DNA of 64,000 nt from Rhodococcus jostii RHA1 (lineage in GTDB: Bacteria; Actinomycetota; Actinomycetes; Mycobacteriales; Mycobacteriaceae): contig NC_008268.1 of NCBI RefSeq assembly GCF_000014565.1, positions 2,294,001 to 2,358,000 on the forward strand, read 5' to 3'. A program made the translations under genes and the position numbers. Positions 1 through 64,000 of this stretch are shown piece by piece; the stretch's first letter is position 1, and every line of letters starts with the position of its first letter. The notes under the pieces were generated by a model, which did not search any database, had not been told where the DNA came from, and saw only the letters and a list, made by a program, of their open reading frames with translations.

Positions 1-20
1 CCGTCACCTCAGAGAATCGG

Positions 21-33
21 TAAGGTCCCCTTC
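21..33 (+). promoter_or_regulatory. Candidate -10 box for leaderless thiD
   Basis: TAAGGT at 21-26 matches the actinobacterial TANNNT -10 pattern and sits 7 nt before the GTG start codon. No clear -35 can be judged because the window begins here. This is inference from spacing only. Confidence 0.35.
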
Positions 34-879
34 GTGAAGCTGCTGCCCCTGACCCCCGACGGCCAGACCCCCGTCCGAGTCCTCACCATCGCCGGCACCG
101 ATTCCGGCGGTGGCGCCGGGATCCAGGCCGACTCGCGGACGATGGCCCTGTGCGGCGTCCACGCATGTGTCGCGGTCGCCGCGGTGACGGTGCAGAACTC
201 GGTGGGCGTCAGTGGTTTCCACGAGATTCCGCCGGAGACGGTGGCCGCGCAGGTGCGGTGCGTCGTCGACGACATCGGGGTCGGGGCAGCGAAGACGGGC
301 ATGCTGGCATCGACGGCCATCATCGAGGCCGTCGCCGCCGTGTGCACGGAGGTCGGGATCGGCCGCGACCAACCGGTCCCGCTGGTCGTGGACCCGGTGT
401 GCGCGTCGATGCACGGAGATCCACTCCTGCATGCCGAGGCACTGGACGCCGTGCGGAACACGCTGATCCCGATCGCCACAGTGGTCACCCCGAACCTCGA
501 CGAGATCCGGTTGATCACCGGCATCGAGGTGGTGGAAGACGTGACCGCGCGCCGGGCAGCCGAAGCGTTGCACGCGCTCGGGGCGCAGTGGTCGATCGTG
601 AAGGGCGGGCATCTCCGGACATCGGCGTCGAGCACCGATCTGCTGTTCGACGGTGACAGGTTCCTCGAGTTCAGCAGTCCCCGCATCGACACCGGCAACG
701 ACCACGGCGGCGGCGACACCCTCGCTGCCGCCATCGCGAGCGCTCTCGCCCACGGGTGGTCCGTGCCCGACGCGGTGGCGTTCGGTAAGGAATGGGTCAC
801 CAAGTGCCTGGAGGCGTCGTACGACCTGGGCGCCGGTCACGGCCCCGTCTCTCCCCTGTGGCGACTTCGTCACTCGTGA
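34..879 (+). CDS. thiD: Hydroxymethylpyrimidine (phosphate) kinase ThiD
   Basis: The 281-residue protein phosphorylates 4-amino-5-hydroxymethyl-2-methylpyrimidine and its monophosphate to supply the pyrimidine half of thiamine in the cytosol. The N-terminal TIAGTDSGGGAGIQAD motif is the family substrate-binding signature, VVDPVCAS and VTPNLDEIRLITG follow in the usual order, and a glycine-rich GNDHGGGDTLAAAIA segment near residue 235 is the anion-hole and catalytic-Asp region (GTGDTLS in most homologues). The GTG at 34 is chosen because a TAAGGT box lies 7 nt before it, which suggests a leaderless start. In M. tuberculosis thiD follows thiC; any thiC here lies outside the window. Its stop codon falls inside an inverted repeat shared with the facing cyclase gene. 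Confidence 0.93.
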   Translation: MKLLPLTPDGQTPVRVLTIAGTDSGGGAGIQADSRTMALCGVHACVAVAAVTVQNSVGVSGFHEIPPETVAAQVRCVVDDIGVGAAKTGMLASTAIIEAVAAVCTEVGIGRDQPVPLVVDPVCASMHGDPLLHAEALDAVRNTLIPIATVVTPNLDEIRLITGIEVVEDVTARRAAEALHALGAQWSIVKGGHLRTSASSTDLLFDGDRFLEFSSPRIDTGNDHGGGDTLAAAIASALAHGWSVPDAVAFGKEWVTKCLEASYDLGAGHGPVSPLWRLRHS

Positions 880-918
880 GTACTTCTTGACGTCCGGGGT
901 GGTTGAGAAGTACTCACG
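875..918. terminator. Inverted repeat between thiD and the cyclase gene (bidirectional terminator)
   Basis: A perfect 13-bp inverted repeat (CGTGAGTACTTCT at 875-887, its complement at 906-918) with an 18-nt loop. The thiD stop (877-879) lies in the left arm and the cyclase stop (914-916) in the right arm, so each convergent gene ends inside the hairpin. There is no U-tract, as is common for actinobacterial terminators. Confidence 0.7.
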
Positions 919-1768
919 GGCGGCGGAGCCGCAACCGCCAGATACCGAGGTCGGAGGGCACCCCGCTGGGCGCGGGGGCGAAGAAGGCGCGTCGCCACGG
1001 CTTGACGCCGACACCCAGTTCGTCGAGGGTGCCCGGCTGCAGACTCGACAGCGTGGCGGACGACGCCATCACGTTGCCGTCGCCGCCCAGTCCCATCATG
1101 CGTGCCGCGATCGTCACGTCCACGCCGAGCCAGTCGCTGCCGATCTGCCGAGGCACACCGGTGTGGATTCCGACGCGCATGCGGGGGCGGTAGCCGTCCA
1201 CCTCCACCTCCGCGAGCGCTTCCTGTGCGGCGAAGACGGCGTCGATCGCGCGGTCCGGGCTGGGGAAGACGGCCATCACGCCGTCCCCCAGGCGTTTCAC
1301 CACGTGTCCTCCGCGGTCGACGATGGGGGTCTCCACGGCTCGGGCGACGTCGCGCAGCAAGGCGAGGGTGGCGCTGTCACCGGCGGGCAGCGACCAACTG
1401 GAGAAGCCGACCAGGTCGGTGAACACGATGGTCACTTCCTGCGTTCCCCGACCGCGTCCGGTGCGCTCGAGCAGCGCTTGCCACACTTGCAGCGCGCCGA
1501 GGCTCATCTCGCGGGACGCGCCGGGCTGGTGGTCGAGGAAGCGATCCGCGACGCGGGCGATGGCCCGTGCGCTCCCGGGTCCCGCCGTGGACAGCGGGTC
1601 GCCGAACGCGGGATCACCGGGCAGCGCGCGACGAAACCTGCGCAGCCCCTCGATCAGCTGCGGCTGCCGGTTGATCGATCCCACCCAGCCCAGAACCTTG
1701 TCGCCTCGTTTCGGTGTCTGCGCAGCGTCGAGTTCGGCACTGTTCTCTTCGGCCGGGTCGTCGCTCAC
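914..1768 (-). CDS. Class III adenylate/guanylate cyclase
   Basis: A 284-residue soluble protein with a C-terminal class III nucleotidyl cyclase domain that would make cAMP or cGMP. The metal-binding aspartates are visible as D118 in VFTDLVGFS and D162 in VVKRLGDGVMAVF, and K158 sits where the purine-contacting lysine is expected. In the transition-state segment (DVTIAARM, about 217-224) the arginine is kept but the usual asparagine is threonine, so activity or specificity may differ. The N-terminal 100 residues have no membrane segment or domain I recognise. A GTG start is preceded 7 nt upstream by TACCCT, suggesting a leaderless transcript. It converges on thiD and stands alone as a unit. 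Confidence 0.85.
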   Translation of the reverse strand: MSDDPAEENSAELDAAQTPKRGDKVLGWVGSINRQPQLIEGLRRFRRALPGDPAFGDPLSTAGPGSARAIARVADRFLDHQPGASREMSLGALQVWQALLERTGRGRGTQEVTIVFTDLVGFSSWSLPAGDSATLALLRDVARAVETPIVDRGGHVVKRLGDGVMAVFPSPDRAIDAVFAAQEALAEVEVDGYRPRMRVGIHTGVPRQIGSDWLGVDVTIAARMMGLGGDGNVMASSATLSSLQPGTLDELGVGVKPWRRAFFAPAPSGVPSDLGIWRLRLRRP

Positions 1769-1820
1769 GGGAGTAAGGGTAACCCAGCGTCACATGCACA
1801 AACTCGTGACGAATCGGACA

Positions 1821-3275
1821 TCACTCCGCGGCCCGCGCCTTCTCCCGGTCCGCGCCGATGGGGACACCGTTCGGTCCGGCGAGGGACTCCGCGTACACCC
1901 CGACGGCATACGCGACCGCGGCGGCATTCTTGGCGAGCGCGGCCCGGTTCACGTTCTCGAGGGTGTCGGTCGCGCTGTGGTAGTTCTCGTCGTACACCAC
2001 ATCCGGGGTGCCGCCCCACTTCTGTGCCTGCTCGGGGGTCTTCGTCTCGTCGGCGCCGCTGAACACGCCGCCCGAGGGGATGCCGTGCTCGATGAACGGA
2101 CCGTAGTCGGATCGGCCGTCGAAGTCCGTGCCGTCCGCGGCGACCCCGTTACCCTGAAGGAATTCGGTGAACGTGCGCTCGATGCCCGCGGAACCCTCCG
2201 GTCCGGGCCCCTCACCGACGTTGTCGGAGTTGTCGCCGTCGTACGCCAGATAGCCGGCGTTCTCGGAACCGAGCATGTCGAAGTTCAGGTACAGCGCGAT
2301 GTCGTTCCGCTGGTCCTCGCTGAGGCTGTTCACGTAGGCCTCCGAACCGAGCAGACCCAATTCCTCGGCCCCCCAGAACGCGAAGCGCACCGCGTTGTCG
2401 ACGTCGGGCGAACCGCCGAGCTGCACCGCCGTTTCGAGGGTCGCGGCGACGCCGGTGCCGTTGTCGTTGATGCCGGGACCGTCCGGGACGCTGTCCAGGT
2501 GGGCGCCGACCATCACGACGTTCTCCACCGAGCCGGTCTTCGTCTGGGCGATGACGTTGCGAGCGGTACTCGACTCGGTGGTGGTGTCGAGGGTGAGGGT
2601 GACGTCACCCCCGGCCTGCTCGAGTGCCGCGCCGTCCGCCTTGCTCACTCCGCCGGTGGGCACCTTGCCCATGTCCGGGTCGCCGAGGGTTCCGCCGCTC
2701 ATCGGTCCGTCCTCGTTGTTGACGACGATCACGCCCGCGGCGCCGCGCTCGGACGCGAACTGCTGCTTGGCCGCGAACGGGCACACCCCTCGGTTGACGA
2801 GGACGATCGCCCCGGTGACGTCGAGGCCGTCGTAATCGGTGACCTCGCATCCCGGACTCTCGTCCTTGGGGGCGGGTACCAGGCGGGCGGTGATCCCCTC
2901 CGGACCGGTGGACGGCGAATACGCCAGCGCACGCACCTCGAAGTCGCGGTCGCCGGACCTGAGCGCCTCCGTCCGGACGTCGAAGTTGTGGAACTCGAAT
3001 TCGGGGGTCTCGACGTCGAAGCCCTTGTCTTCCAGCACCTGTGCGACGTAATCGACGCTGGCGGCGTAGCCGGAGGTTCCGGCCGCGCGGTTGCCGTTGT
3101 TGTTCTCGGCGATCGTCTGCAGTTGCTCCAGGTGCCCCACCACACCGCCCTCGGTGACCGAGGCCGCGAGAGCGCTCGCGTCGACCGGCGGCGAATCGGG
3201 TTCGCTCGTCGACGAGCATCCGGCCACGATCATCGCACCGGCCACTCCGACTGTGAAGGCTCCCCGTAGTCGCAT
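1821..3275 (-). CDS. lpqL: Lipoprotein M28 aminopeptidase with PA domain (LpqL-like)
   Basis: A 484-residue exported zinc peptidase. The signal peptide ends in a lipobox with Cys20 (IVAGC), so the mature enzyme should be lipid-anchored outside the membrane. A protease-associated domain occupies roughly residues 130-230 (VLVNRGVCPFAAKQ). The M28 catalytic domain follows, with zinc-ligand segments GAHLDSVPDGPGINDNGTG and FWGAEELGLLGS. The family removes N-terminal residues from peptides; the substrate here is unknown. Its position beside the thiamine genes matches M. tuberculosis lpqL (Rv0418) next to thiG. The ATG is preceded at exactly 6 nt by TAGGCT, supporting a leaderless start. Confidence 0.9.
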   Translation of the reverse strand: MRLRGAFTVGVAGAMIVAGCSSTSEPDSPPVDASALAASVTEGGVVGHLEQLQTIAENNNGNRAAGTSGYAASVDYVAQVLEDKGFDVETPEFEFHNFDVRTEALRSGDRDFEVRALAYSPSTGPEGITARLVPAPKDESPGCEVTDYDGLDVTGAIVLVNRGVCPFAAKQQFASERGAAGVIVVNNEDGPMSGGTLGDPDMGKVPTGGVSKADGAALEQAGGDVTLTLDTTTESSTARNVIAQTKTGSVENVVMVGAHLDSVPDGPGINDNGTGVAATLETAVQLGGSPDVDNAVRFAFWGAEELGLLGSEAYVNSLSEDQRNDIALYLNFDMLGSENAGYLAYDGDNSDNVGEGPGPEGSAGIERTFTEFLQGNGVAADGTDFDGRSDYGPFIEHGIPSGGVFSGADETKTPEQAQKWGGTPDVVYDENYHSATDTLENVNRAALAKNAAAVAYAVGVYAESLAGPNGVPIGADREKARAAE

Positions 3276-3281
3276 GTCGGG

Positions 3282-3287
3282 AGCCTA
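3282..3287 (-). promoter_or_regulatory. -10 box of leaderless lpqL
   Basis: TAGGCT on the minus strand ends 6 nt before the lpqL ATG, so transcription would begin on the A of the start codon. There is no Shine-Dalgarno-like sequence in between. Confidence 0.5.
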
Positions 3288-3301
3288 ACGCAGAAGCACC
3301 G

Positions 3302-3336
3302 GTGGGCCGGCGCGAATGGATTTCGCACCGGCCCAC
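3302..3336 (-). terminator. Hairpin terminator downstream of the ABC-2 transporter operon
   Basis: A strong GC-rich stem: GTGGGCCGG (3302-3310) pairs with CCGGCCCAC (3328-3336), and an inner GCGAA/TTCGC extends it. It lies 85 nt past the permease stop codon and before the lpqL promoter, so it should insulate the two minus-strand units. Confidence 0.6.
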
Positions 3337-3420
3337 AGGCTCCCGCCCCACCGTCACCCTCAGCCAGGTCTCCCGACGATCACCTGGCGGAGGAGCGGGG
3401 CGAAAGTACTGTATCGGGTG

Positions 3421-4215
3421 TCAGGCGTCGCGCTTGTTGACGACCACCAGGCCGGCCCCGAAGATCACGAAGACGAACACCGCGAAGTACACCAGGCTGC
3501 CCCACGGGCCCCAGTGGAATTCGACCCCCTGCGGCGCCCCCAGAAAGTTGTTGGCGTTGAGGAACGGCAGGAAGGGCATGATCTTCTCGCCGAACGAGCC
3601 GAACAGGTTGAACAGGCTCTCGATCAGCAGCGGCCACAGCAGGAGCAGGGCGATCGCACCGGCCGACTGACGCAGCAGCGTGCCGACACCGACGGCGAGA
3701 ACCACACACAGGAACGCGTAGATCGGGACGCCGTAGATCGACCGCCACGCGTCGTCACCCGACAAGGTGAGCGCCGCTCCGGCCTCGTCACCCGCGGTCG
3801 CCTTCGCGATGGCATACGCGCCGAACGTGAGCACGAACGTCAGCACGGCGCCGAACGCGCCGATCAGACCTGCCTTCGCAATGAGGACGGACGCCCGGTT
3901 CGGGATGGCCTGGAACGTGGTGCGGATGACGCCGAACCGGTATTCGCTGGTCACGGCGAGCGCCGCGAGGATCATCAGGACCAGCACGCCGAATCCGGAG
4001 ACCCCGCCGACCGCGTCCGACATCTGCGGCAGGAACGGATCGAAATCCGGTTGCTTACCGTCGGCGATCTGGTTGTTGAAGGAGTTGATGCTCGCCTTCG
4101 CGCTCAGCCCGATGACCGCGGCGAGGCCGAGGCCCAGCACGATGATGACGACCGTGCACCACCACGGCGACCTCGTCGACGTGATCTTGATCCGTTCGGC
4201 ATTGAGAACAGCCAT
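3421..4215 (-). CDS. ABC-2 type transporter permease
   Basis: A 264-residue integral membrane protein with about six hydrophobic segments (near residues 20-40, 75-100, 115-140, 160-180, 185-205 and 235-258). The arrangement of a short cytoplasmic N-terminus (LNAERIKITSTRSPWW) followed by a long extracytoplasmic loop resembles permeases of the drug/antibiotic-export ABC-2 group. Its start overlaps the stop of the ATPase gene (TAATG, 1 nt), so the two are translationally coupled and form one exporter. The substrate cannot be told from sequence. It is not part of the block conserved with M. tuberculosis and may be a lineage insertion. Confidence 0.85.
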   Translation of the reverse strand: MAVLNAERIKITSTRSPWWCTVVIIVLGLGLAAVIGLSAKASINSFNNQIADGKQPDFDPFLPQMSDAVGGVSGFGVLVLMILAALAVTSEYRFGVIRTTFQAIPNRASVLIAKAGLIGAFGAVLTFVLTFGAYAIAKATAGDEAGAALTLSGDDAWRSIYGVPIYAFLCVVLAVGVGTLLRQSAGAIALLLLWPLLIESLFNLFGSFGEKIMPFLPFLNANNFLGAPQGVEFHWGPWGSLVYFAVFVFVIFGAGLVVVNKRDA

Positions 4216-5156
4216 TACAGTGCACCCCTCATCACATCTTCGACGCCCTCTGCGTGGTACTGCACGTCGTCTCCGGTCAACTTCATGAAGGCGTCCTCCA
4301 GCGATCCGCGCTGAGATGCCAACTCGTGCAGGACGATGCCCTGCGAACCGGCGATCCCGCCGACGACGTCCGTCGACGAATCCACCACGACGAGCGCCTG
4401 CTGCCCGTCCGATCCGTCCTCACGCACGGTGAGCCCGTTGGACGTGAGCGCGCTACGCAGCGCGTCCAGCTGTGGGCTCCGCACGCGCACCGTCGATTCC
4501 GACGACTTGCTGACGAACTCGGACACGGTGGTGTCGGCAATCAGCCGCCCCCGGCCGATGACCACCAGATGTTCGGCGGTGAGCGCCATCTCGGACAGCA
4601 GGTGACTCGACACCAGCACGGTGCGTCCCTCCGCCGCGAGGCGCTGCATGAACTTCCGGATCCAGACGATGCCCTCCGGGTCGAGCCCGTTCACCGGCTC
4701 GTCGAACAGCAGCACCTTCGGGTCGCCGAGGAGCGTGGCGGCCAGGCCCAGACGCTGGGACATGCCCAGCGAGAACCCGCCAGCCTTCTTCCCGGCCACC
4801 TCGGTGAGCCCGACGAGGTGCAGCACCTCATCGACCCGGCTCTTCGGCAACGAGTTGGACGCCGCCATCCACTGCAGGTGGGCGCGGGCCGAGCGGTTGG
4901 GGTGCACCCATTTCGCGTCGAGCAGCGCCCCCACCGTCCGCAGCGGCTGCACCAGGTCGCTGTACGGCTTGCCGTCGATCAACGCGCTGCCCGCCGTGGG
5001 GCGGTCCAGCCCGAGGATCATGCGCATGGTCGTCGATTTGCCTGCACCGTTCGGGCCGAGGAAGCCGGTGACCATACCCGGCTTCACGTTGAACGTCAGG
5101 TTGTCCACCGCCTTCGTCGCACCGAAGGTCTTCGAAAGTCCCCTCACTTCAATCAT
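4215..5156 (-). CDS. ABC transporter ATP-binding protein
   Basis: A 313-residue ATPase that powers the adjoining ABC-2 permease. Visible motifs are Walker A GPNGAGKST (about residues 34-42), a signature-type segment FSLGMSQRLGLA, Walker B VLLFDEPVNGLDP and the switch histidine in VLVSSHLLSEM. The first 220 residues are the nucleotide-binding domain. The C-terminal 90 residues resemble the DUF4162-like tail of drug/antibiotic exporters. It is the first gene of a two-gene operon. About 113 bp separate it from the end of thiG upstream on the same strand, enough for its own promoter. Confidence 0.9.
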   Translation of the reverse strand: MIEVRGLSKTFGATKAVDNLTFNVKPGMVTGFLGPNGAGKSTTMRMILGLDRPTAGSALIDGKPYSDLVQPLRTVGALLDAKWVHPNRSARAHLQWMAASNSLPKSRVDEVLHLVGLTEVAGKKAGGFSLGMSQRLGLAATLLGDPKVLLFDEPVNGLDPEGIVWIRKFMQRLAAEGRTVLVSSHLLSEMALTAEHLVVIGRGRLIADTTVSEFVSKSSESTVRVRSPQLDALRSALTSNGLTVREDGSDGQQALVVVDSSTDVVGGIAGSQGIVLHELASQRGSLEDAFMKLTGDDVQYHAEGVEDVMRGAL

Positions 5157-5269
5157 GGTGAGAAGGATGCCCGAACCTGCGGCCGTCGCGCATCGGCCGC
5201 AGGTCTACACCCGACTCGTCCCCTGGTACCGGTCGGACCCTGAGCGAGACCCCGACGCGACCCCGAGAA

Positions 5270-6254
<985 letters not shown>

Positions 6255-6256
6255 CT

Positions 6257-7324
6257 CTACCTCGCTACTTTCTCGAAACGTTCGGGGTCGGCGGCTTTCG
6301 CCTCGACCAGTGCCGAGCCCTCCAACAATGCCACCGTCGCGTCGGCGGTCACCGGGGTGAGCAGGATGCCGTTACGGCCGTGTCCCGTCGCCACCACGAC
6401 CCGATCGGACACCCGACCGATCAGCGGCAGGTTGTCCGGAGTCATCGGACGCAGACCCGCCGAGGTCTCGCGCAGTTCGTACTCGCCGATGGCGGGCATC
6501 AGCGCTTCGGCATCGGCGATCAGGTCGCGCACGCCGGCCACCGTGACCTGCGTGTCGTTGCCCGACTCGTACTGGGTGGCACCGACGACGATGCCGTCGG
6601 CCCGCGGCACCAGGTAGGCGGGCCTGCCGTGCACACTGCCGCGGATGGTGCGGCCCGGCGCGGGGGTCACCCCGGGACGCGAGCGCAACCGCAGGATCTC
6701 GCCCTTCACCGGGCGAACCGGAAGCCCGGGCCACAGGGCCGGCGACGCGATGCCCGCGGTGACGACGATCTGGTCGGTGCCCAGCCGGTCGAGGCTGTGC
6801 ACGGCCTCCCCGATCAGCTCCACTCCGGCGTCGACCGCGCACCGTTGCAACGCCTGCAACAGCAGCCTGTTGTCCACGGCCAGTTCGTCGACGGCCAAGA
6901 GTCCCAACCTGACTCCGCGCCCCAGCATCGGCTCGAGCGCGCGGACTTCCACACGGCTCAGGATCTGCAGTTCCCGCCCCTGGGCACCCACCCATTCGGC
7001 GATGGTCCGCAGGTCCTCCGCGTCGGCGCCGTCCAGCGCGACGGTGAGCGAACTCTGCGACGTGAACAGCTCGACGCCGGCCCCGGCCTCGAGTTCCTTC
7101 CCGAATTCGGGCCACCGGTCGAGCGACGCGCTTCCCAGTTCGAGGACGCTCTCCTCGCCGGGCCAGCCCTCGGACAACGGGGCGAGCATGCCGCCCGCCA
7201 CCCAGGACGCCCCCGAACCGATCGACGGGTCGTACAGCCGAACCGACCAGCCGTTGCGGGCTGCTCGCCACGCAATGGACAGGCCGATCACTCCGCCTCC
7301 GACGACGGATACCGATCTCGCCAT
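6257..7324 (-). CDS. thiO: Glycine oxidase ThiO
   Basis: A 355-residue FAD enzyme of the D-amino-acid oxidase fold that oxidises glycine to the dehydroglycine used by ThiG. The N-terminal VSVVGGGVIGLSIAW is the Rossmann FAD-binding motif; GGMLAPLSE and the C-terminal VVATGHGRNGILLTPVTA are family signatures. Reading continues upstream without a stop, but the ATG at 7322-7324 is chosen because the protein then begins 5 residues before the Rossmann glycine motif and the TPP riboswitch ends just before it. It is the first gene of thiO-thiS-thiG. Confidence 0.94.
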   Translation of the reverse strand: MARSVSVVGGGVIGLSIAWRAARNGWSVRLYDPSIGSGASWVAGGMLAPLSEGWPGEESVLELGSASLDRWPEFGKELEAGAGVELFTSQSSLTVALDGADAEDLRTIAEWVGAQGRELQILSRVEVRALEPMLGRGVRLGLLAVDELAVDNRLLLQALQRCAVDAGVELIGEAVHSLDRLGTDQIVVTAGIASPALWPGLPVRPVKGEILRLRSRPGVTPAPGRTIRGSVHGRPAYLVPRADGIVVGATQYESGNDTQVTVAGVRDLIADAEALMPAIGEYELRETSAGLRPMTPDNLPLIGRVSDRVVVATGHGRNGILLTPVTADATVALLEGSALVEAKAADPERFEKVAR

Positions 7325-7335
7325 TGAACTCCACC

Positions 7336-7425
7336 TCACTTCCTGCGCCGGCATGATCCGGGTCAGGTATGACGGTCGGGCTCGGCGTGAGCCCCTCTCA
7401 GCCCCACGTTCCCCGGGACTCCCGT
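7336..7425 (-). promoter_or_regulatory. TPP riboswitch (thi box) upstream of thiO
   Basis: On the minus strand the conserved thi-box blocks appear in order: GGGGCTGAGAGGGG (complement of 7391-7404), then ACCTGACCCGGATCATGCC and GGCGCAGGAAG (complement of about 7338-7368), closed by an outer CACGGGAGTCCCGG segment. The CTGAGA and ACCTGA-GGATCATGCC elements are the thiamine pyrophosphate-binding core. The 3' end is 12-15 nt before the thiO ATG, so control is probably at ribosome access. High TPP would shut off thiO, thiS and thiG. Confidence 0.93.
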
Positions 7426-7426
7426 G

Positions 7427-7459
7427 TTGCACTTTCACCGTAGAGGCTACCGTCATGCC
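7427..7459 (+). promoter_or_regulatory. Promoter of leaderless thiE
   Basis: TACCGT at 7448-7453 lies exactly 6 nt before the GTG start of thiE, so the transcript should begin at the start codon. A TTGCAC at 7427-7432 could be the -35 with a short 15-nt spacer. It overlaps the region where the divergent riboswitch RNA must start. Confidence 0.45.
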
Positions 7460-8158
7460 GTGACCACCTCGCATCACAGCAACCTCACGGACCGTCGGCG
7501 CCGCCTCGGAACAGCACGTTTGTACCTGTGCACCGATGCTCGGCGCGAGAAGGGCGACCTGGCGCAGTTCGCCGAGGCCGCGCTGTCCGGCGGCGTCGAC
7601 ATCATCCAGCTCCGCGACAAGGGCTCGGCCGGAGAGAAGAAGTTCGGCACGATGGACGCCCGGGACGAACTGGCGGCACTGTCGGTGCTCGCGGCCGCGG
7701 CCAGGCGGCACGGAGCGCTGCTCGCGGTCAACGACCGCGCCGACATGGCGCTGGCGGCCGGGGCCGACGTGCTGCACCTCGGCCAGGGCGACCTGCCCGT
7801 CCCGTACGCACGGACCGTGGTGGGTTCCGATGTCCTGATCGGCCGCTCCACCCACAGTCGCGCGCAGGCCAGTCTCGCGGCGATCGAGGACGGCGTCGAC
7901 TACTTCTGCACCGGACCGGTGTGGGCCACCCCCACCAAGCCGGGGCGGACCGCGTCGGGCATCGATCTGGTGCGATCGACCGCCGACTCGGAGCCGAACC
8001 GCCCGTGGTTCGCGATCGGCGGCATCGACGAGTCCCGCGTTCCGGAGATCCTCGCCGCGGGGGCCTCCCGCATCGTCGTCGTGCGGGCCATCACCGAGGC
8101 CCGCGACCCGCAGGCCGCCGCGCGCTCGCTGTCCGCCCTGTTGCAGCAGAACGCGTAG
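7460..8158 (+). CDS. thiE: Thiamine phosphate synthase ThiE
   Basis: A 232-residue TIM-barrel enzyme that joins hydroxymethylpyrimidine pyrophosphate to thiazole phosphate. Family segments are visible: [21 protein letters not shown] (pyrophosphate-binding), [36 protein letters not shown] and WFAIGGID. An ATG 36 nt upstream is in frame, but GTG 7460 is preferred because of the -10 box immediately before it. It is divergent from thiO. No thi box precedes this leaderless gene, so TPP control should not reach it. Its stop codon directly abuts the stop of the facing Nudix gene. Confidence 0.94.
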
Positions 8159-8917
8159 TTACGGCTGGTCCAGCCAGTCCAGCACCGTGGCGGGCGGCAG
8201 GACGACGACGGTGGCCGGCAACTGTTCGATCAGGTCGGGGTCGGTGGTGACGACGGCCGTCACCGTTCCCAGCGTGGTGCCGTGGCCGGCCGGTTCGGCG
8301 CTGCGGCCGACCGCGTCCAGGGCTTCGAGCACCTCGACGCGCGGCAACCACCCGTAGGTGCCGTCGGGCAGGTGCACCGTGCGGGGCAGGGCCTTCGACA
8401 ACTGCGCCAGCGCGCCGCGTTCGCCCAGCACGTCGTGCCGGTCGAGCAGCAAACGCACCTCCGTGGTGCGCAGTTGCGGCCACCCCGCTTCGAATCCCGG
8501 GTGCAGCGGCAGCCCGGCCACGTCGGTTTCCCGCACCCAGCGCAGTTCGGTGCTCTCGCCGTTCGCGACGGTGGGCAGCGGGCGCTCCGCGTCGGCGATC
8601 ACCGTGGTGTAACTCCAGCCGCTCGCGGCCTTCATCGTGACGACCTCGGTGCGGACGCGGATGGCCGCGCTCTCGATGCCGGCTTCCTCGTGCGCTTCGC
8701 GTACCGCGGCGTGGGTGGTGGTCTCGTGGCTGTCCCGGGCACCGCCGGGCAGCGCCCACGTGCCACCCTGGTGACTCCAGGCCGCACGGTGCTGTAGCAG
8801 CACGGCCGGCGTCTCGTCCGGGAGCGGCGCACGCAGCAACAACCCGGCCGCACCGTGCTTGCCCCAATGACGACTGCCGTCCGGCCCGGTTGCCCAGCCG
8901 TCACCGTCACCACGCAT
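8159..8917 (-). CDS. mutT3: Nudix hydrolase (MutT3-like)
   Basis: A 252-residue protein with a perfect Nudix box: from G59 of the GARDSHETTTHAAVREAHEE segment followed by AGI, matching Gx5Ex7REUxEExGU. Such enzymes hydrolyse nucleoside diphosphates linked to another moiety; MutT-type members clear oxidised nucleotides. The place beside thiE and the glnX operon matches Rv0413 (mutT3), the reason for the symbol. A C-terminal extension of about 90 residues (after residue 160) has no clear family. The gene converges on thiE with no base between the two stop codons. Confidence 0.85.
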   Translation of the reverse strand: MRGDGDGWATGPDGSRHWGKHGAAGLLLRAPLPDETPAVLLQHRAAWSHQGGTWALPGGARDSHETTTHAAVREAHEEAGIESAAIRVRTEVVTMKAASGWSYTTVIADAERPLPTVANGESTELRWVRETDVAGLPLHPGFEAGWPQLRTTEVRLLLDRHDVLGERGALAQLSKALPRTVHLPDGTYGWLPRVEVLEALDAVGRSAEPAGHGTTLGTVTAVVTTDPDLIEQLPATVVVLPPATVLDWLDQP

Positions 8918-9062
8918 CGACTACCCCTGTCCGACCTGATGGGTCTCCCTGCAGTTCCCTCACACTAACGGTTTCTTCCGGAACTGCCCGTCGGCAGTCG
9001 TGAACCGACCGCTGCTTATATGCTCCCCACAAGGTGCGGCCATGACACGGGAGGGGTGCGAG

Positions 9063-13731
<4,669 letters not shown>

Positions 13732-13734
13732 CGC

Positions 13735-14928
13735 TCAGGCCCCGATCAGGTCCGCCGCAGCACGGGCGATCGCGAACTCCTCGTTGGTGGGCACGACCAG
13801 CACCTCCACGTCGGACTCGTCCGCCGAGATACGTCGTGCGTCCCGGGAATCCGCGCGGTTGCGGTCGTCGTCGACGACGATGCCGAGGCGCCCCAGCCCG
13901 GCCAGGCTGTCGCGGCGGACGTCGACATTGTTCTCGCCGACTCCTCCGGTGAACGTGATGACGTCGACGCCGCCCAGTTCCACCAGGTAGGCGCCGATGT
14001 ACTTGCGGAGTCGGTGCACGTACACGTCGTACGCCAACGCCGCGGCCTCGTCGCCCTCGCCGACGAGCGTCAGGAGCGCCCGGAAGTCGTTGACCCCCGA
14101 CAGGCCTTTGAGTCCGGAGTGCCGGTTCAGGAGGTCGTCGATCTGATCGACACCCATCCCGCTGCGGTGCAGGTGCAGGATGACACCGGGATCGACGTCC
14201 CCGGACCGCGTGCCCATGACGAGCCCCTCGAGCGGGGTCAGCCCCATGCTCGTGTCGACGGCCCGTCCCCCGCGGATCGCGGACGCCGAGGCACCGTTCC
14301 CCAGGTGCAACACGATCTGGTTCAGCTCGGACAGATCCCTGCCGAGTAACTCGGCCGCCTGGGCCGACACGTACTGGTGCGACGTGCCGTGGAAGCCGTA
14401 CCGCCGGATGGAGTGCTCCTTCGCGACCTGCCGGTCGATCGCATACGTCGACGCCTCCGCGGGCAGGGTGTGGAAGAACGCGGTGTCGAACACCGCGACG
14501 TGCGGGATGTCCGGCAGCTCCTCCCGCGCCACCTCGATCCCGATCACATTCGCCGGATTGTGCAGTGGGGCAAGGTTCGAGAGTTCCGAAATGGACTGCA
14601 CCACCGCGTCGTCGATGATCGTGGGTTCGAAGAACACGTCGCCGCCGTGGACGATGCGATGACCGACCGCGACGATCCCCGCCTCCCTCAGCGGTCGGCC
14701 CACCTCGGCGACGATGTCCGACACCATCTTCAGCCCGGCCCGGTGGTCGGCGATGTGAACGTGACGCTCCGCCAATCCGGTGCGGTGGTGATAGACGATG
14801 CGCCCCTCGGGCTCCCCGATCCTCTCGACGAGACCGGACGCCGAGGCCTTACCGGTGTCCGGGTGGATCAGCTGGAACTTGATCGACGACGAACCGGAAT
14901 TGACTACCAGTACGGACCCCTCAGTCAC
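13735..14928 (-). CDS. ackA: Acetate kinase
   Basis: A 397-residue enzyme interconverting acetyl phosphate and ADP with acetate and ATP. The ASKHA-fold signatures are clear: [15 protein letters not shown] at the start, [38 protein letters not shown] with the following [20 protein letters not shown], and [12 protein letters not shown] near the C-terminus. The frame stays open upstream, but GTG 14928 begins the protein 3-5 residues before the first motif and overlaps the pta stop as GTGA. It therefore follows pta in one operon. The gene ends 3 nt from the facing pknG stop. Confidence 0.95.
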
Positions 14929-17039
14929 TTCTCTGCTCCCTGCGCCTGGATCGCGGTGATGGCCACGGTGTTCACGATGTCCTCGACCAGCGCCCCTCGC
15001 GACAGGTCGTTGACGGGCTTGTTGAGGCCCTGCAACACCGGACCGACGGCGATGGCGCCGGCACTGCGCTGCACGGCCTTGTAGGTGTTGTTCCCGGTGT
15101 TGAGGTCGGGGAAGATGAAGACCGTCGCCTTCCCGGCCACCGCCGAATCGGGCATCTTCTTGTCGGCCACACTCTGCTCGATGGCGGCGTCGTACTGAAT
15201 GGGGCCCTCCACCAACAGGTCCGGGCGACGCTCGCGGACGAGTTTCGTCGCGGAGCGCACCTTGTCGACGTCCGCGCCGCTCCCGGAGTCGCCGGTCGAG
15301 TACGACAGCATCGCGATCCGCGGATCGATGCCGAACTGAGCCGCCGTCTGCGCCGACGAGATCGCGATGTCGGCCAACTGTTCGGCGGTGGGGTCGGGCA
15401 CCACCGCGCAGTCCCCGTACGCGAGTACCCGATCGGACAGGCACATCAGGAACACGCTCGACACCGTGGACACCCCCGGTTGCGTCTTGATGATCTCGAA
15501 CGACGGCCGGATGGTGTGCGCCGTGGTGTGCGCGGCACCGGAGACCATGCCGTCCGCGATTCCCAAGTGCACCATCATGGTTCCGAAGTACGAGATGTCG
15601 GCCATCACCTCGCGGGCCCGCTCCACGGTCATGCCCTTGTGGGCGCGGAGCCGCGCGTACTCCTCGGCGAACGGCCCGGCGTGGTCGGACGTCCGGGGGT
15701 CGAGAACCTGTGCGTCACCGAGGTCGACGCCGAGTTCCGCCGCGCGGCGCCGCACCTGCACCTCGTCGCCGAGAATGGTCAGCGCCGCCACCTGCCGCTG
15801 CAACAGTCTCCCCGCCGCGCGGAGGATGCGGTCGTCGTCGCCTTCCGGCAGCACGATGTGCTTGCGGTCGCGGCGGGCACGGTCGATCAGCTGGTATTCG
15901 AACATCTGCGGAGTCACCACCGAGGGGATCGGCAACTTCAAGCGCTCCAGCAGTGTGGGTGCGTCCACCCGCAGTTCCATGACGCTCAGGGCGGTGTCGA
16001 TCTTGCGCTGCGAACCGACCGCCACCCGGCCACGGGTCTGCGCGGCCGCACTGGCCGTGTCGAACGTGCCCAGTCCGGTGGTGAGGATCGGCAACCGCGG
16101 CTTCAGGCCGGCCATCAGCTTCGCGATCGCCGGGTGCGGCATCAGGCCGCCGTTCATGATGATGCCCGCCAGCGACGGGAAACCTTCGGCTTCATGCGCA
16201 TTCACCATCGCCAGCAGCACGTCGGAACGGTCGGCCGGGGCGATCACCACCGTGCCCTCGGTCAACCGTTCGAGAATGTGCTCCGCCGTCATTCCGCCCA
16301 CCATTACCCGCAGCGCCTCGCGGTGGAGAAGCTCGGGGTCGCCGCTGAACAGGCTGCCGTCGATCGACTCGAGGAGTTCGGCCATGGTCGGCGCGACCAG
16401 CAGCGGGATCTCGGGCAGGCTCCACGCGGGCACACCGGTGGACGCCAACGCGGCGGTGACCGCATCGAGCTCATCCGGGTCGCAGCGGTTCGCGACCACA
16501 GCGAGCGGATGGGCGTGGTGAGAAGTCAGTTCACCGATCGCGAGATGGGCGAGTTGCGCGACCTCCTCGGGGGTGCGCCGCGCTCCCTTCACGGCGAGCA
16601 GCACCGGTGCGCCCAGGTTGGCGGCGATCCTCGCGTTGTAACCGAGTTCGCTCGGGCTCGCCACGTCGGTGTAATCGCTGCCGATCACCACGACGGCGTC
16701 GCACTGCGCCGCCACCTGGTGATACCGGGAGACGATCTCGCTGAGCGCCCCGTCGGGATCGGCGTGGACATGCTCGTACGTGACCCCGAGGGCCTCCTCG
16801 TAGCCGACGTCGGCCGTCGTGTGTTCGAGCAGCAACTCGAGGATGTAGTCGGTTTCCTGCGTCGATCGGGCGATGGGACGGAAGACGCCCACCCTCGCCG
16901 CCGACGCACAGAGCATCTGCAGGACACCCAGCGCGATGGTGGACTTGCCGGTGTCCCCCTCCGGTGAGGCGATGTAAACGCTCGAGGGCTGGGATCGGGC
17001 GGGCGGATTCACGGGTGAGGGTGTCGCTGGCGCAGCCAT
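14925..17039 (-). CDS. pta: Phosphate acetyltransferase
   Basis: A 704-residue long-form Pta that converts acetyl-CoA and phosphate to acetyl phosphate. The N-terminal P-loop region ([20 protein letters not shown], residues about 22-41) is the cobyrinic-synthase-like domain, a central DRTGG domain follows, and the C-terminal 330 residues are the catalytic PTA_PTB domain ([39 protein letters not shown]). In-frame ATGs also exist at 17045 and 17060; 17039 is preferred because TACGCT stands exactly 6 nt before it, making a leaderless start. Upstream is a decayed gene, whereas in M. tuberculosis fgd1 adjoins pta. Confidence 0.94.
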
Positions 17040-17045
17040 GGCCAT

Positions 17046-17051
17046 AGCGTA
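17046..17051 (-). promoter_or_regulatory. -10 box of leaderless pta
   Basis: TACGCT (minus strand) is separated from ATG 17039 by 6 nt, the leaderless geometry seen at lpqL and thiE. An upstream ATG at 17045 would then lie outside the transcript. Confidence 0.45.
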
Positions 17052-17116
17052 TCCGGCCACCGCCGCCCGTCGATTGACACCGCACCCGCCGGGCGGTCAG
17101 ATGGCCTATGGCCGAA

Positions 17117-18255
17117 TCACCCTTCCCGACGTCCGGTGGGGCAGCGCGAACAGTGTCCTCCGCGAGCGGGGTTGTGTACGGGGCGGGCGGACCATCCGTC
17201 ACCTTCCTTCGCATAGTTGCTGGCCTCGCAGAGCCCGGACCCGTTGTCCGCCGTCGTGGCACCGGATTCTCGGTGTGAGCGGATGTGGTCGTGATGCCGG
17301 ATCGGCGCGTCGCACCACGGGGTGCGGCACGTCTGATCCCTCAGGTCGATCAGCTGTCGCAGGCTCTTCGGGAACGTGCGGGATTGCGATTCCATCGCCG
17401 TCAACGAACCCAACTGCGGGCACGCGTACACCCGCCGCAATGCTGTCTCGGTGTCACGGTCGACGGCGTCGGCCATCAACTGCCGGCACCGGCCCGAACC
17501 CCTGCAACTGCGCGGCCTCGTGACCACCGGCCAGCAGAGTCTCGTCCGAGAGCACCAGATTCACCGCCACCGGAACACCCGACGCCACCGCCTGCCCGGT
17601 GCCGCGGTCGAACAGCAAGTCCACCATTAGCTGATTGCGGGTGCGGCCGCCACTGTTCCCGGGGCAATCAAGCTGTCCGCATTCCGTCCCAACGTCGCTG
17701 TAGACACACCGCCTGCTCCACCGGCATCAGCACGCTCAGATACGCCATCGAGTCCGGCGCCGGCCGTGTCGTCACCCGACGCTCCGACACCGTCGAGAGT
17801 GGCCGGGTCCGAGCACAACCGGCGGTCCACGATCGCCCGATCCGTCGCCGACCGACATGCAGTCTCCCGCACCAGCAGGGTGGCTCGCCATTCGTTCAAC
17901 CGGCCCTACCGCAACATCGCCAGGGTGTGCGGCATCTCGTGCACCAGCGCCTGCGCGAATTCGAGATGCCGGCCGCCGCGGTTCGGGGATTCTCTGCGCG
18001 CCAACGCAATCTGCGAGGCGATGCCGCGGTCCCACTCCACCCGTGGCACCCCCGCAGCCCTGCGATCTGCACGGATAGACGTGACGACGCCGTCGGTGAT
18101 CACCGCCTGCGCCGCGCACCCGACCGATTTCAACGCCTCGATCGCGTCGAGCCACTCGATCCCCAACCCCGCGTCACCGTCGACGGAAACCCTCCGCAGC
18201 CGCGCCGTGAATACACGCAACTCCTCCAGATCCTGCGCCACCAATTCCCCCACAA
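17117..18255 (-). pseudogene. Decayed DUF222/HNH endonuclease gene (13E12 repeat family)
   Basis: Remnants of one DUF222-HNH protein lie in order on the minus strand. The N-terminal DUF222 part (18255-17909, GELVAQDLEELRVFTARLRR onward) ends at an in-frame TAG at 17906-17908. Reading resumes with LNEWRATLLVRETAC (about 17900). Middle pieces SMAYLSVLMPVEQAV and [20 protein letters not shown] are in other frames (about 17750-17520), and the HNH segment ([37 protein letters not shown]) closes it at 17117. So there is a nonsense mutation plus several frameshifts. These genes are multicopy in mycolata and behave like mobile or recombination-prone elements. It interrupts the fgd-pta adjacency seen in mycobacteria. 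Confidence 0.88.
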
Positions 18256-18410
18256 CCAACCTCCCCCAAGGCCATTCGAAACTTTGTTCGACTCTGGCAA
18301 CAGCTCGTGAACAATGGCAATAGCCGCACGCCGCAAAAGTGCGTGCAGCCCAGCGCCGTACGGCGCTATACAAGAGATCGCGCGCCCCGCGCCGAGGAAT
18401 GGAGAAGTAG

Positions 18411-19061
18411 TTGCCCACGAATACCGCACCGGATCCGATGACCCTGCACCCAGTTTCGGGTCAGCCTCGGGTGGTCCTGCTCAAACCGCTGATCGAGAAC
18501 CCGCTGATCGAGGTCGGGGAGTACAGCTACTACGACGACCCCGAGTTCACGGAGGAGTTCGAAACACGCAATGTCCTGCACCATTACGGGCCGGAGCGGC
18601 TGATCATCGGCAAGTTCTGCGCATTCGCGACCGGGACGACGTTCATCATGAACGGCGCGAATCATCGCATGAGCGGAGTCTCGACCTTCCCGTTTCCGAT
18701 CATGGGAGGGTCGTGGGCCCAGCATTCCGATCTGCTCGCCGATCTACCGTCGCGCGGCGACACCGTCGTCGGTAGCGACGTGTGGATCGGAGGCAATGCG
18801 ACGATCATGCCCGGGGTGCGTATCGGGCACGGCGCGATTGTGTCGACCGGTTCGGTGGTGACGCGGGACGTGCCGGACTATGCGGTCGTGGGCGGGAATC
18901 CGGCCGTCCACATCAAAGACCGCTACTCGGAATCCGAGATCGCCGCGCTGGTGCGGATCGCGTGGTGGGACTGGCCGATTTCCGTCGTCACCGATCATGT
19001 GCGAACCATCGCCGCAGGCACCGTCGAGCAACTTCAGGATGTCGGCGACGGACTCGGCTGA
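18411..19061 (+). CDS. Hexapeptide-repeat acetyltransferase (Vat/CatB xenobiotic acyltransferase type)
   Basis: A 216-residue left-handed beta-helix acetyltransferase. The sequence [20 protein letters not shown] followed by [19 protein letters not shown], the loop residue His85 in GANHRMSG, and the hexapeptide run [20 protein letters not shown] are characteristic of the streptogramin/chloramphenicol acetyltransferase (XAT) group that transfers acetyl from CoA to a hydroxyl. The natural substrate cannot be named. A TTG start at 18411 has GGAGAAG a few bases upstream; ATG 18438 is the alternative. It is a single gene converging on a small unknown gene with 1 nt between stops. Confidence 0.85.
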
Positions 19062-19062
19062 A

Positions 19063-19329
19063 TCAGCCGCGCGCCGCCTGCGGTGCGTCGGCGTCGAGGT
19101 CGAGTTCGCCGTCGTCGGCGAACACGAGGCGTCCGTCGTCGAGAGCGACGGCCCAGCGGTGCACGGGCGCCCAATCACGTCCGAGGAGTCCCTCCGACTG
19201 GGACAGGTCCGCGAAATCTTCGATCACGACACCGGGCGCGGGAGCGTCGGAGTCGCGGCGGACCCGAACGCGAGCGCCGACGACGACGTCGGGGCTGTGG
19301 GGCTGGGCGGCACTCTTCTGATCAGACAT
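19063..19329 (-). CDS. Small conserved-type hypothetical protein
   Basis: An 88-residue acidic protein that I cannot assign. It has no signal peptide, membrane segment or cysteine. The middle (VVVGARVRVRRDSDAPAPGV, then VIEDFADL and RWAVALDDGRLVFADDGELD) reads like a small SH3-like beta-barrel with alternating hydrophobic strands. The ATG is clean and codon use is like its neighbours, so it is probably a real gene. It is divergent from the di-iron oxygenase gene and converges on the acetyltransferase gene. Confidence 0.6.
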   Translation of the reverse strand: MSDQKSAAQPHSPDVVVGARVRVRRDSDAPAPGVVIEDFADLSQSEGLLGRDWAPVHRWAVALDDGRLVFADDGELDLDADAPQAARG

Positions 19330-19515
19330 GGGTTCATTCCGCTTTCTGCAGGGTGATGCCAGGGCAAGGGATCATCCGGGCCCGCTGCCGAGAACTCACT
19401 ACAGACGATCGGCAAATTTTGAGCAAGCCTTGTGTCGGAGTTGTGGGGATCATCACCGAGATCTTGACGTCCGAAGAACTACCGTGATTTGTCTACTCTT
19501 TATACACCAGAGGCA

Positions 19516-19544
19516 TTGACGTAAAGAGCTTTCTTCGACATGAT
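19516..19544 (+). promoter_or_regulatory. Candidate sigma-A-type promoter of the AurF-like gene
   Basis: TTGACG (19516-19521) and CATGAT (19539-19544) are separated by 17 nt and lie about 40 nt before the start codon in a locally AT-richer 250-bp intergenic stretch (19330-19582). The rest of that stretch shows nothing I can name. Confidence 0.4.
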
Positions 19545-19582
19545 TAGGTGTAACTGCTAGACACACTGACATGGAGGATTTC

Positions 19583-20497
19583 ATGGCACGCTCGACGCTC
19601 GCTATCCGCAATCCGAAGATCACGGATCGCCAGGACACCGGCGACCGGCTCCTCCAGTCCTCCGCCCGCATGTCGTACGACCCGACGGTCGAGGTCGACT
19701 GGGACGCGCCCGTCCCCGACGACCTGTACGGCCTCACGCCCGAGTGGTCCTCGCTGTACGGCACGCCGATGTGGGACGAGATGACGTTCGAGCAGCAGAT
19801 CACGCTGACGAAGCACGAGGTGTCCTCGATCATGGGCACCGGAATCTGGTTCGAGATGATCCTCCAGCAGATGGTCATCCGGGACATGTACGCCAAGGAC
19901 GCGTCGCAGGCCCATTTCCAGTTCGCACTGACCGAGGTAGCCGACGAGTGCAGGCACTCGGTGATGTTCGCTCGCACCGCCGAGAAGTTCGGTTGCCCCT
20001 CCTACGTTCCCCGCAAGTCGGTAGTGACGCTGGGTCGCGGGTTCAAGGCGCTCGCCTCGGGGGAGGTCGCATACGCCGGCATTCTCGTCGCCGAGGAGAT
20101 CCTCGACGTCATGCAGCGCGACTGGATGAAGGACACACGCGTCCAGCCGATCGTCCGCGTCACCAGCAAGATTCACGTGGTCGAAGAAGCCCGGCACATG
20201 CGCTTCGCCCGGGAGGAGACACTGCGACGAGCCCAGGGTATGAGCAAGGCGCACCGTGCGGCGAGTCGCGCCTGCATCGCGATCGCGTCGAATCTGATCG
20301 TCTCCAGCATGATAAATCCCGCCGTCTACGCGGCGGCCGGACTGGACACCGAACGCGCTCTGCGTGAGGCGAAGAACAACCGGTTCCGGGCGGACAAGAT
20401 CCGTGAGAGTTCGCAGCCGCTCATGCGGTTCCTGGACGACGCTGATCTGCTGGGCGGTCCTTCCCGGCACCTCTTCAAGCGCGTGAACATGCTCTGA
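19583..20497 (+). CDS. AurF-like di-iron oxygenase
   Basis: A 304-residue ferritin-like helical protein of the AurF (p-aminobenzoate N-oxygenase)/DUF3066 group. Metal-ligand pairs are visible: Glu122-x-x-His125 in VADECRHS, Glu172 in AEEILD, His198 and Glu202-x-x-His205 in KIHVVEEARHMRF, with Glu91 as a likely further ligand. The family oxidises amines or other small molecules using two irons and O2, but most members have unknown substrates. Start ATG 19583 is chosen over ATG 19571 because GGAGG (19573-19577) is then a ribosome-binding site at good spacing. It is transcribed alone and ends at a strong double hairpin. Confidence 0.82.
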   Translation: MARSTLAIRNPKITDRQDTGDRLLQSSARMSYDPTVEVDWDAPVPDDLYGLTPEWSSLYGTPMWDEMTFEQQITLTKHEVSSIMGTGIWFEMILQQMVIRDMYAKDASQAHFQFALTEVADECRHSVMFARTAEKFGCPSYVPRKSVVTLGRGFKALASGEVAYAGILVAEEILDVMQRDWMKDTRVQPIVRVTSKIHVVEEARHMRFAREETLRRAQGMSKAHRAASRACIAIASNLIVSSMINPAVYAAAGLDTERALREAKNNRFRADKIRESSQPLMRFLDDADLLGGPSRHLFKRVNML

Positions 20498-20567
20498 GGC
20501 CCTTCGGGCCCGTGCGTGGTTGAAGAGTCCCTGTACTCGTCAACCACGCACGGGCGGCGAAGCCGCC
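20498..20567. terminator. Stacked hairpins between the AurF-like gene and fgd
   Basis: Three inverted repeats lie in tandem: GGCCC-TTC-GGGCC (20498-20510), a 15-bp perfect stem CCCGTGCGTGGTTGA (20509-20523) with its complement at 20540-20554 and a further GAGT/ACTC pair inside the loop, and GGCGGC-GAA-GCCGCC (20553-20567) running into the fgd stop. The set serves both convergent genes as terminator. Confidence 0.7.
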
Positions 20568-21574
20568 TACCCCCGCAGCCGCGGCGCGAGGTCCCGCTCG
20601 AAGAGTTCCAGGAACCGCTTCTGATCGTGCCCGGGAGCGTGGAACACCAGGTGGTTCAACCCGGCATCGAGATACGGGCGGATCTGCGCCACCGCCTCAT
20701 CCGGATCCGACGCCACGATCCACCGCTTCGCCACCTGCTCGATCGGCAACGCATCCGCCGCCCTCTCCATCTCGATCGGATCGTCGATCGAATGCTTCTG
20801 CTCCGGTGTCAACGACAACGGCGCCCAGAACCGCGTGTTCTCCAGCGCCAACTCCGGATCCGTGTCGTACGAAATCTTGATCTCGATCATCTTGTCGATC
20901 TCCGCCACATCACGGTCGGCCTTCTCCGCCCCCTCCGCGACCGCAGGCATCAACTTCTCCGTGTACAACTCCATGCCCTTACCGGACGTGCAGATGAACC
21001 CGTCGCCGCTCCGACCGGCGTACCGGGCCACCACCGGACCACCGGCCGCGATGTACACCGGAATCCCACCCTCGGGCACGTCGTAGATCGACGCCCCCCT
21101 CGTGGTGAAGTACTCACCCTCGAAATCGACCCGATCACCGAGCCACAGCTCACGCATCAACCGGACCGCCTCCCGCAGCCGCGCGAACCGCTCCTTGAAC
21201 TCCGGCCACTCCCCCGCAAAACCCGTCGCGATCTCGTTGAGCGCCTCACCGGTACCCACCCCGAGCATGATCCGCCCCGGATACAGACACCCCATCGTCG
21301 CGAACGCCTGCGCCACCACCGCCGGGTTGTACCGGAACGTCGGCGTCATCACCGACGTCCCCAACTGCAACCGTGACGTGCGCTCCCCGACCGCCGTCAT
21401 CCACGCCAACGAGAACGGCGCATGACCGCCCTCGTGCCGCCACGGCTGGAAATGATCCGACACCGTCGCCGAATCCATACCGTGCGCCTCCGCCAGAACA
21501 CCCAGCTCCACCAACTCCCGCGGACCGAACTGCTCCGCGGACGCCTTGTAACCGAGCTTGAGTTCGTGGGCCAC
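20567..21574 (-). CDS. fgd: F420-dependent glucose-6-phosphate dehydrogenase
   Basis: A 335-residue TIM-barrel enzyme of the luciferase-like superfamily that oxidises glucose 6-phosphate to the lactone while reducing coenzyme F420. The N-terminal [37 protein letters not shown] and [13 protein letters not shown] segments are nearly those of mycobacterial FGD1 (336 aa). His and Glu in SDHFQ and TGEALNE are the expected catalytic and F420-contact residues. GTG 21574 is chosen over GTG 21595 because AAGGAG lies 6 nt before it and the length then equals FGD1. It marks this organism as an F420 user. The neighbours ackA-pta match Rv0407-Rv0409 apart from the inserted island. Confidence 0.95.
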
Positions 21575-21629
21575 CGTGTACTCCTTCGTCTTCACGTCCG
21601 GTTCGCGAGATGCAAACCTCTTCTGCAGG

Positions 21630-21971
21630 TTAGAGCGCGGCCACCAGGCTGGCGAGCGCCGCTCCCAGTGCCACCACCGTCAGTGTCACCGCGAACAGCC
21701 ACAACTCGTGGGGCGGCGGCATCGGTGCGCCGTCACGCAGGGCCTTCTCGACCTGCGACCACCGCCGCATTCCGACGAGGGCGGCTGCCGCGGCGAGACC
21801 GATCAGGATCAGGCCGAGGGTCGTCCGCACCCACCCGGTGCTGAATTCGGGGACCAGGTGGATCATCGCGATGCCACCGGCCAGGAGCGCGAGCGAACTC
21901 CGCATCCAGGCGAGGAACGTCCGCTCGCTTGCGAGGGTGAAACGCTCGTCGGGCCGGTCGTTGTCGGTCAC
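21630..21971 (-). CDS. DUF202 membrane protein (YidH type)
   Basis: A 113-residue protein with a short N-terminus containing the family motif [14 protein letters not shown], followed by three hydrophobic helices (about residues 24-42, 50-70 and 92-112). The family has no established biochemical role; small DUF202 proteins are often found near transporters. An upstream in-frame GTG (21995) exists, but GTG 21971 is favoured because an extended -10 (TG-T-AAAGAT) ends 6 nt before it. It is divergent from the mycolyltransferase-like gene. Confidence 0.8.
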
Positions 21972-21977
21972 CGAATC

Positions 21978-21986
21978 ATCTTTACA
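21978..21986 (-). promoter_or_regulatory. Extended -10 of leaderless DUF202 gene
   Basis: On the minus strand TGT-AAAGAT ends 6 nt before GTG 21971. The TG dinucleotide upstream of the hexamer fits an extended -10. Confidence 0.35.
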
Positions 21987-22063
21987 CCGGTTCACGGGAA
22001 CCGCACCAAGCAGGTGCCCCGCAGTCCTAGATTGGAAGGGCAGGCCACAGCCAGGGGGCGTCC

Positions 22064-23023
22064 ATGCGACCGTTCGAAGCTCTGCGATCCGCGTTCTCTC
22101 TGCGTGTACTGGCGGTGATGCTGCTGGTCGTTTCCGGGTGGGCGGCGCTCGGCCCGCCGTCGGTTTCGGCGGAGCCCCGCATCACCAGGGTGGACGTGTA
22201 TTCGGAGTCGATGGGCCGGTGGGTGGCCAACGACGTCATCTCTCCCGCATCTGACGGTCCGGCGCCGACCTTCTACCTACTCACCGGCATCGGCGGCGGG
22301 TCGGACGGGATCTCCTGGTTCAACAACACCGGTGTGCGGGACTTCTTCGCCGACAAGCATGTCACCGTGGTAATGCCGATCGGCGGCCAGTACAGCATGT
22401 ACACCGATTGGGATGCCGACGATCCGGTCCTCGGCCGGAACAAGTGGCAGACGTACCTGACGAGCGAACTCCCCGCGGCCGTCGACAGCCGGTTCGCGAC
22501 CACCGGGTCGAACGCCATCGGCGGGGTGTCGATGGCGGGCGGCGCGGTACTCGACCTCGCCGTGCAGGTTCCGGGGTTCTACCGGGCCGTCGGCTCGTAC
22601 AGCGGGTGTGCCGCGACGAGCGGACTGCTGGGCCAGGCGATGGTGCGGTCGATGGTGGAATTGCGGGGCGGCGGCAATGCGGCCAACATGTGGGGCTCCG
22701 TCGTGGACCCGCGGTGGCGGGTGCACGACCCGATGCTGAACGCCGAACGTCTGCGGGGCACAGAGTTGTTCGTCTCGAGCGGCAACGGACTTCCCGGCAG
22801 CATCGACAACCACGACCCGGTGCTGGTGGTGCCTCAGACGATCGGCGGCAGCGTCGTCGAGATGGTGACCAACGTGTGTGCGGCCGCGTTCCAGTCGCGG
22901 CTGAATTCGCTGGGGATTCCCGCCACGTTCGCCTACGTCTCGCAGGGCACGCATTCGTGGGGGCTGTTCGAGACCGAGTTACGGGAGTCCTGGCCCGTCA
23001 TCGGCGGTGCGATCGGGGCGTGA
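22064..23023 (+). CDS. Antigen 85-family mycolyltransferase/esterase
   Basis: A 319-residue exported alpha/beta-hydrolase. A signal peptide ends near residue 36 (PPSVSA followed by EPRIT). The nucleophile is Ser156 in GGVSMAGG and the catalytic histidine is His297 in GTHSWGLFE, both as in antigen 85 enzymes that move mycolates between trehalose esters and arabinogalactan. [18 protein letters not shown] and DWDADDP are typical. GGGGGCG lies upstream of the ATG as ribosome-binding site. The last 45 bp overlap the 3' end of the NRPS gene on the opposite strand. It indicates a mycolic-acid envelope; involvement in the neighbouring cluster is not implied. Confidence 0.87.
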
Positions 23024-26000
23024 CCCCAGGGAGCGCTCCAGGATCGGCCCGATGACCGCGAGCGCTTCCGGCGTGGTCATCCGCAGGTGGTCGCATTCCA
23101 CCTTGTGCTCGACGATCACGCCGGTGATCGCGGGCTGCCACACGCTCGGCGACGGCCGTTCGCCTTCTTCCCCGTCGGCGGAATGCGCGGCGCTGAAGAA
23201 CACCAGGTCGCCGTCGAACACCCGCGGCCGGTATCCGGTGGAGATCTCCTTCGAGTTCTCCAGGCCGGTGCTGATGCGACCGAGGAGGGTCGACGCGAAC
23301 GCGGGGTCGCGGCCGAAGGATCGTCCGAGCATCTCGACCAACTGCTCGCGGTACGACGTGCCGGTGTCGCCGCCCTCGCCCTCGAACTCGACACCCAGCC
23401 CGTGCAGCCACTCCTCGGCGTTCACCTCGAGGTCACCGAAGTTGTCGCCCTCCGCGACGTAGCTGTCCATCATCGCGAGTGTGCCGACCTCGGCGCCGGA
23501 CTCACGGAGTTCGACGGCGACGGCCTGGGCGATGACGCCGCCGAGGGACCAGCCCAGTAGGTGGTAGGGGCCGTGGGGCTGCACCGCGCGCATCTCGACG
23601 ACGTACCGGTGGGCGAGCTGCGCCATCGACTCGAACGTCGTTCCGCCGCTGAGGATCGGCAGCTGCAGCCCGTACACCGGACGGTCGGGCGAGACGTACT
23701 TCATCAGTCCGGCGTATCCCAGCGCAAGCCCGCCTGCCGGGTGCACGCAGAACAGCGCGGGTTGCGCACCGGACGCCCGGAACGGAACGACGACGTTCAG
23801 CACGTCGTCCGCGGGCACGCTTCCGAGGGCTGACGGGTCGACGATGCGGCGAGCCAGGCCCTCCGGGCTGGGGTTGCGGAAGATCCACTGCAGGACGACG
23901 TCGGTGCCGAGCCGGTCGCGGAGCGCGGACGCCACCCGGGTCGCGACGAGCGAGTTCCCGCCCAATTCGAAGAAGTCGTCGTCGGCCCCGACGCGGTCGA
24001 TGCCGAGGACGTCGGCGAAGACCTCCGCCACCGCCTCCTCGACCGGGGTGGCGGGTGCCCGGAACTCTCGGGGCGCGAGCACCGGTGCGGGTAGCGCTCG
24101 CCGGTCGAGCTTGCCGGTGCGGCCGACGGGCAGCCGGTCGAGCACCACCAGCTGGGCCGGCACCATGTACGGCGCGAGGTGGGATCCGGCGTACCGGAGT
24201 ACCTCGGCGGTGTCGATACTTGCACCGGCTTCGGCCGTCACGTATCCCACCAGCCGGTCGCCGGTGCCGCTGTGCACGGTGACCGCCGCGCGGCCGACAC
24301 CGTCGCAGCGGGCCAGCACCGATTCGATCTCGCCGAGTTCCACCCGCTGGCCACGGATCTTCACCTGGAAGTCGTTGCGTCCCACATACTCCAGCCTGCC
24401 GATCTCGCTCCACCGCACGAGGTCGCCGGTCCGGTACATGCGGGAGCCGGGTTCGCCGAACGGGTTCGCCACGAAGGATCCGGCCGTCAGCGCCGACCGC
24501 CGGTGGTAGCCGCGCGCGAGCCCCGGCCCCGCGACGTACAGTTCCCCGATCACGCCCACCGGAACGGGCTGCAACCAGGTGTTCACCACGATCACCTCGA
24601 CGCCCCGCCCGGGACCTCCGACGTTCACCGGTTCGTCGGGGGACAGCACCTCGCTGACCGTGGTCTGCACTGTCGCCTCGGTGGGTCCGTATCCGTTGAA
24701 GACGAATCGTCCCAGGGTCCAGCGGTCGGCCAGTTCGGGTGGGAACCGCTCGCCCGCGACGGCGAGAATCCGCAGGGACGGGAGGTCCTCGGGACGGAGG
24801 GTGTCCAGGATCGTGGGGGTGAAGAACGCGTGCGAGACGTGTTCGCTCGCGAGGAGTTCGGCCAGTTCCCGTCCCCCGAGGACGGTCGGTGGCACGACGA
24901 CCAGTGTCGCGCCGACGGCGAACGCCATCAGCAGTTCGAACAATGACGCGTCGAAGCTCGGCGACGCGAGATGCGACACCCGCGCACCGTGCATGGACGC
25001 GAACCGTTCCCGTTCCTCGACTGCGAGATTCGCGAGTCCGCCGTGCGTGAGCACGACCCCCTTCGGTGTTCCCGTCGACCCCGACGTGTAGAGCAGGAAA
25101 GCCGCGTGTTCGACCCTCAGCGGGCGGAGACGATCGGCGTCGATCACCGGGTCGCCGGAGTATCCGTTCGCCACCTCGGGATCGTCGAGCAGCAGCCACG
25201 GCACCACCCCGGGCAACCGGTCACGGTACGCCGTCACCGTCAGCCCGAGCACCGCACCCGAATCCTCGAGCATGCCGCCGGTGCGCGCGGGCGGCAGGGT
25301 GGGATCGACCGGCACGTACGCCGCCCCCGATTTCGCGACCGCCCACACCGACAGCACCCATTCGATCGATCGCGGCACGCCGATCGCGACGAACGCGTCC
25401 GGACCGGCACCTCGGCGGATCAGGGCCCTGGCCAGCCGGTTCGACCGCTCGTCGAGTTCCCGGTACGTCACGATGACGCCGTCGCACGACACTGCGGTGG
25501 CCCCCGGGGCGGGCGCGGCGCCGGCGGTGAGGACGTCCGGGAGGGTGCGTTCCGCGACCGCGGGGAAGCCGCGCACGGGCACGAGTTCGTCCCGTTCGAG
25601 GGCATCGAGGATCTCGAGGTCGCCGACCCGGATCGACGGGTCGGTGACGGCCGCATCGAGCATTCGGACGAACCGGTCGGCCAGGCCGGCGACGGTTTCG
25701 GCGTCGAAAAGGTCGGTGGCGTAGGTGAAACCGGCGGTGATGCCTGCCGGCGTTCCGTCGTCCGTGTACTCCTCGGACAACGTCAGTTGCAGGTCGAACC
25801 TGGCGATCGTGGCACCGAGGTCGATGCCCTCGACCTCGACGCCGGGCAGCGAAAGGTCGGGGCGTTCGACGTTCTGGAACTCGAGCAGCACCTGGAACAG
25901 CGGTGAATGTGCCGTCGAGCGGGGCGGATCGAGCGCTTCGACGACCTTCTCGAACGGCACCTCGGCGTGGGCGTACGCACCGAGATCGACGTCACGCACC

Positions 26001-29000
26001 TGCTCGAGCAGTTCGGAGAACCGGCTCGCGTCGGAGACGAGGGTCCGCAGCACCACGGTGTTGACGAACATTCCGACGACGTCGTCGAGTGCGGCCTCGC
26101 CGCGCCCGGCCACCGGGGTGCCGACGGCGATGTCCTCGGTGCCGGACATCCTCGCGAGGAAGGCGGCCAGCGCGGCGTGCGCGACCATGAACACGGTCGA
26201 CTGGTGCGTGGACGCCGTCGCCAGCAGCCGGCGGTGCAGACCGGCGTCGATCTCGAATCCGACCCTGCTCCCGTCGGGCGTGCGTTGCATCGACCGCGGG
26301 CGGTCGGAGGGCAGGTCGAGGGCGGCGGGGAGACCGGCCAGCGTGGTGCGCCAGTAGTCCAGTTGCTGCGACACCATCGACTGCGGATCGTCTTCCGCCC
26401 CGAGGAGTTGGCGCTGCCAGAGCGTGAAGTCGGCGTACTGGACCGTCGGCGGATGCCACTCCGGGGCGTGCCCGGCCGCCCGCGCGGTGTACGCCACCAT
26501 CATGTCGCGTGCGAGCGGGACCATCGACACGCCGTCCGCGACGATGTGGTGGACCACGACCAGCAGCACCCTGTCGGTGTCGGAGGTCTCGAACACGGCG
26601 GCCCGCAAGGGGATCTGCCCGGTGACGTCGAACCCTTCCGAGACGGCCGCCGACAGCCGTTCCTGCAACTCCGCGTCACTCGACACGGTCGCGACGGGCA
26701 GGTCCGGCACCGAATCCGCAGCCGCGAGGATCACCTGCACCGGTTCGTCGCCGGCCATCGGAAACCGGGTGCGGAGCGATTCGTGACGCTCCACCACATC
26801 GGTCATCGCGGACCGCAGTGCGTCGAGGTCGAGTGCGCCGGTGAGCCGGAACGCCATGGCGATGTTGTAGGCGGGCGAAGAGGTGTCGAACTGGTTGAGG
26901 AACCACATGCGGGTCTGGGCCAGGGACAGGGGAATACGCTCGGGGCGCGGCGCCGCCCGCAACTCCGGCCGGTGCGTCAGCACTCCTGCTTTCGCCGCGC
27001 GCTCCGCGAACCCTGTCACGGTGGGCGCCTCGAACAGAGCGTGCACGCCGACGTCGACGCCGAGAGCGGCATCGACCCGTGCAACGACCCGGGTGGCCGA
27101 CAGCGAATCTCCGCCCAACCGGAAGAAGTTGTCGTCGGCACCGACGCGGTCGACACCGAGGACGTCGCCGTACACCTCGGCGATGACGGCCTCGAACGGG
27201 GTTGCCGGAGCCCGGAATCGACGCACCGGAGCGTCCGGTGCGGGGAGTGCGGCACGATCCAACTTCCCACTCGCCGTCACCGGCAACTCCCCCAACACCA
27301 CCACCACCGACGGCACCACACCCCCCGGCAACACCGACCCCGCAAACTCCACCACCACACCCGGATCCACCCGCACCCCCACCTCCGGCACCACATACCC
27401 CACCAACCGACCACCCTCACCCACCACCACCACCACCGCAGCCGCCACCCCCGGACACCGCCCCAACACCGACTCCACCTCCCCCAACTCCACCCGCTGC
27501 CCCCGCACCTTCACCTGAAAATCAGCCCGCCCCACAAACACCAACGACCCCAACCCATCCCACCGCACCAAATCCCCCGTCCGATACAACCGCGAACCCA
27601 CACCCCCGAACGGATCCGCCACAAACGACGCCGCCGTCAACCCCGCCCGCCCCAAATACCCCCGCGCCAACCCCGCACCCCCCACATACAACTCCCCCAC
27701 CACACCCACCGGCACCGGCCGCAACCACCCATCCAGCACCACCACCTCCACCCCCACCGCCGGACCACCCACCGTCACCACACCCCCCGCCACCAACGCA
27801 TCACTCACCGTCGCCTGCACCGTCACCTCAGTCGGCCCATACGCATCGAACAACTCCCGCCCCGGCGCCCACCGCGCCACCAACTCCGACCCCAACACCT
27901 CCCCCGCCACCACCAACACCCGCACCGACCCCAACGCCCCCTCCTCCACCGTCGCCAACACCGACGGCGTCACAAAACAATGCGTCACCCCATTGACCCC
28001 CAACCACTCCCCCAACGCCGCACCCCCGAACACCCCCGGCGGCGCCACCACCAACCGCGCCCCCACCGAAAACGCCATCAACCACTCGTACACCGACGCA
28101 TCAAAACTCGGCGACGCCACATGCGACACCCGACACCCCGACCACAAACCAAACCGAACCCGCACCTCCTCAACCAAATTCGCCAACCCCCCATGCGTCA
28201 CCACCACCCCCTTCGGACGCCCCGTCGACCCCGACGTATACATCACATACGCCGCACACCCACCCACCAACCGCCTCGTCCGCTCCCCATCCGACACCAC
28301 ACCCCCCGACACCCCCTCCACCACCGACACATCATCAACCCGCAACCACTCCACCACCGACGGCAACACCACCCCCGACACCGACAACCCCACCACCGCA
28401 CCCGAATCCACCAACAACTCCCGCACCCGCACCTCCGGCAACACCGGATCCACCGGCACGAACGCCGCCCCCGACTTCACCACCGCCCACACCGCCACCA
28501 CCAACTCCACCGACCGCGGCACCGCCACCCCCACCACCAACTCCGGACCCACACCCCGCCCGATCAACACCCGCGCCCACCGATTCGACCACTCATCCAA
28601 CTCCCCATACGACAACTCCACACCCCCACACGACACCGCCACCCCACCCCCACCCAACCCCACACCCCCCGCCAAAATCTCCGGCAACAACCGCACCCCC
28701 ACACCCACCCCACCCCGCACCGGCACCAACACCCCCCGCTCACCCGAACCCAACACATCCACACGAGCCACCGTGACATCCGGATCGGAGGCCATCGCCT
28801 CGAGCACCCGGGTGACCCGGCCTGCCATCGCGTCGACGGTGGCCCTGTCGACCAGGTCGGGTCGGTAGTGAAACGTCATGCGCAGCTGCGTGTCCACCGA
28901 GAAGGCGACGCTCAGCGGATAATGTGTGGCGTCGACGCCGCGCACGTCGACCACCCGGATGCCGGCGAGGTCGGTGTTCTCGGTCAGGCCTCCCCGGTCG

Positions 29001-32000
29001 ATCGGGTACGACTCGAAGACGGTTGCCGTGTCGAACCCGATGTCGGGGCCGGCTGCTCGCTGGATGTCGGCGAGACCGAGGTGGTGGTGGTCGAGGAGGG
29101 CTGCCTGTTCCGCTTGTGTCCGGTCGAGCAGTCGGCCCAGCGTTTCCCGGGGGTTCAGCGTGATGCGTGTGGGCACGGTGTTGACGAACAATCCGATCAT
29201 CGATTCGACGCCGGTCAGGTGCGGCGACCGCCCGGACACGGTGCTTCCGAACGTCACGTCGTGGCGGGACGTCGCAGCGCCGAGCACGATGCCCCACGCC
29301 ACCTGTGTCACCGTGTTCAGTGTCGTGTTGCGGGTACGCGCCAGGGTGGTGAGGTCGGCGGTCAGATCCTCGGGCAGGGTGAACAGGGCGCTCTCGGGAG
29401 GGGCCGACAGCGGCCGTCCCCGTGCGTCCGCCAGCAGCAGTGTCGGACCGTCGACGCCGGCGAGCGCGGTCGCCCACGCCGCTCGTGCTTCCGCGGGGTC
29501 CCGGCGATGCAGCCACGACAGGAAGTCTCGGTAGGGCCGGGGTCGCGGCAACGCCGACCCATCGTCTCCGGCCATGTAGAGCGCGAGCAGTTCGCGGATC
29601 GCCAACGGCATCGACCATCCGTCGAGGAGGGTGTGGTGATTGGTCCACACGAGCCGCGATTCGTGGCTGCCGGTCGTCACGAGCAGGAACCGCACCAGTG
29701 GGGCCCGGGTGGTGTCGAACGGCGCGGCCCGGTCGGCGGTGAGGGCCCGGTCCAGTTCGGCGGTGCGCGCGGCCTCGGGCAGGTCCGTGAGGTCGATCTC
29801 GCGGAACGGCAGGTCGACGGCAGCGGGAACCACCTGGACGAAGGTTCCGTCTCGGGCGGGGACGAACGCCACCCGCAGATTCGCGTGCCGATCCAGCAAT
29901 GCCTGTGCGGCGCGGCGCATCCGGTCCGGGTCGACGTCCCCCTTCAGGTGCAGTTCCACCTGCACCGTGTACGCGTCGATCGACGGTTTCGCGAGCAGGG
30001 CGTGGAACAGCAACCCGGCCTGCAGGGGTGCGGGCGGCCACACGTCGGTGAGCGCGCCGAAGCGCTCCTCCCAGGTGTCGAGGTCGCTCTGGGTCACGTC
30101 GACGAGGGGAACGTCCGACGGTGTGAGTCCGCCTGCGTCCCCGCCGCGAGCGTGGGACACCAATGCGGACAACGCTTCCCGCCACCGTTCTGCCAGCGTG
30201 TCCACCTCGGCATGTGCGAGCAGGGTGTCCGGGAAACCGAACCCGACCCGGAGTCGTCCGCCGATCACGATCGCGTTGACCTCGATGGCGGCAGACGCCG
30301 GCATGTCGGGGTCCGGGACGTACCGCAGGTCGCCGAACCCGTCGGCGGGGCTCCAGCCGACCGCGGTGTCGTGATCCGCCGAATCCGGAACCTGTCCGAG
30401 GTAGTTGAAGCTGATCTGCCCGGGTTCGGTTCTCGGCAGGCTGCCGGCCGTGTCCGGATTCAGGTAGCGGAGCAGTCCGTAGCCGATCCCCATGTCGGGC
30501 ACTGCCCGGAGGTGTTCCTTCACGCGTTTCACGGCGCTGCCCATGTCGTGGCCGCCGGTCAGCGCGTCGTCGAGGTCGATACCCTGGAGATCGACGCGGA
30601 CCGGAAAGACCGTGGTGAACCAGCCGACGGTGCGGGACAGGTCGGCGCCCGGCACCACCTGCTGCTCCCGGCCGTGCCCTTCCAGCCGGATCAGCATCGA
30701 CGTTCCCGGGATCCCCCGCTCGGCTCGCCACCTCGACGACGCCACCACCAGCGCCGTCAGCAGGACGTCGAGGACACCCCCGTGATACAGCCCCGGCAGG
30801 CGTGTGAGCAGAACAGACGTATCGTCGGGGGCGGTCTCGACACTCACGTCCCGCAGCGCAGTCGCGAGGTCCCGGCCCGGGTCGAGGGGGCGTTCGGTGA
30901 TCGGCGGGTCGGGGCCGTCGACGACGTTCTGCCACCACACCAGTTCGGCGGCTCTCTCGCTTCGGATAGCTTCGTCGGCCAGCGCGTGCGCCCATCGGCG
31001 CATCGACGTCGCCGGTTCCGGGAGGGACGGCACGCTCCCTGTGCTGACCTGGTACCAGGCGGCGGCGAAGTCGGGCAGCAGAATCCGCCACGACACCCCG
31101 TCGACCGCGAGGTGGTGCGCGACCACGATCACTCGTCCCGTCCGGGCCGGGGGCGCGGCGGAGGGCTCCGGGTCGAGCCACACGAACTGGACGACCACCC
31201 CGTCGGACGGGCGCAATCTCTCCACGGCCGCCTGGTGTTCGGTCGCGAGCAGGTCTGCCAGCGTGCCGGGATCGGTCGCCGGGTCGAAGGCGATGCGTCG
31301 GACCAGTGTGTCGGCGTCGATCTCGGTTGCGGCACGAGTCTCCATCTGCCACTGCCCGTTCGCGTCCTGGTAGAGCCGCGACCGCAGCATGTCGTGTCGT
31401 GCGAGCACCGCCGTGATCGTCGCGAGGAGCCGGTCGGGGTCGATGCCGTCCGGGAGGTCGAGCAGCACGCTCTGGCTGAACCGCTCGAAGTGCCCGCCGC
31501 GCTCGATCAGGTACCGGACCACCGGCGTCGGCGGGAACGTGCCGATTCCGCCGCCCGCGAGTTCGGCGAGGGCGATTGTGGTCTCACCGTCCGCGATCTC
31601 CGATTCCGCCGCGAGCGCGGCCACGGTCCGGTGCTCGAACACCTGCTGCGGCGTGAACACCAATCCTCGTGCCTTGGCACGGGATACGAGCCGGATCGAC
31701 AGGATGCTGTCGCCGCCCAGCGCGAAGAACGACTCGTCCAACCCGACGTGGTCGAGCCCGAGTACCTCGGCGAACACCGACGCCAGCGTGTGCTCCGCCG
31801 CTGTCCGTGGCGCGCGGTGTGGTCCGCGGGCAACGACGGGTGCGGGGAGTGCGGCACGATCCAACTTCCCACTCGCCGTCACCGGCAACTCCCCCAACAC
31901 CACCACCACCGACGGCACCACACCCCCCGGCAACACCGACCCCGCAAACTCCACCACCACACCCGGATCCACCCGCACCCCCACCTCCGGCACCACATAC

Positions 32001-34519
32001 CCCACCAACCGACCACCCTCACCCACCACCACCACCGCAGCCGCCACCCCCGGACACCGCCCCAACACCGACTCCACCTCCCCCAACTCCACCCGCTGCC
32101 CCCGCACCTTCACCTGAAAATCAGCCCGCCCCACAAACACCAACGACCCCAACCCATCCCACCGCACCAAATCCCCCGTCCGATACAACCGCGAACCCAC
32201 ACCCCCGAACGGATCCGCCACAAACGACGCCGCCGTCAACCCCGCCCGCCCCAAATACCCCCGCGCCAACCCCGCACCCCCCACATACAACTCCCCCACC
32301 ACACCCACCGGCACCGGCCGCAACCACCCATCCAGCACCACCACCTCCACCCCCACCGCCGGACCACCCACCGTCACCACACCCCCCGCCACCAACGCAT
32401 CACTCACCGTCGCCTGCACCGTCACCTCAGTCGGCCCATACGCATCGAACAACTCCCGCCCCGGCGCCCACCGCGCCACCAACTCCGACCCCAACACCTC
32501 CCCCGCCACCACCAACACCCGCACCGACCCCAACGCCCCCTCCTCCACCGTCGCCAACACCGACGGCGTCACAAAACAATGCGTCACCCCATTGACCCCC
32601 AACCACTCCCCCAACGCCGCACCCCCGAACACCCCCGGCGGCGCCACCACCAACCGCGCCCCCACCGAAAACGCCATCAACCACTCGTACACCGACGCAT
32701 CAAAACTCGGCGACGCCACATGCGACACCCGACACCCCGACCACAAACCAAACCGAACCCGCACCTCCTCAACCAAATTCGCCAACCCCCCATGCGTCAC
32801 CACCACCCCCTTCGGACGCCCCGTCGACCCCGACGTATACATCACATACGCCGCACACCCACCCACCAACCGCCTCGTCCGCTCCCCATCCGACACCACA
32901 CCCCCCGACACCCCCTCCACCACCGACACATCATCAACCCGCAACCACTCCACCACCGACGGCAACACCACCCCCGACACCGACAACCCCACCACCGCAC
33001 CCGAATCCACCAACAACTCCCGCACCCGCACCTCCGGCAACACCGGATCCACCGGCACGAACGCCGCCCCCGACTTCACCACCGCCCACACCGCCACCAC
33101 CAACTCCACCGACCGCGGCACCGCCACCCCCACCACCAACTCCGGACCCACACCCCGCCCGATCAACACCCGCGCCCACCGATTCGACCACTCATCCAAC
33201 TCCCCATACGACAACTCCACACCCCCACACGACACCGCCACCCCACCCCCACCCAACCCCACACCCCCCGCCAAAATCTCCGGCAACAACCGCACCCCCA
33301 CACCCACCCCACCCCGCACCGGCACCAACACCCCCCGCTCACCCGAACCCAACACATCCAGCCCGGCGAGCGGTGTATCCGGTGCCCCGACCGCGGCGGC
33401 GAGGATGTGGGAGAGGCGCTGCGCGTCGCCGGGTCCGTGCACGTCGACGGTCCAGGACCCGTCGCGGTCGTCGACGTCCACGACCATCCCGTCGCCGCCG
33501 GAGTCCCATCGCTTCACGACGGCGACGGCACCCTCGCCGATGCGCTCGACGCCGAGCGGTTCCCGCATGCCGCCCGCCACCGGGCAGGAGTCCGCCGCGC
33601 CATCTTCGGAAGCGAGGTACCGGTGTCGTCGGGATCGCCGGAGCTGCAGACCCACGTGCCGTGTCAGCGTGTCGAATGTGAGTTGCGGTGCGAGGGAAAG
33701 TCTCACGGGTGTGGTGGATCCGCGCGACCGGTGCCCGACCAGAACGTCGTCGACGGCGGTGCGGCTGTGCAAGTACACCGCCAGCGCGGCGAGCAGGACA
33801 GCGTCGGGACCACCGCCGCTGCGGCGTGCGAGCCGCACGAGCGCGCCGTCGGCGGGAACGGTGAACGGGCCGAGGTTCTCCCCTCCGGCGATCGGTTCGG
33901 GCGGGGTCTCGTGTCGCGACGCTCCGGCGAGCAGGTGCTCCCAGTAGCGGCGGTCGTCCGCCCACGCGGCGCTCTCGCGGTATCGCGCATCGGCGGTCAG
34001 CGGAACGGAGGGCGACACGAACGGCCGGGACTCGGGCGGCGAGGTGGGAGCGGCGGCCCCCGTCTCGTAGGCCTCGGCGGTGCGGCGGACGATCACCGTC
34101 ATGCCCGGTTGGTCGTTCACCAGCCGGTGGTAGCGCTGGAACCACCCGTATCTGCCGTGGGGCAGCCGGAACAGGACGTGCACGTACAGCGGTCCGGTGC
34201 CGGGTTCCATGGGGCGGTTCAGCTCGTGGTCGATCCACGTCGTCACGAGTCGGCCGGGATCGTCGGACGCGGCGGCGTCGAGGACGTCCGCGCCGGTCAC
34301 CGCGGCGCCGGTGACCTGGCCGGGTTCCGGGCCGTCGAGCACGAAAGTACTGTGCAGGCCGGTGCATTCGGCCAACGTCTTCTGCAGTGCCCGGCAGAAT
34401 CGGTCTTCGTCGAGCGGCCCGTCGAGTTCGAGATACTGACCGAAGGAGGCGTCGCGCGCCCCGGCACGGAGCACCGCGAGCTGGTCGTAGGTGAGGGGCA
34501 GCACCTCACCGGTACTCAT
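22979..34519 (-). CDS. Terminal nonribosomal peptide synthetase, C*-A-PCP-E-C-A-PCP-C-A-PCP-TE
   Basis: A 3846-residue NRPS that ends the assembly line. Domains by approximate residue: C* 1-385, A1 387-893, PCP1 (Ser about 937), epimerase 985-1440 ([11 protein letters not shown]), C2 1455-1900 (HHTLLDGWS), A2 1919-2427, PCP2 (Ser about 2471), C3 2520-2960 (HHIVADGVS), A3 2975-3470, PCP3 (Ser about 3523), thioesterase 3575-3830 (GWSLGG near 3656). C* has HRLVNDQ at 131-137 instead of HHxxxDG, so it should not condense. A1 and A2 are essentially identical. Specificity codes read by eye against GrsA are DAYFVAAVQK (A1, A2) and DAFFAAGVQK (A3); neither matches a substrate I can name, though the pockets look hydrophobic. 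ATG 34519 has AGGA upstream and overlaps the dehydrogenase gene by 14 nt; upstream in-frame codons exist. Confidence 0.95.
27237..28761 (-). repeat. Adenylation-domain direct repeat, copy 1 (domain A2)
   Basis: This 1525-bp segment encodes A2 of the terminal NRPS and is repeated at 31839-33360. The copies match throughout except for one CAC unit near 27421-27437 (five units here, four in the other copy), giving one extra valine. Boundaries fall at the start of the A domain (VLGSGERG) and just after LPAP at its end. Coding-strand third positions are almost all G or T. In the 60 plus-strand bases 27301-27360 I count 35 C, 17 A, 7 G and 1 T. Confidence 0.95.
31839..33360 (-). repeat. Adenylation-domain direct repeat, copy 2 (domain A1)
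   Basis: This 1522-bp segment encodes A1 of the terminal NRPS. It is the partner of 27237-28761, offset by 4602 bp before and 4599 bp after the triplet indel. The flanking C, PCP and epimerase sequences of the two modules are not alike, so only the adenylation domain is shared. Confidence 0.95.
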
Positions 34520-35366
34520 GGAATCCTCGCCCGGTCTTACGCCCGAGATGACCGGCCTCGACCAGGGCGACGAGCGACTCGGGCGGGCGGTAGTGGTCGT
34601 CACCGGTCAATTCGCGCAGCGCGGTCATCGTGTCGTGGACGTTGTCCAGGCCGATCAGGTCCGCGGTCCGCAGTGGTCCCATCGGGTGGCCGAGGCAGCC
34701 TTCGAACAACGCATCGGTGGTCTCCGCGTCGGCGATTCCGTCGCCGAGCGCGGCTGCCGCCTCGGCGATGCACAGCATGAGGACACGGTTGAGCAGGAAT
34801 CCGGGTCCGTCGCCGACGACGATGCCGGTCTTGTTCAAGGAGGCGAGGAGCGCCAGCGCACGGTCCAGCGACTGCGGCGACGTCCGCGGTCCCCGCACCA
34901 CCTCGACGGTGTCCTTGAGCGGGGCGGGGTTCATGAAGTGCAGTCCGACAACCCGTTCCGGCCTCGTGGTGGTGTCCGCGAGACGGTCGACGGGGATGCC
35001 GGAGGTGCACGACGCGAGTAGCGCGTCGGGTGCGCACACACGGTCCAGTTCGGCGAAGACCTTCTCCTTGAGGTCGATTCGCTCGGGGACGCATTCGATG
35101 ACGACGGCGGCGTCTCGCAGATCGGTCATCTCCCCGGTCCAGTGCACCCGCGCGGTGACCTCGGCGGGTTTCGGGCCACCGGCCCTGCCGAGCAGTATCG
35201 CCAGCCGCAGCGAGTCGCGCATCCGCGACCGGGCCTGGTCGACAGCCTGCGGGTCGGGGTCGACGACGATCACGTCGTGGCCGGCCTGCGCGAGACATTC
35301 GGCCACCCCGGCGCCCATGGTTCCCGCCCCGACCACACCGACGCTCATCACGCTGCCACTCGTCAT
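34506..35366 (-). CDS. 3-hydroxyacyl-CoA dehydrogenase-like protein (FkbK type)
   Basis: A 286-residue NAD-dependent dehydrogenase. The Rossmann motif [13 protein letters not shown] opens it, the catalytic histidine lies in GLHFMNPAP, and the C-terminal domain carries [16 protein letters not shown]. Homologues are 3-hydroxybutyryl-CoA dehydrogenases, and the FkbK/ZmaG enzymes that oxidise glyceryl-ACP during methoxy-, hydroxy- or aminomalonyl-ACP formation. The FkbH, FkbI and FkbJ-like genes in the same operon favour the second role: glyceryl-ACP to the tartronate semialdehyde stage. The ATG overlaps the PKS stop as ATGA, with GGAGG upstream; the 3' end overlaps the next NRPS gene. Confidence 0.87.
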
Positions 35367-38300
35367 CGCACTGCCTCCGTGGTGAAGCCGGTGTCGTCCT
35401 GGTGCACGTACTCCATTGCCACCTCCTGGGTGGGCAGGTCGGGGTGAGCCTCGAGTCCGGGCAGCAGCCGCTGGAGGTCGGTGAGCATCGCGGTGGCCGT
35501 GCTCCGGTCGAAGAGGTCGGTGGCGTAGTCGAGTTCGAGGGTGAGCGCCGTGGTGCCGCGGGTCCACGACAGCCCGAGTTCGACGGGTGACAGGTCGGCC
35601 GGCTCGGCATTGTCGTCGCGCTCTCCGTCGTAGCGCACCGGGAAGTGCTGCGTCGCCGTGCCGGCCGCGCGATTCTCCGAGGACAGCTCCCGGCGTACGG
35701 TCTCCACCAGTTCCGGGTAGGTGGGGTCGCCGGACAGGTCCACGGCCACGAGCCGCGGCGGGGCTTCCGGCCCTGTGGCCGTGCCCACCGCCACCTCGTC
35801 CTGCGCCGTGTACCAGGCGAGGAGGGTGAGCCAGGCGGCGAGCAGTTCCGGATGCCCCGGCTCTCCGTCGAGCGCCGCAGTCACCCGTGCGGTCGAATAG
35901 CGCGGCGGTTCCGCACCGGTCGAGGGCTGCCGCGGCCGATCCGCCGGGACCAGGGGCGGCGACACCAGTCGCGACGCCGGCGCCGGAGCCGCGCCGGTCA
36001 GGAACACGGAAATGGGGTGTGTACGCGGAGAATCCGCGACACCGTCGAGGATGCGAACGTACTCGGCGCACAACGCGGCGGCAGTTTGCTCGGTGAACAG
36101 TTCCGTGCTGAACTCGAGCCCGGCCGCCATGCCGTCCTCGCCGGCCCGCTCCGTGGTGACGAGGGTGAGATCGAACTTGGCCGTGCCGGATGGCACCCCG
36201 CCGAACGCGATGGCCGCGGGATCCTCCTGGTCGAACAGCGTCTCGGTGAGTCCTTGCTGCGACTGCAGCGCCGGCAGTTCCTGGTGGACGTGGCAGACGT
36301 CGAACAGGGGTGTCCGGCTCAGGTCCCGGTCGCCGGTGAGTGCGGTGACGACGCGGTCGAACGGGATCTCCTGGTGTTCGAGGGCGCCGAGCACCACATC
36401 ACGCACGCGTGCGCACAATTCCGCGACGGTCGGGTCCCCGGACAGGTCGGCGCGCAGCGCCACCGTGCTGTTGAAGTACCCGATCATGCCGGACAGTTCC
36501 GGTCGGTTACGTCCGGTCGTCGGTGTGCCGACCACGAGGTCGCGCTGGCGGCTGCGGCTCGCCATGAGGAGGTAGAACGCGGAGAGCAGCACCACGAACA
36601 GCGAGACGGACTCCCTGCGTGCCACGGCCCGCAGGCTCCGTGTCAGGTCCTCGGAGACGGTGAACGTGTGGAACGCGCCGGTGAAGTTCTTTCGCTCCGG
36701 GCGTGGGAAGTCGGTGGGCAGCCGGAGCAGCGGAACGTCCTCCAGGACGGTTCTCCAGTATTCGAGTTCGGGGTCGAGCGCGGCGCTCGCGATCAGTTCC
36801 CGCTGCCACAGGGCGTAGTCCCAGTACTCGATGGGGAGCGGGGCGAGGTCGGCGCGGCGACCGGCGCGGCGTGCCGCGTACAGGGCGGGCAGTTCCTGCT
36901 CGAAGATCCTCGGCGAACCCCCGTCGTTGACGGAATGGTGGGTGGTGACCTGCAGGACGTGCTCGTCGGGGCCGATCCTGATGAGCAGTGCCCGCACGAG
37001 CGGGTCGGTGGCGAGGTCGAACGGTGCCACCGCGGCCTCGTGTACGAGTGCCCGGGCCGCGGCCACCGGATCCGGTTCGCCCGACACGTCGGCGGTGCGG
37101 AAGAAGTCGCCGAGGGATTCGCGGATCCGCAGTTCCGGCTCCCCGTCCACCTCGACGTAGTTGGACAGCAGCACCCGATGCCGTGCGGCGAGATCGTCCC
37201 ACATACCCCGGACGGCGGATTCATCAATCGGCCCGTGCAATTCGCTGACCATCGGCAGGTTGTAGATGGTCGTGACGGCGTCGAGTTGGTGATGGAACCA
37301 CATGCGTACCTGACCGAAAGACATCACGTGCCGCCCCCGCGGCATGATCGGGGGCAGCCCACCGGACGCGGACGTGCCGTCCGCGAGGAGTGCGGCGAAG
37401 TCTGCGACCTTCGGCCGCTCGTACAGGTCGATGAGTTTGGGCCGGACCCCGTATCGGTCCGACACCCGGTCGACGAGTTGCATGCCGATGAGCGAGTTTC
37501 CACCGAGGTCGAAATAGTCGTCGTCGGCGCCGACGTCCCTTTCGCTGTGAAGCAGCTCGCGCAGTGTCGTCTGCAACCAGTCGAGGCTGTCTTCCGGCGC
37601 GGCCGTCGCCGATTGCGGGCTCGGTTCCGCCGACGGATTGTCCGGGGCGTCGGCCCAGTCGGGTTGGCCCGGGAGGTCGAACCAGCACCGCGAACCGCGC
37701 AGCGGGTGTCCGGGTAGGCGCACTCGCCAGGCAGAGTCGTCACCGCGGTCGACGGCTGCCCAGTCGAGGTCGATTCCGCGCTCGTACAGCCCGGCGAGGA
37801 GGTGTGTGACCGCGTCGGATGTGTCCGTCGCGCGAAGTATTTCGGCATCTGGCGTGTCGCGGAGGGCATCGGCGAGCAGTGCCCCGAGGCGTCCCTCCGG
37901 GCTCGGCTCCACGAAGACGACGGGTCCGTCCGCGAGCATGCCCTTCGCGACGGCGACGAGCCGGTCCGTGTCGATCGAGGGATCCGCGGCCGCGGCGGTG
38001 ATGTCGGCGGCCTCCACCGCCGACAGTGCGTCCCGCACATACCGGGCCGCGTACCGGGACACGCCACCGCTGAGGACGGCGTCGACGGTGACGCCGGCGG
38101 CGCGGAGGTCCCGGTGGACGGCGATCTGGCCTGCGAGGAGGTCCGCCTCGTCGCCGGTGGCGGGAAGCTCCGACGGCAGGCTGCGGCCACGCAATGCGGG
38201 CGGCATCCGGTCGGGTGACAGCAGCAACGCCACGGCGGGGCGTTGCCGGGTGGGCGGTGCGGAGTCCTCGCCGCGGGCGACGAGTTCGGCGGCGCGCGCA

Positions 38301-39793
38301 GCGAGCGACTGCGAGAGTTCGGCAATGCTGCGTGCGTGCACCGCCACCCGGTGGTCGTGGTGCGGGCGGCCGCGGTTGAGGGTGAACGCCACATCGTCGA
38401 GGTCGTGCCCGCGCACGGCCGTCGCCAGTTCGGCACACAGCGTCGCCAGGGCGCCCACGCTCTTCGCCGACACCCCGACCAGCCGAGTCGTCGTGCCGGC
38501 GCGGGATCCGGCGGCACGCTCCGGCGGCTGTTCCACCACGCAGTGTGCGTTGATGCCGCCGAGGCTGAACGAACTCACCCCGGCCCGCCGGGGTCCGGTC
38601 TCGTCGCTCCACATCCGGGCCTCGGTGACCACCTCGATTCCGTTGCCCGCGAGGTCGACTCCGCCGGTGGGTCGTTCGAAGTGCAGCGACGGGTACAACT
38701 CGCCGTGCTCGACACTCAGGATCGCCTTCACGAGACCGGACACCCCGGCGGCGTGGTCGAGGTGACCGATGTTGGTCTTCACCGAACCGATCGGCAGGAC
38801 GCCGGGACGGTCCCGGAACGCGGACGTGATCCCTTCGAGTTCGACCGCGTCGCCCAGTGGAGTTCCCGATCCGTGGGCCTCGAGGTACCCGGCATCGTCC
38901 GGGGTGAGACCCGCCTTCTGCCAGGCCCGGGAGATGACGGCCACCTGCGCCCGCGCGCTCGGGGAGCTGATGGTTGCGGACGAATGCCCGCTGGATACCG
39001 TTGCGGTGCCGCGGATCACGGCGTGGACCGGGACGCGATCCGCGCGGGCGCGGGCCATGGTGGTGAGGAGAAGAGCCGCCCCACCCTCCCCGACCGCGGT
39101 GCCGTCCGCGTTCGCGTCGAACGCGCGGCAGCGCCCGCCGGGAGACATCAGTTCCGCGGATCCCTCCGCCATGTCCGCGCGGAGGCCGTTCACCCGCAGA
39201 CTGACTCCGCCCGCGAGGGCGAAATCGGCGTCACCCGACCGCAGCTCCCGGCAGGCGTGCTGCACCGCGATGAGCGACCCGTTGCACCCCGAATCGACGG
39301 CGTAGCAAGGTCCGGTGAGGCCGAGCTGGTACGCGATCCGGGCCGGCACCGCGAACGGAACGTTGCCCAGGGTGCTCAGCACACCCGGTTCCGCCCACAT
39401 CGCCGGATACGTCGAGGTGGCGGCGCTGAACACCACCGCCGTCGCGCTGTCGCGGAACTCGGCCACCGAATAACCGGCGTCCTCGACCGCCTGATACGCG
39501 AGGACCAGTGCGAGACGCTGCTGCGGGTCGATCAGCGACGCTTCCCGTTTCGACAGGGTGAAGAACGCGTAGTCGAACGTGGAGATGTCCTCGACGAAAC
39601 CCATCGCGTGGTAGTGGGAGGGAGGCCCCAGCCCGGTCGCCTTCGCCCGTGACCGGGACAGCGGACGCACCGAGTCCCGGCCCGCCGCGAGGTTGGCGCG
39701 GAACTCCGCCAGGTTCGCTGCCTCGGGGTAGCGCGCGGCGATGCCGACCACGGCGATGTCGTCGTCACCCGGTGTGGGATGTCGCACGCTCAC
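35363..39793 (-). CDS. Hybrid PKS-NRPS, KS-(degenerate AT)-PCP-C-(half C)
   Basis: A 1476-residue protein. The ketosynthase (about 10-430) has Cys170 in DSGCNGSL, His307 in EAHGSGTPLGD and His344 in KTNIGHLDHAAG, so the catalytic triad is present although the usual CSSS is CNGS. The expected acyltransferase region (about 519-705) is shortened; SGGVSR at 575-580 replaces GHSxGE, so the nucleophile is missing. A PCP-type carrier follows (GGNSL, Ser767), then a complete condensation domain (about 825-1250, HHSVNDG at 952-958). A further stretch of about 190 residues matches only the C-terminal half of a condensation domain. There is no ketoreductase. GTG 39793 has GGGAGGAG upstream and lies 20 nt after the preceding NRPS stop. 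Confidence 0.92.
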   Translation of the reverse strand: MSVRHPTPGDDDIAVVGIAARYPEAANLAEFRANLAAGRDSVRPLSRSRAKATGLGPPSHYHAMGFVEDISTFDYAFFTLSKREASLIDPQQRLALVLAYQAVEDAGYSVAEFRDSATAVVFSAATSTYPAMWAEPGVLSTLGNVPFAVPARIAYQLGLTGPCYAVDSGCNGSLIAVQHACRELRSGDADFALAGGVSLRVNGLRADMAEGSAELMSPGGRCRAFDANADGTAVGEGGAALLLTTMARARADRVPVHAVIRGTATVSSGHSSATISSPSARAQVAVISRAWQKAGLTPDDAGYLEAHGSGTPLGDAVELEGITSAFRDRPGVLPIGSVKTNIGHLDHAAGVSGLVKAILSVEHGELYPSLHFERPTGGVDLAGNGIEVVTEARMWSDETGPRRAGVSSFSLGGINAHCVVEQPPERAAGSRAGTTTRLVGVSAKSVGALATLCAELATAVRGHDLDDVAFTLNRGRPHHDHRVAVHARSIAELSQSLAARAAELVARGEDSAPPTRQRPAVALLLSPDRMPPALRGRSLPSELPATGDEADLLAGQIAVHRDLRAAGVTVDAVLSGGVSRYAARYVRDALSAVEAADITAAAADPSIDTDRLVAVAKGMLADGPVVFVEPSPEGRLGALLADALRDTPDAEILRATDTSDAVTHLLAGLYERGIDLDWAAVDRGDDSAWRVRLPGHPLRGSRCWFDLPGQPDWADAPDNPSAEPSPQSATAAPEDSLDWLQTTLRELLHSERDVGADDDYFDLGGNSLIGMQLVDRVSDRYGVRPKLIDLYERPKVADFAALLADGTSASGGLPPIMPRGRHVMSFGQVRMWFHHQLDAVTTIYNLPMVSELHGPIDESAVRGMWDDLAARHRVLLSNYVEVDGEPELRIRESLGDFFRTADVSGEPDPVAAARALVHEAAVAPFDLATDPLVRALLIRIGPDEHVLQVTTHHSVNDGGSPRIFEQELPALYAARRAGRRADLAPLPIEYWDYALWQRELIASAALDPELEYWRTVLEDVPLLRLPTDFPRPERKNFTGAFHTFTVSEDLTRSLRAVARRESVSLFVVLLSAFYLLMASRSRQRDLVVGTPTTGRNRPELSGMIGYFNSTVALRADLSGDPTVAELCARVRDVVLGALEHQEIPFDRVVTALTGDRDLSRTPLFDVCHVHQELPALQSQQGLTETLFDQEDPAAIAFGGVPSGTAKFDLTLVTTERAGEDGMAAGLEFSTELFTEQTAAALCAEYVRILDGVADSPRTHPISVFLTGAAPAPASRLVSPPLVPADRPRQPSTGAEPPRYSTARVTAALDGEPGHPELLAAWLTLLAWYTAQDEVAVGTATGPEAPPRLVAVDLSGDPTYPELVETVRRELSSENRAAGTATQHFPVRYDGERDDNAEPADLSPVELGLSWTRGTTALTLELDYATDLFDRSTATAMLTDLQRLLPGLEAHPDLPTQEVAMEYVHQDDTGFTTEAVR

Positions 39794-39813
39794 GGTTGTC
39801 TCCTCCCGGCTCG

Positions 39814-42800
39814 TCAGAACTCGTAGGTGGCGGGCGCGGGCGCCTCGCTCGTGTCGGTGGACTGCGCAATCGCTTCGGCCTGCGCCGCCACGGTGACGAG
39901 GTCGAACAGCTGGCCCACGCGCAGAGCCCCGGGCCACTGTTCGTCGAGACGACGCTGCAGTTCCACGACGCGATGCGAGTTGCCGCCGACGTCGAAGAAC
40001 CCGTCTTCGGAACCGAAGTCGTCGTGCCCCAGCACCGCCGCCCAGTGCTCGGCGACCGACCGTTGCAGCGCGCTCCAGCGTTGCCGCGACTCGCCGCGCG
40101 CAGGCTCCGTGTCGGAGACGAGTGCGCGCAGCGCGTTCTCGTCCACCTCGCCGTCCGGCGTTCGCGGGACCGCGCCGAGTGCGACGAACCGCGTGGGGAC
40201 CGATCGGGCGTCGAGCCGTCCGGCGCTGAACTCCCGCAGGTCTTCTGCCATCGGGAGCACGGCCGCCGCGGCCGCCGGGACCCAGAAGGCGGTGACACCG
40301 GTGGCGGTTGTGAGGACCACCGCTTCGCGGACCGCCGGGTGACTCTCCACGACGTCGGTGACCGACCGTGCCGGGGATCCGGTGGCGCCGACGCTCAGCA
40401 GTCGTCCGGACCGATGCCATCGCGCGAGTGCGCCCGTCCGGACCATCCGGGTGCCCGGGGCGCCGAACGGATTTGCCACGAACGTCGTGGCCGCCGCCCG
40501 CGCCGAGGTGTGGTGCTCCCGCGTGTCGGCCAGGTACACCGCACCGGTCACGCCTTCGGGGGTGAGCTGCAACCGGGGATCGAGCACCACGGTCTCGGCC
40601 GCCGCACTCCATTCGCGAATCCGGGTGAGCTCGTCCGGGGCCAGCACGTCGACGTCTCCGACGGCGACACTCGGATCTGCAACGACTGCGGCGAGAATCC
40701 TGGTGAACCGGTCGGCCAGGGCCTGCACGGTCGCCGCATCGAAGAGGTCGGTGGCGTAGGTGAATCCCGCGGTCATCCCTTCCGGTGTTCCGCACTCGTC
40801 GTACTTCTCCCGCACCGTCAGTTGCAGGTCGAAGAGCGACACCTCGACGTCGGGTTCGAGGACTTCGGCCTCCAGGTGCGGGAGGGCGAGATCGGGGTGT
40901 TCGGTGTTCCGGAACTCGAGCAACACCTGGAACAGGGGTGAATGCGACTGGGACCGAGGCGGGTTCAGCGCTTCCACCACCCTCTCGAACGGCACGTCCG
41001 CGTGGGCGTAGGCCGCGAGGTCGGTCTCACGGACCCGGGTGAGCAGTTCGTCGAAGGTCCCCGACACGTCGGTCCGCAGCACGAGGGTGTTGACGAACAT
41101 TCCCACCACGTCGTCGAGGACGGCCTCGCCGCGGCCGGCGACCGGCGACCCGATCACCACGTCGCCGGTACCGCCCGAGCGGGCCAGCAACACGGCGAGC
41201 GCCGCGTGCACGACCATGAACACGGTGCACCGCCGGGTCCGCGCCAACGCCACCGTGTCCCGGTGCAGGTCGGCGCCGATCCCGAACGTCACCCGGTCGC
41301 CGGAGGCAGAGCGCCGCGGCGGGCGGTCACGGTCCGTGGGCAGATCGGTGACGGCCGGCGCGTCGGCGAGGTCGGATCGCCAGTAGTCCAGTTGCCGCGA
41401 AAGCAGGGAGTCCGCGTCGTCCTCCGAGCCGAGGAGTTCCCGCTGCCACACGGCGTAGTCGGGGTACTGCACCGGCAGCGGCTCCCATCCCGGCGTGCAG
41501 CCCTCGGACCGTGCGGTGTAGGCCGTCATCACGTCGCGGGCGAGCGGAGCCATCGAGAACCCGTCGGCCGCGATGTGATGCACCACGACGACGAGAACGT
41601 GCTCGCGGTCGCCGAGTTCGAACAGCCTGGCCCGCATCGGGACTTCGGTGGCGACGTCGAAACCCGCGGACACGAGTTCCGAGATCTGTTCGCGTACCGG
41701 ATCGTCGGACGCCGACGAGGTGAGTTGCGCGACGTGGCCGGCACCGACGATCACCTGGGTGGGTCCCGAATCGCCGTACGGGTACCGGGTGCGCAAAGAT
41801 TCGTGCCTGTCCACCACGTCGGCGAGGGCGGCGGTCAGTGCGTCGACGTCGAGGTCACCCGACAGCCGGACGATCATTGCGACGTTGTACGCGGGTGAGG
41901 ACGGGTCGAACTGATTGAGGAGCCACATCCGGTGCTGCGCCCACGAGAGCGGCACCGGGTCGGGGCGCCGGGGCACCGTCACCGCGGGCCGGGCTTCGCC
42001 GCCCGCGCTCTCGCGCGCGATCCGTGCCGCGAGCGCCCGTACGGTCGGGGTCTCGAACACGTCCCGCACACCGACGTCGGTGCCGAGCGCGGAGTTGATC
42101 CGAGCGACCACCTGCGTCGCGGTCAGGGAGTTGCCACCGGACGCGAAGAAGTCGTCGTCTGCTCCGACGACGCCGGTCCCGAGAACCTCGGCGAACACGT
42201 CGGCCACCGCGGACTCGAACGGTGTGCCGGGTGCGCGGAAGATGCGGGGCGCGAATTCGGGGTCCGGCAGCGCGTGCCGGTCGACCTTGCCGTTGGCCCC
42301 GAGCGGCAGCCGGTCGAGGACCGTCACCGAGGCCGGCACCATGAAGGGTGCGAGCACGGATCCGGCGAACTGCAGCACCTCGGTCGTGTCGAGGTCCGCG
42401 CCGTCCTCGGCCGTGACGTATCCGGCGAGGACCGCCTCGGCCGCGGGCGTGCGGCGCACCACGACCACCGCCTGCGCGACACCGGGGCAGCGGGTGAGCG
42501 CCGCCTCCACCTCCCCCGGTTCGACCCGCTGTCCGCGCAACTTGACCTGAAAATCGTTGCGGCCCAAATATTCCAGCCTGCCTTCCTTCGTCCACCGCAT
42601 CAGATCGCCGGTGCGATACATGCGTGAGCCCGGGCGGTCGAACGGGTTCGCCACGAACGAGGCCGCGGTGGTTCCTGCCCGCCGGTGGTAGCCGCGCGCC
42701 AGACCCTCCCCCAGCACGTACAGCTCACCCACCACACCGACCGGCACCGGACGCAGCCACTCGTCGAGGACGAGTTCGCGGACACCGCGCATCGGGTGAC

Positions 42801-45800
42801 CGATCCGCACGGGGTCGCCGGGTGTCATCGGGTCGCCGATGTTCGACATCACCGTCGTCTCGGTGGGGCCGTAGCCGACGAGCAGGGTGCGCCCGGACGC
42901 CCAGCGGGCCAGCAACTCCGGCGGGCAGCGTTCGCCGCCGACGACGAGCGCGCGAAGCAGGCGCAGACCCCGCGGGTCGATGGTGGCCAGGACCGCGGGG
43001 GTGGCGAACGCGTGTGTGATCCGCTCGGCCGCGAGCAGTTCCGTCAGTGCGGCGCCGCCGTACACGTGGGGGGCCGCGATCACCAGTCGCGCACCGGCAC
43101 CGAACGCCATGAGGTATTCGAGCATCGTCGCGTCGAATCCGGGTGACGCGAGATTCAGGACGCGCGAGGCATTCGTCGTCGCGTACCGGGCGCGCTGATC
43201 GATCGTGAAGTTCTGCAGCCCCGCATGGGGAATGACGACGCCCTTCGGTGCCCCCGTCGACCCGGACGTGTACATCAGATACGCCGGATGGCCCGGTCGC
43301 AGCGGCACGACCCGGTCGTCGTCGGTGATCGGACGGGACTCCCATCGCCGCGTCGGACCCGGATAGTCGAGGAGCAGCCACTCCACGCCGTCGGGCATCC
43401 GGTCGCGCTGTTCGGCGACCGTGAGTCCCGCCACCGCCCCGCAGTCGGCGAGGATGTCGGCGATTCTCCCCGGCGGCAGATTGGGATCCACCGGGACGAA
43501 CGACGCACCCGATTTCGCCACCGCCCACACCGACACCACCAGTTCCACCGACCGGACGAGCCCGATCGCCACGTGGTGCTCCGGTCCGATTCCGCGGCGG
43601 ATCAACACCCAGGCCAGCCGGTTCGACCAGTCGTCGAGTTCGCGATACGACATCACCGCGTTGCCGTAGGACAGCGCGACGGCGTGTGGGTCCCGGGCGG
43701 CCGCGGCGGAGAGGATCTCCGGCAGCAGCCGGGTCGTGCCGGTGGGCCGCCCGCACACCGGGACGAGGGCCTCGCGTTCGCCGGGAGACAGCAGATCGAA
43801 GCGGGCCAGTGGAACGTCGGGGTCGGCGACCACCGCGTCGAGGAGCCGCACGTATCGTTCGGCGAATTTGCGGACGGTCGCGGTGTCGAAGATGTCGGTG
43901 GCATAGGTGAATCCGGCTCTGATCCCGGCGGGTTCCCCGTCCTCTCCGAATCGTTCGGCCAGGGTCAGCTGCAGGTCGAACGTGGAGACGGAGACACCGA
44001 GGTCGATCTCCTCCACGTCCAGTTCCGGCAGGCTCGGAGTGGGCCGCACGACGTCCTGGAATTCGAACAGCACCTGGAACAACGGCGCGTGGGCCGTGGT
44101 GCGCGGCAGAGCGAGCGCCTCGACCACCCGCTCGAACGGCACCTCCGCGTGCGCGAACGCCTCCAGATCGCAGTCCCGCACAGCGGCGAGCAGCGCGGTG
44201 AACGAGTCGGCGCCGTGCACCGGGGTGCGCAGCGCCAGGGTGTTGACGAACATCCCCACCACGTCGTCGAGGACGGCCTCGCCGCGGCCCGCCACCGCGG
44301 ATCCGATCACCACGTCGGTGGTGCTTCCCAAGCGGGACACCAGGACCGCGAACGCTGCGTGCGTCACCATGAACACGGTCGCATCGTGTTCGCGGGCAAG
44401 GGCAACCACCTTCCGGTGCAGGCGGTCCCCGATCTCGAACGACTCCCGCGCGCCGGCGAGCGACCGGTGTTCGGGACGTGCGCGATCCATCGGCAGGTCC
44501 GTCACCACCGGCGCGTCGGCGAGCGCGGAACGCCAGTACCCGAGCTGGCGGGACATCAGGGAGCCGGGATCGTCCTCCGATCCGAGCAGCGCCCGCTGCC
44601 AGATGCTGTAGTCGGCGTACTGCACCGGAAGCGGCACCCAGTCCGGCGCGTCTCCCCGAGCCCGGGCCGTGTACGCGGAGGTGATGTCGCGGGCCAGCGG
44701 GCCCAGCGACAGCGCGTCCGCAGCGATGTGATGCACCACCAGGGCCAGGGCGTGATCACGCGACCCGACCTCGAACAGGTGCGCCCGCAACGGAACCTGC
44801 GCGGTCACCTCGAAGCCCGCGGACAGCGCCGCCGCGAGCCGGTCCCGCAGGTCGCTCTCCCCCGACACCGTGACAGCGCGGAGCCCGGGCACCGCGGCCG
44901 ACGCCGGGATCACGGACTGCACCGGCGTGTCACCCCGCATCGGGAAGACCGTTCGCAACGCCTCGTGCCGATCCACGACGTCCGTCAGCGCCGCGTGCAG
45001 CGCCGCGACGTCGAGAGGGCCGCGCAACCGGAAGGCCGCCGCGATGTTGTAGGCGGGCGACGTCGTGTCGAACTGGTCGAGGAACCACATCCGCGTCTGC
45101 GCGAGCGACACCGGCGCCGCCGCGGACCGGTCCGTCGCCACCAGCGGCGGCCGGTCCGCCGAGGCCGCCCGGCTCACCCGAGCCGACAGCGACCGCACCG
45201 TCCGCGCCTCGAAGACGTCGCGCACTCCCACACCCGCACCGAGCACACCCTGAATCCGCGCCACGACCTTCGCCGCGATCAGCGAATTGCCGCCGAGCGC
45301 GAAGAAGTCGTCGTCGATCCCGACCGCGGGCACGCCGAGCAGCGCGGCGAAGATGACCGCGAGCGACTCCTCGACGGGAGTGCCCGGTGCCACGAATTCG
45401 GCGCGGGAAGCCGTGACGGGCGCCGGAAGCGCCGCCCGATCCAATTTCCCGTTGCCGGTGAGCGGCAGCCGCTCGAGGATCGTCACCGAGGCCGGGACCA
45501 TGTACGACGGCAACGCGCCTCCGGCGAATTCCAGCACGGCCTCCGAGTCGACGATGGCCCCCGCCTCGGGCACCACGTACGCCGCCGGGGCCGGGCCGGT
45601 CACCGCATCCTCGTGCAGGGTCACCACCGCCTGCGCGACCCCGTCGCACCGGCCCAGCACCCATTCCACTTCGCCGAGTTCCACCCGGAATCCGCGGATC
45701 TCGACCTGCAGGTCGTCCCGTCCGAGGTAGTCGAGACTCCCGTCGCGTCGCCACCGCACGACGTCCCCGGTCCGGTACATCCGGGCGCCCGACCCATCCG

Positions 45801-48800
45801 CGACGAAGCGGGACGCCGTGAGCCCGGCGCGGCCCAGGTAGCCGCGAGCGACCTGCGGTCCCGCCACATACAGTTCGCCGGCCACACCGATCGGCACCGG
45901 ACGCAACCGCGCGTCCAGCACCGACACTCGGAATCCGGGAATCGGCCGCCCGACCTTGCTCGTCCACGCGGCGGCGGCGAGCCCGCGACCGAGCGGGAGG
46001 TGCGTGACGTGCACCGTCGTCTCGGTGATGCCGTACATGTTCACCAGCACGGGTGCGTCCTCGCCGTGGCGGGAGTACCAGCGTTCGAGTTGCCCGAAGT
46101 CGAGCGCCTCGCCGCCGAGCACGACGTAGCGCAGCGGCGGTGGGCCCGCGCCGTCCTCCGTATCGGTGGCCTCGATCAGCTGCGAGAATGCCGTCGGGGT
46201 CTGACTCAGCACCGTCACCCGATCGCGGCGCAGCAGTGCGAGGAACGCGGCGGGCGACCGGGTGGTGTCGAAGTCGACGACGACGAGCGTCCCGCCGTGC
46301 AGCAGCGCGCCCCACACCTCCCAGACCGAGAAGTCGAATGCCGGGGAATGGAACATCGTCCACACGTCGGTGTCCCCGAACCGGAACAGGTCCCTGGTGC
46401 TCGTGAAGAGCGAGACCACGTTGCGGTGCGACACCGCGACGCCCTTCGGTCGTCCCGTCGATCCCGACGTGTAGACGACGTAGGCCAACGAGTTCGGATC
46501 GACCGGTGGCCGTTCCGCGTCGGTCAGCGGGTCCGCGGAGTTGCCGCCGAGATCCGTGTCCGTCGAATCGAGGAGCAGGACGGGGACGTCCGACGCCGGC
46601 AGCGCGTGTGCGGTGTCGCGGGTGGCCAGAATGCACACCGGGTGGGCGTCGTCGAGGACGAGCGCCGAGCGCTCACCGGGATGGTCCGCATCGATCGGGA
46701 CGTAGGCGGCCCCGGCCTTGACGACCGCCACGAGCGCGACGACGAGCGCCGCCGAGCGCGGCATCGCGACCGCGACCGAAAACTCCGGACCCACACCCCG
46801 CGAGAGCAGGTGTCGTGCAAGCCGGTTCGACCGGGCGTCGAGGTCGCCGTAACTCAGTCGCTCGCCACCCGACACGACGGCGGTGGCGTCGGGGGTCCGC
46901 GCTGCCCGGGCGGCGAACAGCTCACCGAGTGTCGTCTGGTCGGTGGCATCGGCCGGACGGGCCGACCAGTCCGCCAGCACAGCGCGTTCGGCCGGTTCGA
47001 CCAGGTCGATGTCGCCGATCACGGCGGACGGATCCGCGGCGGCGGCCTCGGCGGTCCGCACGAACCGCCGAGCGAGTCCCTCCACGGTGGCGGCGTCGAA
47101 CAGGTCTGTCGCGTAGGTGAATCGGGCCGTCGTGTCCGACACCGTCACCCGCAGATCGAGGTCGCCGAGTTCCCCTCCGGTGGCCGAGAATTCGAGCAGC
47201 ACCTGGAAGAGCGGTGCGTGCGACCCGGACCGCAGCGGGTCGAGCGCGTCCACGATTCGCCGGACGGGCACTCCGCGGTGGGCGAACGCCTCCGCGTCGG
47301 CGTCCCGGACGGTGCCGACGTACTGGTCGACGCGATCCGAGCCGCGCACGTGGGTCCGCAGCACCACCGGGTCGGTGTCCGTCCGCCTGCCGATGACGAC
47401 GTCGTCGGTACGGGCCGACCGTGCCAGCACCAGCGCCAGCACCGCATGGGTCACGGTGGCGGCGTCCGTGCGGTGTGCGGCGGCCAACGCGTCCAGCCCG
47501 CGCCGCAGATCCGGGTCGAGTGCGACGTCGACGGCGGCGCTGCGGTGGGACGGTCGTGCGGGCCGCGGACGGTCGGTGGGCAGGTCCAGCACCGGGGGCG
47601 CGTCCGCCAGTGTGCGCGTCCAGAAGTCGAGCCGGGCCGTCTCCTCGTGGACGGTGGTGAGCGCGGCGTCCGCGTCGGCCGTGACGAAGTCGCCGAGCAG
47701 TTCCAGGAATTGCCGGTGATGCGCGCCGACCTCGTCGGCGTCGTACCGGTTGGGGTTGGCCAGGAAGTGGACGAAGGTCCGGACCGGTGTGCCGCTCCGG
47801 TACACGTTGACGAGCAGGTCTTCGACCGGCCCGGACGTGACGATGTGGTATTCGCCGACGAGCGGCCCCAGAACCAGTTCCTGGTGGAAGAGCATGACGT
47901 TGACCATCGGACCCGACAGCGACTGCGCCGCAGCGGCACCCGCGTCGCGCCGGATGTCGCCGAGCCCGAAACGCTGGTGTCGCAGCACGCCCATCAGGTC
48001 GAGTTGCACCCGTTCCACCAACTGCGCCACCGTGTCCCCGGGGCGGATCTGCACGGGAAGCGGCACGACGCCCGCCACCATTCCGCCGGAGCGTCGCAGG
48101 GTCGCGGTGGTGCGCGCCGACACCGGGATCTTCACGAGCACGTCCCGGTGTCCGGTCGTTCTCGACAGGTAGCAGGCGAATGCGGCGACGATCTTCGCGG
48201 TCCCGTGGGCGCCGGCGTCGCCGAGCGCCCGCTCCGCCGCGTCCGGCAGGGGCGCGGTGACGTCGGTGCTCGTGGCGACCGCGGGCCCGGTCCGTCGGGC
48301 CAGGCTCGATCCGGGTCCGAGGCCGCCGACCCGTTCGGCCCAGAACTGCCGGTCCGCGGCGAAGCGGGACGACGACCGGTACTGCTGATCGGCGTCGTAC
48401 AGATGCCGGGGGTCCACGGCCTCGTTGGGCGGCAATTCCCGGTCGAGCACCTCCGCGGTGTACCGGGCCGCGATGCGGTTGAGCATCGTCATCGCACCGT
48501 AGCCGTCCAGAGCAACGTGGTGAATCTTGCTGTACCACAGGTAGTGCGCGTCGCCCACGCGAAGAATCGACGATTCGACGAGGCGATCGCGCGTCGGATC
48601 CAGTGGGGTCTCGCAGTCGGCGCGCATCCATCGGCGGGCGGCTTCCACCGGTTCGGCGTCCCCGCGGAAGTCCCTCAGGCCGATCGACCGGTCCGCCGAC
48701 GGATCGACCAGTTGGAACGGCTGACCGTCCCTGTCGATCAACCGGAGAAACGGCGACCCGAATTCGTCGGCGGTCGCGACGGTGGCCACGCGCAGGAGGT

Positions 48801-48954
48801 CGACGTCCAGGTCGCCGTGCACCTCGACGTACTGGGCGATGCACAGCGGCACGCCGGGGGCCAGTTGCTGGGCCAGCCACGCCTCGTATTGGGCCGACGA
48901 CAGCGGGAACGGTACTTCGGCGCTGCCGGCGGCCTCGGTATGGTGCTCACGCAA
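39814..48954 (-). CDS. Nonribosomal peptide synthetase, C-A-PCP-C-A-PCP-C-(A remnant)-PCP
   Basis: A 3046-residue NRPS that likely starts the chain. Approximate residues: C1 20-450 (IHHVALDG near 145), A1 676-1175, PCP1 (Ser about 1224), C2 1265-1690 (HHIAADA near 1410, with Ala for Gly), A2 1735-2228, PCP2 (Ser about 2274), C3 2331-2755 (HHIAADG), adenylation remnant 2771-2925, PCP3 (Ser about 2990). The A1 code read by eye, DFWSVGMVHK, is close to the known threonine code DFWNIGMVHK. The A2 code DALFVGGVMK is unassigned. The leading C domain could acylate the first residue. Starts at GTG 48963/48960 are possible; TTG 48954 is used because GGAGG lies 8 nt before it. It overlaps the preceding adenylation gene by 8 nt. 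Confidence 0.94.
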
Positions 48955-50518
48955 CGCCACCACCTCCGCTGGGCAGCAACCGGCGCAACGCCGCCTCGTC
49001 CACCTTGCTGCTCGGTGCGAGCGGAAGGGCACCGAGCGCGAGGAACCGGTCGGGCACCGCCTGCGCGACGAGTCGCTCGGCGCAGTGCGCGATCAGGTCG
49101 CGTGGTGTGGGTAGTACGGTGGCCGCGGGCGCGGGCACCCAGAACGCGGTCAACACCGTCTCCCCGTGTTCGTCGGCGGTCGCGAGAACCACCGCCTGGT
49201 GGATCGCGGGGTGACTCTCCAGCACGGCCTCCACCGCGTGTCTCTCGACCCGGGCGCCGCGCACTTTCACCTGTCCGTCGAACCGGCCGCAAAATTCGAT
49301 GTCGCCGTGCGGATCGACCCGTGCGAGGTCGCCTGTGTGATACATACGCGCACCGGGCCGCGCCGCGAAGGGGTCGGCGACGAAGCGGGCCGCGGTGGCG
49401 GCCGGGCGGGACGCGTAGCCCTCGGAGATCTGCGGACCGCCGACGTACAGGTCCCCGACCGCTCCGTACGGCACCTCGACCAGTTTCGCGTCGAGGACGT
49501 AGGCGGTGCTCGCGCCCAGTGGTCTGCCGATCGGCGCGATCGAGGCGGGCACGTCGCGCACCGGATGAGCCAGGCAGCTGACGGTCGTCTCGGTCGGACC
49601 GTACTCGTTGCTCAGTGGGACCCCGGGCAGCACCGCACGATGTTGTTCGACGAGCGTGCCCGGAAGGGCCTCTCCCGCAAGCGTCACCAACCGCAGACGG
49701 TCGCGCAGCGGGGTGAGATGCGGCAGCAGCAGCCGGTAGAACGAGGGGGTCGCGACCAGGTGGGTGGTCTGCCACGTCCGGGCGAGCGCGGCGACGGCCT
49801 CGGCGTCCATCAATTCGCGAGAGTCCGGGAGCACGCTGGTGCCGCCGGTGCACAACGCCCACAGGGTCTTCAGCAGGGAACCGTCCCACGTGAGGCGGAA
49901 CGCGGAGAACGTGACGAGATCGCCGTCGTCGAAGTCGTAGTTGCGACCGTCGACCATGCTCGCGAGGTTGGCGCGGCTCGCGACGACGGCCTTGGGGATG
50001 CCAGTCGACCCGGACGTGGTGATCACGTAGGCGGCGGTGCCCGCAGGCACGTCCTCGGGTAGATCGGCGAGTTCGGCGACGGGCCGGTGCCCGGCGTCCC
50101 GGTCGTGCAGTGCGGGAACGCGTCCGACCGCGCTGCGGGCCAGGTCGTGGATCCACGCCGGCGACGTCTTCGGATCCGCGGACCCGAAGACGACGGCACC
50201 GCAGTCGATGTCGCCGAGGAGTGCGCGGAGCTGACCCACCGGATGCCCGGGCTCGATCACGCACCACGCCGCGCCCAGCCGCAGCGCGGCGATCATCCCC
50301 ACCACCGTCTCGACGCTCTGCCGCTGGTGGATCAGCACCACCTGCCCCGGCCGCACGCCCACGGCGGCGAGTTGCCGCGCCAGTGCCTCGCTCGCCGAAT
50401 CGAGTTCGCGATACGTCAGCGCCCGGTCGCCCACCACGATCGCGATCCGGCCGGGAACCCGCGCGCACTGGCGGAGGATCCCGGTCATCACCCCACCGTT
50501 CGCGACCACGTCCGTCAT
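48947..50518 (-). CDS. Free-standing adenylation protein
   Basis: A 523-residue AMP-forming enzyme with no carrier or condensation domain. Core motifs are intact: [69 protein letters not shown] and a C-terminal lysine in SSKVDEAAL. The residue equivalent to Asp235 of GrsA is kept (TWDGSL), which suggests an amino-acid substrate. The by-eye code DGLVTAEVSK does not match one I know. It could load the PCP of the module in the next gene whose own adenylation domain is a remnant, or another carrier in the cluster. It overlaps the FkbH-like gene as ATGA. Confidence 0.88.
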
Positions 50519-51558
50519 GGCGCCACGTCTTCCGAGAGGACCGCGACGTGATCGGCGTTCGGTGCCGCCGCACTGCGAATGTCATTGCACAGCAGCAGCA
50601 TCCGATCGGGGTTCGGGTCGACGACGTCGAAGCCCGCGAATCGCAGGGTCACCAGCATCACCCGGTTGACGTCCGTCGGCACGAACTCGGCGAGCGCCCG
50701 CCTGCCGTGGGCGCGTGCCCGCTCGACGACGTGCCGGATCAGCGCCGTCCCGACCCCACGGGACATCACCCGGCACGACATCAGCAGCAGTTGCAGGACG
50801 GAATCGTCGCCGCGGATCTCCGAGACCGCGAGACCGATCGTGCCGTACCCGCCGAATCGGTCGCCGAGCGACGCGACGAGCACCTCGTGGTCGTCCGAGG
50901 CGCACAGCCGGCGCAGTTCGTCGATGCCGAAAGTTCGTCCCGTCGTGTTGAGTTGATGAGACCGGACCGTCAGTTCGTGGGCGCGTTCGAGGTCGTCCTC
51001 GGCCGCCCGGCGGACCGTCATGACCAGTTCGAGCGAGGCCAGGAACTCGGAGTTTGACCCGTGGAATTCCTGTTCGCTCACCTGACGGATCCGTTCGGCG
51101 CGATACAGCGACCTCCGCTGCCTCGCCTCCTCGGTGACGGCGGGCGGCGTCAACTCGGGAAGGTCGGGGAACGACGCGATCTGCTCGGCGGGATAGCAGC
51201 GCACCGGCGGAAGCGCCTCGGACACCTCGGCCCGCTCGACGGGATCGTTGTCGACGAACGCGATGGTGTCGAGACCCAGATTCAGTGTCTCCGCGATGCG
51301 GCGCACTGCCTCCGACTTCGGGCCCCAGCCGACGTCGACGGCGCAGAACAGTTCCTCGATGCCGTGCATGCGCAGGTGCGCGGCGGCGGGTTCGTATTCG
51401 CCGCGGCTCGCCACGGCGTGCAGGATGCCGCGGCGGTCGAGCACATCCAGGGCGCGGAGGGCGTCCGCTTTCGGCACCGGGGCGTCCTGTTCGAGGACGA
51501 CGCCGTCCCAGATGGTGTCGTCGAGATCCCAGACCACGCACTTGACCGTCTGCTCCAT
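50515..51558 (-). CDS. FkbH-like HAD-superfamily protein (glyceryl-ACP formation)
   Basis: A 347-residue protein with an N-terminal HAD domain (DLDDT at 11-15, AFVDNDPVERAEV near 95-110) and a C-terminal GNAT-like half (about 190-330). This is the layout of FkbH/ZmaN/OzmB proteins, which dephosphorylate 1,3-bisphosphoglycerate and load the glyceryl group onto a dedicated ACP. It is the strongest marker in the operon for a glycolysis-derived malonyl-ACP extender unit. Start ATG 51558 follows the KASIII-like gene by 5 nt. The frame is open further upstream, but those residues overlap the KASIII-like gene and lack family similarity. Confidence 0.9.
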   Translation of the reverse strand: MEQTVKCVVWDLDDTIWDGVVLEQDAPVPKADALRALDVLDRRGILHAVASRGEYEPAAAHLRMHGIEELFCAVDVGWGPKSEAVRRIAETLNLGLDTIAFVDNDPVERAEVSEALPPVRCYPAEQIASFPDLPELTPPAVTEEARQRRSLYRAERIRQVSEQEFHGSNSEFLASLELVMTVRRAAEDDLERAHELTVRSHQLNTTGRTFGIDELRRLCASDDHEVLVASLGDRFGGYGTIGLAVSEIRGDDSVLQLLLMSCRVMSRGVGTALIRHVVERARAHGRRALAEFVPTDVNRVMLVTLRFAGFDVVDPNPDRMLLLCNDIRSAAAPNADHVAVLSEDVAP

Positions 51559-51563
51559 CGTGA

Positions 51564-52574
51564 TCACTTCCCGTGCCCGGGTCGATCGGGCAGGCGTCGG
51601 AGCAGTGCGCTGCTCCAGGCCGCGACCGGGCTGCTGTTCATGATCACGCAGTAGTCGCCGGGCGCCTGTGCGGACGCCGCGCGCTCGAGGTTCGCCGCGA
51701 CGTCGACGGATCCGAGGTGGCCGAAGTGGGCCAGGTTGTGGCGGCAGACGGGATCGATGGTGACGTCGAGTGCCTCCTGCCAGAACGTGAACGCGCCCAG
51801 CGACAGGTTCTGCATGAGGAACACGCCGATCGCGTCCTGCTGCAGCCCGTTCCGGGCCAGCAGGTCCGCGTTGATCTCCGTGAACCGCTTCCGGCTCTCG
51901 ACCGCGAGGCGGAACGAGTACGTGGGTTCGTCGGCGCATTCCTCGACCCAGTCGGCTTCGCGCACGTCGCGGTAGTCGATGTGGAACAGGTCGGCGTATT
52001 TTCCGTCGCTGCGGATCATCTGGTCGACGAGTTCGTACCGCCCGGTCTCCGACGTCGTCAGCAGGACCGCGGCGGCGCCGTCGCCCAGGAGCGTCATCGG
52101 CGACCGGTACCGCGACCGGGTCGGGGTCTTCGCCGCTGCGACGACGAGGACGTTCTGGCACCGGGGGTCGCCGAGGAGCAACGCCGACGCGAGCGCGAAC
52201 GCCGCCGAGACGGACACGCACCCAAGGTCACCCACACCGGTGGTGAACGCCTGGGTCGCGCCGAGCCGGTGCTGCAGGCGCGTGGCCTCGGACGCGAGCA
52301 GATACTGGGGAACCCGGCCCTGGACGAGCAGCAGCGCATCGAGCTGGGTGGCGTCGAGGCCCGCCTTCCGGAGTACCTCGTCCGCCGCGGCGTGCGCCAG
52401 ATCCACCTCGGAGAGCCCGATTCCGATCCGCACCGTGTCGATGCCCAGTGCCAATGCGTGCTCGCGCTGCGCGATCGGCAGTTCGTCGAGCTCGGGCAGT
52501 CCGGCTACGGTGACCTCGTCGTCCGGGAACCAGAGCGCGACCGAGTCGATCGTGACCGGTCGGTCGGCCGTCAT
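51564..52574 (-). CDS. KASIII (FabH)-like protein with altered active site
   Basis: A 336-residue thiolase-fold protein. Cys119 in GDLGCVSVSAAF is the expected nucleophile and GDGAAAVLL (164-172) is conserved. The FabH histidine motif HQAN reads MQNL (254-257) and the catalytic asparagine of YGNTS is His286 (FGHLGS). With Cys but neither His nor Asn in the standard places, decarboxylative condensation is doubtful. KASIII relatives such as CerJ act as acyltransferases instead. Position between the FkbI-like and FkbH-like genes with ATGA overlap makes it part of the same pathway. Confidence 0.85.
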   Translation of the reverse strand: MTADRPVTIDSVALWFPDDEVTVAGLPELDELPIAQREHALALGIDTVRIGIGLSEVDLAHAAADEVLRKAGLDATQLDALLLVQGRVPQYLLASEATRLQHRLGATQAFTTGVGDLGCVSVSAAFALASALLLGDPRCQNVLVVAAAKTPTRSRYRSPMTLLGDGAAAVLLTTSETGRYELVDQMIRSDGKYADLFHIDYRDVREADWVEECADEPTYSFRLAVESRKRFTEINADLLARNGLQQDAIGVFLMQNLSLGAFTFWQEALDVTIDPVCRHNLAHFGHLGSVDVAANLERAASAQAPGDYCVIMNSSPVAAWSSALLRRLPDRPGHGK

Positions 52575-53668
52575 GGCGCACCTCCCCCGAGCACGTAGTC
52601 ACCGATCTGGAGTTCGGCGACCTCCGTCGCGCCCTCGATGATCTGCATGACCTTGGCGTCGCGGAAGAAGCGCCCCACCCTGCTGCCGGGGGCGCATCCC
52701 ACGGCCCCGAGTACCTGGACCGCCTGCTGGCTCACCGACGCGGCGACGCGGGCCGCGGCGTACTTCGCGGCGATCGTCGTGAACAGCGCGCTCGGCTCGT
52801 GGGCGTCGCGTTGTTCGGCGGCCCGTTCACACAGTGCGCGGGCGCCGGCGGCATCGACCCAGCTGCGACCGAGGATCGCGCGGACCGAGTCGTGCTCGGA
52901 CAGCACGGCGCTGCCCTGCACCCGGGTGGACGCGTGCGCGACGGCGTCGGCGAGGCACCCGCGTGACATTCCGGCGCACCCCCAGGCGATGGTGTACCGG
53001 CCGTGGTCCAGGGCGGTGCCGACGACGTGGGACAGTCCGAATCCCGGCGGTGCGATCAGGTGGTCGGCGGGGACGACGACGCCGTCCAGCGCGATGTGTG
53101 CGATCCGGGCGCCGCGCATGCCCAGCTGCCCGTGGATCGGTTCGACGGTCACTCCGGGTGCGTCCGTTTCGACCAGTGCGGTCGTCAGCCCGGCCTGCGA
53201 CCGGCCGAGGACGAGCAGTACGTCCGCGACCTCGCCGAACGTGACCCACAGTTTCCGTCCGGAGATCCGGTGATCCGAGCCGTGCGCTTCGAAACGGGTA
53301 GTCACAGAGGAGAGGTCGCTGCCGGCTCCGGATTCGGTGGCGGCGAATCCGGCGAGGAGTTCGCCGGTCGCCAGGGCCGGCACCCACTGTGCCCGCTGTT
53401 CGGCGGTGCCCCACCGGTCGAGGGCGGCGTTCACCATCCCCTGCACGGTCAGCAGCGAACGCAACGACGTGCAGACCGCCCCGAGTCTTTCTGCGACCGA
53501 GCCCAGTTCGGCCGCGTTCAGGCCGAGTCCCCGGCAGTCCGTCGTCCGGTCCAGCCCGAGGACCCCCGCCCGCGCGGCGGCCTCGATGACGTCGACCGGC
53601 AGCCCGGTCTCGTCCCAGGTGCCGGCGTCGGTCTCGGCGGAGGCGACCAGTGTGTCGATACCGATCAC
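52571..53668 (-). CDS. Acyl-CoA dehydrogenase-like protein (FkbI type)
   Basis: A 365-residue flavoprotein with the acyl-CoA dehydrogenase pattern: FAATESGAGSDLSSV (about 108-122), a central beta domain with KLWVTFGEVADVLLV, and the C-terminal VMQIIEGATEVAELQIGDYV. FkbI/ZmaE-type members oxidise an ACP-bound glyceryl unit together with an FkbK dehydrogenase to give hydroxymalonyl-ACP. The GTG start overlaps the ACP gene stop as GTGA and the stop overlaps the KASIII-like start as ATGA, so all are translationally coupled. Confidence 0.9.
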   Translation of the reverse strand: MIGIDTLVASAETDAGTWDETGLPVDVIEAAARAGVLGLDRTTDCRGLGLNAAELGSVAERLGAVCTSLRSLLTVQGMVNAALDRWGTAEQRAQWVPALATGELLAGFAATESGAGSDLSSVTTRFEAHGSDHRISGRKLWVTFGEVADVLLVLGRSQAGLTTALVETDAPGVTVEPIHGQLGMRGARIAHIALDGVVVPADHLIAPPGFGLSHVVGTALDHGRYTIAWGCAGMSRGCLADAVAHASTRVQGSAVLSEHDSVRAILGRSWVDAAGARALCERAAEQRDAHEPSALFTTIAAKYAAARVAASVSQQAVQVLGAVGCAPGSRVGRFFRDAKVMQIIEGATEVAELQIGDYVLGGGAP

Positions 53669-53964
53669 GGCGACGCCCCGTCCGTCGCACGAAGCTGCTC
53701 GCCCCGCTTTCTCCGAATGAAGCCCGCTACCCGCGCTGCGGTACGGAAGTTGTCGAGATCGAGATCCTCCACCTCGACCACGACGTCGTGGGAGCCCTCG
53801 ATGTACGTGACGATCTCCAGGGCCCGCAACGAACTCACCAATCCCAGGGTGAAGTAGTCGTCGTCGGGACCGAGTTCCGTCGACGTGATCGAGCTCAGGT
53901 ACTGCCGTAGCTGCTCGACCAGCTCGTCACGGGACTCGGGCACAGGGGCATTTGCTGTGTCCAT
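53665..53964 (-). CDS. Acyl carrier protein (FkbJ type)
   Basis: A 99-residue carrier protein. The phosphopantetheine site reads FTLGLVSSLRALEIVTYIE, lacking the usual Asp before Ser-Leu but like FkbJ-group carriers of the methoxymalonyl pathway. It should hold the glyceryl and then hydroxymalonyl unit made by the next four enzymes. ATG 53964 is used; TTG 53997 in the same frame has a GAGGG 8 nt upstream and would add 11 residues. It lies 44 nt after the flavin monooxygenase gene upstream and is the first gene of the biosynthetic block. Confidence 0.85.
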   Translation of the reverse strand: MDTANAPVPESRDELVEQLRQYLSSITSTELGPDDDYFTLGLVSSLRALEIVTYIEGSHDVVVEVEDLDLDNFRTAARVAGFIRRKRGEQLRATDGASP

Positions 53965-54008
53965 GGGCGTGGGATTCCCATTTGGACCAGCGTTCAATCA
54001 TCGTGCCC

Positions 54009-55151
54009 TCAGGCGGCCAGCAGGCCCGGCAGTCCCCACTCCGCTGCGAGCAGCTCGTAGGAGCGCAACCGGTCGCCGTGATCGTGGGTGACGCTGGTGA
54101 TCACCAGTTCGTCGGCGTCGGTGAGCCTTCGCAGACTGTCGAGTCGGTCCGCGACGGTGGCCGGCGCCCCCACGAACTGGGTGATCAGCCGGTCCTCGAC
54201 CGCCGCGCGTTCCGCCTCGCCGAGCGGTGCCGTGTGCGCCGGGTCCGGATACGGGATTGCTCCGTGGCCGCTGCGGATGCTGTGCGTCCAGTGCGCGAAC
54301 GTCGACGCCAGTTCCTTCGCCGTCGCGTCGTCCTCCGCCACGACCGCGTCGGCGGAGACGACGACGTACGGCTTCTGCAGGTTCGGCGACGGGCGGAACG
54401 CGGCGCGGTACGCCTCGACCGCCTCGATGGTCGTCGACGGGCTCACGTGGTAGTTCGCCCCGAAAGGCAGCCCCAACCGCCCGGCCAGTTCGGCGCTGGG
54501 CCCTGCGCTGCTGCCGAACACCCATACCTCGACGTCGGCGCCCTCGCCCGGGCTGGCGTGAAGTTCGATCCCGTCCGGGGTGCTGTACGTGCCGCCGAGC
54601 AGTGCCAGGATGTCGTCGACCTGCTGGTCGAACGCCGGCGACAGCGCGCCCGGCTGCTGCAGTACCGACTGCGCCGCCGTGAGCCGCGGAGACAGCAGGA
54701 GCCCGGACGGATCGAACGGTGCGGGGATCACGACGCCGTCGCGGATCTCCGTTTCCCGGCGGGGCGGGGCCGGCAGGTTGTTGCGTTCCGCAACCGCTTT
54801 CAACGCCTCGGCCCGGCGCTGACCCGACCGTCCGAGCCCGAGGTCCAGACGACCCGGGTACAGCGCGTCGACGGTGCCGAACGCCTCGACCACGGCCGCT
54901 GCGGTGGTGTGGCCCAACTGCACCGCGGCGGCGCCGACCCGGAGGGTGCTGGTCGCCGCGGCCAGGATCCCGACGAGCACGGCCGGCGAGGAACTGGCGA
55001 CGCCCACGAAGTGGTGTTCGGCAACCCAGTACCGCTTGTATCCCCACGCTTCGGCGTGCCGGGCGAGGTCGACGGTGTTCCGCAGCGCGGTGCGGGCGGT
55101 GGTGCCCTCGCTGACGGGCGACAGGTCGAGGACGGACAACGGAGTGGTCAT
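54009..55151 (-). CDS. Luciferase-like flavin-dependent monooxygenase (MsnO8-like)
   Basis: A 380-residue TIM-barrel LLM-class oxidoreductase. SVLDLSPVSEGTTARTALRN at the start and YWVAEHHFVGVASSSPAVLV, then LYPGRLDLGLGRSGQ, are typical of the MsnO8-like subgroup found in some natural-product clusters and many catabolic loci. It would use FMNH2 or F420H2 and O2; no flavin reductase gene is in the window. It is the last gene of the monooxygenase/ABC run before the ACP gene and is linked to the upstream gene by ATGA overlap. Confidence 0.87.
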   Translation of the reverse strand: MTTPLSVLDLSPVSEGTTARTALRNTVDLARHAEAWGYKRYWVAEHHFVGVASSSPAVLVGILAAATSTLRVGAAAVQLGHTTAAAVVEAFGTVDALYPGRLDLGLGRSGQRRAEALKAVAERNNLPAPPRRETEIRDGVVIPAPFDPSGLLLSPRLTAAQSVLQQPGALSPAFDQQVDDILALLGGTYSTPDGIELHASPGEGADVEVWVFGSSAGPSAELAGRLGLPFGANYHVSPSTTIEAVEAYRAAFRPSPNLQKPYVVVSADAVVAEDDATAKELASTFAHWTHSIRSGHGAIPYPDPAHTAPLGEAERAAVEDRLITQFVGAPATVADRLDSLRRLTDADELVITSVTHDHGDRLRSYELLAAEWGLPGLLAA

Positions 55152-56062
55152 GAGGGCACCTTCTGGAGAGAGCGGGGATTGACAGCGCGATGGCTGCGCG
55201 GGGCACCGAGTCCGAGGTGCTGCCGCAGCGAGGCGGTGGTGTATTCGGTGCGCAGGACGCCGCGGTCCTGCAGCAACGACACGACCGTGTCGACGAACAG
55301 GGCGAGTTCGTCCGGGGTGAGAGAGGAGGGCAGGACGAACCCGTCCGCTGCGTCCTCACGGACCCACCGGACGATCCGGTCCGCGACGGACGTGGCGGTA
55401 CCCGCGAACGGCGTGGCGGACAGAACCTTCACCGCACCGGCGGTCCTGCCTGCCTCGACCGTGCGGCGTGCGAGGTCGTCGTAGAACTCGCGACCGGCCT
55501 CGAACGTGCCGAGCGGCGCGATGATCACGTCACCGTGCCGGGCGGCGAGATCCCGGGCCTGCGGGCCGTCACCCGACACGATCACCACCGGTTGCGCTTG
55601 CGGGCTCCGGGGGACGGTGAAGCGTCCACCGATGTCGAAGTGCCTGCCCCGGTGGTAGAACGCGCCTGCGGTGGGATCCGAGACGAATCGCCCCGCGCCG
55701 CGGTCGATGGTCACGACCCCCTCGGCCCAGGAATCCCACAGCGTGCGTGCGGTGTCGACGAACTCCGCGGCCCGCTCGTCGCCGAAGGCCCCGGTGTTCC
55801 ACGCCGCCCGCCCGCCGGACAGGTGATCGAGTGAGGCCAGCCGGCGGGCGACGTCGTACGGTTCGGCAGAGGTCGTGTCCAGCGTCGCCGCGAGCCCCAC
55901 CGTGTCGGTGAACCCGGCCAGCGCGTTCGCCGCGGTGACGCCGTCGGCGAGGAAGAAGTCGAATCTCCCCCGCTCCGCGGTGCGGGCGGCATCCGCGAGG
56001 ACGGCGAAGTCCGTCCGGCCGGCGGGTGCCGCCGCCCCGAGCACGACCTGCTTCTCGGCCAT
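55148..56062 (-). CDS. Short LLM-class flavin monooxygenase
   Basis: A 304-residue protein with the NtaA/SnaA/DszA-like signature segments RFDFFLADGVTAANALAGFT, DVARRLASLDHLSGGRAAWN and GRFTVPRSPQAQPVVIVSGD. It is about 130-140 residues shorter than the companion at 56859-58223, with most of the insertion region between the barrel halves missing. That may change substrate size or make it a partner subunit. The frame is open upstream, but ATG 56062 starts 2 nt after the DUF1684 stop and gives a sensible N-terminus. Confidence 0.82.
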   Translation of the reverse strand: MAEKQVVLGAAAPAGRTDFAVLADAARTAERGRFDFFLADGVTAANALAGFTDTVGLAATLDTTSAEPYDVARRLASLDHLSGGRAAWNTGAFGDERAAEFVDTARTLWDSWAEGVVTIDRGAGRFVSDPTAGAFYHRGRHFDIGGRFTVPRSPQAQPVVIVSGDGPQARDLAARHGDVIIAPLGTFEAGREFYDDLARRTVEAGRTAGAVKVLSATPFAGTATSVADRIVRWVREDAADGFVLPSSLTPDELALFVDTVVSLLQDRGVLRTEYTTASLRQHLGLGAPRSHRAVNPRSLQKVPS

Positions 56063-56064
56063 GC

Positions 56065-56862
56065 CTACCGCGGGTTCTTCTCGCCGGCCTCGACCGCGAG
56101 CGTCAGCCGGTTCTCGGCGGGCGCGACCGGGCAGGTGGCGTAGTCGGTGAACGCGCACGGCAGGTTGGCCGCCCGGTTGAAATCGAGGATCACCCGGCCG
56201 TCGGAGGCGGGAGCGTCCACGGCCAGTGACCGCGCCGCAGGGTACGTGCTGACCCCGCTGGTGGCGTCGGTGAACAGAATGTGCAGCCCACCGTTCTTGC
56301 CTGCGAACGCGACGAGTTCGTGTGCGGCGCCGTCGTACTCGAATTCCAGCGTCCCCAGCGCCGTGTGGTGGTGCTCGAGCCCCTCGACGACCGCACCCGT
56401 CGTGACGACGCGCGATTGCGGGAACGGGCTGAACGTCGCCGGCACGGCCCACTGCCGCGCGGGCAGGAACGTCGGGATGCCGGTGAACGCGGCGAGGGTG
56501 CCTGCCTCGGGGTCGTGGATCCGGAGGGCGACGTCACCGGTTCTCCGGATCACCTCGATGTTGCGGCTCCCGTGCCGCACGAGCAGACCGGGTGCACCCT
56601 CCAGGGGTGCGAGGGTCGCCGTGCCGTCGACGGGTTCGCCGTCGACCTCGAGCCCGGCGTCGGCGGTCGCCGTGATCACCACACCGTCCGCGTCGGCCCG
56701 CCACTTCCCGGGCAGGTCGGGGAACGTGGTGTCGGTCTCGACGAGCCAGTGCAGGGCGGTGAGACTCAGCCATCCCAGCGGATCGCGGAAAGACTCCTCC
56801 CGCCCCGAATGCCAATCCTGCCAGTCCTGCTCGAATGTCGCGCCTGCCGTGACTGCGGTCAT
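56065..56862 (-). CDS. DUF1684 protein
   Basis: A 265-residue cytosolic protein of the DUF1684 family, function unknown. Recognisable segments are FRDPLGWLSLTALHWLVE at the start, YPAARSLAVDAP and the C-terminal ILDFNRAANLPCAFTDYATC followed by PVAPAENRLTLAVEAGE. DUF1684 genes are often found in catabolic and LLM monooxygenase operons. The ATG overlaps the stop of the upstream monooxygenase gene as ATGA. No catalytic site can be named with confidence; the conserved Cys and Asn near the C-terminus would be candidates. Confidence 0.85.
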   Translation of the reverse strand: MTAVTAGATFEQDWQDWHSGREESFRDPLGWLSLTALHWLVETDTTFPDLPGKWRADADGVVITATADAGLEVDGEPVDGTATLAPLEGAPGLLVRHGSRNIEVIRRTGDVALRIHDPEAGTLAAFTGIPTFLPARQWAVPATFSPFPQSRVVTTGAVVEGLEHHHTALGTLEFEYDGAAHELVAFAGKNGGLHILFTDATSGVSTYPAARSLAVDAPASDGRVILDFNRAANLPCAFTDYATCPVAPAENRLTLAVEAGEKNPR

Positions 56863-58223
56863 GATGCCCGAACTCCTTCTGTCTGGTGATGCGGATGGCG
56901 CAGTCCGAGATGACTGCGCAGGGTCGTCCCCGAGTACTCGGAGCGGAAACTGCCGCGGTTCTGCAACTCCGGGACCACCTTCTCGACGAACTCGTCGAGC
57001 CCGGCCGGAGTGAGGTGCGGTACCAGGATGAAGCCGTCGCACGCGTCCGCCTGCACGTAGCGGTCGATCTCCTCGGCCACCTGGGCGGCGGTGCCGACGA
57101 ACTGCTGGCGGGTGGTGACCGCGATGATCAGTTCCCGGATGCTGAGCTTCTCGGCTTCCGCTTTCGCCCGCCACGCGGCAGCGATCTCGCGTGGGTCCTT
57201 CGCGTGCCGCACCCGGCCGCGGGTGATGTTCGTGTCGTCGGCCGGTTCGACGTCCGGCAGCGGACCGTCCGGGTCGTACGCGGAAAGGTCTCGGCCCCAG
57301 ACCTGTTCGAGAAACGCGATCGCCGTCTGTGGGCCCACCTGCTGGTGCCGGATGTGAACGGCGCGCTCGGCCGCGTCCGCCGCGGAGTCGCCCAGCACGA
57401 ACGTCGCCGCCGGCAGCACCTTGAGATCGCCGTGGCTGCGCCCGTACTTCGCCAGCCTGCTCTTGACGTCCGTGTAGAACTTCTGGCCGTCCTCGAGCGA
57501 CCCGTGGATCGTGAAGATCGCGTCCGCCTGCGCGGCGCCGAATTCGCGGCCCTGATCGGAGTCGCCCGCCTGCAGCAGCACCGGGTGCCCCTGCGGGCTC
57601 CGGGGAATCGTGAACCGTCCCCGGATGTCGAACTGGGAGCCGGAGTGCGTGACGTCGCGGATCGAGTTGTCCGCGGCGAACACTCCCCGGGCGCGGTCGA
57701 TCTGCAGCGCATCCTGATCCCAGCTGTCCCAGAACTTGCGGGCGCCCTCGATCAGTTCGCCTGCGCGGACGTACCGGTCGGCCGTGTCGAGGTATCCCCC
57801 GCGCCGGAAGTTCTCCCCCGTGAACGCGTCCGAGGACGTCACCATGTTCCACGCGGCCCGGCCGTCGGACAGATGGTCGAGCGAGGCGAATTGCCGTGCC
57901 AGCTCGTACGGTTCGTTGAATGTGGTGTTGATCGTCCCCGCCAGGCCCAGATGCGTGGTGACTCCGGCGAGTGCGCCGAGCACCGTCAACGTGTCGGGGC
58001 GGCCCACCACGTCGAGGTCGTGGATCTGTCCTCGGTGCTCACGCAGGCGCAGGCCCTCGGCAAGGAAGAAGAAGTCGAACAATCCGCGTTCGGCGGTCTC
58101 CGCGAGGTGCACGAACGAGTCGAAGTCGATCTGGCTCTTCGATTCGGGGTCGCTCCACACGGTGGTGTTGTTGACGCCGGGAAAGTGCGCGGCGAGATGA
58201 ATCTGCTTGCGCTGGTTGCTCAT
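56859..58223 (-). CDS. NtaA/SnaA/DszA family flavin monooxygenase
   Basis: A 454-residue FMNH2-dependent monooxygenase. The full family pattern is present: IHLAAHFPGVNNTTVW, ERGLFDFFFLAEG, EPYELARQFASLDHLSDGRA followed by AWNMVTS, HSGSQFDIRGRFTIPRSPQG, LLQAGDSDQGREFGA and GFILVPHLTPAGLDEFVEKV. Members oxidise chelators, polyketides or organosulfur compounds such as dibenzothiophene sulfone; the substrate here is unknown. It sits between another LLM gene (4-nt gap) and DUF1684, downstream of a peptide-type importer, which suggests oxidation of an imported small molecule. Confidence 0.9.
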   Translation of the reverse strand: MSNQRKQIHLAAHFPGVNNTTVWSDPESKSQIDFDSFVHLAETAERGLFDFFFLAEGLRLREHRGQIHDLDVVGRPDTLTVLGALAGVTTHLGLAGTINTTFNEPYELARQFASLDHLSDGRAAWNMVTSSDAFTGENFRRGGYLDTADRYVRAGELIEGARKFWDSWDQDALQIDRARGVFAADNSIRDVTHSGSQFDIRGRFTIPRSPQGHPVLLQAGDSDQGREFGAAQADAIFTIHGSLEDGQKFYTDVKSRLAKYGRSHGDLKVLPAATFVLGDSAADAAERAVHIRHQQVGPQTAIAFLEQVWGRDLSAYDPDGPLPDVEPADDTNITRGRVRHAKDPREIAAAWRAKAEAEKLSIRELIIAVTTRQQFVGTAAQVAEEIDRYVQADACDGFILVPHLTPAGLDEFVEKVVPELQNRGSFRSEYSGTTLRSHLGLRHPHHQTEGVRAS

Positions 58224-58227
58224 GATG

Positions 58228-59364
58228 TCAGTCCTGTCCGGCGAAGTGATTGACGGGACGGGCGAAGCCGAGCCGCTCCCGGAGCACTCCGCTGTCGGGC
58301 GCTCGGTCGCCCGGCCGCAGCAGCGGCAGGACGCGCTCGGTGATCTCGTTCAGGCCGGACGCCAGCGCCAGCGGCCGGAGGGTCACGCCGTCGACGCCCC
58401 CGGCGCCCACCACGTCGGTGATCAGGCGGGAGAGGCCCGGCGCGTCGCCGCGGTGGAGAATCGACGCCGGCTCGTACCGGCTGCCGGACCAGTTCTCGAG
58501 CTGGGCGAGGTCGCGTTCCGCGGCGTCGGCGGTGTCGGCGATCACCACCTCGACGTCGAGCAGGATCCGCAGCGAAGCGGGGTCCCGGCCGGCCTCGGCG
58601 GCGGCACGTCGCACGCGGTCCGCGACGTCACGGGCTGCGTCCACGGTGGGTGCGCCGATGCGGATCACGTCGGCGCGCGCCGCGGCGACCCGGGTGGAGT
58701 GCTCGTCCCGCGCGCCGATCACGATCAGCGACTGCCCCTGCGGCGACCGCGGCGTGATCGAGGGACCCTTCACGGAGAAGTGCGTGCCCTCGAAGTCGAT
58801 GTAGTGCAGCTTGTCCCGGTCGATGAAGCGGCCGGTGGCGACGTCGCGGATCTCGGCGTCGTCCTCCCAGCTGTCCCACAGCAGGCTCACGACCTCGATC
58901 GCGTCGGCCGCCTCCGCCCACAGACTCTCGGCATCCTGTGCCTCCTTGCGTCCGAACAGATTCGCCTGCGCCTGACCGGCCGACACGTCCACCTGCCATC
59001 CGGCGCGGCCGAGCGACGCGTGGTCGAGGCTCGCGATGGCCTTGGACACGTGGAACGGTTCGGTGTGGGTGACGGTCACCGTGGGAACCAGCCCGATCCG
59101 CTCGGTGGACGCGACGGCCCGTGCCGCGATCGCCACGGCGTCCAGTTGCCCACGCTGCTCGGCATGTCCCGTCGTGGCGATCGCGAAGGTATCGCCGACG
59201 AACGCGAGGTCCACTCCGGCCGAGTCGGCCAGCCCGAGCAGGCCGGTCCAGTAGCCGGCGGTGAAGAGGTCCTCGGCGCGCGAGTCCGGACGACGCCAGG
59301 ACTGTGGGTGAATCCCCGTGCCGTACAGATCGACGGCGACGAGCGGGTCGTGTGGCTCAGGCAT
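58228..59364 (-). CDS. LLM-class flavin-dependent oxidoreductase
   Basis: A 378-residue TIM-barrel flavoenzyme of the same broad family as its neighbours but a distinct branch. Visible segments are [40 protein letters not shown] followed by [31 protein letters not shown] and [16 protein letters not shown]. Its start overlaps the ATPase stop by 8 nt, tying it to the transporter operon. The substrate is unknown; it could act in sequence with the other three monooxygenases. Confidence 0.87.
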
Positions 59365-61033
59365 GAATCGATTCCTCCAGCTGTGCGGAACGTGGACGCA
59401 CGACGGATCGTCCCGGGATGGCGTCGAGCAACTGCCGGGTGTAGTCGTGGCGGGGATTGTCGAATATTTCTGCCGCGGTGCCCGATTCGACGATGCGACC
59501 GGACCGCATCACCGCGACCGTGTCGCTGATCTGCCGGACCACGGCGAGGTCGTGCGAGATGAATAGGTAGCTGAGCCCGAGTTCCCGCTGCAGGCCCTCG
59601 AGCAGCCCGAGGATCTGCGACTGCACCGAGACATCCAGTGCGGACACCGGTTCGTCGAGCACGACGAGTTCCGGGTGCAGCGCGAGCGCGCGGGCGATGG
59701 CGACCCGCTGCCGTTGCCCACCGGACAGCTCCGCCGGTCTGCGTTCGAGGTAGATCCGCGGCAACGCGACCTGTTCGAGCAGTTCGGTGACTCGTGCCGC
59801 CCGTTCCGCCCGGGTGCCGACACCGAACGCGCCGAGCGGTTCCGCCACGATGTCCGCGATCGCCAGTTTCGGATCGAGGGACGCGTAGGGGTTCTGGTAC
59901 ACGATCTGCACTCGGCGGCGCAGGGCTCGCAGCGCGCCGCCGCGCAGGGTGGTGATGTCCCGGCCGTCGAACTCGACGCGGCCTGCGGTGGGAGATTCCA
60001 ACCGGATCGCAATCCGCGCCACCGTGGACTTGCCGGACCCGGACTCCCCCACCAGCGACAGCGTGCGCCCGCGGGGAACCTCGAACGACACGTCCTGGAC
60101 GGCGTCGATGGCAGTGCGCCGGTCGATCCGGAATGTCTTGGACACCCCGGACACCCGCAGCAGGACAGCAGGGTCGGCTCCCGTCTCCGCGGCGCGGCTG
60201 GGCCCCCGTCCCACCGCGAGACTCGGCGCCGCGGCCAGCAGGGTGCGGGTGTACTCGTGCCGGGGGTTCTCGAGGACCTCGCGGGTGGGGCCCGCTTCCA
60301 CCACCTCGCCCTCGCTCATCACCACGATCCGGTCGGCACGGTCGGCGGCGACACCCAGATCGTGCGTGATCAGCAGGACCGCGGTGCCGGCCTCGGCGAT
60401 CCGCGCGTCGAGGTGATCGAGAATCCGGCGCTGCACGGTGACATCGAGTGCGCTGGTCGGCTCGTCCGCGATCACGAGTTCGGGGCTGCACGCCAGCGCG
60501 ATCCCGATCAGTACGCGCTGCCGTTGCCCGCCCGACAGGTCCTGCGGGTACTGCCTCGCCCGCACCTCGGGCTTGTCGATCCCGGCCTCGGCGAGAATGC
60601 GCACCGCCTCGATGCCTGCCGTCCGGCGGTCGGCGAGACCGTGGATCCGGAGCACCTCCGCCACCTGGGTGCCGACCCGCAGGACGGGGTTGAGCGACGT
60701 CGTCGGGTCCTGGGGAACCAGGCCGATCCGGGCGCCGCGGACCCGCTCGAGTGCGCGCTCCGACTTGGTGTCGAGACGCTCACCGTCGAACGTCACGGTG
60801 CCGGCCACGGCCCGCCCGGATCCGCTGAGCAGTCCGAGGATGGCGTGCGCCGTGGTGGACTTTCCGGAGCCGGACTCGCCGACCACGGCCACCACTTCTC
60901 CGCGCGAGACCGTGAGGTCGACGCCCTTCACGGCCACGACGGGATCGCTCACGCTCCCGTACGCCACCCGCAGTCCGGAGACCTGGAGGAGCGGCGCCGT
61001 GGCACCTGCCTCAGCACTAGTAGTCGAACTCAT
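59357..61033 (-). CDS. Double ATP-binding protein of a peptide-type ABC importer
   Basis: A 558-residue fusion of two OppD/OppF-type ATPase domains. Each half has Walker [10 protein letters not shown] (first at 52-60, second near 340), an LSGGQRQRV signature, and a Walker B ([22 protein letters not shown]). The C-terminal oligopeptide-transporter motif [11 protein letters not shown] and [11 protein letters not shown] follows each half. It energises the two permeases encoded just upstream. ATG 61033 overlaps the permease stop as ATGA. A single polypeptide with both ATPases is common in actinobacterial dipeptide/nickel-type systems. Confidence 0.93.
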
Positions 61034-61950
61034 CGCACTTCCCTCTGTTCGAGTGCATGTCCGAGTCGGTGCGCCGACAGCACGACGGCCACGATCACCA
61101 GTCCGGGCAGGGTGGTCATCCACCACGCGGTGGCGAGGTAGTTCCGGCCCTCGGAGATCAGCGAGCCCCATTCCGGGGTGGGCGGCACCGCGCCGAACCC
61201 GAGGAAGCTCAGCGACGACACCGCGAGGACCGCCATCCCGAACTCGACGGCGGCAAGTGCCACGACGGGCGCGTACGAGTTCCGCAGAACGTGGCGGCGC
61301 AGCACCGTGTGCCAGCGGACACCCGACGCGAACGCCGCCTCGACGTACAGCGACCGGCGCACTCGCAGCACCTCCGAACGCATCACGCGGGCGAAGTTCG
61401 CGATCAGCGACACGCCCACCGCGATGGCCACGTTGACCGTGCCGAACCCCAGCGCGGTCACCAGAGCGAGCGAGAGCAGCAGGGCAGGGATCGACAGGAG
61501 GACGTCGACGACGCGCATCAGGGCGGCGTCCAGCGCACCGCCGACGGCACCGGACAGCAGGCCGATCAGCGAACCGACGACCAGTGCGATACCCACGGCC
61601 AACAGCGTTGCGGTCAGCGACAATCCGGCGCCGTGGACCACGCGGGTATACACGTCACGGCCGATGTTGTCGGTGCCGAACCAGTGCGCGGCACTCGGCG
61701 CCTGCAGTTTCTGGGCGGGCACCCCGACCAGCGGGTCGCCGCTCGCGAACACCGACGGCGCCACCGCGAATCCGACCGCGACGAGGAGCACGGCGGCCGA
61801 GGCCACCAGCACGAGATTGCGACGCAGCCACGTCACCACGCGGCGTCCGCGGCTGTCCGACTCGGACGCGATCACGGGAGGCGGTTCGACCGGCGGAGTG
61901 CCGAACCCCTCGGCCTCGTCGATCAGTTCCCTGGTGAGGATGTCAGACAT
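61030..61950 (-). CDS. Peptide-type ABC transporter permease (DppC/OppC type)
   Basis: A 306-residue MetI-fold permease with six hydrophobic segments; the first follows a 45-residue cytoplasmic N-terminus ([20 protein letters not shown]). [20 protein letters not shown] is the OppC-type signature and [20 protein letters not shown] is the EAA loop that contacts the ATPase. ATG 61950 is chosen because GGAGGAG lies just upstream; it overlaps the other permease gene by 8 nt. Confidence 0.93.
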
Positions 61951-62935
61951 GAACCTTCTCCTCCACATCCGCGGAGTCGGTGCTCCAGCCGGAACTGCGT
62001 CTGCCCTCGACGATCCTGGGATCGATCAGCGGATAGAGCAGATCGACGGCGAGATTGACGAGTACGTAGACGACCGAGCTCAGCACCACGATTCCCTGGA
62101 CCACCGGAATGTCCTGCGCCATCACGGACGTCTGGGTGAGCCGCCCCACGCCGGCGCGCGAGAACACCGTCTCGACGACGACCGATCCGGCCAGCAGATT
62201 ACCCACGAGCACACCGGCGATGGTGAACGCCGGAATGCTCGACAGGCGCAGCGCGTGCCGGGTCTGAATCTGCCAGCGGGACGCACCCTTCGCCCGCGCG
62301 GCTTCGATGAACGGCTGTCGCCACGTGGTCTGCAGACTCGCCGCGAGCACCTGCGCGATCACGGCGCCGGTCGGCAGCGCGAGCGTCACCGCCGGGAGCA
62401 CCAGTGTCGCGATCCCCTGGTCACCGAACGCCGGGAACGCCTTCAGCCGGAACGAGAACAGCTGCAGCAGAATCAGTCCCACCCAGAACGTCGGCACCGC
62501 GACACCGAGCGGAGGCAGTGAGAACAGCAGATTCCGCACCCAGTGGACCCTGGTGTAGGTGGCGAGGAACGCGACCGCTGCCCCGACCACGACCGCGAGA
62601 ACCAGCGCCGCCGACGCCAGCGCGAGCGTGCTGGGGACCGCGTTCCCGATCGCCTCGGTCACCGATTGCCCGGTGGCGATCGAGTACCCGAAGTCACCGC
62701 GGACGGCGTGGCTCAGCGAGTTCCAGTACTGCACCCACACGGGCTGGTCGAGGCCGTACCGCGCCTGCAGCTCCGCGACGGCGGCCGCGTCGACCGTCGT
62801 TCCGGTGGACGCCGAGTCGACGGCGATACTCACCGGGTCGGACGGCAGCAGGAACAGCACGGCGAACGACACGGTGAACGTCGCCCACAGGACGGCGATC
62901 GCCTGCAGCACGCGGAGTCCGAGGTAGCGAATCAT
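61943..62935 (-). CDS. Peptide-type ABC transporter permease (DppB/OppB type)
   Basis: A 330-residue MetI-fold permease. The N-terminal MIRYLGLRVLQAIAVLWATF and the extracytoplasmic YGLDQPVWVQYWNSLSHAVR with GDFGYSIATGQSV are DppB hallmarks, and EAARAKGASRWQIQTRHALR is the EAA loop. It pairs with the adjoining OppC-type permease to form the channel. It starts 3 nt after the solute-binding-protein stop. Confidence 0.93.
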   Translation of the reverse strand: MIRYLGLRVLQAIAVLWATFTVSFAVLFLLPSDPVSIAVDSASTGTTVDAAAVAELQARYGLDQPVWVQYWNSLSHAVRGDFGYSIATGQSVTEAIGNAVPSTLALASAALVLAVVVGAAVAFLATYTRVHWVRNLLFSLPPLGVAVPTFWVGLILLQLFSFRLKAFPAFGDQGIATLVLPAVTLALPTGAVIAQVLAASLQTTWRQPFIEAARAKGASRWQIQTRHALRLSSIPAFTIAGVLVGNLLAGSVVVETVFSRAGVGRLTQTSVMAQDIPVVQGIVVLSSVVYVLVNLAVDLLYPLIDPRIVEGRRSSGWSTDSADVEEKVHV

Positions 62936-62938
62936 GGC

Positions 62939-64000
62939 TCAGCGTCCGCTGATCCAGGTGTCGAAGAACTGGAGCCGGGCCGAGGCCTCGAACTTCAGGT
63001 CCTGCACGTTGGGGCCGGCGCCGATCGCCTGCGACAACTCCACCGTGGGGATCCACAGGCCGTTGTCGAGCACCTGCTGCTGGGCGTCGGCGACGAGCGC
63101 GCTCCGCTCGGTGGTGTCGGTGGCGGCGAGTTGCTTCGCGAGCACGTCGTCGAGCGCGGGAATGGGTCCGCGGTTGTTCAGGTTGCGGCCGTCGAGGCCG
63201 AACTGGGTGCGGAGGATGTCACCGTCGGCGCGGGTGCTGTTGTAGTAGGTGGCGTCGAAGTCCTTGGAATTCTGGCGGGCGGTGGCCTCCGGAGTGGACA
63301 CGAGATTCAGCTGCAGATCCACTCCCACCTCTTTGAGCTGCTGCTGCACCAGTTCGAGGATGGCCTGGTTGCCGGCGAACACGGAGCTGAACAGAACGGG
63401 GAAGCTCAGCTTCTGACCGCCCTTCTCGCGGATGCCGTCGGCACCGGGAACCCAGCCCGCCTGATCCAGGATCGACTTCGCCTTCTCCGGGTCGTACGTC
63501 ACGTCCGGCAGCGCCACGTAGCCCGGGGTGCGGCTGGCCAGCGTGCTGGTGGCGGGTTTGAAGTTGGGCCCGAGTACGGTGTCGACCAGTTCCTGCCGGT
63601 TGATCGCCGGGACCAGCGCGCTGCGCACGACGGGGTCGACGAGCGGTCCGCGAGTCACGTTGGGCTGGAAGCCGAACGGGGTCCCGGGGTTCGACGTGGT
63701 GAGCACCTGCCCGCCCGCGCCTTCGATCTGCGGGGCGTCCTGCGGCAACGCGTCACTGATCGCGTCCAGCTGTCCCGAGGACAGGCTGCCCGTGCGGACA
63801 CCGGATTCGGGCACGACACTGAACTCGATGGTGTCGAGGTACGCCTCGCCGTCGTGGCCGAACACGTCCGAACCCCAGTTGTATCCGGCGCGCTTGGCGA
63901 GGGTCACCGACTTGTCCTGCTGGTAGTCGGCGTACGTGAACGGCCCGGTGCCCGAGATGTTGCCGGTGCACCGCTCTTCGGCGGACTTCGCGACGGACGC
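62939..64000 (-). CDS. Extracellular solute-binding protein family 5 (5' end outside window)
   Basis: The C-terminal 353 residues of an SBP_bac_5 (oligopeptide/dipeptide/nickel-type) binding protein; the frame is open to the window edge. SGTGPFTYADYQQ and VTLAKRAGYNWGSDVFG are the family signature near the hinge. PLVDPVVRSALVPAINRQELVDTV and DATYYNSTRADGDILRTQFG follow. It would deliver a solute to the permeases downstream; the ligand is unknown. The signal peptide and lipobox must lie beyond position 64000. It is the most upstream gene of the long minus-strand run seen here. Confidence 0.92.
   Translation of the reverse strand, partial: ASVAKSAEERCTGNISGTGPFTYADYQQDKSVTLAKRAGYNWGSDVFGHDGEAYLDTIEFSVVPESGVRTGSLSSGQLDAISDALPQDAPQIEGAGGQVLTTSNPGTPFGFQPNVTRGPLVDPVVRSALVPAINRQELVDTVLGPNFKPATSTLASRTPGYVALPDVTYDPEKAKSILDQAGWVPGADGIREKGGQKLSFPVLFSSVFAGNQAILELVQQQLKEVGVDLQLNLVSTPEATARQNSKDFDATYYNSTRADGDILRTQFGLDGRNLNNRGPIPALDDVLAKQLAATDTTERSALVADAQQQVLDNGLWIPTVELSQAIGAGPNVQDLKFEASARLQFFDTWISGR

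What the first reader, a model, noticed from the sequence alone, without database searches (positions are those of the whole stretch)
27237..33360. Two near-identical adenylation domains in one NRPS gene, differing by one CAC triplet
Segments 27237-28761 and 31839-33360 (about 1.52 kb) match base for base as far as I can compare, apart from a slipped CAC unit that adds one valine. The flanking C, PCP and E domains are not duplicated. The boundaries coincide with the adenylation-domain edges. This is what recent A-domain replacement or gene conversion inside a synthetase would leave, a natural unit-exchange event, and it implies the same amino acid in two adjacent positions (first one epimerised).
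Basis: seen in the sequence. Interest (0 to 1): 0.85.

Follow-up and report, generated by a model that had tools for sequence, protein, structure and literature searches.

The report
Strand-skewed twin domains kept identical
A peptide-making enzyme gene carries two copies of one domain written in an extremely lopsided G-and-T-rich DNA style, and comparison with related bacteria indicates that the copies are kept matching over long times rather than having been pasted in recently.

Summary
The repeat is real: 27237-28761 and 31839-33360 match with no mismatch over 1,522 bases and one 3-base gap, in modules 1 and 2 of a three-module NRPS gene. [quoted passage not shown] They are no recent insertion. 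In 9 of 9 related genomes with both copies on one contig they sit at the same places, 98.4-99.9% identical within and 79.6-97.9% between genomes, and pair by genome in a tree: concerted evolution by gene conversion. Four-fold sites change about four times less than in the third A domain, mostly G<->T. A lead beyond the finding: the G+T-rich strand has leading-strand sequence at 32 of 33 scored NRPS loci, including 6 of 7 in lagging-strand genes. Those six come from only two gene groups, and there are counter-examples, so a fork rule and a RecA role stay hypotheses. Known kind of element; informative new case.

The parts
22979..34603 (-). three-module NRPS gene (3,874 aa), read as C-A1-T-E-C-A2-T-C-A3-T-TE
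   Evidence: Pfam: 4 condensation-family, 3 AMP-binding, 3 carrier, 1 thioesterase stretches; order inferred from motifs
31839..33360 (-). skewed repeat copy in module 1 (A1 domain, aa about 416-922)
27237..28761 (-). skewed repeat copy in module 2 (A2 domain, aa about 1949-2456)
27435..27437 (-). extra GTG unit (one valine) in the module-2 copy; exact place within the (GTG)n run is arbitrary
28784..31816 (-). unique T-E-C2 stretch between the copies, skew about 0; orthologue marker and divergence control
   Evidence: (28801-31800 used there)
24110..25519 (-). third A domain (A3), ordinary composition, not duplicated; in-gene control

Best explanation
The two A domains are a pair of GRINS-type elements. 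An ancestral pair of homologous A-domain segments came to be written almost without C and A at silent sites of one strand (how is not shown). The two copies, 4.6 kb apart in one gene, are repeatedly homogenised by RecA-type gene conversion (gene conversion is inferred from comparison, RecA is assumed), with tract ends that vary by lineage. Homogenisation keeps both modules on the same substrate and spreads new changes to both copies. The skew is itself maintained: silent changes in the repeat are almost only G<->T. The likely reason, inferred and not shown, is that the skewed strand is a good recombination substrate: it is very rich in TGG/GTG triplets and in G runs.
For: Identity, and skew that ends close to the repeat edges. 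Third-position GC skew 0.95 and TA skew 0.95-0.98; Leu 48 of 50 TTG and Val 114 of 118 GTG in copy 1; A3 and the other segments ordinary. 9 of 9 genomes: copies 98.4-99.9% alike within, 79.6-97.9% between, pairing by genome, 8 of 9 pairs starred or identical and one (G005) at 89/91. Four-fold divergence G000-G005 is 0.058 in A1, 0.235 in A3 and 0.23-0.37 in the other unrepeated segments, although amino-acid identity is lower in A1 than in A3 (86 vs 93%); G<->T makes up 15 of 17, 21 of 22, 17 of 17, 29 of 33 and 27 of 28 changes in A1 against G005, G008, G010, G014 and G024. TGG 82 per kb and CCA 0 per kb on the coding strand of the repeat vs 17.5 and 12.4 in the rest of the window; E. coli RecA filaments are most stable on TGG repeats, and at low RecA least stable on CCA (PMC3763553, abstract and passages).
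Against: No conversion event was watched; shared constraint could in principle hold the copies alike, though it would not explain sharing of genome-specific silent changes. The slow silent divergence could come from mutation bias or selection instead of recombination. RecA data are from E. coli. The E. coli Chi octamer does not occur in either copy; the Chi of this genus was not looked for. The origin of the skew is not explained: GC content is almost unchanged, so deamination alone does not fit.
Confidence: 0.88

Rival explanations
1. Recent replacement: one A domain was recently pasted over the other, or a foreign A domain was inserted twice in this lineage.
For: Identity is near total and composition differs sharply from the flanks.
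Against: The same pair with the same skew sits at both places in 9 of 9 genomes with both copies on one contig; between-genome identity of the repeat rises and falls with that of the flanks.
Confidence: 0.04
2. Assembly artefact: one A domain sequence used twice.
For: Repeats of 1.5 kb are hard for short reads; in G004, G006, G007 and G016 the spacer is a lone contig.
Against: The two copies differ by 3 bases and each has its own flanks; nine assemblies agree, seven of them with the locus on a contig of 4.4 Mb or more.
Confidence: 0.02
3. The skew is set by transcription (for example RNA-DNA hybrids on a G-rich coding strand), and gene conversion follows from it.
For: In this gene, and in 26 of 26 scored loci in leading-strand genes, the coding strand is the G+T-rich one; one patch in a lagging-strand gene (G001 6.306 Mb) is so too. 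Borrelia vls cassettes also have a G-rich coding strand (PMC11499132, passages).
Against: At 6 of 7 scored loci in lagging-strand NRPS genes the coding strand is C+A-rich, though from only two gene groups.
Confidence: 0.15
4. Selection on codon choice or RNA (translation speed, folding) in these domains gives both the skew and the slow silent change, without recombination.
For: Skew is strongest at third positions.
Against: Amino-acid make-up is pulled as well (23% Val, 17% Gly vs 12% and 11% in A3); does not explain pairing of copies by genome or the opposite coding-strand skew in lagging-strand genes.
Confidence: 0.07

Closest known systems
GRINS (Nivina, Herrera Paredes, Fraser and Khosla, PNAS 2021; paper itself not held; definition seen in passages of PMC10394414, and PMC9899208)
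   Same: Repeated segment of about 1 kb or more inside one assembly-line gene, high identity, intense GC and TA skew, signs of gene conversion.
   Different: Host gene is an NRPS, the elements are nearly whole A domains, identity is near 100%, skews are about 0.6, and homogenisation is followed here across 9 genomes. The passages read speak of PKS; a wider range of gene families is recalled from the PNAS abstract.
Nucleotide skew in NRPS genes (PMC9205934, wollamide/desotamide, passages; review PMC11915812, passages)
   Same: NRPS genes with shared patterns of nucleotide skew, and skew named beside recombination and gene conversion, are already in print.
   Different: The passages give no skew values, no tie to a repeated A-domain pair and no strand rule.
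Concerted evolution of NRPS and PKS domains (Medema et al. 2014, PMC4256081, abstract and passages)
   Same: Domains cluster by gene cluster rather than by position; reported there for A domains of the daptomycin group.
   Different: No nucleotide skew discussed in the passages read.
Borrelia vls gene-conversion cassettes (PMC11499132, passages)
   Same: Repeated cassettes that undergo gene conversion, average GC skew 0.52 on the coding strand, clustered Gs, skew thought to be maintained for recombination.
   Different: Antigenic variation with silent cassettes; AT skew near 0 in the table rows seen; no homology tested or implied.
Mycolactone mls PKS genes (PMC2569948, passages)
   Same: Near-identical repeated domains ascribed to ongoing gene conversion.
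   Different: PKS genes; GC skew appears in the passages only as a map track.

Membership tests
GRINS | region of at least 500 bp with >80% mean identity (150-nt windows, step 30) to another region of the same cluster | tested here: met
   two regions of 1,530 bp, the only two in 22901-49100 (edit-distance identity used in place of pairwise2)
[quoted passage not shown]
   0.63/0.58 over the repeats; 0.64/0.59 as window means
GRINS | association with gene conversion | tested here: met
   pairing by genome, genome-specific tract edges (inference from comparison)
GRINS | lies in an assembly-line synthase gene (described for PKS in the passages read) | tested here: inconclusive
   assembly-line gene, yes, but this gene is an NRPS and not a PKS; whether the original authors count NRPS could not be read
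GRINS | recoding of a native domain (same protein, new nucleotide make-up) | tested here: inconclusive
   no orthologue with an unskewed A1 or A2 was seen; only 9 of the 13 genus genomes that hold the spacer could be checked
NRPS adenylation domain | AMP-binding family and core motifs | tested here: met
   (PF00501; YTSGSTG, YGPTE, RTGDL and GKLD in each of the three A domains; motif meaning recalled)

The most novel reading that the evidence does not exclude
The polarity of these skewed repeats is set by the replication fork, not by transcription: the strand kept free of C and A is the one with leading-strand sequence (the template of lagging-strand synthesis), which is exposed as single strand at each fork. 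Being made of TGG/GTG triplets that stabilise RecA filaments, it primes conversion between copies, and conversion in turn favours the more skewed copy, a self-reinforcing drive that rewrites synthetase domains. In lagging-strand genes the same drive makes the coding strand C+A-rich and the protein rich in Thr, His and Pro instead of Val and Gly.
Probability: 0.4. Interest if true: 0.85.

Novelty: new member of a known kind. Interest (0 to 1): 0.62.

Why it matters
How such skewed repeats arise and persist was called unknown in the original GRINS abstract (recalled, not read here). This NRPS pair offers two copies, one unskewed control domain in the same gene, and nine genomes. The polarity lead turns 'mechanism unknown' into a yes/no test: replication direction or transcription direction. 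If right, it also tells synthetase engineers where nature recombines domains most easily.

Tried and rejected
Foreign double insertion, recent replacement and assembly error were considered and set aside. Deamination as sole cause was set aside because GC content hardly changes. Transcription polarity as sole cause is disfavoured by the lagging-strand loci. Polarity set by domain type was set aside: patches at G000 7.16 Mb that overlap A domains are C+A-rich on the coding strand, while here the A domains are G+T-rich. A substrate was not assigned: the code residues read DAYFVAAVQ in both copies of G000, G026 and G024 and in one copy each of G009 and G014 (the other G009 copy partly unread, the other G014 copy with V at one place); my motif search failed on 8 of 18 copies, and the code positions are recalled. 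The test in linear Streptomyces-type genomes was not done: the class-level dnaA search was answered only, which used the last genome search. No structure was predicted. Ten papers were seen as passages only (PMC10394414, PMC9899208, PMC9205934, PMC5550956, PMC4256081, PMC11907408, PMC11915812, PMC3763553, PMC11499132, PMC2569948); the GRINS paper was not held. Nine paper searches (the listings cut to 3-30 papers): nothing that I saw in listings or passages describes a fork rule for such repeats, which does not show that none is in print.
Full report
Observation. The two segments are as described: 1,525 aligned columns, no mismatch, one 3-base gap. They are the A domains of modules 1 and 2 of a 3,874-residue NRPS gene on the minus strand. 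The window lies in a genome of 9,702,737 bases in 4 contigs with a 7,804,765-base chromosome, which fits Rhodococcus jostii RHA1 (sizes recalled).

What sets the repeat apart. On the coding strand the repeats have GC skew 0.63 and TA skew 0.58; the neighbouring segments average near zero, and the change falls at the repeat ends, within some tens of bases. Of 2,124 300-nt windows over the whole 64 kb, 103 have both skews above 0.3 with the same sign, and all of these touch the repeats. In five control stretches elsewhere in the chromosome, 1 of 3,099 windows does (15 more control stretches were asked for but not granted). At four-fold sites of copy 1 the third base is G in 89%, T in 10%, C in 1% and A in none; in A3 it is 48% G, 41% C, 4% T and 8% A. 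The amino acids are pulled as well: 23% Val and 17% Gly in the repeat, 12% and 11% in A3. GC content stays much the same, so in effect C gave way to G and A to T. By the rule given in PMC9899208 (150-nt windows, identity above 80%, at least 500 bp, both skews above 0.15) the two copies are the only GRINS in 22901-49100.

Not recent. Of 28 genomes of the genus (G000 included), 13 hold the unique T-E-C2 stretch at 76% identity or more. In 9 of these 13 both repeat copies are on the same contig, at the same places. Within a genome they are 98.4-99.9% identical (the lowest, G009, owes this to 22 single-base gaps beside 3 mismatches); between genomes 79.6-97.9%. A tree of the 18 copies pairs them by genome in 9 of 9 cases, one pair (G005) with lower support, 89/91. 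In the other 4 of 13 genomes the T-E-C2 stretch fills a lone contig of 3.0-3.3 kb, as expected where the copies collapse. The ends of the homogenised tract differ between genomes; in G026 it runs further upstream than in G000.

The skew is maintained. Four-fold divergence between G000 and G005, G008, G010, G014 and G024 is 0.058, 0.074, 0.058, 0.136 and 0.103 in A1, against 0.235, 0.276, 0.232, 0.471 and 0.422 in A3, while amino-acid identity is 86, 87, 86, 73 and 79% against 93, 90, 94, 74 and 81% (the three genomes with frame breaks were left out). Of the silent four-fold changes in A1, 109 of 117 are G<->T (sum of these five comparisons); over all sites of six genome pairs G<->T makes up 47.5% of the differences in the repeat and about 7% in the two flanks.

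Spread. In 301 genomes of the family (28 of the genus among them) strong DNA matches (E <= 1e-150) occur in 46, from 8 of 31 genera (at most two candidates per genome were scored there, and many genomes show two of nearly equal score). The 30 of these places that were fetched as loci are all skewed, GC skew 0.32-0.67 over the match.

Polarity. NRPS stretches, about 2.06 Mb from 18 genomes of one to nine contigs, were scanned for 300-nt windows with both skews above 0.3. They were chosen by condensation-domain matches (listings capped at the best E-values) or by DNA matches to the repeat or to a C+A-type patch; choice by DNA match selects for skew of one sense, but not for replication arm. Fork direction was taken from dnaA, assuming linear chromosomes with arms on either side of dnaA for G000, G005, G008, G010 and G027 and circular ones with ter opposite for the rest; loci within 6% of the antipode were set aside. 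Grouped by hand into 33 loci, 26 of 26 in leading-strand genes are G+T-rich on the coding strand, and 6 of 7 in lagging-strand genes are C+A-rich on it, so that the G+T-rich strand has leading-strand sequence in 32 of 33. The six are G000 0.288-0.301 Mb, G000 7.160-7.175, G027 6.856-6.865, G027 6.934-6.948, G009 4.696-4.709 and G298 1.953-1.968. Each has repeats of 95.9-99.9% identity within the stretch. G009 and G298 were found through the C+A-type query. Fisher's exact test gives 6e-6, but the loci are not independent: seven of the 26 are this very gene; of the six, G000 7.16 and G027 6.93 are orthologous, and the other four all match one query from G000 at 68-100% identity. So the lagging-strand evidence amounts to two gene groups in four genomes.

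Results against the polarity rule. G001 6.306 Mb (480 bp) is G+T-rich on the coding strand of a gene that is lagging by my map, 6.6% from the antipode; it is not repeated within the 20 kb fetched. Of six scanned loci set aside as near ter, four agree (G001 6.158, G009 2.95, G014 1.79, G025 4.56-4.59) and two disagree with the nominal arm (G298 3.724-3.735, G154 2.914). Among loci seen only as matches, G159 and G283 disagree nominally and lie within about 5% of the antipode; G057, G143, G161, G171, G207 and G225 agree. At least seven lagging-strand stretches have no strong patch: near ori in G005, G008 and G010, G001 5.15, G000 2.44 and 2.53, and G298 0.82; the nominally lagging near-ter NRPS genes at G154 2.89, G225 2.78, G182 3.01 and G011 3.18 have none either. 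The C+A query also matched 18 further genomes, mostly drafts, with weak or no skew. Frame breaks made the script call the opposite gene strand at four patches of this gene and another in G009 and G027; there I took the strand from the repeat match.

Mechanism proposed. The G+T-rich strand carries TGG at 82 per kb and no CCA, and the patch at G000 288183-289000 shows TGG at 78 per kb on its G+T-rich, non-coding strand. RecA of E. coli is held best on TGG repeats and, at low concentration, worst on CCA. G-quadruplex-type motifs cover 6% of the repeat and 0.3% or less of the rest of the window. Borrelia vls cassettes, described as a gene-conversion system, share the G-rich, skewed make-up. Shown: identity, skew, pairing by genome, restricted silent change, and the polarity pattern in the genomes scanned. 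Inferred: gene conversion as the cause, RecA, fork exposure, drive.

Verdict.

Noticed in passing
G000:C1:288183-301399 (L084): Another NRPS of this genome has near-identical repeats (818 bp at 99.9%, 464 bp at 99.4%) with the opposite skew: coding strand C+A-rich, protein rich in His, Thr and Pro.
   Followed up: yes
G000:C1:7165366-7174765 (L111): Two adjoining stretches of 4,726 bp at 99.7% identity in an NRPS gene, with skewed patches overlapping the A domains.
   Followed up: partly
L075 (G017:C1:2514000-2530500): Three copies of a skewed A-domain segment, 99.2-99.9% identical in two of the pairings, in one stretch.
   Followed up: no
L067, L068, L072 (G026, G027, G009): The orthologous genes have frame breaks; in G009 the copies differ mostly by single-base gaps at G. 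Likely sequencing errors in low-complexity DNA, not checked.
   Followed up: partly
27237-28761, 31839-33360: The genome search with PF00501 at E <= 1e-30 (129 of 197 candidates scored) did not list these two A domains, although hmmscan of the protein finds three A domains; skewed composition may hide such domains from fast filters.
   Followed up: no
genomes: In the capped listings most NRPS genes lie on the leading strand by my map.
   Followed up: no
34400-33400 (-), first condensation-type domain: The motif scan finds only three HHxxxDG sites in the protein, none in the first condensation-type domain, which may therefore be inactive.
   Followed up: no
35363-40795 (-) and 39814-49032 (-): Neighbouring frames hold a ketosynthase, carrier and condensation domain, and a further NRPS, so the cluster looks like an NRPS-PKS hybrid; an AurF-type oxygenase (19571-20497) and an esterase (22064-23023) lie on the other strand.
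   Followed up: no
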